This document shows positions 1-64,000 of a stretch of 64,000 nucleotides of DNA, in pieces; positions within the stretch are counted from its first letter, which is position 1; each line of letters starts with the position of its first letter. The notes beneath the pieces are model-generated. The model did not search any database and was not told the DNA's origin. It saw only the letters and a list, made by a program, of their open reading frames with translations. Both the position numbers and the translations under genes were made by a program. Source of the stretch: Bimuria novae-zelandiae CBS 107.79 (taxonomy: Eukaryota > Ascomycota > Dothideomycetes > Pleosporales > Didymosphaeriaceae); contig ML976696.1 of NCBI GenBank assembly GCA_010015655.1, positions 1 to 64,000 on the forward strand. Reading direction: 5' to 3'.

Positions 1-1803
1 ATCTTAGAAAATATGATTGCCTGCTCCTTTCGCATTGTAAGGACAACAGTGCCAAGCATGTTTGTTGAGATGTCTTGGATATAAGCCTATACGATATGTG
101 AACACATTGTGAAGCGGTTTACAAGGGGTTATATACCTCTTCTGGATCCTGGTGTCTCATCTGTTTTTCAAACTGCACCCCAGCCATGTCCTGTCCGGCA
201 GGAAACATGATCAGTTTTTCACGGTAAATTGTCTGTCGAAGGCGATCAAGGTTACTCAGTGATTGATGTACTTGGATAAATGTCGACTTGTTATGTTTTT
301 GACAAAACTCGTCAAGGAAAGAACTTTTGAGAAACGTAGCTGTTCACAACAGGTTAGGAACACGTTCGTAACGGCTTTACATCAGGACTTACCAACTGTT
401 AGGCTTGGATCGTTCGCTCGACGAATCAGAGCTACGATCTCCTGGGTCAACGCCTCAGGCGTCTTTGTTGGAGGTGGAGGAGGGTGGCTATGTATCCCAT
501 GTGACGTAAAAAGGTAGTACGGACACTCCTGTAGGTCGAAGGGTATGATAATATTAAAGGTGACCCCACACAGGACCCGGACCAGCTTTCCTTTGCCTTG
601 TGGGTGATCAACGTCTTGGGAACAGGTTCGTAAGCTGTTAGGAATAGCATGGAGACATGTCAACGTACCACAGTCCTTCAATTTCGTCCTGGTAGACAAG
701 ACAACCCCACAGGTGTCCCTCTGTTCTAGTTCGTGTGGTAAACCGTTTTCAAACGGATTCTGAAGGTATTCGACATTGTATTTGTCCCCAACAGCACGGT
801 AAAAATGGCGTTCTGTGTTCGCTGTCTGCCAAGACTAGCTTGCGCAACCAATGTACCAGGGGCGAATCCCTGAAACCGTCTACAACATGTGATTATCTTG
901 TTCTAGTTTGGTTTTCATAATATTATAACCTACCTGGTGTCGCATTTGGCGAAGAACTGGTGCGCAGGAGACCTTCTGATTTGGGCATGCAATACCACTG
1001 TGAAAACGCCCAGTAACAGCAGAGTACAGACTAGAATGTGTTTAGAACATGTGTAGAACTGGCTTCAAAGACATACCTAGTGGATTTTTTCTTACGCTCG
1101 TCACGCTCGGTCCTGTAGATGTTGAGACGAGAGTTACGCATCTGCTCCCAGGTCTCTGATGTAACATGAGTGTGTGAAAGTGTGGCTAACGAGTTGTCAA
1201 GGTATTCACAACGTTTTACACCAGTACATTCGTACCGGTATCTCATCGCCTGCCCACCTAAGAACTGAGATGATGTGCGCTTTGCAGGACCCTTTTGTTT
1301 CCTGCAGTACTGAAACTAATGCTTTGTTAACTTGTTCTAAACCGGTTCACAACACATATACCTGGAGTGCGTCCTGTAACACTAACTCTGGTGTGGCTCT
1401 TTTCGGATCGACATGAACACAGAACGTATAGCCGTTAACAGAGGTTTGAGGATACTCAGGAAGAAGAGCTATTTGTGTGAGAGTCATAGTCGTTAGGGGA
1501 CTAGTAGTCCCTGTTGTAAGAATAGTAAGCGGTGCTGTATCATCCTACACAAGTTAAGATCAGGACTAGAACAGATTGACAATGTGTTTAAAGGCCAATT
1601 CACCTCATTTTCTTTGTCTTCTTCTTCGCCATGATACGTGTCATCCTCTTGTGTTGGCCTACTGTCAAAGTCCATTGTTGTGTCGTCTAGGTCGCTATCA
1701 TATGCGGCATCGGACATACGGTCGGCCCGGGAGTCATTGGTAATAGGGTCACCTCAACACGGTTAGAACACATTCACAACATGTTCTCAACATACTTACT
1801 CAT
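1..1803 (-). CDS. Multi-exon fungal protein of unknown function, 3' end beyond window
   Basis: I joined this gene by eye; every junction keeps the frame. Exons (minus strand): 1803-1800, 1752-1604, 1544-1362, 1315-1077, 1030-934, 825-669, 614-393, 339-137, 86-1 (continues off the edge), giving about 446 residues. Seven introns are 46-59 nt, with GTAAGT, GTATGT, GTACGT, GTATAT or GTGAAT donors and AG acceptors; the 108-nt fourth intron (826-933) is the least certain. The start is a 4-nt exon ATGA, or else the ATG at 1717. The protein has an acidic N-terminus, a stretch reading YRYECTGVKRCEYL, and a proline run SHPPPPPTKTP, followed by LSNLDRLRQTIYREKL. From memory, large fungal proteins with this HPPPPP-KTP block exist, possibly transposase-derived; no function can be assigned. 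Base composition is normal, unlike the mutated DNA to its right. Confidence 0.72.
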
Positions 1804-1865
1804 TTTGGTTTTACCGGTTAAATTGAGTTGGAGGGAGCAAATTGGGGCGTGCGCTGTACTTAAGA

Positions 1866-1917
1866 GGTGACCTAACCACCCGATAAGTAACCCGACCACT
1901 CGATTTGTAAGCCAACC
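1866..1917. repeat. Orphan doubled motif resembling a pogo-type TIR end
   Basis: Two imperfect copies of CCACYCGAT start at 1876 and 1896, 20 bp apart. The layout matches the right ends of the pogo-like elements in this window, which carry a doubled CACTCGC-type motif. No partner end or transposase is visible to the left, so this is at best a transposon remnant lying just upstream of the first gene. The remaining 1926-1990 is unassigned. Confidence 0.25.
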
Positions 1918-1993
1918 AGCGAACAGGGGTCTGCACTAGCGCGTGTGGTGGGCCGAGGTCAAAGTGTGGTGGGGTTAACCGTATCCACCTTAA

Positions 1994-3516
1994 CTAGCAA
2001 GGAATAGGTGCAACAAGGGATATAGTCTAAGATATAGCTAATAATCTACTTGCTAAGCGCAGTAGATAGCCTATTAGTAAGCACTAGATAGACAGGCTTA
2101 AGACGCGTACGCTAGAAATTAAGCTTTAAAGGAGCTATTTATATAATTGTTAGCAAGCCCTAAACGAAGATCTACGTATTATAACGCCCTAGTTTAAGCT
2201 AGTTACTAATACTAAGGCTAAGTATAGTATCGCTAATAATAACACGTACAACTTCGATAAGACAGGCTTTATAATAGGGGTAATACAGGGTTAGATAGTC
2301 TTTACAGGCTCTGAGAAGCGAAGCAACCTAAAGAAGATTTAACCTAGTAACTATAGGTAGGTTACTAATATCTAGGGTATTAGCGCTAAAGGCTAGGCTC
2401 TACTACCCTTTCTTATTTCCTTAGCAAGGTTCTAATTACGTCCTAGTTCTATAATCTACCCTAAGACTAGGTTATTAAAGTTAGTCCTAATAGCTAGACG
2501 TTAAATAAGCTTAGCCTTGCCTAGCTAAGGCACTTTAATACCTATACTAAGGCGCGTAGTTTAGGTGCACACTAGCTACTAATTATAAATAGCCACGAGA
2601 GCCACTGCTCACACGAATTCTATAAATACTATAAGGAATAGAAGATTATTATTTTCTATATGCCTTTACACTTATCACACCTCTTGTAGCCACTTAATGT
2701 GGGTTATTTTTCGCCTTTAAAGCAGGCGTATAGCAATAAGATTAGTAGCTTAGCACAGTACGGCACTAAGTAAATTAAGAAGGAGGTCTTTCTACTAGCC
2801 TTTAAAGTAGCTTTTAAAAAAGTAATAATAAAGGCGAATATCTGCGCAGGCTTTAAAGGCGCTAGATTAGTCCTATATAACCTAAAGGCGGTGTTATTAA
2901 GACTTAATGTGGTTCTTCGTACGCCAACTCCACCTAACGTAGAGAATACCTTATAAGAATTAAAAACATTAAGCAACCTCCGCGAGATAGAGGCTTAGTT
3001 AACGCTAGTTTATAAGCGTGTATAAAAGTATAAAGATTTACTAGTTTCTCCGCTTCTTAGAGCTGTTAAGTAGCTTAATAAAGGTGTTACATTAATAGGG
3101 CACGAAATAGTGTTAATATAATAAGAAATAGCAGGGCTTTGTAAGGTAGTAGAGATAGTAATAGAGGTAAAAAGTTAAAAGAGGAAGTATATTCAGGCAG
3201 CTAAAACACTTATAGTAAGAGAGGTAGTTAATTTAATAGCTAAAAAGGATAGTAGTGGGCAAAAGGAGGGTGAAGAGTCTACAAAGAGGGTGCGTGGGCA
3301 GAGGCGCTGCGGATATTGCGGTAAAGCTGGTCACAACGCTCGCACCTGCGCAGTAGAAATTGTAAATACATCTAATAGCAATAAGTCTAAATAGTATTTC
3401 TATGTTCTGCGAATTATAGTAAATTGTAGTGGTGTTGTAGGAGGCGCTTCGCAATAGACTAACTTTTAAAAAGTGGCCCGCTCGGTGGGGTTGGCCCGCT
3501 CGGTGGTGAACCACGT
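1994..3516 (+). mobile_element. Pogo/Fot1-like DNA transposon D1, 5'-truncated and RIP-mutated
   Basis: This is an inverted second copy of element D2 (51964-53810). The shared sequence starts near 1994, so about 330 bp of the left end is missing. The right TIR (about 3472-3516) contains GCCCGCTCGGTGG twice and ends next to TA. The transposase frame on the plus strand is full of TAG/TAA. Its C-terminus still reads CGYCGKAGHNARTC (about 3310-3350), a CX2CX4HX4C zinc knuckle of the kind seen at the end of fungal DDE-1 transposases. The element is inactive. Confidence 0.8.
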
Positions 3517-3518
3517 TA

Positions 3519-3841
3519 GTAGCTTTTAGCTTAATTAAATTAATCTGTCTTACTTTTACACTAATTATACTACTCTATTATTTTAGGTATACTAAGTAAC
3601 TTAATAGGTTTATTACTAAAGCCCTTTTTAAAGATTTTTATTATTATTTTAAGTTAACTTAAAGTATTATTGGAGCTTTATAATAAGTTAAGTTACTAAG
3701 TAGTGACTCTTATTAGTAAGGTTTAGTATAGTATTAAGGGTAGAAACTTACGCTTAGTAATAGTTTAAATAAATAAAATAACTTAGTTATCTTCCTAGGC
3801 TATTTATAGTATTATTTTACCTTTTAAAAGAGCCTAGTAGG
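3519..3841. repeat. RIP-mutated unclassified repeat, left part
   Basis: AT/TA-rich DNA without coding potential. About 3581-3830 is similar, in the same orientation, to about 18404-18650. It is split from 16101-16531 by Gypsy insertion G1; the 5-bp duplication GTAGG (3837-3841 and 16096-16100) marks the break. Confidence 0.55.
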
Positions 3842-4089
3842 TGTGACGGCCTGGCATGCCGGCAGGACACATGACCTCGCGTGAGAGGCGCGACTGCCTC
3901 ACGCCTGGGCGCAGCTGCCCACGCACCCAGTGTAGCTATCTCGGATAGATAGATGTTCCGTGCCGAGCGGTAGCGCATAAAAGCGCCGCAGGCCTGTGTA
4001 CCTATAGTCTCCTCATCTTAGTGTAGCTAAAATAGAGCTAACCTACCTTATCTACTCTCTTAATGCAAGAGCCCGTGCCTGTCCTTATA
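3842..4089 (+). repeat. G1 5' LTR
   Basis: Starts TGTGACGG and ends CCTTATA, where the terminal TA is probably a RIP-changed CA. It is 248 bp, retains many CpA/TpG dinucleotides, and contains CACATGACCTCG, close to the CACGTGACCTCG of the G2 LTR. It is preceded by GTAGG. Confidence 0.9.
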
Positions 4090-4149
4090 TTACACTAAGA
4101 TCTCTTTACTTAGCTAGAGATAGTAACAAAATATTAAGTTAAACTACTT

Positions 4150-6140
4150 AATCTACCTGCGCGCACGACTTAACAATAACTACCTTAGAAGATTTATTAT
4201 ATAACTACGCTAAGCTATTAGTTTATTATAAAGTATAATTACCTGTAATAAGAGGTCTTAATACTACTAAGTAACGTACTGCTTAAAGGGAGTTAAAGGA
4301 CGTAGTTCGAAAATAGCACGCCGTAGCTAGCTAGGAGAGCTAATTAGCCTACTGCCCTTTACTTAATAAACGTGCTATATAGGCAACCTACTGCTTACGT
4401 AAAGAAGGCTATAAGAGCCCTAGCCTCTATAAGAAAGGAACCTATCCCTACTAACTATCCTAAGCACTACCTGCTCGCCTTCTCCCTACTAGAAAACTAA
4501 TAACTAGCTACTCTACCCGCAGTATTAACAAAATAGCACTAAAACACCTATTTATAGCGTTAGTCCTAGAAAAGGAGATGCTAGGCAGCGCGTACGACCT
4601 ATCTAAGCCCTTTATCTACTAAGAACACGAAATCTAGAGCTATGGCTCTATTACTAAGGAAAACTACAATTAAGACACTTCCCTAAAACTTACTCGTATC
4701 TAGCAAGGTATTAATAAGGACCTCTTACAACCTCCCTAGCTACCTACGTTTACTAGTAACAACCTAATCACTGCGACGCTAAAGGCCGTAATTAAGCATT
4801 TTAGGCAGGAACTAGTAAAGATTACTGTAGAGCTAGTTAGCTAGCTACTTCTTCGTAGTGTAGAGCGATAATAACTACATATATACCGCCAGATCGCTGC
4901 TAATACCTTAACTAAAGGCGAAGGGCTGCATAGAGCCCTTGTTTAAGCGTAGTAAAAGATAGACAAGTTAGAAGCCTAACTTGCTAAATAGGCTATAGTA
5001 GGCTCTACCCCTAATATACTAATAACTTAATCTTGTATAACTAAATTCTAAATCCTCCCTTAAACCTTAAGCTAAAGCGTCCCCTCTGCTAACAACCTGC
5101 TAAGCTCTAAGCCTAGTAAGCTTAATAACTTATATTTTTCGCGCTTATCACTATTTAAGCCTATTACTTGTCTATATACACGCTCTTTAGGCGCAAGCTA
5201 GCGCTTAATTAAGTTCCTAAACCCTCCGCTGCTCTTAGACGGCAAGATAACTACGACCTTTAAGCACTAAAGGGCCTATATAGAGAATAAACTTCGGTCC
5301 AACCGCGATTAGTTTATGGGAGAGACTTTAGAGGATACCTAAGAGCGTATCGTAGCATATATAACTACACGCACAGAGGATCCCGCCTGTAACTAACTTA
5401 TAACTTTAATTAGAGCTCTATAAGATAGTGGCAAACGCATTAATAGCGAATTTATAATAGATATAATAGAGCAAGCTTTTAGCGACCCACATAAGGAGAA
5501 GAAAGCCTGTTAGGTATTTATCTAACTACGCCTCCGCTCTATAGCTAAGTTTACTAGCTTCTAAGTAGACTTCTTCCGCCTTACAACGCAGCGTAAGCTA
5601 CCTGCTAACTAATAAGTTAAAGAGTTCTATAAGAAGCTTATAGATTAACTCTGCATAAATATAGGCTATAATATTCGTCGCTTTAAAGATAATTACTCTA
5701 AGTTTATTAACATCGCCCGCGACCTCGCACGAGAGGTAATAATTATAGACTTTTAGGTTACAGCGCGCGCTAAATAAGAATCTCGAAAGAAGGCTACTCT
5801 TACCTTAGCTACTAGGTCTCGCGAGTACGCTTTAATACTAGCGTAGCCTCTTGCTCGCATATAGCTAACGCGCGCTGCTACTATAGCTTTAGGTAGTTAG
5901 CTTACCTACTACTATTATAAAAAGTTAAGATATATTACTTAAGACTGCCTAAATGGCCCTATTAATTAGAAAGCGTTAGAGGCCAGCGATTTAGCACCGC
6001 AAGCTAATAAAGAGGTATACTATAAGACTAAGGATAGAGGCTTCCTCTCTTCTAATAAGGAATCAGGAAAAGTATTACTCTAGGGGAAGTTTCCTTCCTA
6101 GAGAATCCTATAGGAGCTGCTAGTATACGAGACCTCTTAT
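4150..6140 (+). pseudogene. G1 gag, degenerate
   Basis: No long frame is open, but reading through stops gives gag-like protein around 5230-6000. It lies between the 5' LTR and the protease. Boundaries are approximate. Nearly all lesions are TAG or TAA. Confidence 0.6.
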
Positions 6141-9100
6141 TTAGCGAAAGTGCTTTTACTTTGCCCTGCCGTATCTTAACAAACGGGCTAGCAATTAGAT
6201 TAAAGGCTCTTATTAATATAGGCGCAAGTAGTTACGTCCTAGTCTATCTTAAACACCTCTACATAATTAAGAAGGGACTTAAGGTATCTATTAAAAGCAT
6301 GGAAGCTGTTTCCTTAGCTAGATATAATAGTTAACTAAACAGGCAGGTGAATAAGCACTTCCAGGCTAACCTAGTGCTAAACGGCCACCACCTTACTACT
6401 TACTTTATACCCTGCAATACTAGCCGCCACGACCTTATAGTTAGCCGTAAGCTTCTCGAGGAAGCCAACGTCTAGATTAACTATAGGTAGTAAATGCTTA
6501 AGTAGCTAAATATAACATAAATTAACTATAAATAAGACATTATTATCCTAACGCGGGGCACAGCTACAGGAATTAATCCTAAGCATTAGGCAGATACTAA
6601 CTAACGTAACAAGCTTATAGACGTGGCTATTGTACGGTATATCTACCGCTTATCGCAGCAATCCCCTCAGCGTCGTACCTACTAGAAGAACCTAGCGAAG
6701 ATAGAGGAGTAGCTCCGCTACTAAGCGCTACTATTATAAGAGCAGTAGCTAACTTGCCCTAAACCTATCTCCCGCAAGGACCTCGCTAAGGCAGGCCTTA
6801 AGATTAATATTATAGGAGCCGCGGTATTTATAATTAATACGCGTTAGAAAGAGACAGTTATTAGCTATATTAGTGTTTATAAAGTAGAGAAGCTAATCTA
6901 AGACCGTAAGGAGGAGCTAGGCCAGATAGACCCGCTAGACCCAGACAAAGAACTCTACTAGCTTCTTATAAAAAAGTTACTGTTCCTAGGCTATACGGGC
7001 GCTACCCTAGCTTACTTCTTAAAGAAGGACTCTAACGTACTGCCTCTACACTACGACGGCGTTGATTACAACATTAAGCTAATCGCAGATAACACACTAA
7101 CATTAAGCCTACTATATAGTATGTCTCTAGAGTAGTTATAGCTTATTAAGGATTACCTAAATAACTACCTTTAACGTAGCGTTATCACTCACAGCAACGC
7201 GCCCTACGCCTTACTAGTACTATTTACTAAAAAGCCTAGAGGGGGGTAGTAATTTTATGTTAACTATCGCAAGCTTAACGCTATTATAAAGAAAGATATC
7301 TATTTTATCCTACTTATCTAAGAGACCCTTACGAGGCTCGCCCGTGCTAAGATATTTACTAAGCTAGACGTATGGCAGGCCTTTTATCGCATTCAACTAG
7401 ACAAGGAAGCAGAGGACCTAACCACGTTTTATATACGCTATAGTAACTACAAGTATCGTGTGCTCCTATTTAGTCTCTATAATAAACCTGCCACCTTTTA
7501 GCGATATATTAACAGGGTACTATATGGCCTACTTAACGACTTTTGCACAGTATATCTAGACAATATCCTTATCTACTTAAAGGATCTACTGCACCATAAG
7601 GAGCATATTACGCAGGTGCTTAAACGACTCCGCGACGCTAGTTTATAAGCAGACATTAAGAAAAGCAAGTTTATAGTAACTAGGACAAAGTTCCTTAGCC
7701 TTATTATTAGCACTTAAGGCATTTAGAAGGACCTAGAGAAGATTGCTATTATGCAGGACTAGCCTATGCCTATATTAGTTAAAAGCATATAGTTATTTTT
7801 AGGCTTCTGTAACTTCTACCGAACCTTCCTTAAGGACTATAGACGTATTATTAGACTACTTATAAAGCTCCTTAAGAAGGGCGCCTAGCATGCCTTTAGA
7901 GAGCGAGAGCTTGCAGCCTTTTAGCAAGTTAAAGACCTTATACTATTAGATAACGTACTTGCTTACTACTCTCCCTATTACGTCACACGTATGGAAATAG
8001 ACGCGAGCGATGGTGTTGTTGCTGGCGTACTCTCTTAGCTGCAGGACGACGGACTCTGGCAACCTGTAGCCTTCTATTCTAAGATAATAAGCGACCCGCA
8101 GATGAACTACGATATACACGACAAAGAGATGCTAGCCGTGATCTATAGCCTTAAAGAATAGAGATCTTAGCTTATTAGTCTATAGATAACTAAGCTCTTT
8201 AGCGCTATTACTAACTATTAAGCGCTAGAGTACTTCTCTACTAAGCGCGAGCTTACTCCTTAATAGATACGCTAGGCTATAATAGTGGCTAATTTTAACC
8301 TAAAGCTTACCTACTAACTAGGCATTGCTAACATAGTGGCTAACGCGCTATCACGCAAGCAGAAGGAACTATAGACTTAAAAGGAGAAGGATAAGGTAGC
8401 TTATATAAGGGTTTTCTTATAGGCTAAGTAGCTAGACGTTAATATAGTGTAAGAAGCTATAACCTAACTCGCTAACCTAGCTACTTAAGGATTATAAGGC
8501 TAGGAGCTTAAGATTGCTATAATAGATAACTTTCTAGCCTCTCCCTTTACAGAGGATCCTCATGCCCTCGTTAATTAGGTAATTAAAGTAAACTAGAATT
8601 ATAATAGCCTACAAAAGCTGCGGGAAAAAGCTCTATCTAATAACTAAGGACCGTAGAAGCTAAATAATTAAGATTTACTCTTATATAAAGATTAGCTAGT
8701 TGTCCTAGTAGTTAACTTCCTACGTACCTACTTAATCCGAGCCACCTATGCTACGCAGCTCACTACTCACCCAGGAAAAAGGAAGATAGCGAAGCTACTT
8801 AGAGATTAGTACTACTAGCCAAATCTAGCGAAGGATGTGGACACCTATATCGCTACCTATAAGGCTTATTAATAGAGTTATACGCCCCGCGACTGCACCC
8901 TAGGACTACTTAAGCTATTACTAATACTAGAGCGAGCATAGTAGGACGTTTTAATAGACTTTAAGTTATTCCCACCTGACAAGAAAGGGTACGATAACGC
9001 CTTTATTATGGTTAACCGCCTAAGTAAGCGCTGCTTCTTACTGCCTTGCCACAAGACAACCACGGCGGAACAGGCTGTAGATATGTACTATCGCTATATC

Positions 9101-9235
9101 TGGCGCGTGTACGGCCCACCCAAGTCTATTGTCTCTAATCGAGGCCCGCAGTTTATCTTAGCATTTATATACGAGCTATGCTAACTTATAGGCGTTAAGT
9201 AAAAGCTCTTAATAGCTTATTATCCTTAGACTAAT

Positions 9236-9432
9236 TGTGAGGTTTGATGTTTGCCACTGAGCTGATGGCTTATTTTCCTTTTGTTTGTTTTTGATGTTTG
9301 CCACCGAGCTGATAGCTTATTTTCCTTTTATTTACTGTTTGCCAGTTATCTAGGATGTTTGCGCCTGGGTATATAGGAGATAGCTTACCTCTAGAGGCAG
9401 ACGGGGGATATACATTAGTTATTTAGTTCATA
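9236..9432 (+). repeat. Copia 5' LTR
   Basis: 197 bp, nearly identical to the 3' LTR. It contains two copies of a block with CACYGAGCTGATRGCTTATT, about 50 bp apart. Confidence 0.9.
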
Positions 9433-9447
9433 GTTATGAGCCCGGTA
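9433..9447 (+). promoter_or_regulatory. Copia primer-binding site matching the initiator tRNA anticodon arm
   Basis: GTTATGAGCCCGG directly follows the LTR. It is complementary to the anticodon stem-loop of initiator tRNA-Met (GGGCUCAUAAC), the internal half-tRNA primer known from Drosophila copia and relatives, rather than to a tRNA 3' end. Confidence 0.75.
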
Positions 9448-9547
9448 TAGCGTTTTGTCAGGCAACTTAGCTATTGCAATCGGTGATTGCTCTTAGTTAT
9501 CTGATCTTTCACACATACTATTTGTTTGCCCTCTCCATACAATCACG

Positions 9548-9802
9548 ATGACGGCCGAATTGCAGGCAGCATCCCGAGCGATGGGAGTAATCCTTGAGAC
9601 GCCCAAGGACTGGCAATCATGGCTATTTTTGCGTAAAGATACAGCGCAACAGCATGGGCTGTGGGAGTACGTGGATCCTAACGTGCCGGAGGCAGATTTG
9701 AGGCAATTAACAGCGCCTACTCCGCTAGAGCTAAAAGACCCGTTGCCACGCGCAGGGGCAAATAGGGAACTAATCCTTATACTAGTAAATTACACTAAGT
9801 AA
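9548..9802 (+). pseudogene. Copia gag N-terminus, remnant
   Basis: Starts at ATG 9548 and stays open for 84 codons, then enters RIP-mutated sequence and stops. KDWQSWLF and GLWEYVDP fit Copia gag proteins, which have a conserved W-x2-W and a GLW motif near the start. It is the only intact piece of the element's coding region because it lies in the unmutated left margin. Confidence 0.7.
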
Positions 9803-12800
9803 GATCTTAACGACAAAGGGTTTGCGCGCTACTAATTCTTATATTAAAGGTATAAGTAAGATCTTCTAGTATTTAAGCGTTAGTAGAGAGCGCTTATTAT
9901 CTTTAACTCTAAAATAGCGCGTACTATATATTAACGTAACCTATACTTGCTACAAGGCAAGGACACTACTTATACACGTTTAATTACCCTTAAGGTCTAC
10001 TTATTGCTTACGATAACCGCAATTAAGCGCGAACTAAAGGAGAAGTATTACTAATTATATATGCTACTAAGGGACAAGAGTATAGAGATTTGGCTAAGGG
10101 ACTAGCTTAACGTGACAAGGCAGGCGTATATAGTTTTGCTATTAGATATCGCGGATAACTAATTAGTGGAGGATTTTCTAGTAGCTATTAAGGTAGTAGA
10201 TCTAAAGTATAGAGCGCCTGCGCTAGTAAGTTATCTTAAGTAATAGCGCACTAGCTAGACAACTGCTCTATTATTAGAAGATAAGATCGCGACATATAAG
10301 GACTACTTACAAACGACTTAACCTAGGGCCCTTTAACTTACGGCAATAGCAGGAGAGCTTTAAGTAGCAAAGACTATCTAAAAAATAGATAAGGATAGCT
10401 TTAATAATAAGGGCAAGAACTGCTTGTGTAGATTTCGCTACTAGTAGAAGAACTACTATCACCTTAACCTACATGCTAAAGGCAGGCGCGTGGACTTTAA
10501 GGATAAGAAGTCTATACAAGAGCGCATTAAAAAGGCTTACTAGGATAACGCTGGCTTAAAAGAAAAGGTAGAGGAGTACCTAGGCAAATAGCGTAAGCGT
10601 AATAACATAGACATCGAGGAGATAATTATAGCAGACAACGGCAAAGCTCCTATTACTCTAGCTACTTATACGGCAAATTTTACAGCGGAGGCTGTCCTTA
10701 TAGACAACGACTCTCCGCCTTTTAGAGATCTTGAAGTCGCAGCTATTGCAGAAGATAATAGTTTATAAGACTACTAGATTCTAGACCTAGGCAGTAATAC
10801 TTACATTATTAATTTAGAGGACTAGGTAGGCTAAGAGAAGGAGCGTGAGGAGCATAATAGCGGGACTATTACTACTAGAGTAAGTCACATTCTAGTAGAA
10901 GCCTAGGGTAAAGTTAGCCTCTCTATCTATACGCCGTCTAGTGTTAAGAGCTTAGCACTTACTTACGTCGCCTTTATGCCAGGCTTCTTAACAAGCGTTA
11001 TAGGCCTAGGCCACTATCGTGATGTAGGCATTTACTTTAACTCTGGCAGAGACGTTCTGTATAGAAGCTTAAGGGTAATTACTTATTTAGAGTACCAGCG
11101 GGGCTACTAGTTGCTAGACGTCAAGACAAGTAAGCGACTAAAGCAGCTAACGTTATTTACCTTTATAATAAGGATAGCGCTATTAAGGATACTAAAACCT
11201 GTTTAGAAACTTAGCGCGAAGCTTGCTTATGCTATATAAAGTTATCTATTAAGAGAGGCAGTCTAACACTTACAAGATAATATAGTTAGCGTCAAAGTAA
11301 CAGACGTCGAGTAGTAAGACCTTAATTGCCAAGTCTATCACGAGGCAAAGCTCACGTAGCAGGTGTCTAGGCGTACGCTAGTAGACGTGGCAGAGCGCCC
11401 GTTTTATTGTATTACTATTAACGTTTTATAAATCCGCGAGCACGGCAAGCTCTGCTACAATCGTAATAGGTACGCTACTTATGTGGTGGACAAGTATTCT
11501 AAAAAGAACGAGGTAGAAATAACCAGGACAAGAAACGCGAGAGAGCTACGTCCCTAGCTACTTAGCGTAATTTAGCGGATCTAGAGGCAGTTTAATTGCG
11601 ACGTAATCGTTATAAAAGCTAATAATAAGAAGGGATTTAGGTTTAAGAGTCTCTATAATAAATTAGGCATACGCTTAGAGCTGCGGGTATTAAACACACT
11701 AAAGTAGAACGGCGGCGCTAAAATAGCTAGGAAGATACTTAGCATAAGGGTAAGAGCGCTAATATTATAGGCCAACTTACCTAAAAAGCTAGCGAATAAG
11801 ATATATAAGATGGCAAGATACTTACTTAACTATACGCTAACGAGGTCGTTAGGCTAGAAAACTCTGTATAAGATTGTTTAGAGACACAAGCCTGTTGTCT
11901 CCTACATGCGGCCTATTAGTTGTTAAGCATATATATTAAATAAGCACTTGCCAAAGGCTGCAAAGACATAGTCTAGGGCTCTTATCGGCCATCTTGTAGG
12001 GTATGATTTGACTAATATCTTTAGGATTTAGCTACTAATAAAGGACCAAGTTGTTCGCGTAAGAGACGTTGTTTTTAACCTAAGTCGTTTCTATAAAGGC
12101 AGCAAAGATGTGTATAATAGGCAAGCGATTGCGAGATCTATTAAGCTATTAGATGTGCTAGAGATGCTAAATAAAGATAATATTAAAATAGAAGACTTAC
12201 TAATAACACGGCAAGCGCGAGCGCGTACATTACTCTAGTAATTAACTATGTCTAACGAGGGAGTTCTCTCCCAAGTTAAGTATAGAGTGGATAAGAAGGC
12301 TTCCGCTATTGCTAAGCAAGTTAAAGAGATGCAGCGTATAGTAGATACTCTATTTCGCGACATATTATACCCGGTAGCTAGAAATCTGGACAATCGAGGC
12401 GACAACGTCATTCTGGACAAATAAATTCAAACGCTAGAAAACAAGTTAGAGCAAGACAAGGCTTAATTATAGCAGTAGCTAGGGGGTAAGGAGGATTTAG
12501 TGTTAAGGGGGAGCACGCAGACCTAAGAGTGTAGTAATAAGAAATAAAGCGCCTTACCTAATAAGGAAAGAGTCTTAGTATAAAAAGATAGAGACACTTA
12601 ATTTTTCGACGCGTACTTAACACCGCCTTTACCTACCTAGTAACTAGTCGTAAACCGTTCTGCGACTAAAATACTAGACTATGTGCCTAACATGCATACG
12701 AACAATGCTCCTTAGCGTCGAAACCTTAATTTTTTAGAGGAAAATATCGTTTCAGGCAGGCGTGAGCGTAGGCCGACGAACCGCAACAATCCTTAGTCAC

Positions 12801-14563
12801 ATGCGGCGATTTTTGGCGCTAGGCGCGTTGGCGAATATCTCTATGCTTTTATAACTTTAATAAACGTTAAGCAAGGCTAAAATAGCGGATCTAGCTTTCT
12901 TAATAACTAGCGACTTCACAGGAGCTAATTACCGCCTAAACTAAAGTTTATACACTAGCTAAAATATCACCGATTCGGCAAGCAGTTTATAGAGGCTGTT
13001 TAACAAGAGTATCGCCAGGTGTGGAACAAGGGCTGTTTCCGCAAGATAAAGATAACTAGAAAGATAGTAGCTAAGCAAGGTATTAAGGTGCTCCCGCTTA
13101 TATAGGTATTTAATTACAAGTTTAATAAGGACGGCTATCTTTACAAGTTTAAGGCGCGGCTTGTTATACGAGGAGACCTTAAGGAGTAGTATAAAGACAC
13201 TTACGCAGCGACGCTGGCAGCATAAAGTTTTTAGGCCCTACTAGTAATTACTAATAAGTTCGACCTAGAGCTTTGGCAGTATAACGCGCCTAACGCTTTC
13301 TTAAACGCCCTACTTAATCGCAAGCTCTTAGTAGAGACCCTAGACGTCTTTAGTAACGATAGCGAGTTCCTAGAGGTCTTGCGCGCTCTATATAGTTTAA
13401 AGGAGTTAGCACTGCTCTAGTATAAAGATTTCCGTTACATAGTTAAGAAATTAGGCCTTAAGCGTGTCCCAGGGTTCCCATGCTTGTATACAAATAATTA
13501 CCTTATATTATTTGTCTTTGTTAATAATATTATAATCGCCTATTATCGCAGTAACTAACGTTTGTTCGACAGCATTACTAGCAAGCTTGTTAAACACTAC
13601 AACTTAAAGATAATAGGAGAACTTACATAGTTCCTAGGCGTACAAGTACTTCGAGATAGGAAGTAGCGCAAGATTTAGTTATTATAGGATAAGTATATTA
13701 ATAAGGTCGCTTATTAATTTAATATAAAGCTAGAGGGCAAGACGCCAGAGGCTCTACTACTATAATACGCAAACAACTTGCAGGCTTCTATAAAGAAGCC
13801 TAATGCCAAACAACGGACGTATTACTAGTAATTAGTTAGCAGTTTAGCATATATTACTTACTAGACGCGTCCAGATGTTACGCGCTCGCATATTATTTTA
13901 GCATGTTACTTTACCAATCCTAGGCAGTTGCATGTATAGTACGCACTTAAGGTGTAGGTCTATCTCCTAGCAACAAAGTACTACGCTCTCTAGAGCAGTA
14001 GTGACAACAGCGACGGCGCCACTAAAATCCTCGCTAGAGGTAACCTCGATCCTGTCTTTTACAGAGCATCAGACGCGTCGTATGCGGACGTTATAGAGAC
14101 GCGCTAGAGTAGCCACGGCTATCTCTTCTTACTATATAATTTACTAGTTAATTAGAGATCTACGGTGCAAAGGACTATTAGCAAGTTAACAACAAAGATA
14201 GAGCTACTTGCTCTATTAACCGCTAGATTATAACTTTAGGAATAGTTACGCTTTTTTAAGGGGATTAGTTTTAAGCTAAATAAGACGCCGGTTATTATAT
14301 ATAACAACTAGTAGATAGTAGACATTGTTAACAAGCAGGAAGACCGCCTAAAAACGAGTATTAAACACGTAGATATACACTAAATGTGGATCTGTTAAGA
14401 AGTAGAGGCAGGATAACTCCATGTAAGATAGGTGCTAATAACTAAGATGCTAGCAGACGGGCTTACGAAGTTACTCTTAAAGCAGAAACATGCGGAGTTT
14501 GTAAGGCAGCTCCATCTCGTGGATCTCCGTGGACGATTTGTCAGGAAAAACGTTAAGTAAAAA
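9803..14563 (+). pseudogene. Copia gag-pol remainder (integrase, RT, RNase H), degenerate
   Basis: Reading through stops: integrase region about 11320-11950 (YVVDKYSKKNEVEI, SLYNKLGIRLEL); RT about 13010-13560 (NAPNAFLNALL, FVFVNNIIIAYY); RNase H about 14270-14540 (KTSIKHVDIH, ADGLTKLLLKQKHAEFV). The RT active-site region reads FVNN in place of the usual Asp pair. Most stops are TAG/TAA. Confidence 0.88.
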
Positions 14564-14666
14564 GCTTAACACTATGAAATCTGGCGATAGCCACTTTTGC
14601 GGGTACGTCTACGGCTTTATATACGGGGCGATCGCCCCTCCAGCATGTGGGAGGTGCGAGGGGGTG

Positions 14667-14863
14667 TGTGAGGTTTAATATTTGCCACTGAGCTGATGGC
14701 TTATTTTCCTTTTGTTTGTTTTTAATGTTTGCCACCGAGCTGATGGCTTATTTTCCTTTTGTTTGCTGTTTGCCAGTTATCTAGGATGTTTGCGCCTGGG
14801 TATATAGGAGATAGCTTACCTCTAGAGGCAGACGGGGGATATACATTAGTTATTTGGTTCATA
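14667..14863 (+). repeat. Copia 3' LTR
   Basis: Same length and ends as the 5' LTR, preceded by a purine tract and followed by the CTAAT duplication. Confidence 0.9.
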
Positions 14864-15826
14864 CTAATAGTAACATAGAAATTATAAACTAGTACCTTAA
14901 CCAGCGCCTTCGCCTATTTATTAACTACTACTAGGATAACTGGTCTGACCTACTGCCCTGCATAGACTGAGCCCAGGCTATACTGCCTCATGAGACTACA
15001 GGCCTCTCGCCGTACGAGATCGAGTTCGGACATCAGCCTACACACCACTGGGACTGGGAAGAGCGGACAAAGACCTCGCCTATAGCCCGTGAGCAGATGT
15101 TCCAAGAGGAAGCGTAGAACTACGTAAAGGTTTAATATAACGCTATAAAGCGGGCTATAGAAATAGCTTAGAGAGGGATTGTTTATGCCTAGGAGCAACA
15201 AGCACGTTAAGCAAATAAGAAGTAATGTAAGCTAGATTTTAAAGTAGGTAATTAAGTCTATATTACGCTAAGAGGCTTTATAACTAACTAGCCTAGTTAG
15301 AAGCTTAACTAGCAGATGTACGGGCCCTACCTAATTATTGCTATAAAAGGATACTCCTACTAAGTTAAGCTTTTGCCGTATATGCACATGCACAATATCT
15401 TCCATGTAGACCGCCTACGGAAAGCCGCCACAGACACACTACTAGGTTAGATAGAGCCAGAAGAGGAGCTAATAGAGGTTAATAGTAACCTAGAATAGTA
15501 AGTAGAGAAGATCTTTAATAGCCGTATCTACTAAGGATATTTATAATACAAAGTCTCCTAGACTACCTATAATCTTAACCCTACCTGGTACAACGCCCGA
15601 GGCTTTATTAGGGCACTATATAAGGTAAAGGAGTATTATAACGCATACCTAGATAAAGCGGGGCTGCTACTATAACTAGACATCTGGCTGTAAGCGTATA
15701 AGGCTAGCACCTATCTAGAGATAATAGAGGAAGATAATAAAGCTGCGGTTATACTAGCATAAAGCAAGACACGAAGGAGATAATACGACGGACTTAAAGG
15801 ACTGCGCCTACCTTAGAGGGGGGTGA

Positions 15827-16095
15827 TGTAACAGCCTGGCATGCTGGCAGGATATATGACCTCGCGTAAGAGGCGCGACTGCCTTACGCCTGGGTGTAGT
15901 TGCCTTACGCCTGGGCGCAGCTACCCACGCACCTAGTGTAGCTATCTTAGATAAATAGATATTCTGTGCCGAGCGGCAGCGTATAAAAGCGCCGCAGGCC
16001 TGTGTACCTACAGTCTCCTCATCTTAGTGTAGCTGAAATAGAGCTAACCTACCTTATCTACTCTCTTGATGCAGGAGCCCGTGCCCGTCCTTATA
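15827..16095 (+). repeat. G1 3' LTR
   Basis: 269 bp. It differs from the 5' LTR mainly by a 21-bp tandem duplication (TTACGCCTGGG occurs twice) and some C-to-T or G-to-A changes. It is preceded by the purine tract AGAGGGGGGTGA and followed by GTAGG. Confidence 0.9.
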
Positions 16096-16100
16096 GTAGG

Positions 16101-16531
16101 TCTCTTTCTATTTTATTTATTATATATACTAAGTCTTAAAGCCTTATTAGATTATTACTAAAATATTATTTTATTAACTTTAAGCGCGCGCGTGTCGCGA
16201 TTACTAGTACTTTTATTTTTAATTTTACTTTTATTAAAGCCTTAAATCTCTTTTCTATTATTATCTTTATTATTCTAATAGTCTCCGTATATCCTACGCT
16301 ATACGATTTTAGTTACTTAGGTATAGGTATTATATTAAAGAGATTATTATCCTAGATAGTATAGAGATTTGGCAGTAACAGGCGATGGCTAGCAGCGTTA
16401 GCGGCAAGTATAAAAGTAACTAGGATAGATTCTATAGGCATAAAAGTAGGCGCGTTAACAGGTATAAGTTAATAGGCCCTCTACCTTTAGCATAAAATAA
16501 CTAGTTTAGTATTATTTTATTATTAGCTAAG
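16101..16531. repeat. RIP-mutated unclassified repeat, right part
   Basis: Continuation of the repeat that G1 split. It is AT-rich with no recognisable product. It ends with CTAAG, which is duplicated by the following solo LTR. Confidence 0.45.
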
Positions 16532-16798
16532 TGTGACGATCGTGGGACTTGCTGTGATCTGGGCATCGTCACAAGGGCGATGGATGGCAGCTGCCACGCT
16601 GTGATGGCAGCTGCTACACTGAGATGGCAGCGGCTACACTGAGAAGGCAGTCGCAGCATTGAGATGGCAGTTACTAGATAGCGGAAGACTATATGCCGTC
16701 TACTCGGCCCTCTTGATCCCTTTCTCTTCTTTAGCTTTGTGTCTTTGTACATAGCGCCAATCTATCAGCCGCAAGGCTATATCTTGCTGGCCGTTACA
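16532..16798. mobile_element. Solo LTR with five 20-bp tandem repeats
   Basis: Starts TGTGACGATCG, ends CCGTTACA, and is flanked by CTAAG (16527-16531, 16799-16803). Units beginning GATGGCAG or GAAGGCAG start at 16583, 16603, 16623, 16643 and 16663. It is not RIP-mutated, unlike its surroundings. A short minus-strand ORF across it is not a gene. Confidence 0.85.
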
Positions 16799-16803
16799 CT
16801 AAG

Positions 16804-17607
16804 TACTAGATCTTATAACTCTCTAGCGTTAACTTTATTTTAATTATAATAATCTCTTCAGCATAGCTTATAAATTTAATAATTACTTATTAACGTAAAG
16901 GTGCTACCTAAATATTTAATACTAAAAGAAGCGCTAGAGGAGCGTCTTTAAGAGATTCTAGATGCGCTTAAATAGAGTTATAAAGACCTAATCTGGCTGC
17001 GTAAAGTATAGGTATCTGTCTAGCTACTCCCATCGCGACTGCGACATGTACTCGTTGATTTTGGATATAGGCGCAGATTTGTGGAGTCGACTCCAGTACT
17101 CTACTAGCGAGGGCTCCTTATGGATGGCTATATAGATAATAATTGCAAAGTACGTATAGAGCTTTATTAGTAATGTAGGCTTCTAGCGGCGCGCTGCTAG
17201 TGTTAACAGTTAGCCTACCTCTACGTGCTTAACATGCTAATTTATATAGTATATAACTTAGTTAAGGACATTAGTATTAAAAGAAAGATTAAATAAGGTA
17301 ACTAGAGACTTAATATTAGTATCTTTAGGAATTTAAATCTTACTAAATTTATATAAGTTGTTAATTAAAAAAAGTTACTATTTAGATGGCAGCACGCGTA
17401 GTAGATTTAGTAAAATACTAGCTTTTTTATTATATTTTGTATATCTAACTAAGTTAGTGTTATTACTAGGTAGACCTATAGCTCTAGGCATGTTTATATA
17501 CATTAGTAATTATTAATATAGTTGGCTTTACTTAGTAAATTAAAATTATTAAAATTATAATAGATTTAGTGTTGCCAAGTAACTATTATCTAATTAGCCT
17601 ACTTAAG
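16804..17607. other. RIP-mutated DNA, no gene seen
   Basis: AT-rich with frequent TA steps. A patch at 17020-17130 has more normal composition. No domain is recognisable in any frame. Confidence 0.5.
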
Positions 17608-17689
17608 GTGGTCCGTGTGCGGCAGATGTTGACGGTGCATGGGATAGCTCTATCCCATGCACCGTCAACATCTGCCGCACACGGACCAC
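17608..17689. repeat. Perfect palindrome, 40-bp arms, 2-nt loop
   Basis: The left arm 17608-17647 begins GTGGTCCGTGTGCGG and ends GCATGGGATAG. The right arm 17650-17689 is its exact reverse complement; only CT lies between. The arms are GC-rich and free of RIP-type changes although AT-rich mutated DNA lies directly to the left. Confidence 0.95.
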
Positions 17690-18060
17690 GTCTTGATGGC
17701 CAATCGGAGACTTTCGCCTCAGCTGCCTAAACACCAAAAGAAATCCGATTTGGGTGTGGATTTGTATGGAGACTTCATTTATGTTGGTTTCGAGATAACT
17801 TTACATAATAGATGAGCTTGCTTTTGTATCTGTTGACTTGGCTGTTCGTGTGCGCCATAGATGCTCCTGCCAGCACTCAGGAGAGATTTCTGGCCTACAT
17901 AAAGGCAGACGGCAGAGCGTGCAGCCATATAAGGAGCGCAGAGTACGCTGAGGTCTCTTGCAATTGCCAAAAGTAGGCTAGAGAGGTGTTTTGTAATGTA
18001 GAGACTTGTACTTTTAACGCCTAGATTTAGCACAAGCAAGACAAGTTTTTTCTTTTATAT
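17690..18060. other. Unmutated non-repeat island beside the palindrome
   Basis: Normal composition with CpA and TpG retained. The longest frame (17779-18039, minus) lacks any family resemblance. It may be a captured fragment of host sequence. Confidence 0.4.
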
Positions 18061-19550
18061 ATAGTCGTATAGTCTTATAATAGCTCTTCTTATTAATAGA
18101 GGCGTACTTAGCAGCGTTATTAAGACTTTAATATTTACTAAATTTATTATAAAGTCGTCCTCCGCGCTTAAATCGCTACTTAATAAAAATTTATAGAAAC
18201 TTCTTATAACCGCTATATTTAATAAAGTTAGTAGAGGAGTATAAGGAGGATCTATTATAGTTATTAAGTATTAGTTTTAGTAGAAAGTATTAAAATGGCT
18301 TTTATATATTACGCTTAACCTACTAAATAAAGTAGTAGCTTTTTACTTTATTATAGCAATATATTGTATTCTTATACGTATTATAGTTATTTATTATCTT
18401 AAGTATGGTTAGTAACTTAACAGACTTACTACTAAAGGATTTCTTAAAAATCTTTTTATTATTTTAAGCTAACTTAGAGTGCTAACAAAGCTTTATAATA
18501 ACTTATGTAGTTAAGTAATAACTTTTATTAGTTTAGTCTTAGTATAGTATTAAAGATAGAAACTTACGCTTAATAATAGTAAAGATAAAAAAATAACTTG
18601 ATTATCTTTTTACGCTACCTATAAGACTTACTAACTCTTTAATAGTACTTAATATATATCTCTTTACTCTATTTTACACGTAAACTATAACGTACATGTA
18701 TAACGAGTTATTCTTATAGTAAAAATATATAGGAACTAATAAATTACCTAGGAAACTATTAGTAGATAATTAAACGCTACTATAATTAACTTACCTAAAA
18801 CTTAGAATAGTTAGAGCGGTAAAATTAATCTAATAAGCTAAAAGTAGCCTATATAGCAGGTAAATGTTTAACTAAGGCATCTATAGCAGGATAATTTACT
18901 ATCTTAGTATTTACTATCTCTTCCTTAGTAGCTAAATTAAATATAAGATATAACGTCTTTTTACGCGTACGCTCTTTAGCTTACGCTAATATTTTCTTAT
19001 ATTTTAATAAATAAGAGATAATAATAGCTAATTTTTTTTTATCTTCTTCCTATACTCCTCTTGTGTCTTATTTAAGATAACTAAGATATGTTAACGCATA
19101 GATAGCTAAGACGAATACATTTAGCATACTTTAAACCTAATTCTAGTATAACGTAGCACTCTTAACTTTTAAATTTATACTTAAAATAAGAGTGCTTAGT
19201 AATAAACTTAGTTTAAAGGATTTTATTATAAAATAGAGTTTACAAGTAGTGGAATTGACAGGTATATTAGCTAATATTATACTTATAAATATAAGATTAG
19301 GGTCACGCTTATATAAAAAAGGTAAAACTAAATACGTTATTCAAGGATATATCTTAAAAGGGAGGAGATAATATTAGGATCTAAGATTAAAAAAGGCTAT
19401 GCTAGTTTTATATTTAATTTCTTATATTATTTACTAAGAATAACTAGTTTTTAGTAACTACGCCGCAGGGTGCTAAGTCACGTAACTACTCTCTAGAGAG
19501 CGCTCGCTAATAAGCAGAAATAAGCTAAGTATATAGAAACGTAAATAACG
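18061..19550. repeat. RIP-mutated repeat DNA, no gene seen
   Basis: TA-rich throughout. 18404-18650 matches about 3581-3830 in direct orientation. No product is recognisable. Confidence 0.5.
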
Positions 19551-19625
19551 TACTCTACAAGCGAGTGACCGACACAAACGAGTGACCGGAAATGCCAAGA
19601 CCCTATTAAAACGTACTATCACCTA

Positions 19626-21514
19626 CTCGCCCCACACGCCAACCGGAGGTTGGCCCTGCGCAGCCCAACGTAACTTCGTAGCCTAACGTAACTTTATATA
19701 GAGAATTAAAATTAATCTAGTCTTTTGACAGCGTAGACTTCAATTATATAGGCTAATATACAGTGGAGTTAGTGTAGCAAGTAGGGCAGGATCTACAGTC
19801 ATCTCTCTAAGAGATAGGACCTATTAGGGCTAATTTTATAGGCTCTGCAAGTGGGCGTCCTTATACGTTTTTATAGCCTTTTAAGTAACTTTTTAAGCCT
19901 TAAGCTCTATACGTTAATTAATTACTTATCGCGCTGCTTTTACGGTCACTACGCTACCTTTTTATACTAGCCTTTTATCTTTAATCTACCTTTTTTAGCG
20001 TTGTTAAGCTGCTGCGGTAATATCTATAAGGTCGCGCTAGGCCAGCGCGAGACTATCGATTAGCAATTGCGAGCTTTCTAGGAATTTTGTAAGCCTCCTA
20101 CTTGATATATTGCTTCTCTCTAGGGCGCGCGACATTTTTTGATGCTGCCGTTGATATGCTGTAGGTGTATTGGCGATAGGGCTTGAATTAACAGCGGATA
20201 GAACTGATGGGGATGGCGTCTGGATAGGTGCTGGCAGCTTTATGTAAACAAGCTCTGGATTAAATGGAAAGATCCTAGCTTTCTCTTAGGCGCTTAGGAT
20301 TGTGCTGCGCTTGAATGTATCTATCCTGATCCTATGGATCGCATGTAGAAATTCGACTTTGTTAAAGTCTGTGTAGCTAGTTCGAGTGGCTATCTCTATA
20401 GCCTTTTTATAATTCTGCTTTAATAGCTAAAAACAGATAACGTCTAGAGGCTGCAGATAATGTAATAAATATAGTAATAGTAAGAAGGGGAGTATCTTAT
20501 AATTATCGCAGAACTATATAAACTTAATAGTAAGGTGGCTACTAAATCTATTAAATATAAGTAATTACTATACGCCTTTCTAGCGCGCGCGCGTTTGTAT
20601 TTTAAAGAACTTTAGCTATTTTATTAAGATAGAGTTATTAGCGTATCCTAATATTAATATAGCGATTATATAGCTATTAGGCAGCGCCGTATTTGTATAC
20701 TAGTAATAAAAGTAATTAACAGCCTGTATAACAAGCATAGGTTCGAGCACCTCTCTATTGCTAGAAATTAATTTAATACTCGTGATATAATTGCGCGACG
20801 TCTTTAACGCAGAGATATAGGGATAATTAAACTTTATAGTAATAATCTATTAATTACTACTAACGCCTATGCGGAAGCCAGTTTTGTCTATATTATAGGT
20901 GTCTAATAGGGTGACGCCGTAGGTGTATATCACCTTTTTAAGCTTAATAAAATAATAGCTGTAAGCTTTAAACGTCGCTATTGCTGTATAATTAATATGC
21001 TACGACTTCTGCTTTATGCGGCGATAGTCTGGATTTCTTAATAGCTATCGCGATGGCTAGTCCTTACTAAGTAAGGGAGCTTTGCCATCGGGGTGCGCGC
21101 GATTAAGGATATATTAAGTAGCACCTTTTAACTATAGTATAAAGTATAGCATGCTAATAGTGTTATAGCGACGTATATATAACTTTAGCGCTTCATCCTG
21201 GGTCTCTAAGAGTCGTAGATTCGTGCCGCTGCGGTTATAGTGGCTGATCCGGCCTCCAGCGCGCGCTTAAAGTCGCGAAACAGGCACGCTCTATTCGCGT
21301 GCTGCAGCTACAAAATTAGGTATTTCTAAGTTAGAAAAACTAGAGAAATAATTAAAGATACGCTACTTAATTTTATAGCTCTCGCCATAATATTTAGGCA
21401 TGGTTGTGGGTTGTTTATTAAGAAAATAGAAAAATCCGCGATAAAAAGTTACGTTAGGCTGCGAAGTTACGTTGGGCTGCGCAGGGCCAACCTCCGGTTG
21501 GCGTGTGGGGCGAG
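19626..21514 (-). mobile_element. Pogo-like DNA transposon nested in A
   Basis: The roughly 70-bp TIRs begin CTCGCCCCACACGCCAACCG and carry CCYAACGTAACTT twice, 18 bp apart; the arms differ at about one position. TA flanks both ends (19624-19625, 21515-21516). Minus-strand sequence about 20480-20150 reads like a DDE-1 transposase C-terminus (LQPLDV, then KKAIEIATRTSYTDFNKVEF), with stops. Orientation is from this segment. Confidence 0.85.
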
Positions 21515-21529
21515 TATAGTTTAACACGA

Positions 21530-23040
21530 TATCTTAACTACCTAATTAACTACTAAAATTAAAAGCAACTTAATTATAACTTATATTTTAAGCTATTAAA
21601 GGAGACGCGCTACTCCTAATTTTACGCGCTATAATAGTTTATAGTATTATTAAAAATATACTATAATAAATACACGCTAGAACTACTTTTTAATATAATT
21701 ATATACTTAACTTTATAAATCTCTTTTTATTAAAGGAGCAGGGAATTATTTAGTATATATTTAATTTAAATACGCGAGAATTTCCGCTCTAACTTACTAC
21801 TATTAAAGAGATAGCTAATTCTTTATTAGCTAAGTAGCGCCGCTAGCCTATTAGCTAAAACTGAACTATAAACTTTATAAAGCGCTTACTAGAGTTCTAA
21901 GTTAAGTTTAATTAAAAGTATAACTATAAGAGAGTCCTTTATAAAGATCCTAAGGTTATATAAGGCTAGTTCTAGCTTGTAAAGAATACTAAAGCCAAGT
22001 ATAGTATTCTAGATAAAGATACCTACAAATTTAATAAGACTAGCTTTATAATAGGCATAATATTAACTAGAGTAGTTATTATAGGCTCTAAGTATTAAGG
22101 CAGGCGAAAAAGCGTATAGTAAGATAATTAAAAGTAGACTATAGCTATCTAGGGCATTAATACGATAGGCTAGGTAATTCCACCCTTCCTTATCTTCTAA
22201 GGGAAGCACCACCTTTCTATCTAGTATAAAGAGAAGGGTCTACCTTATAATTAGGTTATTATAGTCTCTAAGAATAGCTAGATAATAAACGAGTTTAGTT
22301 TATAATAGCTAAAGCACTTTAACGTATATATAAAAAAGTATACTATTAGTAGCTATTAGTTACTTATTATTAATAGTTATAAGAGCTGTAACTCGCTTAA
22401 ATTCTAGTAATACTATAAGGATAATAAGATTATTACTTTTTATATATCTCTATATTTGTCACACCTCTTATAGCCACTAGATATAGGATGTTTCTTGCTA
22501 TTAAAGAAGGCATATAGGCGCCAAGCTATGAATCTAATACGTAACTATATTATGTATATTACTAAAATTAAGTTTTTATTTTACTTTATTACCACTTTTA
22601 AGGCTATAATTACTTAAAGTAATATATAAATTTTTTAAGGCGCTAGCCTAGTTTTTCTTAACCTAGAAGTAATAATATTAAAGCTTAATATTTACCTACG
22701 CATACTACTACTAGTAGCTAATAGTAGCCTATAGTAGTTATAGACGCCTAATAATACCCTAGAATTTAGATTATAATTAACCCTAGTAAAGGAGAGGATT
22801 TAAATACACCTAAATAGTTTCTTAATAAGCTTAGTTAAGGCCTTTAAAAAAATAATAAAAGGCGTAATAGTAGTTGCGTATAAGCTAGTATTAGCGTAAA
22901 AGTAGATTACTAAGCTTTAAGCTACTAATAAGGCCACTACGCGATAGAAATTATATAAAAAAAAGTAATTATAGTAGAAAGGAGTTCTTATAGCTATTAA
23001 TAGCTAGTAACTAGTTACCCTAAAGGACTTTATAGTGCGT
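21530..23040 (+). pseudogene. Element A transposase remnant
   Basis: Through stops, about 22130-22520 gives a DDE-1 catalytic region with PLDIGCFLLLKKAYRRQ (family: LQPLDVGCFGPLK). The 5' part is displaced by the nested element. Nothing is translatable. Confidence 0.65.
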
Positions 23041-23072
23041 AGTAATAAAAAAAAAGAAAAAAAAAGTATACG

Positions 23073-23325
23073 TGTTGAATGGGCTCTTTTAGCTAGCTAC
23101 TTATGGGATAAGCACTTAAGTAGTAAGAGTAAGAGTAGTGTACGGTGTGCACAGCGTACGGATGGTAGGGATGGGCAATAACATCTGGTTCTTGCTTGTC
23201 TTGTTCGTCGTACGGACGAAAAGGAGAATATGTACGTGTTCGCGCACGGCTGTTCGCGCACGTGCACGCGCATCCTTCTCGCGCGATAACTAGTATTCCG
23301 ACCGTAACGCTGCTGCGTACGGACA
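23073..23325. mobile_element. Solo LTR, family TGTTGAATGGGC, copy 1
   Basis: Starts TGTTGAATGGGCT, ends TGCGTACGGACA, flanked by ATACG (23068-23072, 23326-23330). A second copy lies at 44407-44661. It is inserted in element A and is not RIP-mutated. Confidence 0.88.
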
Positions 23326-23647
23326 ATACGCGCTAATAAAGGTAAATTAACTTAATAGCGCTATAGGCACTATAGTAAGATTAGGTATAATTTACGCACG
23401 TATAAAAAAGAAGTAAAAGTAGATTCTAAGTAAATTAGCTTATTATAATTTCTTATAACTATTTATGCGCGTTTTGTACTATCGTGTAGAGTGTACATTT
23501 TAATAGGGTCTTGGCATTTCCGGTCACTCGCTTGTGCCGGTCACTCGCTTGTGAAGTAGGTTATAAGCTTTTATATTTGTGTTTAACCTATTTATTAATT
23601 TTTTATTTGGATTTCACTTAGGCCCTTGTTAATTTGTTTATACTATA

Positions 23648-24124
23648 TGTTACGATCCCGAAGGATAGCGCAGGAATGAATCTCTATAGTGGACGAGGTG
23701 TCCAGGAAGGGACGCAGGTCGCACGGCACGAGGGCCATGGGGCAACACGCCGGACTAATGTATCACGTGATGACGCTCTGTCTTGGCGGACAGAGCGCCG
23801 ACACACCGACGCTCTGTAAGGGCCCATAGAGCGACTGCGCTCTGTGGGGAACGATAGAGCACCCAGGGACAAGGGAGGAAACAGACTGGTATATAGTGTG
23901 ACGATTCTCCTATGTTGTTTCCCTCCTTGTAGTCAACTCACATATCTTCTGTGCGAGTACGTTCTCCTATACAGACTAATAGTTATCTTACTTTATTATA
24001 AGATTAGATTGTCTAGCCTCGCGCTAAGTGTCGCATTAACTTGTACTATTAAATAATCCGTGAAGCACCACGATACCTTACCGCCCTAACCCGGATCGGA
24101 ACAAGGTGTGAGAGCCTCATAACA
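23648..24124. mobile_element. Solo LTR, family TGTTACGATCCCG
   Basis: 477 bp, ends TGTTACGATC and GCCTCATAACA, flanked by CTATA (23643-23647, 24125-24129). It contains CACGTG at 23764 and a cluster of GCTCTGT/ACAGAGC motifs at 23775-23852. A related LTR in reverse orientation is at 53834-55998. Confidence 0.88.
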
Positions 24125-24266
24125 CTATATATACTTTTAATACTAATATCCTATTAATAATCGTAAGCTATTAATAAATCCTTACCTATATTACTAACGC
24201 TCTTGCCTAAGAACCAACCCTAGACCCCTTTTAGACTAGCTATTCGTAGGGGCTTGACATCCGTTA
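24125..24266. other. AT-rich spacer, no gene seen
   Basis: Short RIP-mutated stretch between the solo LTR and the long inverted repeat of unit 1. Confidence 0.4.
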
Positions 24267-24946
24267 GGCTAGTTAGTAGCTTAAAATAAAGCCATTTTAG
24301 AAAAGGCGTATTACTTAAGTAGCTACTAGAATTACACGTATAAAGTAGAAGGCTAATAAGGCTACTAAGTAATGCCTTAAGTAATGTCCATCCCCGCGTA
24401 GCGAGACGCACTATATAACGAGACAAATAAGGGATACTTTAACTTATAGTAACTAGAAAGCTTATATGCACGACAAATATTATTATAATTTTATAAAAAT
24501 AATTTACTATAGCTAATTTTAAATATTTTTAATTTACTCTTTCTTAAAAATTATATTTATATTATTATCTTTAAGCCTGATTTATATAGTGCCTTTTTTA
24601 TAGCCTAATAGACCTCCCTCCTTATAGCGCTAATATTAAGCCTTTATTATTTTAAATTTTTATAGAATAGCTTTACCTAAGCTTTAGAACCTCTATCTAA
24701 TACTAAAAAGTTATTATTAGCCCTATACGTGCTGCAAGGCGTAATTTTATATAAAACTACTACGTTAATTAGTACCTTTAGTAGAAGTAAGTTACTAATT
24801 TTTACTAATTAAGGGTAATCCCGCACCTCTCGCGTTATATATTTATAGGTATTTTACTATAAGGTATATAGCTATATAGCTCGCACAAGCGATTAGAATA
24901 TTACTATATTTAATATAAGGATTAAGAGTAGCGTTAGTACTTAAAG
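24267..24946. repeat. Unit 1 left inverted arm
   Basis: The reverse complement of this arm is recognisable at 28914-29477 plus 35114-35228, with many C/T and G/A differences. For example, the CGCGTAGCGAGACGC block at 24395 recurs inverted near 29450. Short ORFs here are not genes. Confidence 0.8.
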
Positions 24947-25638
24947 GCTGACAGACCCTACGCCGCCAAGGCCGACGAGAGCCGCACGTGCACCGGTTCC
25001 TGTGCACTTGTCGCAGATCCATGCGAAGATCTCAGGGCGATTGACGAAATCAGAGTCCGGGGCGAACGGGATGGTGGAGAAGAGCTCGCGTTTGCGGGCG
25101 GATCCGTCTGCGAGCCAGTGTTACGTGGCTCACATCTTCTGCGCATGAGGAGGATGGACGTGAGGAGTCGGAGGACCATGAGCGAGGCTGTTGGACGACG
25201 TGAGTCGCGCTGGGCAGTCGTTCAGCCGCAGCTGAACCAGTCCGGCCCACCCACCCACCTCACAGTCCATTTGGTCCTGCAATAACATTCCCCCAGTGTA
25301 ATAAGAACCCAACGTGCTGGATTCACTCCAGGCGTCTCCTCGCCGTGTCTCGGTGTAGCCCACTTATCGACCACAGGGGCTTGTGTTCCACATTGTCGGC
25401 GCGCTTCCATCTGTCTGCGGCCATTGCTTGGCCTGTCGAACGACTCCACAATCGAACCTGCTGCGGCACGCACGCACCGAAGCAGACCACAGTATTCGCT
25501 ACCCGACGACAGCCGTCCTCGTGTTTGCATCCGCCCAATCCATACCCCGACATCCATCGAGCCTGCAAGATTGGACATAGGCCACTTCGATTTACCTCTC
25601 GGTTCTGCCGACACTCTGACCACCCACGAGACTCAGCG
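24947..25638. other. Upstream region of the HET gene
   Basis: Normal composition. Several overlapping minus-strand ORFs (24958-25820) have no family resemblance and look like GC-driven chance frames. The promoter and 5' UTR of the HET gene are presumably here. Confidence 0.4.
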
Positions 25639-28467
25639 ATGCGCCTCATCAACGTAGAGACACTGAAATTGGAAGAGTTCTTTGATGATAAAATCCCACC
25701 GTACGCAATACTATCGCATACCTGGGGAGACCCCGGAGAAGAGGTGACTTTCAGCGATATTGAGGCGGAAATTATTGAGAAACCCGGGAATGGGACGATG
25801 AAGTTGAAGGGATGCTGCAATCAAGCCAAAGATGATAATCTGGGATACGCTTGGATTGATACCTGTTGCATTAACAAGGATAGCTCTCGGGAACTTGACG
25901 AGGCTATCAACTCTATGTTTCAATGGTATAGGAAAGCTTCCATTTGCTACGCGTATCTCTCAGATGTTCCCCCTGGAGACAATTCTTGGGATTCGGGTTC
26001 CAAGTTCTTCGCCAGTCGTTGGTTCCTACGAGGATGGACCTTACAAGAGCTTCTGGCCCCTAAGAAGCTATGTTTCTACGACCAAACATGGAAGTCCATA
26101 GGAAGAAAAGAGGACATATCTAACGAGATCGAGACGATCACGGGTATTCCTCAGCAGTTCCTACTCGGATGGGAGGATTTACGCAAGGCGAGCGTAGCGC
26201 AACGCATGTCCTGGGACGCAAAACGAAAAACCACGAGAAAGGAAGACATTGCGTATTGCCTCCTTGGAATTTTCGATGTGGCGATGTCCATGATCTATGG
26301 TGAAGGTGACCGAGCCTTGAGTCGGCTGCAGCAGGAGATAATGAAGAATACTGGAGACCATTCTATCTTGGCATGGGGTCTTAACGCTGCGGAATCCATA
26401 CCAAGCAAATCCACGGATGTCGTCTCCGCGGGGATTCTGGCTACTGCTCCAGCAGACTTCGCGAACTGTGGTCCCATTGTTTTACGGAAACAAGATGCTA
26501 CCCCCGTCGATACATTCGACATTTCTGGCGGCCATCTCCGGGTGCATATCTCTCTGCATACACCCTCGGCTGGCGAGATATACGGCCTGCTAAATTGCGG
26601 TCCGGAGCACAATACAGAACAAGTTGTGGGAATCCCCCTCCGCAAGGTTGTATCAGGCGATCTATCCGACAAGTACCTCAGACCGCAAGGACATTATCCA
26701 GTCTTACTTTCCAAGACTGCGTCAACTGGTTTAACCAAGGCCATTCACATCCGGATGGAGCGCCAAAACAGGGCGCAGGAGGCAACGAGTCGACGGTACT
26801 GGCTCCGTATAAATGGACATCAGAAAATCAACCTGAAGCTCAGCGGCGTTCATCCTCCAGTGTCCTGGGAGGATGGACGCGCACTGATTGCCAAGGCAAA
26901 CGACTCGGACGAAATTATTACACGACAATATTTGACTCGGTTCTACACTCCAGGCGAAGGATCTCGAGACTTTGTCGTAAAGCTCGAGTTGGAAATACAG
27001 GGATTGCAGGCACAAGCTCGATGCCACATCATGACATTATCCAGAGATACCACTTTAGAGGCTTTGTCGCAGAAACTCATTTACATGAGGCCAGAAGCAT
27101 TTGGAAAGCAGACTGCCAGCAATGACAGCGTCAATGTGAAGGTGATTGCGGGAGAAGAACAGGTTGCGCAGGAGCCAGTGTTCATTGTCAGGCTAGCTGA
27201 GGCATCCAGCTCACCGGAGACCACTGTGGATGCGACCCTTGAGCTGCAACAAGTAGATCTGAAGTTCGAATTCTTGAGGATTTTGCAAGAAGAAGACCAA
27301 GTCCGTCTGGAGACCGAACGATTGGACCAGTAGAGAGACGAGAAGATGGCTGCTTTGGATTCGATGAGGGACCGTCTAGCAGTAGTAGAAGAAAACCTGA
27401 GGAAGCTGAGTGAGGAGAAAAAATTACTGATCGACGGATTGGAGAAAGTGCCTCAACAAGTCGATCAACTCAAAAAGAGACACTATGAGGCCATGCAACG
27501 ACAACACAAGTTGTCAGAACGAGGATCAGAGATACAACGGCGTCTGGATGAGTCCGATATAAAACAGGGTCCCGAGAACTGGCTTGAGAGGGTCATCAAG
27601 ACGCGACTCGATGCAGGCCAAATTGGTCGCAGTTTGAAGGATGTAGGAGACTCAGACTCTAACCGCCCGCAGCTGTCGAGGATGGTGGAGACTAGGCATG
27701 ATATCGACGGCCAGACACCGCTGTCATGGGCTGCAGCCTACGGGCACGAGGCGGTCGCGAAGCTACTACTCGAGAAAGGCGCCGATGTTGAGGCAAAGAC
27801 CAACGATGACTGGACGCCGCTACGAGGCGCCGCAACCAGCGGGCACGAGGCGGTGGTTAAGCTGCTGCTTGAGAGAGGCGCCGACGTCGAGGCGAAGGAC
27901 AACAATGGCTGGACGCCGCTACGAGGCGCCGCATACAACGGGCACGAGGCGGTGGTTCAGCTGCTACTCGGGAGAGGCGCCGACATCGAGGCGAAGGAGA
28001 ACAATGGCTGGACGCCGCTACGAGTGGCTGCAGCTAACGAGCACGAGGCGGTGGTTAAGCTGCTACTCGAGAGAGGCGCTGGCCTGCAGTCAGACGCAAA
28101 TCACCATCTACTGGCCGTGAATAAGGCTCCGCATCCGCAGACGACATCCTGGAGATCAGTTTTACGCCGACGATGAACTACGATGGGGCAAATAGCCCGA
28201 GGAATAAGACGCGAACTCCATTCGCAGGTCCTCCTACCCCAGGGGGACGCGATGTACTTGCGAGCACTGCAAGGCTATGAGAAAGCACTTAGCCAAGAAG
28301 TAGTGAATATGTATATCCCTGTTCCCCCACTTAATACAGCTCAGAATATGACCGTTCTCTTCCAGCACACTAGCTGTACACAGGAGGCGAAGGATTTATA
28401 CGAACAGGCTCTCTTTGGTGTTGAAGCAGTTTTCAGGCGTACAAACAACAGGTATCGCAGAATTTGA
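25639..28467 (+). pseudogene. HET-coiled coil-ankyrin-TPR protein, broken by two in-frame stops
   Basis: One reading frame from ATG 25639 runs through TAG 27331-27333 and TGA 28174-28176 to 28467. Residues 1-564: HET domain (PF06985 type) with PYAILSHTWG at 21-30, YAWIDTCCINKDSS at 70-83 and RGWTLQELLAPKKL at 131-144, then a HET-associated region. After the TAG comes a coiled coil (LAVVEENLRKLSEEKKLL), then four 33-residue ankyrin repeats starting at 27715, 27814, 27913 and 28012, exactly 99 nt apart. After the TGA is a TPR-like segment (LQGYEKAL, EAKDLYEQALFGVEAVF). The TAG directly follows a CAG codon, so CAG-to-TAG is the likely lesion. HET proteins trigger incompatibility cell death. Whether a shorter HET-only protein (564 aa) or a separate ankyrin protein from ATG 27346 is made is unknown. 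Confidence 0.85.
27703..28098 (+). repeat. Four near-identical 99-bp ankyrin-coding repeats
   Basis: Blocks such as GGCTGGACGCCGCTACGAG and GGGCACGAGGCGGTGGTT recur at 99-bp spacing. The nucleotide similarity is higher than protein conservation needs, suggesting recent duplication or exchange among units. Confidence 0.85.
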
Positions 28468-28470
28468 CCG

Positions 28471-28913
28471 TACGATAGCTGTATTACATAAAGCATACAG
28501 AGCCTTTCTACCTTTGTATGCGCTTGCGACAACGGCGTTTCGCTAGTAACGTTTAGTTGAACCCATATGCCGAAGCGCCGCCTGCATTCTACGTTATCCT
28601 ATACCTCTCTTATCTTATTATATCCCCTCTAACGAGCTAAGACTAGATCTTAGCTACTGCTTAGTTTAAGAATCGGCGCTAGTAGACTCGAGAAGTATAA
28701 GGACGTGGTGTGCTTAACTAAATCTTTTATTTAGTAATTAGCGGAGAGGACAACGGCGGGTTTTATAGCTTAGGAGCGACATAAATAGTATATCTCTATA
28801 TTATAAAAGTAATTACGTATTATTGTGCGTTAGACCGCATCCTAAAGTTATATAATAGCTATATTAAGTAGTAGAGATACTAAGACGTATTAGCTAACTA
28901 AATAAGTACTATT
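28471..28913. other. 3' flank of the HET-ankyrin gene, grading into RIP-mutated DNA
   Basis: Normal composition to about 28620, then increasingly TA-rich up to the inverted arm. No gene is recognised. Confidence 0.4.
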
Positions 28914-29477
28914 CTTTAAGTACTAACGCTGCTCCTAATCCTTATATTATATATAGCAATATTCTAAGCGCTTACGCGAGCTACATAGCTATATACCTTA
29001 TAATAAAATATTTATAAATATATAACGCGAGAGGTGCGGAGTTATTTTTAATTAGTAAAAATTAGTATCTTACTTTTACTAAAAGTACTAATTAATATAA
29101 TAGTCTTATATAAAATTACGCCCTATAGCGCGCATAGAACTAATAATAACTTTTTAGTATTAGATAAAGGTTTTAAAACTTAGGTAAAGCTATTCTATAA
29201 AAATTTAGAATAATAAAGGCTTAATATTAGCGCTATAGGGAGGGAAGTCTATTAGACTATAAAAAAAGGCGCTGTATAAATTAAGCGTAAAAATAATAAT
29301 ATAAACGTAATTTTTAAAAAAGAGTAAATTAAAGGTATTTAAAATTAGCTATATTAAATTATATTTATAAAATTATAATAATATTTATTATACGTATAAG
29401 CTTTCTAGTTACTATAAGTTAAAGTACCTTTTATTTGTCTCGTTATATAGTGCGTCTCGCTACGCGGGGATAGACAT
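28914..29477. repeat. Unit 1 right inverted arm, inner piece
   Basis: Inverted copy of 24384-24946. It ends abruptly where unit 2 begins (TA 29478-29479); the remaining 115 bp of the arm resume at 35114. Confidence 0.8.
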
Positions 29478-29479
29478 TA

Positions 29480-29752
29480 ATAAGCTTATAAAATATAAAA
29501 TTAACTTTAAAAATATATTAAAATATTTAAATTAAGTAATAAGAATATTTTAAAGCTTTTTAATAGAGCTATTAAGATAAAATAGCCTTAGCGTAAAGCT
29601 ATAAATATTAATAAAATTTTATTTATTATATCTACCTTAAAGTTGCGTAGTAGCTAAATAATTAAAATACAAAGTAAATATTAATAATTTAAGTAGTTAA
29701 TAATTACTTAAAAGACCTTAACTTTAGAAAATCTCGTAATAATATTAATTAT
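29480..29752. repeat. Unit 2 left inverted end
   Basis: Aligns along its whole length with the reverse complement of 34834-35111; for example AGTAAATATTAATAATTTAA occurs in both. Confidence 0.85.
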
Positions 29753-30592
29753 AGGTGGCTTCGTAGCCTTATGTTGCTGGCCGAGCGATCATGTTGGGGT
29801 GGCGCGTTCAGTGACGCGGCGCGCCAACTGCCAAGCTACGGTACTGACTCAACAGACTCTCGCCCGCTCACTCTCCGCTCAACAGACTCCTCACTCCACA
29901 CTCTCTTTTTTGCAGATAGCAATACAGCTTGTTGTCCTCATATGCCTGCCTGTCCAACAGTTATTACAGCGTTCCTCCTTGTTTTTTCGAGATTCTTCGA
30001 TTATGGCTACACCCTTTTGCTACTGCTCTGGGGTCTATGGTAGCTTTCGCCCTTTGGTGGGCAGAGCTCGCTATGACTGTTTCGAGAAGTAGCTATTACA
30101 AGCGGCGATTCTGGTACAGTGGGTTATAGCGATGAGCCAGATGCGGTAGTGACGTGAGAAGTGTAGGTTTACAAGTCCTACGTTGGAAGGATTCATTTGT
30201 TTCTTCTCTGCTCTGGGACATTGTTTCTACTTGGAGTCGCGAACGTTGTTGTTTCCGCTGAGCTTGAAATGTGATAACGTGGAAGTGGGAATTATCAACG
30301 CGGAGTGAAGAGCGGGATGTCTTGCTTTGAAGTCCGCCGATGAATGCAATGGGAACACGACAAAATATATATGTAGGATCCCGGTGTACGAGTAGCTTGG
30401 AAGCTTAGTGTGGTGGCGCGTGTTGTATTTTCACTATGAGCAGCGGTCGCGATCCGACTTTCATTCTGGCCACAGCCTTGCACCAAGCTTCGAATTGTTT
30501 CACTAGCTCATGTTATCTACCTTTATATAACGCCCATCGCTTTCCCAAAAACAGCTCAATCACGCAGCTGCATTGAGCTCACTGCCTCAACC
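29753..30592. other. Left interior of unit 2, no gene assigned
   Basis: Normal composition. Short frames at 29771-30129 do not resemble a known family. The part just before 30593 is the presumed promoter of the F-box-like gene. Confidence 0.4.
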
Positions 30593-31688
30593 ATGGCTAA
30601 CCTCCTAGGTCTACCGGACGAACTTCTCCTGAAAATCGCCCATTATCTCTATCAAGACGCAGGATCACGGCAGCAAGCCCTAGTAAACCTTGCACTAGTA
30701 AGTTCCCAGCGCCCCTTAGCTCTAAACACCCACTAACACACCTAGTCATCCCGTGAGCTCACTGGCATTGCCACGAAGCTATTCTACCAGGCCCCTGCAG
30801 TTACCGAGCTGCAAATCTTGAATTTCCAGCGCAGCGTACTCACTCTCAAGGATGTTTCGAAGAATATCACGAAGCTGGACTTGAATCTGGAGAAACCGGG
30901 ACTGTACAAGGCTTCTGAGTTCCGCGCGACTGCCGAACTGCACGGAGCTTGTGCTCCACGTCAACACCCGTGTGTTCTTTACCAATCTCCCGCAGTACAA
31001 GCATCTGGACACGTTCCTGGAAACGTTCCCGAAGCTCAAGGCGCTTTCTATACAAATCACGAATGTGGAGTGCAATGACGTAGTTCATCGGGAAAACCAC
31101 AACGACGACTACCTCCTGGACGCCAACTTCTGTGCGCGCGTCGATAGTGGTTGGATCCCTCTTGACCGGCGCGGCGTTTTCGCCCCGGAATTACTCGTTT
31201 CCAAATTGCAGGTCACCACTCGCACACTCGAGTCCCTCTAGAACAAACTCTACCAGAAGCCCAGCGTAGTGAACTCCTCTCCCTACTATTTCAACTGGCT
31301 AGAATACTTCTTCGACTCGTCTCAAACCATCTCTTTCCGCGGCTTTGAGAAGCTGAAAGAGTTGGTGATCTCAGGCGTGTTCCTGTCCTGCAGTTCTCCT
31401 AGGATGCCGGGTTTTTCAGAAAACTTGCTCCCGGCTGGGATTCAGCGGGCGGTCTTTCTGCCACCGGGGGCCGGTGCTTGGTATTGGTTGCGTCCGATAC
31501 TGGAAGTCAAGGGGCACTGTTACCCGGACTTGCATGAGATGGAACTGGGGATCGACTCGAAATCGCAGCAGAGCCAGCGAGAGTACTATTGCTTCGTGTT
31601 CGGATGCACGGAGGCGGATTTGGATAGCGCGGGCGTCAAGCTTGTGTCCATCTCTGAGCCGGAGGGCGACCGGAAGTTGATTGGCTGA
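30593..31688 (+). pseudogene. F-box/LRR-like protein gene, frameshifted and with a nonsense codon
   Basis: Exon 1 (30593-30697) encodes MANLLGLPDELLLKIAHYLY, a typical F-box start (LPDELLLKI). A 48-nt intron (30698-30745; GTAAGT donor, CTAAC at 30733, TAG acceptor) follows. Exon 2 starts SSRELTGIATKLFY. Near 30910-30930 the plausible frame switches by one base: before it LNLEKPGLYKASEFRA, after it RLPNCTELVLHVNTRVFF. An in-frame TAG at 31239-31241 follows, after which the same frame continues with FRGFEKLKELVISGVF to TGA 31686-31688. F-box proteins are SCF ubiquitin-ligase adaptors; leucine-rich stretches would bind substrate. The two lesions suggest a pseudogene; a sequencing slip could explain the frameshift. 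Confidence 0.72.
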
Positions 31689-31936
31689 GTGAAAAGCGTG
31701 GCCCACTCCTCGTGTCTATCAAGATAAGTTTCGAGAGAATGATTTGAGGGAATAAGTCCAGGAAATGGTTTGGAGTTTCGGTTGGTTCGTGTGTGGTCAC
31801 ACACTCGGGAGAGTCTGGTGTGGGAAGGGTTGATTTACCCACGACCCTGGTTTGAAATGATGCAGTACTCACGAAGTCAAGCTTACCGACTGAAGACCTT
31901 GTCATATGATACAATGTAGCCGTACTATGCAGACTC
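31689..31936. other. Spacer between convergent genes
   Basis: Shared 3' flank of the F-box-like gene (plus) and the HET gene (minus). No gene seen. Confidence 0.4.
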
Positions 31937-34636
31937 TTATATGATCTTCACAATGTACACCTCACCGTCCCACAAACTCGCGAATTCCTCATCATCGAGG
32001 CCAAGTTCGCTTCGAAGAGCCAGCCGCTCCTTCCCTTTGGCACAACACGCGCGTGTGACTTTAGTGATCTCCTCAAAGCCCTGTTGTGAATACTGTCCTC
32101 CTATACGCCATGCTCCCTTTCTCCTGTAGACACCATCTTCGACCCGCTCAAGGAAGAGACCTCGTAGTTCCGGGTAGTCATAAGGATAACTCCTCAAGCC
32201 TTCAGCAACTGGTATCAGCAGCGATTTGCCCCCGATCGATTCCAGATCAAAATCTGGATATGCCGTGAATTCCTTCATTACGCCTAAGCCACGGATATCG
32301 ACCGGAAACTGTTGATGATGGAGCCACTTGGCAGTGTCAACAGTGACTCGAAATAAGGTCTGGACGCGGATGCGGATGTAGCCACTCGTGACTTCGCCGA
32401 ATTGATCCTCGGGGTATGCAGTAACGGCTTCTGCAATTGAGACTTAGTCGCGCCTCTAACGACAGATTTGAAGGGATTCCCACCTAGTACACTGGCTGGA
32501 TATAGCCGTGAGGCATGAATAGCATCGATTGCTGCTCTGTCGCCATCTAGAGGCCTAGCGTATCCCTTCGGGAATTTGACTCCGCCACCCACGGAAGCCC
32601 AGGACCAAGATGGCGCTCGATACGCTGCCTGCGAATCTCTCGATGACAATGGCTCGCTAACATCCTTGTGCCATATGAGTAATCGTATCAGGTCCTTTAC
32701 CCACATCCCGGCAACATATTCAGTGCCGTACACAGAAGCGAGGATCCTGGCGAGACCGGAAATGGCGACCAATCTGTCCTTGTCAAATGTTAATTTCCTT
32801 TTACTGTAATCTTCGACGATGTCGGACCACAGTTGGACATTGTAGGTGTGTGATAGAGGTTCATCTTCCTCTAAGGTCCAAACGAAATTTTCGGGCGACA
32901 AGCCCATAATGCCTTCATCGAACATATCAGGGAGACCTTCATAAGCGGTGCATGTACGGCATTCCCAAGCGATCTGCTCGCGGCCGAAATATAGGGTTCG
33001 CGGAGGAAGTAGGCGCTCTTGTAGCGTCCAAGCTCGGGACGCAAGCAAGCTTTCTTCAATGACTGCTCTTAGTGTTAATCACTGTTGTGTTACCGCAGGC
33101 TGAGTAATACAATGGCCAACTTTCAGCTGTACGCGAGGGCGTGTATTATCAGGGTAAGTTGTAGAAAGTGTTGTCTCGAAGTCTAGCGATAGGAGAAGTG
33201 TTTGATCTGTTACCGTGCCGTGGAGTGACTCACCTCTTCTTGTCCCAGGGGTGATGCAGTTCCAAAGGTACACCTTGTCGGGAATGTCTTCGTCGTCTGC
33301 GAACGAGGACATTTTGGTCTTGGGTGTGGTTCCTGTTGGAGGAAAAGATACTTTCCAGACATTGGGAACGTCTGGTCTGTCCTCGAAGAAGCACCCAGTG
33401 TGCCCGTCGGGAGAATCAGATGCGGCAAGATTCAAGCTAGAATTTGAGTATATATGACTCATCTTGACAGCTTCGTGCTGCCAGTCTTCCCAGTCTTCTT
33501 GTACGATGCACAAACTGTCAATCTTCACCGCTTTAGAACTAACGCTTCTTTTTCTAAAAGTTGGGAACTGAGACCTACCCACAGATAAGACAAGCCTAAG
33601 TTACGTGCTGCCACCACCGCGTCCTGGAAAGTTTTCGAGAGGCTTTCGTATTGTATACCGCGCAGGAGAGTATGAAGATTGGCTTGAGTCAGCTTCAGGA
33701 AAGGCTTTGTACCCCAACAATGAGATAAGGTTGCGTATTCTGCATCCGCTGACAGCGAGCTAGATAGCACCAGCCGAAGTTCGCTGTTGTTTCCACCGAC
33801 TTGTATTAATCGCGTTGGTAGCATCTTGTCCAGATATGTTGTGCAGCAGTACCCGTGTGAATCCCGGCATGTTCGAAGCCATTCATTGGCTATATCCCAT
33901 ACCGGCTGGCAGTCTGTAGACGAATGTATGGGTCCGACGGCGGTGTTACTAGTTTGCCCTGTATCTGGTATCAACAACGAAAAAAGCTATGCGATACCAC
34001 AGTGAACGCACGAGCAACCTATGACTATTTTCTCATAGTAGAGATAAATCATATGCCCAGATGCGACTTACCAGAAATGAACATCCGAAACGCTGGCCTC
34101 AACACCCTCTCTCCAGCATCAAACTCCAACTCCACATAGTGACAAGGCACTTCACGCAAGTGTTCGTAAACCCTAACATGGCTGCGCGCAGTGCATCGTA
34201 TGGCTGAACGGAGAGCCCGCACACTCCCTTCATCATAGCGTCCAAGCTCGCGCAACAGCATCTTACAAAGCGGGCACCAACAGTATTCCAAATCTCTGAA
34301 GCTGTGATGGGCATCTCTGCGTTCGTGATGACGTATGTTGTAACCTCCATTCGGCGGTCCCCACGTTGCGAAAATCATCTGGCATTCTAGGCACAGTCCT
34401 TTGAAATGACGCGCGCGTACTTCGGCTGGAGTCGGCCACTCGTTCGCATATTCCGAAGACTGGGTAATGCGTCCGGGAGATGGAGTTTCTTTCTTTCCTC
34501 TGGGTTTTGCGTTCTCGCGAGAAAGCAGAGATTCAGGCGGATGGGTGCGGGGTGTGGCTGGGTCGGGCGCTTCGAGCTGGAGGAAGGCACCCATCGTGTA
34601 TTTTGAACCCTTGCTAAGGCTGTCGTCCTTTCCCAT
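31937..34636 (-). pseudogene. HET-domain protein gene, with at least one premature stop
   Basis: ATG at 34636 (minus). Exon 1 encodes an N-terminal region with CPLCKMLLRELGRY and ends FRMFIS at a GTAAGT donor (34071). The next part carries the HET domain (PF06985 type): YATLSHCWGT, then GLSYLW joined across a 56-nt intron (33523-33578) to IDSLCIVQEDWEDW, giving the hallmark W-IDSLCI-Q. TGA at 33079-33081 interrupts the frame; the same frame resumes with SLLASRAWTLQERLLPPRTL, another HET hallmark. A short intron (about 41 nt, near 32450-32491) or a frameshift leads to EAVTAYPEDQFGEV and the C-terminus ending at TAA 31937. The exon 1/exon 2 join does not stay in frame with the acceptor beside the T6 run near 33981, so a second lesion is possible. 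It is convergent with the F-box-like gene. Confidence 0.8.
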
Positions 34637-34833
34637 CTTCACTCATGGCGCAACTTGTGAATATGATGACGGGAAGCCTGCTGAGTTGTGTAACGATGTT
34701 TTAGGCAGGATCTGTAGACGCAGCTGGACAGGTACCAGATTGGGATTCGGCCCCCACACATACCGTGCCTTAGCAGTCAGTGCACCACCCCACCGAAATC
34801 GCTCAACTAGGAATATGAGGCTGTGGATTCGCG
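34637..34833. promoter_or_regulatory. Presumed promoter region of the HET gene in unit 2
   Basis: Normal-composition DNA between the HET start codon and the unit 2 right end. No specific site is identified. Confidence 0.3.
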
Positions 34834-35111
34834 TACAATTAATATTATTATAAGTTTTTTAAGAGTTAAGGTCTTTAACGCCTATAGATAATTACTAACT
34901 ACTTAAATTATTAATATTTACTTAGTATTTTACTAATTTAGCTACTACGTAATAAGGGCGTTAATAAAGTAAATATAGTTTTATTAACGCGTATAGGTGC
35001 TAGCGCAGGCTATTTTTTATAAATCAGATAGTAGACTTTACAGTCTTTTTATTACCTTTTTTAGCTAATTTAATATAATCATAAGGTGATTAATTACTTT
35101 TATAAGCCTAT
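34834..35111. repeat. Unit 2 right inverted end
   Basis: Inverted counterpart of 29480-29752, RIP-mutated. The outer tip read inward is ATAGGCTTATAAAA. Confidence 0.85.
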
Positions 35112-35113
35112 TA

Positions 35114-35228
35114 ATTAAAGTATTACTTAGTAGCTTTATTAGCTTATTACTTTGCGCGCGTATTTCTAGTAGTTACTTAAATAATACGCTTCTTTTAAAG
35201 TAGCCTTATTTTAAGCTACCTACTAGCT
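35114..35228. repeat. Unit 1 right inverted arm, outer piece
   Basis: Inverted copy of 24267-24380; for example AGCTTAAAATA near 24279 recurs inverted as TATTTTAAGCT at 35207-35217. It completes the arm split by unit 2. Confidence 0.75.
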
Positions 35229-35230
35229 TA

Positions 35231-35547
35231 ATAGGCCTCTACTTACCTACTTTTTTAAAGCTATACTTATTACTCATTAATATTTTTTTTTGTATTAATA
35301 ATCACGTGCCTGCTATATACTATAACGTAATTAAAAATTAGCTTTATTACAATACTTATTTAGCTAATTCAGATATAAAAATTTATCTTACTTTAAGCGT
35401 TTCTTTTACGTTATTAAAGCCACTTATAGGCCTTTATTTTTATACTTTAAAAGTTACTTTTATATAGAAATAAAGTATATAGTTTAACCTAACTTTTTAG
35501 CCCTATTATTACCTTTTATATTAATAATAGCTTTTAGAAGCCTAACG
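35231..35547. other. RIP-mutated DNA, no gene seen
   Basis: TA-rich, no open frame. It lies between unit 1 and pogo element B. Confidence 0.4.
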
Positions 35548-35549
35548 TA

Positions 35550-37407
35550 ACTTATAAGTGAGTCGGATACACAAGCGAGACGGATACCCTACCAAGACCT
35601 CACTAAAATATATACTCTATATAATAGTACAGAACGCCTATTAATAGTTATTAGAAATTATGTAAGCTAATTTACTAAAATTTACCTTTACTTCTTTTTT
35701 ATACGTACGCGTATTATACTTAGCCTTACTATAATATTTATAGCGCAAATAAGATAATTTATATTTATTAGCGTGTATCTTTTTTTGCCTTCTTATTATT
35801 ATTACGGGCTACAAAGTCCTTTAAAATAGTTAATTACTAGCTATTAATAGCTATAAGAACTGTTTCTTACTATAGTTACTTTTTTTAATATAATTTTTAT
35901 CGCGTAGTAGCCTTATTAGTAGCTTAAAGCTTAATAATTTACTTTTACGCTAATACTAGCTTATACGCTACTACTATTACGCCTTTTATTATCTTTTTAA
36001 AGGCCTTAATTAGACTTATTAAGAAATTATCTAAGTGCTTTTAAATCCTCTTTTTTACTAGCGTTAATTATAACCCTAGTATTAAAGTATTATTAGGCGT
36101 TTATAACTATTATATACTATCGCGTATAGTATAAGGCGAAGGCGTACGTAGATAAACGTTAAGCTTTAATATTATTACTTTTAGGTTAATGGAAATAAGG
36201 CTAGCACCTTAAAAGCTTTTTTAAATATTATTTTAAGTTATTATAGCCTTATAAGTAGTAATAAAGCAAGGCAGAAACTCAGTTTTAGTAATATACGTAA
36301 TATAGTTACGTATTAGATTCTTAGCTTAGCGCCTATACGCCTTTCTTAATAGTAAGAAATATCCTATATCTAGAAGCTATAAGAGGTACGACAAATACAG
36401 AGGTATATAAAGAGTAATAATTTTATTATCTTTATAGTATTACTAAATCTTAAGCAGGTTATAACTCTTATAGCTATTAATAATACGTAGCTAATAACTA
36501 CTAATAGTACGTCCTTTTATATGTGCGTTAAATATTTTAACTCCTATAAACTAAGCTTATTTATTATCTAGCTATTTTTAAAGACTTTAAAAATCTAGTC
36601 GCGAGGTAGATCCTTTTCTAAGTACTAAGTAAAGAGGTAGTGCTTATCCTAAAAAATAATAAAAGGTGGAATTGGCTAGCCTATCGCATTAACCCCTTAG
36701 AGAACTAAAGTTTACTTTTAATTACTTTATTATATACTTTTTAGCTTACTTTAATGCTTAAAGCTTATAATAACTATTCTTATTAATATTATGTCTATTA
36801 TAGAATTAGACTTATTATAATTATAATCATATTTATCTAGGACACGTTACTTGGCTTTAGTATTGTTTATAAGCTAGACCTGGCCTTGTATAACCTTAGG
36901 ATCCTTATAGAGGGTTCTTTTTTAGTTATACTTTTAATTAAACTTAACTTAAAGCTCGAGCTAGCGTTTAATAAAGTTTATAGCCTAGTTTTAACCTATA
37001 ACGTCACGGTATCGCTTAGCTAGTAAAGAATTAGCTATAACTATTTATAATAATAAGCTAGGACGGAAATCCACGCGCGTCTAAGTTAATTATATACTAA
37101 GTATTTACTTACTGCTCTATTAGAAGGAGATTTATAAATTTAGGTATATAATTACGTTAAAACATTTTCTTAGCACGTTAGTTACTTAGTATAGTTTAAA
37201 AAATATTACAGATAGATACAGCACATTATATAATTAGAGTTACGTTTTATTAAAAAGCTTAAAGCGTAAGCTATATATAAGCTTTTTTTTAAAAGTAATA
37301 ACTAATAAGGTAATTAAGATATCGCGTTGTATGATAGGTAGTAGTATAATTTAGTAAGGTCTTGGCAGAGTATCTAACTCGCTTGTGCATCCGACTCGCT
37401 TATAAGA
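35550..37407 (-). mobile_element. Fot1/pogo-like DNA transposon B, RIP-mutated
   Basis: TIRs contain AAGCGAG-type motifs 17 bp apart and then CCAAGACCTYACTAAA. TA flanks both ends (35548-35549, 37408-37409). Length 1858 bp. The interior is a reverse-oriented relative of elements A and C. The transposase on the minus strand has stops throughout. Confidence 0.87.
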
Positions 37408-37435
37408 TAGGTTATTAATTTTTCTTTAATTTAAA

Positions 37436-37850
37436 TGTTAGGTTCCATCTAGGATAGCTGGTCCTAAACGGGCTATGGTTGGTTCTCGGGCAGGAGTACT
37501 AGTAGGACGGGAGAGGGTCGTAGTAATAGCTTGCGCTTGTCACTGGAGCGTTAGTATTAAAGGTGTGTATAGTATAATCAAATCAACAAGGTTGCTTATT
37601 CAGATCCAAACAATAGATTAATAAACAAGATTGAACACAAATATCCGGGAGGGATATTCGAGCTCTCTATATACTACGTGAATCCTGCCATCCTCTGTCT
37701 TCCTGCCATCCGGGATGGTTACACCATCCAGGATAGTTTTGCTTGGCGGGATGGCATGTCACGTGACCTCGGCTGAACAGCCCCGCCGAGTGTTACCCTT
37801 GCTGAGGACCCGTTGGCCCTCCGCGTCTCGTACATGTTCAGATCCTAACA
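37436..37850 (-). repeat. G2 3' LTR (left)
   Basis: 415 bp. It contains CACGTG at 37760 and CCATCC-GGGATGG palindromic motifs near 37707-37756. Upstream of the accessory ORF, it could supply its promoter. Confidence 0.9.
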
Positions 37851-37981
37851 TCACCTCCCCTCTTTCAGATAGCGTCCTCGGTATCCTCGTTCCGCGCCTC
37901 CTGGCTGCAGATACGGTCGTCGCATATAAATACTCGGGTGAGTCGCTGTTTTCGCGTTCTGGCCTTAATGCCTTCCTGACC

Positions 37982-38602
37982 ATGCCTAAGGATCCTAAGC
38001 CCCGCAAAGCGCGTGCGCCTCGCAAGAAGACTTCGACCCAAGAGCGACACGATCGCGCCGTTCGTATTCGCGAGTCGTCAAAGGAGATGGTGTTTCGTTG
38101 TGAAAGGTGTACAAAGAAGAATTTGCGATGTTTCGTGGATACCGCATCCAGTCGTTGCGCTGGCTGTATTGCTGCGCATGCTGAGTGTGAGCTGTACGTT
38201 CCTAAAGAAGAATGGGAAAAGGTAGAGCAAGAGAAGCGTGAGAAAGAGCTTGCGGTTGCTCGTGCGGAAGCTCTCTTAGCTCAAAGTAGATTAGAGTTAT
38301 TAGAGGTAAAGAGTCGTGAACAAGAATTTGCTCGTCGTGATTTAGCAATAGCAAAGGTTTATTAGAGTTAAGGGGCAGATACTCAGGATAAGGTGCAAGA
38401 GACGGAGAGCTCGAGTGCAGTCGCTCCGTTCCAAGACAATTTCCTCGCTGATCCGGGCTGGTCACAGGCTAACAATCTCCTTCCTGATCCACTAATAGAT
38501 CTTCTTCTTAACGAGTTCCTATCTGGTTCTCCTCCGATCGTTTCTGGTTCCTTCTCGTGGTCTAACGATAGTATTGTGCTAATATTTAGCAACAGTTATT
38601 AA
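37982..38602 (+). pseudogene. G2 accessory ORF: Zn2Cys6-like cluster plus coiled coil, antisense to pol
   Basis: ATG 37982 (context CTGACCATGC). The N-terminal 35 residues are rich in Lys and Arg. Cysteines at 40, 43, 50, 59, 62 and 69 give C-x2-C-x6-C-x8-C-x2-C-x6-C, within the consensus of fungal Zn(II)2Cys6 DNA-binding clusters. A Lys/Glu-rich coiled coil follows (about 75-125). TAG (38363-38365) and TAA (38369-38371) interrupt; the same frame then continues with FQDNFLADPGWSQANNLL to TAA 38600. Both stops are one transition from CAG/CAA. The first 127 codons are open and could still be made. The role is unknown: DNA binding or retroelement accessory function are guesses. Relatives: 45878-46363 and 61681-62262. 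Confidence 0.78.
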
Positions 38603-41600
38603 GGTTTGCTTCTAGTTCCTATGTGTCTTCTAAGTGTGGATATCCTTTCTACTTAATTAAGTAGGTTCGTGGCTAATCCGTGTGTTATAGTATCTTCTCG
38701 ACTTCGAATTCGGTTTCCTCCTCTGGCTGGTGATAGAAGGTGGTTTCGACTAGTGTTTCAGGGTCTACTAGTTCCAATTAATCTATGTAGAATACTGGGT
38801 GTATTTTGGCGTCTAGTGGTAGTTTTAATCGGTAGTTAACTAGTGATACTTGTTTAGAAATAAAAAATAGTCTAACCTTAACGTAATCTAGTTTCTTATG
38901 CTTTTTCTTCTAAGTTTAAAGATTTTTCGTAAGCAGGTATGCTTTATCCCCCTTCTTTAGCTAAGGTGCCGTTTTTCTTTTTTAGTTTATGTAGGAAATG
39001 CTTTGCTATTAAGCTTTCTCGAGGTTCTCTCGGAGTTATTAATATATTTCTTTTATTTTTATAGCCGTGTTGATGGCTTCTTTCGTTCTAATAGCAGTAG
39101 GAAATGTCTAATTAAAGAGATGTAGATGTCTTTTGTAGTTTGCATAGAACGGTGTATATCTAGTTACTACTAATATCTTGTTATTATATGCTAATTGTGC
39201 TATTAGTAATAGGGAAATCTAGTTATTCTTCTGGTTGTTGCAGTAGATGCGTAGGTACGTTTCCATTATTTAATTTGTACGTTCTGTTTGTCCGTCCGTC
39301 TATAGGTGGTAGGCTGTTAATAGTTTTCGTTTCGTTCCAATAAGTGCTATAAGTGTTGTCTAGTAGTTCGAAGTGAAGAGTTTGTCTCTATCGCTGATAA
39401 TTATCTTGGGGATGCTATAATGTCGTATAAGTTAATCTAGGATAAGGAACGCTAGTTCCGTTACTATTATTATCTTTTTACACGGTAGTAATTCTACGTA
39501 TTTAGTAAATCTGTATACGATTACCAGTACTGCGTCGTAACTTACTCCGTTTGTGGGATCTTTTAACTTTGGCAATCCTGTAACAAAGTCTATTACGATG
39601 TCTTCCCATGGTGCCGTGGGTATCTAGATAGCTTACATTTCTCTATACTTAAGATGTGTTACGTGTTTATTGCGCTGGCATTCTGCGTATTTGCGTATGT
39701 AGGTTGCTATTGCTTCCTTAATTCCTTTAAAGCTATAGTTTCTCTAGATTAGTTCCATTGTCTTCTTGATTCCGGGGTGTCCGTATACAGGGTCGTCGTG
39801 GTATTATTATATAACCTCTGTCTGTTGTTCCTTTAGTACTTTTCGTGTAAGTATAAGGAGTTAATTGAGTTCTGCCGTCGGTTCTAGGGAACTGTCAGGA
39901 TTTTTCTTTAGTATAGCAGAGTAGGTTTTAACTTTTTCTCTATTATTATTTATTCTGCTAAGAGTATCTGCTCGTCCGTTTTCCTTGCCTGGGGTATATA
40001 TAATTTTAAATTTGTATTGTCCTAGCGTTTCTAACTATCTTGCTTATTGTTAGGTTAGTTCCTTTGTGGTTATAAAGCGTGTGAGGTTCTTATAGTCTAT
40101 AAAGATCGTAAGTTCTAAGTAACTATATGCATAGATCCTCTAGTGTTTAATAGCTTTTATAATTACGAGTAGTTCTTTGTCGTGTACTTCGTATCGTGAT
40201 TTTTCGGGTGTAAATTTGTGTGCGTAGTATGTAATTAGGTGCTATTTACCATTCTTCTCTTGTTTCGCGCATGCTCTGACTGCTAAGTCGCTTACGTCTA
40301 TTTTAATACGCAGGGGTTCGTTGTCCTGGAAGTGTATAAGGACTAGTAGCGTAATACATGCTTTCTATAGCGTTTAGAATGCTTACTCGCATTCTTTTAT
40401 CTAGTTAAAAGGTTTATCTTTCTTTATAAGGTTCGTAAGTGGTAGCGTAATTCTGGAGTAGTCTGTGATAAACTATCTGTTAAATCTAGTAAATCTAAGG
40501 AAGGCTTGTACTTCCTTAAGGTTAGTAAGTAATTTCTACTTCTTTACTTCCTTAATTTTTAAAGGGCTTACTTAGATACCTTTGGTATTAATAACATGTC
40601 CTAGAAACTCTAGTTCTGTAACATGGAATTTGCATTTCTTAAGTTTTAATTATAGGTTGGCGCTATTTAGTGCCTATAGTACCATTTATACGTGTTGTAC
40701 ATGATCCTTCTCTTGTTTAGAGAATATCAGGATGTCGTCGAGGTAGGTAACTATAAATATGTCAAGGTAGTTCCTTAGTACGTTATTAATTATTACTTAG
40801 AACGTTGCTGGTGCGTTCGTGAGTCTAAAAGGCATGACTTAGTACTTAAATAGTCCGTATCTGGTTCGAAAGGCTATCTTCCACTCGTCACCTACTACTA
40901 TTCGTATGAGGTGGTATCCGTCTCGTAGGTCGAATTGTGTGAATATCTTGGCTCGTCCTAGCCTGTCTCGAGATTCTTGTATGTTCGGCAGTGGGTATCT
41001 GTTCTTAATCGTCATGTTATTTAGCCTTTTATAGTTAATGTATAGACGTTGTGTTCTATCCTTCTTTATAATAAATATTAGGGGTAATGCTGCTAGCGAT
41101 TCTGACTTGCGTATCTATCGCCTTTTAAGGGCTTTCTTTAGGAATTCGCGTGTCTATTAGAGTTCTTTTGCGCTTTGTCTATATAGTAGTCTAAAGGGTG
41201 GCGTCTTTCCTTCTTTAAGAATAATATAGTGGTCTTAGTGTGTATGCTTAGGAAGGGCGTTAGCTCCTTTCTCTTCCTAAAACAAATAACTCTATTCCTT
41301 ATATTTATTAGGGATATTAAGAGGTGTGCTGTTCTCTTCGTGCTTACGCTTTATAACCTGGTGGTTCCTGCCAGCGTTTGCCAAGTTGGTTTCGTGTTTA
41401 TTGACTTCCAGTCGCGAGATTATGTTATTAATAGCTCTCTTATTTACTATTATACTCTATTAATGCGTAGGCTTTGCTTGTAATGCATAGTTACAGCGCT
41501 TAAAAGATAGCTCTTTCTTTTCCTAGTTAATTATAGGGTTATGCTTCCTTAACTAGGGTAATCCTAAAATCACGTCGTAATTGGCTTCTTTAATAATGTC

Positions 41601-43774
41601 AAGGGTAATTAATTCCTGGTGTCTATGGATTGTAAGGGTGGTTTCGACCTCGTATTCAATGGTTGCTTTACCGGGTATCAGTTATCTATTCGCGACATGG
41701 ATAGCATAGGGTATAGCCTTCTTGCGCTTATAGAGTCCCGCTCTATTAAGTGCTTTTCTTAACACATAGCTTTCCTGTGCTCCTGAGTCTAGCATGGCTT
41801 TTATCTATGTTCCTTTAAGCTATACTAGTAGCTTGATTAATGCCTGACTATTTGTGGCATTTAGTTTCTTAAAGGCGTTTTCTCGCCTAAGCCTAGGTCT
41901 AAAAAAGACATTTTCTTTGTAACTGGCTCCGTGGGTTCGAGGTGTCCTTCCTTCTTTTTCCTTTAAGGCTACTGCTAGGCCTCTTCTAAGATAGCTTCAC
42001 TGTCTTCTTCCTTTGTTACCATTTTAATCCTAAGGGTCGTGGTCCCTTTTAGTACGCGATTAAACCCATGCTTGTCTTTTTACTTCTTATGTTCCTCGTA
42101 GTTAGGGTGTAAGCATGTTTGCCATTTATCTAACGCGTATTTTCTATTAACTAATAGTAATAGTGCTTAGTTTAGTGCTTAGTTAAGGTATAAAAAGTAT
42201 CGCGTTTTACGTTTATCCTAGAGGTGAACGTCGCAATGATTAATAGGGCAGTTAAACTACTCTTATCTATATTATTAGTATGTTTAGGGAAAGTAGCTGT
42301 ATTCCTTAGCTTAGTAATAAATAGTATATTAATCTTCTCTATAGAGGGTCTATCGTATGGTCTTATGCGTAGGGTTATAGTAGTCCAGGTCGTACTATGG
42401 TTTGTAGTTCGGGCGTTTGTTTAGGTACTTCTTCTTAGGGTCTTCGTGGGCGTAATAGTGGTCCGCCATTTCTCGTGCTACTTTACTAACTAGGTTAGGT
42501 TAGTAAGTATGAAAAAATGCTTCTGCGTAGTCTTGTTATTCTACCGCCGTAAACCCGAAGTCTCCTTCTCGAGGTTGGTGTTTTTCTAAGAAGTTAAAAA
42601 CGTTTGTTGTCTTGCTAGTAACTAGCTTATTCTAGCTAGGGTAAGGTGTAGGAGATTGAGGCATTGGTTCCTTCTCCTTTTCGTTTTTATCTAAACTTTC
42701 GTTTGCATCCTTGTAGAGTTGTAAGTTAGGCGATTCTAATCGCTCCAAGTCTTTATCTTAGATATTAAGTTACTTAATAGCGTCTATTACTTACTATTCC
42801 TTGTCGGTTGCGTCTGCATCTGCGACAGATAGTACGTTTAACTATCTAATGACCTTGTTCTTAGATCTGCAGTTCCTGGCGATGTGGCCTAGTTTACCAC
42901 ATGTAAAACATAGGCGCGTCCTAGTTCCCTTGCGTTAGGTTCTATCTAGGTTGCGCTGGTTAGGCTTTTAGAGGCCTATAGCCTTTCCTGTTCCCTTTTC
43001 TAGGTTATTAAACTGGACATCTTCTATAGGTTAGGGTCCGTAATAGTTGCGTTACTGGCGTCGAGGTATTTTCGGCGGTGCCCTATAGACTATAGGTGCC
43101 TATTATCTAAAACTAACGTTCCTTGGGTTCTTGCGTAGTTCTTCTTGTAATACAAACTATTCCCTATTAATGCGGATAGTCTCTTTGTATAGTTCTTCTA
43201 AGGTCTCTATCTTTGCACTACTGCGCAGGAGTTCCTCGCGCATATTACGTTTAAGGCCTTATTTATATATTATTTTAAGAGATTTATCCTCCTAGTCAAG
43301 TTATACGGCGTACTTGCAGAATTCGACTACATACTTGGCTATAGATTATTACTATTAGATCGTCTAGATCGCACGCTTAGCGATAGCGGTTTTATTAGCA
43401 ATTCTAAATATCTATTAGAGGCATTTTTTAAAGTTAGCGTAGTCCTTTATAATATTAATAGCATCTTTGTTGCTATTAATGTAGTCTTTATCCTCGTTGT
43501 CGTGATCCATGTCTAGGTATTTAACTAGGTAAGGATAGATCTATTCTTTAGCGCTTCCTCGCATGTAAGTCGCTGCGAAGATGACCTTCTTTTTATCTTT
43601 AAAATCTTAGTTTTAGTCAAAGAAGTAGAGGTCTAGTTATAACAGCTAGGTATTAAGGAGGGTACGATTGCTATTATATAAATCGGGTTTGTGTGCCTTG
43701 TTCTTGCCATCCCCTATAGGGGTGACATGGTTATCCGAAGCTATAGAAGAGTTAGGGGTCCTATTAGTACTCAT
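38589..43774 (-). pseudogene. G2 gag-pol, degenerate
   Basis: gag starts at ATG 43774 (MSTNRTPNSSIASDNH). Reading through stops: capsid-like region (KKKVIFAATYMRGSAK), zinc knuckle CFTCGKLGHIARNC near 42870-42912, protease MLDSGAQESYVL near 41750-41800, RT with YLDDILIFS near 40725-40755, RNase H (RIKIDVSDLAVRAC near 40280-40320), integrase about 39140-39830 (PWEDIVIDFVTGLP), and a C-terminal chromodomain (RTYLIK, KGYPHLEDT) near 38600-38700. The pol end reaches at least 38589 and so overlaps the accessory ORF on the other strand. Confidence 0.9.
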
Positions 43775-43791
43775 GTTAAGGGTGTTCAAAA

Positions 43792-44242
43792 TGTTAGGTT
43801 CCATCTAGGATAGCTGGTCCTAAACGGGCTATAGTTGGTTCTCGGGCAGGAGTACTAGTAGGACAGGAGAGGGTCGTAGTAATAGCTTGCGCTTATTACT
43901 AGAGCGTTAGTATTAAAAGTGTGTATAGCATAATTAAATCAACAAGGTTGCTTATTCAGATCTAAACGATAGATTGATAAACAAGATTAAACACGAATAT
44001 CTGGGAGGGATATTCGAGCTCTCTATATACTACGTGAATCCTGCCATCCTCTGTCTTCCTGCCATCCGGGATGGCTTCACCATCCGGGACGGTCTCGCCA
44101 TCTAGGATAGTTACACCATCCAGGATAGTTTTGCTTGGCGGGATGGCATGTCACGTGACCTCGGCTGAACAGCCCCGCCGAGTGTTACCCTTGCTGAGGA
44201 CCCGTTGGCCCTCCGCGTCTCGTACATGTTCAGATCCTAACA
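43792..44242 (-). repeat. G2 5' LTR (right)
   Basis: 451 bp. It is longer than the other LTR because of an added block of CCATCYRGGAYRG motifs (about 44080-44115). CACGTG is at 44152. Confidence 0.9.
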
Positions 44243-44406
44243 TTAAAGTACTGAGTACTAAGGTTAAGCTTGTTTATAATTATTAATTAAAAGATATAGT
44301 CTGATTAAATTAATTAAAAATAATTATTAGATTTAACGAGGAAATATCTATAGCTTTAAAAGATTAAAGTATTAATAGCTACTTCATAGTATTAATCTAG
44401 ACCTTT

Positions 44407-44661
44407 TGTTGAATGGGCTATACTAAGCCAAGCATATCGCGATATGATAGGGCTAGATAGTTGTACGATGGTACGGGTGAGAAAATGGTCTGGTATTCAA
44501 GTCTTGTCTATCTATTCTACGTACGGAGGAAAGGGGATTATAAGGATTAATGCTCGCGCACGGTAACTATGGTCTGTGCCTTTGCCTGTGCGGTATTACA
44601 TAACCATTGTCACCTGTCTTAAGACATCGCATTAGGTAGCTGCCCGTACTGCGTACGGACA
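44407..44661. mobile_element. Solo LTR, family TGTTGAATGGGC, copy 2
   Basis: Starts TGTTGAATGGGC, ends TGCGTACGGACA, flanked by CCTTT (44402-44406, 44662-44666). Related to 23073-23325. Confidence 0.88.
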
Positions 44662-44666
44662 CCTTT

Positions 44667-45195
44667 TAAAATAGGCGAAAGAAGTGTCGCTTAGCGATTA
44701 AGGCTAGTTCTTAGCTAGTTTATAAAAAAGACTAATACCTTATTTAAATACGCTATTATTAGAGGCCTAAACGCATAGATATCTTAAGGCTATAATATAT
44801 ATAGATTAAATAGAGTAGATAAATAGCTAATAGAATCTTCTTATAATTATAAAAAATAATAATATCTATAGCAATATAAGATCTATAGCAATTAAAAATT
44901 AAATATTAATACAATTATCTTGCTTTAGCGTTCAAAAGGTAATTAAATACCTACTGTAGCTATATAATGCCTATTCAATTATTTAACCAGCTAAATTTAA
45001 ATACTATAATAAGAATTTACTAGTGTTAAGGATTAAGATCTTTAATATAACTTAATTATATAATTATAAAAGTAGCCTAATAAATAAGAACTAGGTCTAA
45101 GGCAGATCAGTTAACGCATATACAGTTAATAAGCGATATTTACTTATAGCTACTATTCTAAATAGCTTGCCTTATAGTCTTGCTCTAGTATAGAG
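44667..45195. other. RIP-mutated DNA, no gene seen
   Basis: TA-rich; nothing recognisable. 44248-44401 is similar. Confidence 0.4.
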
Positions 45196-45711
45196 TGTTA
45201 CAAGGGCTATACGTATCTAAGCCTGTTCCGGATGAGGGGAGGATAGGTTAAGTGTAAAGCATCATGCGAATATTTAGTAGTTAAGAGCTAAGGATAATAA
45301 TAAGATTAGCTATAAATAATCTAGTCCTATAATTAACTATAGAATAACTAATTAGGAGGTTTATTAATCTATTATAAGAGATGTATTCCAAGTGTTAAGA
45401 ATTAAATATAAGGAGTAGGAAAAGTATAGCAAGTATTTTAAACTATATACTAGTTATTTTCTTCCTTAATATCCTAGAATCCTTTTAGTCTCTTAAAAGA
45501 CTTGCTTCTTAGCGGGATATTCTTTAGTTTTCCTACTAAGCTAGTGTCTTTTTAGGATTCTATCCTCTTAGTGGGATCTTAATTACGTAACTATTAACTT
45601 AATCCTGCCCTATTTACTCTTATACTAAGCCTTGTTAGTCCTTTTGCGGGGATCTTTATTATTTTATAGTTTATAATTATTATATTGCTATAATTCTTTA
45701 TAACTATAATA
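45196..45711 (-). repeat. Probable 3' LTR of Gypsy element G3
   Basis: The right boundary TATAATA followed by TTATCCCCCTTTTTAG aligns with the LTR end and polypurine complement of G4. The left boundary (TGTTACAAGG) is a guess, and no duplication was found. Confidence 0.4.
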
Positions 45712-45877
45712 TTATCCCCCTTTTTAGGGTTAGTATTCTAATATCTTATTCGTATATATTATTATAGAGTTATGTTACGCGTCTTATTTAGTGATAGTTT
45801 TTAAGATATAAAGGTAAGCGTATTTTTACCTAAAGTTACATTATATTTTCCTTTAGATTTTCTTAGCCTCCCTAACT

Positions 45878-46363
45878 ATGCCTAAAGTAATAAAATAATT
45901 ATTAACTAAGTCCTATTATTAGCGTGCTAACTAAATTTATACTTAGTGTTTAAAGTTACTAATGCATTATAAACGTTATAAAGAGAAGAATATCCTAAAG
46001 TACTTTATAGATATTACTACTAGGTAGTATACTACTTATATTATAGTTCATACGGATTATAGCCTCTAGGTCCCTAAGCAAGAGTGGGAAAGGGTTTAGG
46101 CTATAAAGCGTAAAAAGCGCCTAGCCTTACTTTAGACGAAAGTAAAAGTAGCTTACTTAAAGTTAGAAATTACGTAGATAGAAGAAGAAAAGTAGGCCTT
46201 TACTACTTATAATACTCGTGTGGCTAACGTTCTAAATTCGTTAAAAAAGGAGGCTTTAAAGAGTATTGGTGCTACTATTATTCCTAAAATATCGCTATTT
46301 ATACCTTTTACCAACCTAGACTAGCTATAGGCTAATTCTTCTTTATTTTTTTTATTTTTCTAA
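45878..46363 (+). pseudogene. G3 accessory ORF, all six cluster cysteines changed to tyrosine
   Basis: ATG 45878 (MPKVIK, compare MPKDPK in G2). The frame holds stops but keeps the layout: Tyr at codons 31, 34, 42, 51, 54 and 61, where G2 has Cys with nearly the same spacing; then VPKQEWERV (G2: VPKEEWEKV). TGY-to-TAY at every position is what G-to-A RIP predicts. The last part (PFTNLD, ANSSL) matches the G2 tail. It is convergent with G3 pol. Confidence 0.7.
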
Positions 46364-46379
46364 CTTTGTTATTAATTTT

Positions 46380-49300
46380 TTTAGGGATGCTATCCCTTCT
46401 TTAGATATTATTTATAATAATTTAATACTGGTAACTTATAGTTTATAAGGTTTTTTATAGCTTTTAGGTGTTGTATTATTCTAGCTATCCTTTCTATTTA
46501 ACTAAATATTTAGGCTAACTTTAATTTATTTTTATGATTCTAATTTCCTTAATCTTAAACTTATTATTTTCTAAATTCAACTAGATCTTAACTGGAGCGT
46601 CTAGCGGTAATAGTTTTAAAAGTAATTTATAAAATATAAGATAAATCTTTATACCTAGTAGTAGAAGTAACTTAGTTATAACTAGTCCCTTAGTTTCTTA
46701 TATCTTAAAAGAGCCTACTTAGAGGTAATTTATTTTTTTGCTAGGTTATTTTATCATTTAATGTTTTTATAATAGGAAAATTTTATTCTTCTTCTTAAGG
46801 GTTAGTCTTTTAATTCTTTACTTATTTGCGTTTTTAGATATTATAAGGGCCTTCTAGATAATTTATTTTTATAGGACTTTATAAAGTTTCTTTACTTTTT
46901 AACTCTTTTTTTGGCTTTTATAGAAGTGCTTTTTATATCTTTTAGATCCTAATAAGTAATTAGCTTATATCTACAGTTTGTATAGTATAGGGAGTACTAT
47001 GTCGTACCTGACCTTGTGCTGTTGTATGCTAGCTAGGCTATTAGTAATAATTTTACCTGATTATCTTATTACTTATTAACGTAGAATTATAAATACTGCT
47101 TTAGAGCCTAATTCGTACGTTCTATCTATTTATTAGTTTAAAGGTAGAAACACGTTAAGAGCTTTGTGTTAATACCTAAAGCCACGATAAAGGTATTTTA
47201 ATACTTAGACATAAAGAGCTTATCCCTATTTATAATAAACCCCTTAATTAGCTTGTATTCCGCGAATACCGTGTTGTCTACCTTATAGGTTAGTTCTTTT
47301 ACTATTATAGATTCTTCTATAGGCCTAAACTTAGCTACTTTAGTCAAGTAATTAACTATTACTATAATAGTATCGCATATCTGCTTTGTTTCTAATTATA
47401 GTAACTTTAGAAGCTTTACTATTGTTGGATTAATAACCTCAAGGCCTCTGTCGTGTTGCAAAACACTATATGTGTGGAGCGAGCCCTATATGGGACTAGC
47501 TTCCATACCCCGCGATGTACTTCAATCCTCAGTAGATAGAACGAGAGACAACAAGCATCAATCAACCCAATGTAACTCGTTATTAAGTATTTCCTTTCAG
47601 CACTAGTGCAACAAGTCCTCCCGACAACTATAAAGTCTATTATTACACGCTACTATAGTCTTTTAGCTACTTATAATAGTTATAATAGTCCATAAGACTT
47701 ATATCTCTTTAGCTTATTTTTGTAGCATACTAAATAGTTACTTATAACTCGAGTTACCACCTGCTTAAATCTAAAAATAGTATATTTGTTTATAATTTAG
47801 CGCATTATTTCTATAATACCTAGGCATCCTTATTCTCGAAATTTATATAGTTTTCTAATTAAGATTTCTTCTTATCCTAGTTTTATAAAGATTCTATAGT
47901 AGTAATCTTATCTTATTTTATAAAACCTATATTAGAAAAGAACGTATTCGTCTTGTTAATTTAGGATAAGTTATCTATATTCTTGAAAATCTTATACTAT
48001 TAGTTTTATATATCTTAAGCTAGCGGCGCGGACCTTAATTATTAGTTAATTATATTTAATAGTTTTATTACTCCTTGCTCGTAGTGCTACATTATATAAA
48101 TCTAGTTTATCCTTAGTAAGGTCTAATTTTCTACTTAGGGCGTCTACTGCGCCATTAAGCGTTCCTAGTTAATAGTATATTATAAATTTAAAATTTGCCA
48201 GGAATTTTGCGTATTGTACTTATTGTTAGTTAAGCTTCTTTATTATTATAAAGCTAGTAAGGTTCTTACAATCTATTTACATTCTTAAGTACTTTCTTAA
48301 CGTATTCTACCTGCTCCTGAAATGTTCTAGTAGAGTAGATAAGTATATTATTAAGATAAGCTATATAGAATACGTTTAGATATTTATATAGTACTTTATT
48401 AATAAATGTCTAGAATATTGCAGGCGGGTTTATTAATCTAAAATGTATAACTTAGTACTTATAGAAGCTATAATATGTCCTAAACATAGTTTTCTATTTA
48501 TGTCCCTTAGCTATTCGTATGCGGTAATAACTATTACGTATATTAAACTTTATAAACTATTTTATTGCTTAGAGTGTATGTATAAGCTCCGTAATTAATA
48601 GTACGGGGAACTAATTTTTAATAGTGGCCTTATTTAGCTATTTATAATTTATATAACGGCGTAGCTTACTATTCTTCTTAGGTACCTAGAGTATAAGAAA
48701 AGCTACTAGACTTTAACTTTCTTAAATATACCTCTTTTTAAAATTCTTTCTTAAGTATTCTTTTACTTCCTCTTCTTAGTTTATAAATATTAATTATAAT
48801 TATTATAGGCGTAGCTTCGTCCCCTCTACTAAGGGTATTTTATAATTTTATTTTTAATAATCTTATAGTTTTTTTTCCTTGAATTTCTTTTAAAGAGTTC
48901 TGTATACTCTTAGTATATTAGCAGAATATTATTAACTTTTACCTTTACATTAAGGTCTATGTATTATACCTAAATTAGTCTTGCTAAGCCTAAATTCTCT
49001 TTTATAACTTTTATAATTTTAGTAGCTAAAAATTATTTAGTTTATCCTTTAACCCGCCCTACTAAGGTATTCGGGATTCATAGCTATACTTTTTATATTT
49101 TTTATATATTAGTAACTTTTAGTATAGATTTTTAGGTAAGTAGCGTTTTCTTCTACTAGTTGATAACAGGGTTATATTTAAGAAGCTAGTTATAATTAAT
49201 AATTACTTTTAAGCTTCTAAGATCTATTATCGTAAAGCTATATTAGCTTTAGAATTTATCTAGACTAATACGTAATAGCGTTATTTTAAGACGTAACTAG

Positions 49301-49960
49301 CCTTTACTATATCCTTAGGATAACGTCCTATCTGCTATTTCCACCTATACTAGTGTCTATTTATTTTTATAAGGCAGGTTATGTTTCTCTACTATTTTAA
49401 GAGATATTAGACATCTAGTTACTCTAGGTTCTATTAGCGCTATTACATAGTAACTACTAATTATAACTTTTTTAGTTAGTTATAGACTATCTACGTCTAT
49501 TTCTACCTTTTTTGCCTTTATAGTCGCGTCTCTACTAGTAAGGTCCTTTATCTAGTGGCAACCTAGTTTTTTAATATATTATTAGTCCTTTTAGTATTAT
49601 TAAAAAAAATTACTTCCTTATTCTAAGTTCGCGTGGCTTCTTTTACGCTAGTATTAGTCTTAGTCTTTTTCTATTCCTTTTAGTAAAGCGCTTTATAGGT
49701 GGTCTTAGTATTTTTAATTTTTAAGACTTCTTCGTCTTCTTAGGGTTCCTTGTATTGTCTACATCCTATAACTAGACACTCCTAAGATTTTAAATCCTAA
49801 TACAGTAGCGTTATTTTAGTACTACTATTTATTCTTTTTAATATAGATATGCTAGGCAATCCCTATTATAATCTAGCTATTTAATTTATTATAGATAATT
49901 AAGACTTATGCCCTTCTTTTATTAGTTTCCTATAGTTACTATTAATCTTAAGTTTATAAC
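46380..49960 (-). pseudogene. G3 pol, heavily RIP-mutated
   Basis: Through stops: a chromodomain fragment (KYLVK, KGW) near 46440-46480; an integrase end with LPLDAPVKI near 46590; RT and RNase H similarity about 48200-48800; protease and gag towards 49900. The gag end is cut by elements C and D2, and no right LTR is seen. Confidence 0.7.
47423..47626. mobile_element. Solo LTR inserted in G3 pol
   Basis: Starts TGTTGGATTAATAACC, ends CCTCCCGACA, flanked by ACTAT (47418-47422, 47627-47631). 204 bp, free of RIP signs; resembles Copia-type LTRs. Confidence 0.85.
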
Positions 49961-49963
49961 GTA

Positions 49964-51815
49964 CATGCATAGCGAGTGGCCGGGCATAGCGAGTGGCCGA
50001 AAATGCCAAGACCCCATTAAAATCTACACTCTACACAATAGTACAGAACGCACACAAATAGTAATAAGAAATTGTAGTAGGCCAATCTACTCTAAATCTA
50101 CTTCTACTTCTTTTTTACACGTGCGCGAATTATGCCCAGCCTCGCCGTAGCGTCTACAGCGCTATTAAGTTAATTCGCTTCTATTAGCGCGCACCCTCTT
50201 CTTCGCCTTTTTTTTATTACTACGCGCTGTAAAGTCCTTTAGGGTAGCTAGTTACTAGCTATTAGTAGTTATAAGGACCCCTTCCTACTATAGTTACTTT
50301 CTCTTATGCAATTTACGTCGTATAGCAGCCTTATTAGTGGCTTAAAGCTTAGCGTTACGCTTTATTATTAATACTAGAGAATGCGCTATTAGCTTAGCGC
50401 CTTTTACGAGCTTTTTAACCGCCTTAACTATACTTGTTAGGGAGCTATCTAGGTGCCTCTAAATCCTCTCCTTCACTAGCGTCGATTGTGACCCTAATTC
50501 TAGGGTGTTGCTAGGCGTCTGCGACTGCCACGTACTATCACGTATAGTAGAAGGCGAAGGCGTACGCAGACAAACGTTAAGCTTTAATATTACTACTTCT
50601 AGGTTAAGGGGAATAAGGCTAGCGCCTTAAAAGCCTCCTTAGATATTACTTTAAGTTATTATAGCCTTAAAAGTAGTAATAAAATAAGGTAAGAACTTAA
50701 TTTTAGTAATATGCGTAATATAGTTGCGCATTAGATCCTTGGCTTAGCGCCTATATGCCTTCTTTAACGGCGAGAAACACCCCACATCAAGTGGCTACAG
50801 GAGGTGCGACGAATATAGAGGTATATAGAGAGTGATAATCTTCCTATCCTTGTAGTATTGCTAGAATTCGAGCAAGTTATAGCTCTCGTAGCTATTAATA
50901 ATAAGTAACTAATAGCTACTAATAGTACGCTCTTTTGTATGCGCGTTAAAGTGCTTTAGCTACTATAGACTAAGCTTGTTATTTATCTAGCCGTTCTTAG
51001 AGACTGCGAGAACCTAGTCGCGAGGTAGATCCTTCTCTTAGTACCAGGCAGAGAGGTGGTGCTTGCCCTAAAAGATAAGGAAGGATGGGATCGCCCACCC
51101 TATCGCGTTAATGCTATAAATAGCTATTATCTACTTTTAATTGCCCTGCTACACGCTCTTTAGCTTACCTTAACGCTTAAAGCCTGTGATAACTACTCCT
51201 GTTAATATTATGCCTATTATAAAGCTAGTCTTGTTAAAGTTGTAGGTATCTTTATCCAGGATACCATACTTGGCTTTGGTATTCTCTACAAGCCAGAACC
51301 AGCCCTATACAACCTCAGGATCCTTACAGAGGGCTCTCTTATAGTCGTACTTTTAATTAAACTTAACTTAGAGCTCTAGCTAGCGCTTAACAAAGTAGTA
51401 AGGCTACCTTTAACTAACTAGCTTATTATAGCGTGCAGCTAATAAAGAATTAGCTATATCTTTTATAGTAGCAAGCTAGGGCGGAAACCCTCGCACATTT
51501 AGATTAAGTATATACTACACAATTGCCTACTCCTCTTTTATAGTAAGTCTTATTAAGTTAGGTGTATAGTCGCGTCGAAAATTAGTTCTAGCGCGTCTCT
51601 ATTATAGTGTTCTTTTAGCAACGCTATAGACTACTATAGTACGTAAAATTAAGAGTAGCGCGTCTCCTTTAATAGCTTAAAGCGCAAGCTATAATCTAGC
51701 CTCTTTTAATTTAGGTAGTTTATTACGTTGTTAAGACATCGCGTTGTAGTAGAACGTTTTAATGGGGTCTTGGCATTTTCGGCCACTCGCTATGCCCGGC
51801 CACTCGCTATGCATA
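49964..51815 (-). mobile_element. Fot1/pogo-like DNA transposon C, RIP-mutated
   Basis: TIRs start YATGCATAGCGAGTGG and carry ATAGCGAGTGGCCG twice, 17 bp apart, then AAAATGCCAAGACCCC. TA flanks both ends (49962-49963, 51816-51817). 1852 bp. The reverse-oriented transposase is degenerate. The short ORF at 49965-50150 is TIR sequence. Confidence 0.88.
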
Positions 51816-51963
51816 TACGTTACTTTTAAGGTACTAGCCTATAGCTTCTTTATATGCTTCGTGTATTTAGTATTTATTATTAAAGCACTTTTACTATCCT
51901 AATTCCTTATAGTGTCGTGACTATACGTTGGGAAAATATTTATAGTACTTTATTATTAGTTTA

Positions 51964-53810
51964 ACGTGGTTTACCACCAAGCGGGCCAACCCCACCGAGC
52001 GGGCCACTTTTTAAAAGTCAGTCTATTGCGAAGCGCCTCCTACAACACCACTATAATTTACTATAATTCGCAGAACATAGAAATACTATTCAGACTTATT
52101 ACTATTAGATATATCTATAATTTCTACTGCGCAGGTGCGAGCGTTGTGGCCAGCTTTGCTATAACGTCCGCAGCGCCTCTGCCCACACACCCTCTTTGTA
52201 GACTCTTCACCCTCCTTTTGCCCACTACTATCCTTTTTAGCTATTAAATCGACTACCTCTCTTACTATAAGTGTCTTAGCTGCCTAAATATACTTCCTTT
52301 TTTAACTTTTTACTTTTATTACTATCTTTACTACCTTACAAAGCCCTGCTATTTCTTATTATATTAATACTATTTCGTGCCCTATTAATGCAACACCTTT
52401 ATTAAGCTGCTTAATAGCTCTAAGAAGCGGAGAAACTAGTAAATCTTTATACTTTTATACACGCTTATAAACTAGCGTTAACTAAGCCTCTATCTCGCGG
52501 AGGTTACTTAGTGTTTTTAATTCCTATAGGGTGTCCTTTACGTTAGGTGGAGTTAGCGTACAAAGAACTATATTAAGTCTTAATAACACCGCCTCTAGGT
52601 CGTATAGGACTAATCTAGCGCCTCTAAAGACTACGCAGATATTCGCCTTTATTATTACTTTCTTAAAAGCTATTTTAAAGGCTAGTAGAAAAGCTTCCTT
52701 CTTAATTTACTTAGTGCTATACTGTGCCAAGCTACTAATCTTATTACTATACGCCCGCTTTAAAGGCGAAAAACAACCCACATTAAGTGGCTATAAGAGG
52801 TGTGATAAGTGTGGAGGCATATAGAGAATAATAATCTTCTATTCCTTATAGTATTTATAGAATTCGTGTGAGTAGTGGCTCTCGTGGCTATCTATAATTA
52901 GTAGCTAGTGTGTACCTAAACTACGCGCCTTAGTATAGGTATTAAAGTGCCTTAGCTAGGCAAGGCTAAGCTTGTTTAACGTCTAGCTATTAGGACTAAC
53001 TTTAATAACCTAGTCTTAGGGTAGATTATAGAACTAGGACGTGATTAGAACCTTATTAGGGAAGATAAAAAAGGGTAGTAGAGCCTAGCCTTTAGCGCTA
53101 ACACCCTAAATATTAGTAACCTACCTATAGTTACTAGGTTAAATCTTCTTTAGGTTACTTCGCTTCTTAGAGCCTGTAAAGACTATCTAACCCTGTATTA
53201 CCCTTATTATAAAGCCTGTCTCGTCGAAGTTATACGTGTCGTTATTAGTAATACCGTACTTAGCCTTAGTATTAGCAACTAGCTCGAACTAGGGCGTTAT
53301 AATACGTAAATCTTTATTTAGGGCTCGCTAATAATTATATAGATAGCTCTTTTAAAGCTTAATTTCTAGCGTACGCGTCTTAAGCCTGTCTATCTAGTGC
53401 TTATTAATAGGCTATCTACTACGCTTAGCAAGTAGATTATTAGCTATATCTTAGACTATATCCCTTATTACACCTATTCCTCGCTAGTGAAGCTTAAGTA
53501 TACGTTAGACTAGAGCCTCCTCCTCTAGCTTAGTTAACTTCGTTAAGTTAGGCTCGCGATCGCGTTGAGAGAGGGCTCTTTAGCGTTATTATTATACTAT
53601 TATTTAAGGCACGCTAAAGGCTATAATAACGCGTCTTTTACTTTTATTATAATTTTTAATTATAGCTTAGATAGTAAGCTATAGTGCGCTTTTAGTATAA
53701 AGTTATTACGCGTTATGTTGTGATGGCATTATAGTATAAGCTAGAGGTGGGCTGCATTTAGCAAAGTTGGCCCGCTTAGTGGGGTTGGCCCGCTCGGTGG
53801 TGAACCACGT
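51964..53810 (-). mobile_element. Pogo/Fot1-like DNA transposon D2, full-length but RIP-mutated
   Basis: TIRs start ACGTGGTTYACCACC and carry ACCGAGCGGGCC-type motifs twice, 18 bp apart. TA flanks both ends (51962-51963, 53811-53812). 1847 bp. The minus-strand transposase keeps its C-terminal zinc knuckle region (about 52120-52190) but is full of stops. D1 at 1994-3516 is an inverted copy. Confidence 0.88.
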
Positions 53811-53884
53811 TATAGTTATTAATAAACTTATAATGTTATGAGGCTCTCACACCTTGTTCCGATCCGGGTTAGGGCGATAAGGTA

Positions 53885-55678
53885 AGCTAGCGCATGGGGT
53901 TCCGAGACACCCGGGGATATGAGACACCGCGCAGAAATCCTCCACCCTTTAAAAAATCGCGATATCTCCACATCCACCCTACCAAAATGGCCAACCGTGA
54001 GGTAGCAATTCAAGCAGCTATTAGTGATCTTAATGCTGGCATTTTTCCTAGTCAACAAGCTGCTGCAAAGGCATATAACATCCCTATAGCCACGCTATCT
54101 AGGCGCGTACGCGGTTCACAAAACTGGCAAAACAGCCACGTATACTAGTAACAATTAACTCTATAACAAGAGGACTTCCTTATATAATAAATACTTAAAA
54201 AGGACGCGCGCGGGTTTCCTCCTTCTTACGCTTATATATAAGAAATAGTAAATTAAATCCTTAGGATAAATAGCGACCACGCGTTAGTAGGTAAATACTA
54301 GATATCTTACTTTATTAAACGTAACCTACGCGTTACCTTTATTATAAGTAAGAAGATTAAGGCTGCGAGAGCTAAGGGAGTAACTTAAAAAGTAATACGC
54401 GAGTTTCTTAAGCTCTATAAGTAGCTCCGCGTTAAGTTAGATATACGCAATGAGGATACGTGGAATATAGATAAGACTAGGAAGGCCCTAGGCGTATGTG
54501 CAAACACCAGAGTACTCGCAGGAAGCCAGAAAAAGAAGGCTTACTATCAGTCTCTAAAGAATCGCGAGTGGGCGTCGATAATCGAGTGCGTTTCTGTAAT
54601 AGGGAGAAAGCTGCGGCCAGCTATTATTTTTAAAGGCAAAAACCTGCAGAGCACCTGGTTTTTATTAATAATACCTAACTAGCTATACGCAACTTTAGAG
54701 AATAGCTAAATATTTAATATAATAAGGGCTAAGTGGCTGCAACGCGTATTTCTGCCAGATACTACGCCCTTAAAGGATCGCTGGCGGATGCTAATATTAG
54801 ATGGCCACGGTAGCCATGTTGACCTAGATTTCTTGTGGATCTGCAAGCAGAATAAAGTCAGGCTTCTATTTCTCCCTGCGCACTCCTCGCACGTTCTACA
54901 GCCACTAGATCTCTCTGTTTTCTCAGTAGTGAAACGATTCTATCGCCAGCAGATCCACGAGTTATCACACCTAGATAATGCTGCGCCAGTTAAAAAGGAA
55001 CGTTTTATTATTGCCTACAACGCTGCTAGAGAGGCTGCGATTACTAAGAGAGTAATCCACGCTAGATAGGCTATTGCAGGCATCTGCCTGTTAAATATTA
55101 AGCAGGTAGTTAACTTATCTTAAGTCGCTTAAAGGCCTGTTACCCCCCCTTACTAGGATTAGGCTTATCTCGCCAAGAGCTCTCTCTACACTTCCTATAG
55201 CCCTCGGGATCTGTTTATAGCTTAAAGGCAGCTCCACAGCGCTAAGAAATTAAGCCGTAAGGTTTACTAACTATTTAAGAAAGCTAGCAAGGCAATTATA
55301 ATAGCTAATATACACTTAGTAGCGCTAGAAGCAGAAAACAAAAAATTATAAAGTTAACTTAAGGCCCTTAAGCGTCCGTAACCACGAAAGAAAGTTTGTA
55401 TAGACCTAAATTAACGCTTTGCTAGCATAGATTAAATTATAATAGCAAAGCAGGCATCTGCTCTCCTAGAGCAACAAAACAGTAGTACTTCTGCAGAAAA
55501 GGACGCAGAAAAAGCTGCAGCAGAAATAGCAGCTAAAACTCTGCAATCTATGTGTAGCGAGTGGCAATTGTAATTACGCTGAATGAATTATCGCGATTTT
55601 TTGAAGGGTGGAGGATTTCTGCGCGGTGTCTCATATCCCCGGGTGTCTCGGAACCCCATGCGCTAGCTTATCGTGGTG
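53885..55678 (+). mobile_element. Pogo-like DNA transposon E
   Basis: The 79-bp TIRs (AGCTAGCGCATGGGGTTCCG start) differ at one position and contain GAGACACC twice, 17 bp apart. TA flanks both ends (53883-53884, 55679-55680). 1794 bp. It is less mutated than A to D. Confidence 0.92.
53988..55571 (+). pseudogene. Element E transposase (HTH plus DDE-1), with stops
   Basis: ATG 53988 (MANREVAIQAAISDLNAG) begins a psq-type HTH (QQAAAKAYNIPIATLSRR). Several TAA/TAG follow. Open from 54788 to 55069: LILDGHGSHVDLDF contains a catalytic Asp of the DDE domain, and LPAHSSHVLQPLDLSVF is the hallmark of pogo transposases. It ends around LQSMCSEWQL. It is probably inactive, although only a handful of stops separate it from an open frame. 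Confidence 0.85.
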
Positions 55679-56184
55679 CTTCACGGATTATTTAGTGGTA
55701 CAAGTTAATGCGACACTTAGCGCGGCTAGACAATCCAATCTTATAATAAGTAAGATAACTATTAATCTGTATAGGAGAACGTACTCGCACAGAAGATATT
55801 ATAGTTAACTACGAAGGAAGGAAATAACATAGGGAACCGTCCTTGCTATATACCTCCCCTGTCCTATAGAATCCCACGATGTCCCACATCCCTCGTTCCT
55901 AGGATTTCCTGGGATATCGTGGGACGTCACGTGACCCACGTCACGTGGTCCCACGATGTCCCATGGTCTTGGCACCTGGGGCGATCTGGGACATTACATA
56001 AGCCGAGGTGGGGCCGGCGTGCCGTCATAAGGCCTTCTCGTCCCACCCGTCGCCTTCTGGTCTAGGGACTCTTAAGACCGCAGAAAATTGAGTCTTTGAA
56101 AGTTTTCTACACACTCGTTTAAACCCCCTTAAAACCTTTCGGAGGCACCCCTGACGGGGCGGCACCGCAGTCGAGCCTCCCGAG

Positions 56185-57568
56185 ATGTCGGGCTCACCCC
56201 CTACCAACAGCCTAAGAAGCCCGCTAACAGCTCCACGAAAGTCCGGTCGAGCCATAAGACTAGCGCCGAAGATCGCCGAGAGGCAGCAGGCCCTTGAAAC
56301 AACAGTATAACGAAGGACTGCGAGCCGATTAAACACGCGTACGCCGGAACCCCCCCAGCCTCCGGCACAGCGGATGAATAATGGGACCCTGGGACTGGAT
56401 AAGATTATGCGGGAGATGGGGAATTTGGCTCAGCACATGAAGGAGATAAATGAGGGGAAACAGCAGGAGCGGGATGAAGTCACGCAGCTCACGGAGCTAG
56501 TAACAGCGTGGATAGAGAGAACCGACCTAGAACGGGAAAAGGCGCGACAAACACAAGAGAGGATGATGAAGGAACAGGCCAACCAGATCGAGGCCCTAAC
56601 AAAGAAGTTTACCGAAGAGATAGACGCGATCAGGATGGAAACAAAAGCGCAGGTGGAAGCACTCAGGGCGGAAACGAAGGCACTAGTAGACAAGTTAGAG
56701 ACACAGCTATCTAAGGCGCAAACGGTCCCTAGCGGATCGTCGTTGTATGCCGATATAGCACGCACACCACCAAGCAGCCAGCCAAGCAACCTACGAACCA
56801 TCTCTGGAGCCACAACACCATCGGTAATAACGGACACCACATACTGCACGATAGACATATCGAGAGTCGAAGAGGAGGATAAGCCAAAAGCTTAACTAGG
56901 CGCGGTCAGACAGGCAATCGAGAAGGAAATCCGGGAGACAGAGGGAATAGAGACATGGCGATGCGCAGCAGTGACAAGGGACCCTAAGAACACTAACTAG
57001 ATTAGAATTAAGTGCAGAGACGAAATCGAATTTTAAAAAGTAAAGGAAGCAGCCTAGAAAACAGCAGTAAGGGGGGCCCGGATACTACGTGACCAGCTAT
57101 ATCAGGTGAAGGTGGATAATGCCAATAGAACAGCGATTCTCGACGGGAAGGGTGACCTCCGACTAGAAGCGATGCAAACACTGGGCGACGAGAACGGGGT
57201 TTAGATAGCTAAGATAGACTGGCTTAGTCGCAAGGACAATGGAAAAGCGTACGGGTCGATGGTGATACATGTCACTAGAGGAAGCGACGCGGCCCGATTA
57301 CTCCGAGAGCAGTACTTCCACATAGCGGGAGAATTAGCATACACAAGACCGTTTGAGCCCTGAAATAGACTAATATAATGCTACAAGTGCTAACAGATCG
57401 GACACAAAGCCTTTGCCTGTGCTAAGCCCCAAATCTGTGCTAAGTGTGCGGGAGAGGGACACCACTATTGCGAGTGTTAGGCAACGATCCCTAAATGCGT
57501 ACCATGCGGCGGACCACACGAATCCTTCTCCAGAAACTGTCGAGTACTCTACCCGGCCCGCCATAAAT
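56185..57568 (+). pseudogene. LINE ORF1 (gag-like)
   Basis: ATG 56185 (MSGSPPTNSLRSP) is in frame with the longer open stretch 56374-56895. That stretch is a coiled-coil-rich region (ERDEVTQLTELVTAWIERTD) followed by SSLYADIARTPP. After several TAG/TAA comes a triple zinc-knuckle region about 57380-57545 (CYKC, IGHKAFAC, CAKCAGEGHHYC, CVPCGGPHESFSRNC). ORF1 proteins bind the element RNA. Confidence 0.82.
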
Positions 57569-60500
57569 AGAACGCTCCAAATCTACCAACTAAACGTTAG
57601 AAAACAAAGCGTAGTGCAACACAGCGTAATAAATAATAAATAGCTTAGAGACTTCAGCGCAATCATTATATTAGAGCCGCACGGATAGAAGAATAACAAA
57701 GGATCGCTAGTTACTACCCCAACCGCACACCCCTACTAGATAAAATACACACCCACAACCGAAGCGGACGGTAGATGGCCTATACGGAGCATAATATGGG
57801 TCCGAAAAGACATCGAATCCAAACAAATCCCAATATCCTCGGCGGACCTGACAGCAGCCGTACTACGACTACACGACTGAGCGGTGTTGATAGTATCGGT
57901 ATACGTTAAGGGTGTTAAACCACAAGCACTAAGGGAAGCGGCAGAGAACATTAGACTTGTAATCTAAGAGACCCGCAACTAGATACGCACAAGAACAGAT
58001 ATTATCTTAGCAGGAGACTTTAACTAACACGACTAGCTCTAGGGCGGTAACAACGTATTAACAAGACAAGAAGAAGCCGATCTAATTATTAATCTAATAG
58101 AAGAATATGACCTGTGCAGTCTGCTCCCCCAGGGTACGAAAACATAAAGTAACGGCAGAGAGGAGAGCACGATCGACCTAATGCTAGCATCGGAGGAACT
58201 AGCCACCACCACCATCACATGTAAACCGCACGCCACGGAACACGGCTCGGACCACAGAGCAATTGAAACACATTTCGACGTCGACACCCCCAGCCAGAGC
58301 GCGGAGAGGAGACTTCTATTTAAAAACGCGCCATGGAAGGAAATCCGAGACAGAATCACGACAGCACTCCAGCCAATGCCAGCAAGAGGGGACACATAAT
58401 AGCAGACTAATAGATTGTTAGGCGTGGTTCTAGAAGCGATCCATAAGCTAACCCCGAAAGCCAAGCCGTCACCGTACGCCAAAAGATAGTGGACAAAGGA
58501 CCTAACACAGCTTCGCAGGACATACACATACTGGAGAAACAAAGCGAGAGCACAGAGGCGAGTCGGCAAGGTCACACCTAATATGGAACGACATGCCAAA
58601 CAAGCAGCAAAGGACTTCCACGATACAGCACGGCGACAGAGGAAGGCACACTGGAACGACTTCCTGGCTAACGACGTGAACATCTGGAAAGCGGCAAAGT
58701 ACCTAAACCCAGACCCTAGCACCATGTTCGACAAAGTGCCCCAACTGGTCAGAAGCGACCGCACGACAACGGAGAGCAAGCTAGAATAGGTAAAGGAGCT
58801 TTTGTCCGCCTTCTTCCCCCCACTGCCCGCGGAAATCGAAGAGGAAAACGGAAGCCGTAGAAGAGGAAGAATCACCTTCACACCCCGACTATCGCTGGAG
58901 GAGATAGAGCGATGTGTCCTAGCAACTAAACCGTAGAAAGCACCAGGCGACGATGGACTCCCAGCAATAGTATGGAAGCAACTATGGCCAATAGTAAAAG
59001 AGAGGGTGCTCACTCTCTTCCAAACCTCGCTTAACAAGGGTAAACTTCCCAGCCAGTAGAGAAACGCGAAAATCATACCCCTCAAGAAACCAGGTAAAGG
59101 AGACTACACAACAGCGAAAGCATAGAGGCCAATCTCCCTACTCTCAACACTAGGAAAATTACTAGAATCGGTAGTAGCAGAGAGAATATTACACCTAGCC
59201 AAACAACACGGACTGCTCCCGACGAACCATTTCGGGGGTAGAAAGAGACGCTCTACAGAACAAGCGCTAGTATTACTCCAAGAACACATATACAACGCAT
59301 GGAGATCGAGAAAGGTAGTGAGCCTAATTAGCTTCGATGTTAAGGGTGCATTCAACAGCGTATATAAAGAGAGGCTAGTGCAAAGACTAGATGCCAGGGG
59401 AGTCCCACCTACACTAGTATAGTGGATTAACGCCTTCTGCTCAGAACGGACGGCCACAATCTCAGTAAACGGCTACATATTAGAAGCGCAACGGCTACCG
59501 CAGGCGGGCCTCCTGCAGGGATCACCGCTCTTACTAATCCTGTTCCTCTTCTTTAATATAGACCTAGTACAGCGAAAGATTAACGCTAATAGGGGCGTAA
59601 TAGCGTTTATAGACGACTACAGCGTATAGATGGTAGGGCCATTGGCGGAGGCAAATTACGCCAGTCTCCAAACTATTATTAAAGACGCCGAGAAATAGGA
59701 GAGTCAGAGCGGGGCTACATTCGAAGGAGAAAAGACCATGTTGATCCACTTCACCTGGAACAGAGCCCTGACGAGCACGGCCCTAATATCTATTAAGGGC
59801 CAAACAGTAACACCGACCACCGAGGCCAAGATCCTAGGGGTCATCATGGATGCAGAGCTCCGCTACAAACAACATATGGCTAGAGCAGCAACAAGAGGAC
59901 TTCGAGTAGCTATGGCATTAAAATGGCTACACATGATCTCCCCGCCCACGGCAAGACAGCTCTTTAACGCGACGGTAGCGCTAGTAATAGACTATGTATT
60001 AAGCGTTTGGATGCACGCATGCGGACAATAGTCCACGGCGTCTATTAAAAGAGCGCAGAAGATTAGAGCATAAGCTATTATAGGCTGCTTTAAGATAGTA
60101 GCTATAGTAGTAGTAGAAGCGGAAGCGCATATTTAACTAGTAAACGAATGGCACACCCTAAAAGTAATTAAGTTCTAGTTTAACATCTACACCCTACTAG
60201 ACTCAAACCCACTTGCAAAGATTAAGGCTAAAACGTTCTAAAGATTTAACTTACTATTGCAAAAGATAGCGCAACGGCTCCAAGACGTAGACGCGGAAAG
60301 GATCGAAACTATTATACTATATATTATAAGCCCGTGGAACGCACGCATAGCCACGACTATTAAAGTAGATAGTACAAAAGTAGCTAAGACTGCAGACCGT
60401 AGCTAAGGCATTTAAATTGCCACTAGCACCTTAGTGAGGAACGGCCTAGTAGGATGTAGGGGAGCAATAGAAGACACAGGCAGAGCCACTAGAGGGGAGG

Positions 60501-61345
60501 CGAACGAACCTACCACCTTCTCTAAGACCCTCGGACCAAGAACCGAGCAAAACCCATACACGGCGGAACTAGCAGCGATACTACAAGGGTTAAAGAGCTT
60601 ACCGCCAGGGTTGCTAGCACGGAAGATCACCGTATTAGCCAGTAATTAAGCCGCGCTGCTAGCCATTAGCCATCCAAGAAGGTAGTTAGGACAGTGCATA
60701 ATTAGATAGATCTATAACACAGTGCGCATGTTTAGGGTAAGAAAGAACAAAGTAGAGTTCGTATAGATCCTAGCTAGGTGTGACTTCGACCTAGGCAAGA
60801 AGGCTAAAGCAGAAGCGAAGAAGGCTATAAAAGATAGTAGCACACCTAACATACTATAACAAAAAGCCAAATTAATAGTGGCAAATGCCGCAATAGCTAA
60901 ACGGGACAGATACAAACCGCTACTAAGCGGAATCGGAGAATACTTAAGAAAGTTAGATGCAGCACTGCCCGGGAAGCATATATAAGGACTATACGATAAG
61001 TTAAGCCAGCGAGAAGCCAGAGTGCTAGCATAGCTACGGACAGGGATAGTACGACTAAATAGATTTCTGCATCAGATTAAAGCGGCGGAGTCAGACCAAT
61101 GTGGATGTGGCTTGGCGAAAGAATCAACCAAACACTTCCTCTTTCGCTGTTTGAGATAGAATACGCAACGAACACAGATACTATAACAGGCAGGCGAAAG
61201 GTAGGGTAATCTCTCCTTCGCACTAGGTGGTAAAGCAATATCGGACGGAGTAAAGTAGACGCCAGACATGGAAGCCGTTCGGGCGATAATTTAGTTTGCT
61301 ATCAGCACAGGCAGGTTAGAAATAGATATAGGCTAGAGAGCATCG
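57569..61345 (+). pseudogene. LINE ORF2 (endonuclease, reverse transcriptase, RNase H)
   Basis: Endonuclease domain about 57580-58280: IYQLNVRKQSVVQHSV, IILEPHG, ILAGDFN, TEHGSDHRAIET. RT about 58930-60030: PWKAPGDDGLP region, PLKKPGKGDY, FDVKGAFNSVYKERL, GLLQGSPL, FIDDYSV (FxDD active site kept). RNase H about 60410-60800: NPYTAELAAILQGL. C-terminal CGCGLAKESTKHFLFRC at about 61090-61150. Stops are TAG/TAA. A long minus-strand frame here is a shadow. Confidence 0.88.
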
Positions 61346-61570
61346 ACAAGCACAAAAAACAACAAAGCCTGTATAGTAGCAAGTTCTGCTTCAATCGCCG
61401 GGTTAAGGACAATAAACACTTAGAGAAAGGACTCTAAGATAACTTGCGACAAATCTAATACGCACAGGAATAAGACATTAATAGCAAAGAATGGCAGCGC
61501 AGGAAGAGGGTAACAGTAGGGGCTTGTCGAGTTTGGGATATCAGAAGGCTAGGATTAGGTAATAAACTGT

Positions 61571-61638
61571 ACTAGTGCCCTTTAGGCTTAGTGCTGGGCG
61601 AAATAAAACTCTCTCTCTCCCCCTTCTGGTCTATAACA
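61571..61638 (-). repeat. Remnant of the G4 3' LTR
   Basis: Ends CTATAACA and is followed by a pyrimidine tract (CTATCCCCCCTCCTTCC), the complement of a polypurine tract. The rest of the LTR is replaced by the LINE. Confidence 0.55.
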
Positions 61639-61680
61639 CTATCCCCCCTCCTTCCTCTGCATGTCCTCATGCAGTAGCCA

Positions 61681-62262
61681 ATGTCCTCTCGGAGCACCCT
61701 CCATCGTCATTCCGTCGGAGATCGTATAAATTCGGTTGGCTGGCTCGCCATAGTGTCCTGCAAGTATTGCGCGAAGAAGGGCTTGCCTTACAAGTTGTCT
61801 TCTCTAAAGGTGCAGTGTGGCAACTGCTACAAGAACGGTGTTGCGAAGTGCGAGCCCGTGGAACCCGTGGTTCCGAACTTCTCTCGTATCGATTCCGAAG
61901 TGGCCCGGTTAGAGCGTCTTGAGGAGGCGGCAGCTACCGAAGAAGAGTCGGCCATGGCAGCTCTGCAGGCTGCCCGTAATAAAAGAAAGCGATTGTTAAA
62001 GCAAAGGCGTTTGTTAAAGAAGCGCGAGGAGAAGCTCCTTTCTAACTTAATAAAATTTGTAGAGGAGATCGAGCGTCTCGAGGGCCTCGAAGAGCTAGAT
62101 AAGGGCGTTACACGACTTGAGGATGGACTTATGCCTAGTTCTTTTAGCCTTGACTGGTCCGTCTATCCTCCGCCTTTCGATCCTGCCGGTCCTGAACCTT
62201 CGGCCTTGGCTTCCCTAGATGCTCCTGGTGGAACTTCTCCAAGGCCTCTTTGCAGTTGGTAA
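61681..62262 (+). CDS. G4 accessory ORF: Zn-cluster-like plus coiled coil, antisense to pol, intact
   Basis: 193 codons, no stop. Cys at 27, 30, 46, 49 and 57, with Tyr at 37 where a third Cys would sit: C-x2-C-x6-Y-x8-C-x2-C-x7-C, the same layout as G2. Tyr37 is TAC, one transition from TGC. A charged coiled coil follows (about 70-150; RNKRKRLLKQRRLLKKREEK), then a Pro/Ser-rich tail. The N-terminus differs from G2, so an upstream start or splice is possible: a CAG acceptor-like site lies at 61671-61673. Its last 119 bp overlap the end of pol on the other strand. Product and function are unknown; with one cluster Cys gone, metal binding is doubtful. Confidence 0.7.
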   Translation: MSSRSTLHRHSVGDRINSVGWLAIVSCKYCAKKGLPYKLSSLKVQCGNCYKNGVAKCEPVEPVVPNFSRIDSEVARLERLEEAAATEEESAMAALQAARNKRKRLLKQRRLLKKREEKLLSNLIKFVEEIERLEGLEELDKGVTRLEDGLMPSSFSLDWSVYPPPFDPAGPEPSALASLDAPGGTSPRPLCSW

Positions 62263-64000
62263 GGTTCCCTGCTGGTTCCCACGTACTGTGGCTCTCTGGC
62301 CATCCTTCCCATTTTACCAGGTACTTGTGCTGACGTCCGATCTTTTGTAGATCCCTAATCGCCTCAACCTCGTACTCCTCGTCTTCGAGTTCGAGTTGGG
62401 TTTCTAGTTCGGCGTTTGATGGTGCTGGTTCCAGCAGTGATTTATGGAAGACTAGGTGTATACGTGTATCTATAGGTAACTGTAGTTTGAAATTAACTAG
62501 TCCTCTAACCTCTTAGATTTCGAATAGTCCTTTTTAAAGGTTATCTAGTTTTTTACTTAGTCTCGTTATCTTAAGATTTTTTCATAAGAGGAGGACTCTA
62601 TCCCCCTCCTTAAAGGTTAGTCTTATAATCCTTTTCTTATTCGCTTGTCGCGCTATTTATTTATTACGCCGCGCGATACTCTTATATAGTGTTTTATACA
62701 GGTCCTACATAAGTTTAGCTTTATTAACTACGTCCTTCGCAATGCTCTAGATGTCTAATAGATCCCGGTGAGTCGTTGGCTCACATCCATGGTTGGCGTA
62801 GTATGGCGAGTATCCTATAGTCGCCGATCTTGTGCTATTGTATGCCAGCTAAGCTATTAGCAACAGCTTAACCTAATTGTCTTAAAGCTTATTTATATAT
62901 ATCCGAAGATATTATTCTAACGTTTAGTTTATCCGCTTAGTTTAGCCATCTATCTTAGGGTAGAAGCTCGTTATAAGCTTATATTTAATCCCTAATTTAG
63001 CTATGTACGTGGTCTAGTATAATAATGTGAATATCTTGGCCCTGTCTATAATAAACTTGTTAGGTTGTCTAACCTGTAATATTAGTTCTCGTTCCACCAC
63101 GTAGGCTAGTTCTTCTGCTAATATAGCTTCCCTAATTAGCACAAACCTTAACTCCTTAGTAAGTTAATAGATTATAACTAAAATTAAGTCGTAGGGATCC
63201 TTGTTCCCTGGTGCTAGTAATGCTAGTAACTTCACGATAAAGTCCATAGTTACGCTTAACCATGGTCTTAGGGGCGGCTTTAGTAGCTATAAGAGGCCAT
63301 AGGGCTTATGCCTCTTAGACTTATTCTTATAACAGGCTAAACAGTTGCCTAAAACCTTCTATACTGCCTAGCGTAGCCTAAGGATAGTATATTCGTTCGC
63401 GATTTAACGCGTCGTTTTAGTAATCTCTAGGTATCCCTAATTCTTATCTTCGTGTAATTTTTTAATTAGTAGCGGAGCTATCTACTTACTAATTTAGATA
63501 CGGTTTTAATAGTCCCGTGCCATTAATTTTGTAGCTTAGTAGAGGTTATACGCTTGGCAATTCTTATTCGTGAGCCTACTATAATCTTATATCCTATCCA
63601 CGACTAGTTCGTAATAGGTAAAGTCTACGCGTTGCACCTCTAGTATTAGCGCGAGCTATATCTTATTATAGCAAAGGGTTCCGTCCTTCGCGTAGGTTAG
63701 GATTATAACATAGTTACCTCTATCGTCTTCTTCTATAAGGTCTAATCGTCTACTAAGTACATCTGCCACAGCGTTTACGTTTCCTGGCAGATGCGTAATG
63801 CGAAAGTCGAATTCCACTATCTATTTAGACTATCTAGCCTGTCGTCGATTAAGCTTCTTAGTCGTTATAAAGCGTGTCAGATTAAGGTAATTAGAGAACA
63901 CCTTTATTTAATATTTAGCTCCCTTAAGCTACGCTTCCTATTACTTAAAATAGTTAATAATAGCTAGTAGTTCCTTATTGTAAATTTTATAGTTAAGCTC
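62144..64000 (-). pseudogene. G4 Gypsy pol, C-terminal half (RNase H end, integrase, chromodomain)
   Basis: Runs in from the right edge. The far right encodes the end of RNase H (FRITHLPGNVNAVADVLSRR near 63740-63800); the integrase region is degenerate. From about 62460 the frame is open: IHLVFHKSLLEPAPSN, then a chromodomain (YEVEAIRDLQKIGR, HKYLVKWEGWPESHSTWEP) and tail ending at TAA 62144-62146. Chromodomains guide chromovirus integration to marked chromatin. The open part overlaps the accessory ORF. Confidence 0.87.

Follow-up and report, generated by a model that had tools for sequence, protein, structure and literature searches.

Fungal NLR- and HET-type genes as cargo of a probable pogo-like transposon family in Bimuria novae-zelandiae

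The origin of the large, fast-changing NLR and het gene sets of fungi is an open question, and a locus of the soil fungus Bimuria novae-zelandiae, in which HET-domain genes lie among long inverted repeats, raises the question of whether such genes are carried by transposons. The locus is located in a 64,000-nucleotide stretch of contig ML976696.1 (hereafter the window), and all comparisons were made within one genome of this one strain. A first-pass annotation described two nested, TA-flanked, non-autonomous elements moving HET and F-box genes, a proposal that stands for the first element (unit 1) and its HET gene, while the second (unit 2) and the F-box gene as cargo have to be given up. Unit 1 is likely a member of a pogo-like cargo transposon family, referred to as family B, that spreads fungal NLR/HET genes. 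Its features are as follows.

24264..24383, + strand: left copy of repeat C, outer piece, the insertion target with its TA
24382-24383 and 29478-29479: flanking TA of the window element
24384..29477, + strand: inserted family-B element of 5,094 bp, identified by inverted ends, empty sites and the motif of the family
24384..24946, + strand: left inverted arm, 563 bp, from the arm alignment
25639..28173, + strand: cargo HET-ankyrin gene, public model BU23DRAFT_590811, from ORFs and domain search
28914..29477, - strand: right inverted arm, 564 bp, from the arm alignment
29480..29841, + strand: left copy of repeat C, inner piece, ending in ...CTACGG followed by TA

The inverted arms reported for unit 1 do exist, as the pairs 24594-24946/28914-29266 and 24382-24599/29262-29479 are each 90% complementary and the whole-arm alignment covers 566 bp at 89.4%. 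The right arm together with 28463-28913 constitutes a 1-kb end region that is common to the loci C9, C64, C23 and others. The GC content is 0.533 in the cargo (24947-28462) and 0.274 and 0.252 in the arms, the TpA/ApT ratio reaches 1.56 and 1.54 there versus 0.64 in the cargo, and 53 of the 59 mismatches between left and right arm are transitions; by composition, therefore, the arms are RIP-mutated around a normal interior, as the first-pass annotation had it. RIP would thus mutate the repeated arms and largely spare the single-copy cargo.

The cargo consists of a HET ORF (25639-27330; HET 57.5 bits), an in-frame TAG (27331-27333) and a further open stretch to 28173 with ankyrin repeats (Ank 121 bits), which, apart from the intervening TAG, is the HET-then-repeat order of fungal HET/NLR genes. 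The best-scoring relative of the HET ORF in its own genome is 51% identical over 262 residues, and no recent parent gene was found there. The HET and ankyrin ORFs are the only ones of at least 280 aa in the window element, which holds neither a transposase nor a Starship captain (DUF3435) among them.

The insertion itself can be read from other copies of repeat C. The search for repeat C scored 40 of 345 candidates, and the joined C flanks were contiguous across the junction of the window element in 19/19 other C loci checked, which represent 15 distinct places as four were taken twice. The segment 24384-29477 was inserted, in one piece with its HET-ankyrin gene, into an older, RIP-degraded repeat C.

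Recurrence of the unit 1 termini, on which the first-pass reading depended, was found throughout the same genome, where a 30-bp terminal motif marks 65 ends at 52 loci and the reversed-motif control gave 0. In total, 13 facing pairs of ends lie within 60 kb. The inverted ends of family B measure between 42 bp and 1.4 kb, and its elements are mostly 4-15 kb long. Empty sites with a single TA, which had been suggested as a check, were identified for the window element (the C copies), for C145 (59634-64109) in a short copy of 364 bp that aligns gap-free at 99.3% over 436 bp, and for C133 (5299-11544), a HET-NACHT-WD40 carrier, in a sister element with a junction gap-free versus C40 and C23. C12 and C23 have a common cargo, and their similarity breaks off no more than 4 bp from the element boundaries. 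Family-B members exhibit the terminal inverted repeats and TA duplication of Fot1/pogo Tc1/mariner elements, and 24384-29477 is a DNA transposon that lacks a transposase of its own, one of a family that shares a terminal motif and duplicates TA at its target sites.

The cargo of family B in this genome is repeatedly a fungal NLR or incompatibility-type gene, with the architectures HET-ANK, NACHT-ANK, HET-NACHT-WD40 and HET-NB-ARC-TPR, and recognition or immune-type genes seem to spread through the B. novae-zelandiae genome as transposon cargo. The ORFs scanned in C127, C34, C1 and C145 contained no HET, NACHT or NB-ARC domain, and the partner ends of C64, C28, C10, C123 and C87 were not found within the flanking sequence examined. 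A 438-aa ORF of C127 was considered as a possible transposase and rejected, its five relatives being free of any Pfam domain.

As to the enzyme, the autonomous copy with a DDE transposase that the first-pass annotation had in view has a candidate counterpart in C18:418723-434041, where family-B ends enclose an open 575-aa pogo-type DDE_1 transposase ORF beside a NACHT gene. This ORF scores 108 bits for DDE_1 and 21.5 bits for HTH_Tnp_Tc5, just under the cut-off of 22.2; the right end of the member lies 13 kb beyond it, the sequence having been read on both sides of the member. The ends of the window element and the C18 member are alike at 36/60 positions, versus at most 31 in 500 shuffles. The transposase and its close homologues have a NACHT/HET gene no further than 3 kb away at 9/14 loci, versus 1/58 distant pogo copies, among the best 76 of 2522 candidates; the 14 include C18, where the link was first noticed (8/13 without it), and the 50% identity cut defining "close" was picked after the lists had been seen. 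Element ends were read at one of these nine loci, C18; the other eight are on C44, C15, C42, C72, C48, C45, C49 and C4. We infer, leaning only somewhat towards it, that a C18-type transposase moves unit 1, and family-B movement may then be cut-and-paste by a pogo-type (DDE_1) enzyme supplied by such members, a step held with the same guarded preference. Recognition genes would be multiplied and re-sited by this movement.

An unlikely but serious alternative accepts the family and holds that the NLR-adjacent pogo is a separate element preferring NLR neighbourhoods, with some other Tc1/mariner-type enzyme moving family B. The mixed orientations of transposase and NLR gene (3 same-strand, 4 divergent and 2 convergent at the nine loci) speak for it, as do Tc1-type ORFs in the C64 locus and in C18:824579, whereas around the C18:418723 copy, which family-B ends enclose, the stretch read shows no inverted repeat longer than a 10-bp seed. 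Three other candidates for the family-B transposase were rejected. The Tc1-type protein of C64 recurs as a 98% copy at C40:245 kb, in whose vicinity no family-B end is listed; the Tc1-type ORFs at C18:824579 are bounded by private TIRs of 35 bp; and the C1 pogo likewise carries private TIRs, of 100 bp, and has at least 133 matches in the genome. Mixed orientations also fit insertion near NLR genes.

The bias of the cargo was measured against the outer sides of the same ends. Within 4 kb of family-B ends, at least 13 HET/NACHT gene places lie on the body side, the window's own gene included, versus a single one on the outer side (expectation 1.7, assuming 500 such places in the genome as a cautious figure) among the matches listed, the 4-kb limit having been picked after the lists were seen. 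The corresponding counts among the matches listed are 13 versus 2 within 6 kb and 17 versus 3 within 12 kb; all are lower bounds, from the best 150 of 325 candidates scored. The independent events are fewer than 13, since some carriers have one cargo lineage in common. This motif-based count supersedes an earlier one by arm similarity, in which 8/35 loci had such a gene inside (C133 twice) and 1 outside, at 6 kb. Mere co-clustering of HET/NLR genes and transposons in gene-poor, repeat-rich DNA is an improbable source of the bias: both are common in this genome, and unit 2 has a HET gene between repeats without its being cargo, but the 1 versus 13 places within 4 kb among the matches listed come from a control that shares the neighbourhood.

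It is very improbable that the elements are composites, with host genes carried between two independent short inverted elements (MITEs) that travel as a pair. Short copies of a sister family do exist (364 and 369 bp), yet a scan of eight elements that allowed up to 7 mismatches placed the motif at the two outermost positions alone, bar one 7-mismatch match inside C145, so the arms lack the inner end that a MITE would have. Arms are also closest to their own partner arm in 7/9 elements, those of C41 (the contig of the window) and C9 being about equal to each other, and the composite was rejected.

With unit 1 read as a family-B transposon, its place among known systems can be considered; no description of family B was found in the literature searched. 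It resembles Fot1/pogo Tc1/mariner elements in its TA duplication and in the C18 member with DDE_1 and a sub-cut-off HTH_Tnp_Tc5, and differs in carrying NLR/HET genes, often between long ends, whereas the ordinary pogo nested in C1 has 1.8 kb between 100-bp ends. hAT elements generate 8-bp target duplications; in family B the duplication is TA, and the member ORFs scanned hold no hAT domain. ToxhAT, as portrayed in parts of PMC6737239, is likewise an inverted-repeat DNA transposon with NLR-class cargo, of ~14 kb, its Patatin-TPR cargo gene being classed with fungal NLRs by the authors, but its transposase is hAT-like, its ends are 74 bp long, no target duplication could be identified and it represents one cargo unit, while family B duplicates TA and has many members that differ in their NLR/HET genes. 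Starships, according to portions of PMC9594970 and PMC12134995, are also mobile elements of fungi whose cargo includes HET, NACHT and ankyrin genes; their captain is a DUF3435 tyrosine recombinase and their size far greater (Horizon, 143 kb), whereas family B is smaller, with TA duplication, inverted ends and a DDE_1 candidate enzyme. Pack-TYPE plant transposons (excerpts of PMC8903248) similarly are non-autonomous inverted-repeat elements carrying host coding DNA, but family-B cargo leans towards a single functional class, frequently comprises an entire multidomain gene, and in the window has no recent parent gene that could be found. The het-d/het-e (HNWD) genes of Podospora have the HET-NACHT-WD40 architecture of the C133 cargo, with RIP acting in the family and one pseudogene adjoining a transposon relic, but are not described as transposon cargo in the passages of PMC1805685 compared.

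A broader and tentative proposal, its chances just short of even, is that one lineage of pogo-type DDE transposases, present in several Pezizomycotina genera, specialises in fungal immune/allorecognition genes, the fuller members holding transposase and NLR gene and shorter derivatives HET/NLR genes alone. If true, it would provide a second, DDE-based and Starship-independent route for the expansion and spread of NLR/het repertoires, with arms eroded by RIP and cargo spared. A multi-copy DDE transposon family with NLR/HET cargo and clean empty sites is a concrete, testable mechanism, checkable in any assembled fungal genome through the terminal motif and the transposase clade adjoining NLR genes, and mobility of this type could account for NLR presence/absence differences among strains.

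The remaining part of the locus contains the following features.

29844..34760, no strand: DNA between the two C copies (the unit 2 interior), without enclosing element ends
from 30593, + strand: F-box-like ORF region, below the Pfam cut-off
within 31940-34642, - strand: HET-domain ORFs in the unit 2 interior
34763..35541, - strand: second, inverted copy of repeat C, body extending rightward and away from the interior, distal boundary approximate

HET domains were thus found in both intervals, as annotated, and the F-box-like/HET interval merely lies between two inverted C copies. The insertion of an F-box/HET cargo element into the HET-ankyrin element's right arm is barely credible and is refuted by the empty-site result in the C copies, for although the arm lengths add up (564 + 115 versus 680 bp) and inverted similarity is present at every place named, the 119-bp and 273-bp pieces adjoin each other in those copies and the C bodies face outward from 29841 and 34763. 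The supposedly uninterrupted 680-bp arm is two repeats, bases 1-119 being repeat C and bases 116-680 the unit 1 arm, and the order of insertion is the reverse of that first proposed. The ends assigned to unit 2, 29480 and 35111, are both inside C, and unit 2 is not an element because C stops at 29841 and 34763, its bodies pointing away from the interval. The left C copy ceases to match the others near 24260-24264, and the similarity of the right copy extends outward to 35408-35544 in 4/4 copies compared.

Family B, to which the element at 24384-29477 of the window belongs, is a cargo-transposon family with a bias for NLR/HET genes. The window features concerned are as follows.

24384-24946, left arm of the window element
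25639-28666, public gene model BU23DRAFT_590811 (Bimuria novae-zelandiae CBS 107.79, Pleosporales) of the cargo locus
28914-29477, right arm of the window element, full length
24264-24383 and 29480-29841, left copy of repeat C (an older, RIP-degraded repeat) in two pieces, with its end at 29841
34763-35541, second, inverted copy of repeat C, with its end at 34763

The first-pass annotation had a second element (unit 2, 29480-35111) interrupting the right arm of the first, whose left arm was read as an uninterrupted 680 bp. Search of the whole genome (77.4 Mb in 191 contigs, the window being on contig 41, C41) divided this arm into two different repeats, with bases 1-119 belonging to one high-copy family and bases 116-680 to another, and the repeat of bases 1-119 directly adjoins the supposed unit 2 arm at other genomic places. 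Since the joined flanks 24264-24383 and 29480-29841 run unbroken over the junction in all 19 repeat-C loci checked (15 distinct places), 24384-29477 is an insertion into repeat C at a TA, and the nesting is the reverse of that proposed. The 115 bp at 35114-35228, formerly assigned to the rest of the right arm, are the corresponding portion of the inverted repeat-C copy. It is close to certain that the window element inserted as one piece; the finding itself was real and its extent larger than reported, though the nesting was upside down.

Unit 2 does not hold as an element. Alignment, judged by eye, showed that repeat-C copies are alike up to ...CTACGGTA or a near variant and then diverge at 15 places. 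Repeat C runs outward from 29841 and 34763, and therefore the F-box-like/HET interval between them has no enclosing element ends; its F-box match is below the Pfam cut-off and its two HET matches are above.

The window element spans 5,094 bp with arms of 563 and 564 bp that are 89% alike. RIP mutation of the arms, as originally proposed, was borne out by their GC (0.274 and 0.252 vs 0.533 in the cargo), by transitions at 53 of 59 arm-to-arm differences and by a TpA/ApT shift of RIP type. In the cargo, a HET ORF is closed by an in-frame TAG at 27331, beyond which an open stretch with ankyrin repeats follows, and 719 of the 732 residues of BU23DRAFT_590811 are accounted for by ten exact blocks of at least 17 residues (the first 407 residues being one block). 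Since intron-like, frame-keeping gaps in this model bypass the TAG, the annotation probably models a pseudogene. Tandem ankyrin-coding repeats at 27700-28079 appear as a 182-nt match occurring three times, overlapping, at 99-nt spacing and 77-79% alike.

Searching with the 30-bp end motif (up to 3 mismatches) yielded 65 family-B ends in 52 loci, while the reversed-motif control gave 0. Facing pairs within 60 kb were present at 13 of the 52 loci, and in self-comparison the inverted ends of paired members ranged from 42 bp to 1.4 kb. Six of the ten paired members >1 kb, chosen on ends alone, carry HET, NACHT or NB-ARC-type genes.

Cargo of the ten members chosen on ends alone
Window: HET-ANK
C40: HET ORF and ANK ORF
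C23: NPHP3_N (NACHT-like) ORF and ANK ORF
C12: same NPHP3_N ORF as C23 (99% over 121 residues)
C62: HET-NB-ARC-TPR
C9: TPR gene whose product matches the C62 protein at 39% identity over 298 residues; NB-ARC not found by Pfam
C1: TPR ORF, 2,355 N inside
C145: phosphatidylserine decarboxylase ORF
C127, C34: as C1 and C145, no HET/NACHT/NB-ARC-type domain in the ORFs scanned

Further members were selected through domain lists: C133 (HET-NACHT-WD40), C110, C18:824579, C100, C61, C11, C57 and C18:418723. N stretches, either withheld sequence or assembly gaps, lie inside several members (C64:193876-195205 and the C1, C62, C100, C110 and C61 loci). In C64:189500-194999, a second ankyrin-like stretch (positions 2825-3014) is inverse to the HET-ankyrin gene, and the DNA separating the two showed no left element end. 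An element with 35-bp inverted ends is nested in a HET-bearing member (C18:824200-831199, positions 1286-3022); its ORFs are Tc1-like by our own reading, without Pfam match, and a similar ORF is present in C34.

Within 4 kb of the 65 ends, among the matches listed, the body side has at least 13 separate HET/NACHT places, one of them the gene of the window element, vs 1 on the outer, control side, with 1.7 expected from a cautious gene density; the corresponding numbers among the matches listed are 13 vs 2 at 6 kb and 17 vs 3 at 12 kb. Cargo lineages are common to C12/C23 and, for HET, to C64/C110 (C64 not being among the 65 ends); as several body-side places represent one lineage, independent events are fewer than 13. 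The reason for the bias is one that we infer.

Movement with cargo is indicated by empty sites. The C145 element (positions 535-5010 of C145:59100-64300; 1,266-bp ends, 93% alike) sits within a short copy of a sister family, and its joined flanks match a 364-bp short copy at C40 at 99.3% over 436 bp without gaps. The joined flanks of the C133 element match members C40 and C23, gapless around one TA, and the similarity between C12 and C23, which have common cargo, breaks off no more than 4 bp from the element ends. As sequence comparisons, the empty sites and these cargo limits show that whole elements inserted.

Among the papers listed in searches of the open-licence literature, a scope mostly outside subscription journals, none describes family B in its title or abstract start. 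ToxhAT carries a Patatin-TPR gene classed as NLR by its authors and has no target duplications (PMC6737239), whereas the window element is flanked by TA on both sides after insertion into repeat C; Starships possess a DUF3435 captain and cargo including HET, NACHT and ankyrin genes (PMC9594970), and one Gaeumannomyces NLR lies inside a Starship (PMC12134995). Related work covers the het-d/het-e family and RIP in Podospora (PMC1805685), and the assembly difficulty posed by the association of NLR genes with transposons (PMC12222747).

A pogo-type enzyme is a plausible engine of family B. In the C18:418723-434041 member, a 575-aa open reading frame begins 557 bp in from the left end; it has a DDE_1 domain and an HTH_Tnp_Tc5 match slightly under the cut-off. 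A NACHT-like gene follows 1 kb beyond, with a SesA/PigL_N-like stretch ahead of it. No inverted repeat, bar chance 10-bp seeds, delimits a smaller element round the transposase in the 5 kb examined. The window-element and C18 ends, the same at 36 of 60 positions (shuffles at most 31, n=500), are by this comparison related beyond shuffles. Among the matches listed, a NACHT or HET-E-type gene lies no more than 3 kb from the transposase or a homologue of at least 50% identity at 9 of 14 loci, vs 1 of 58 distant pogo copies (Fisher 2e-7, a post hoc test run after the link was noticed). At the nine loci the two genes show no uniform orientation (same-strand at 3, divergent at 4, convergent at 2), so that some of these loci may well reflect a transposase that landed close to an NLR gene; element ends were examined at C18. 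Homologues of the candidate pogo-type transposase occur, among the matches listed, in Bipolaris, Alternaria, Exserohilum, Curvularia, Pyrenophora, Pseudogymnoascus and Lachnellula. The window also contains pogo/DDE_1-like stretches at 50315-55108, 20202-20960 and 2504-2893, with 25-54% protein identity and mostly degraded.
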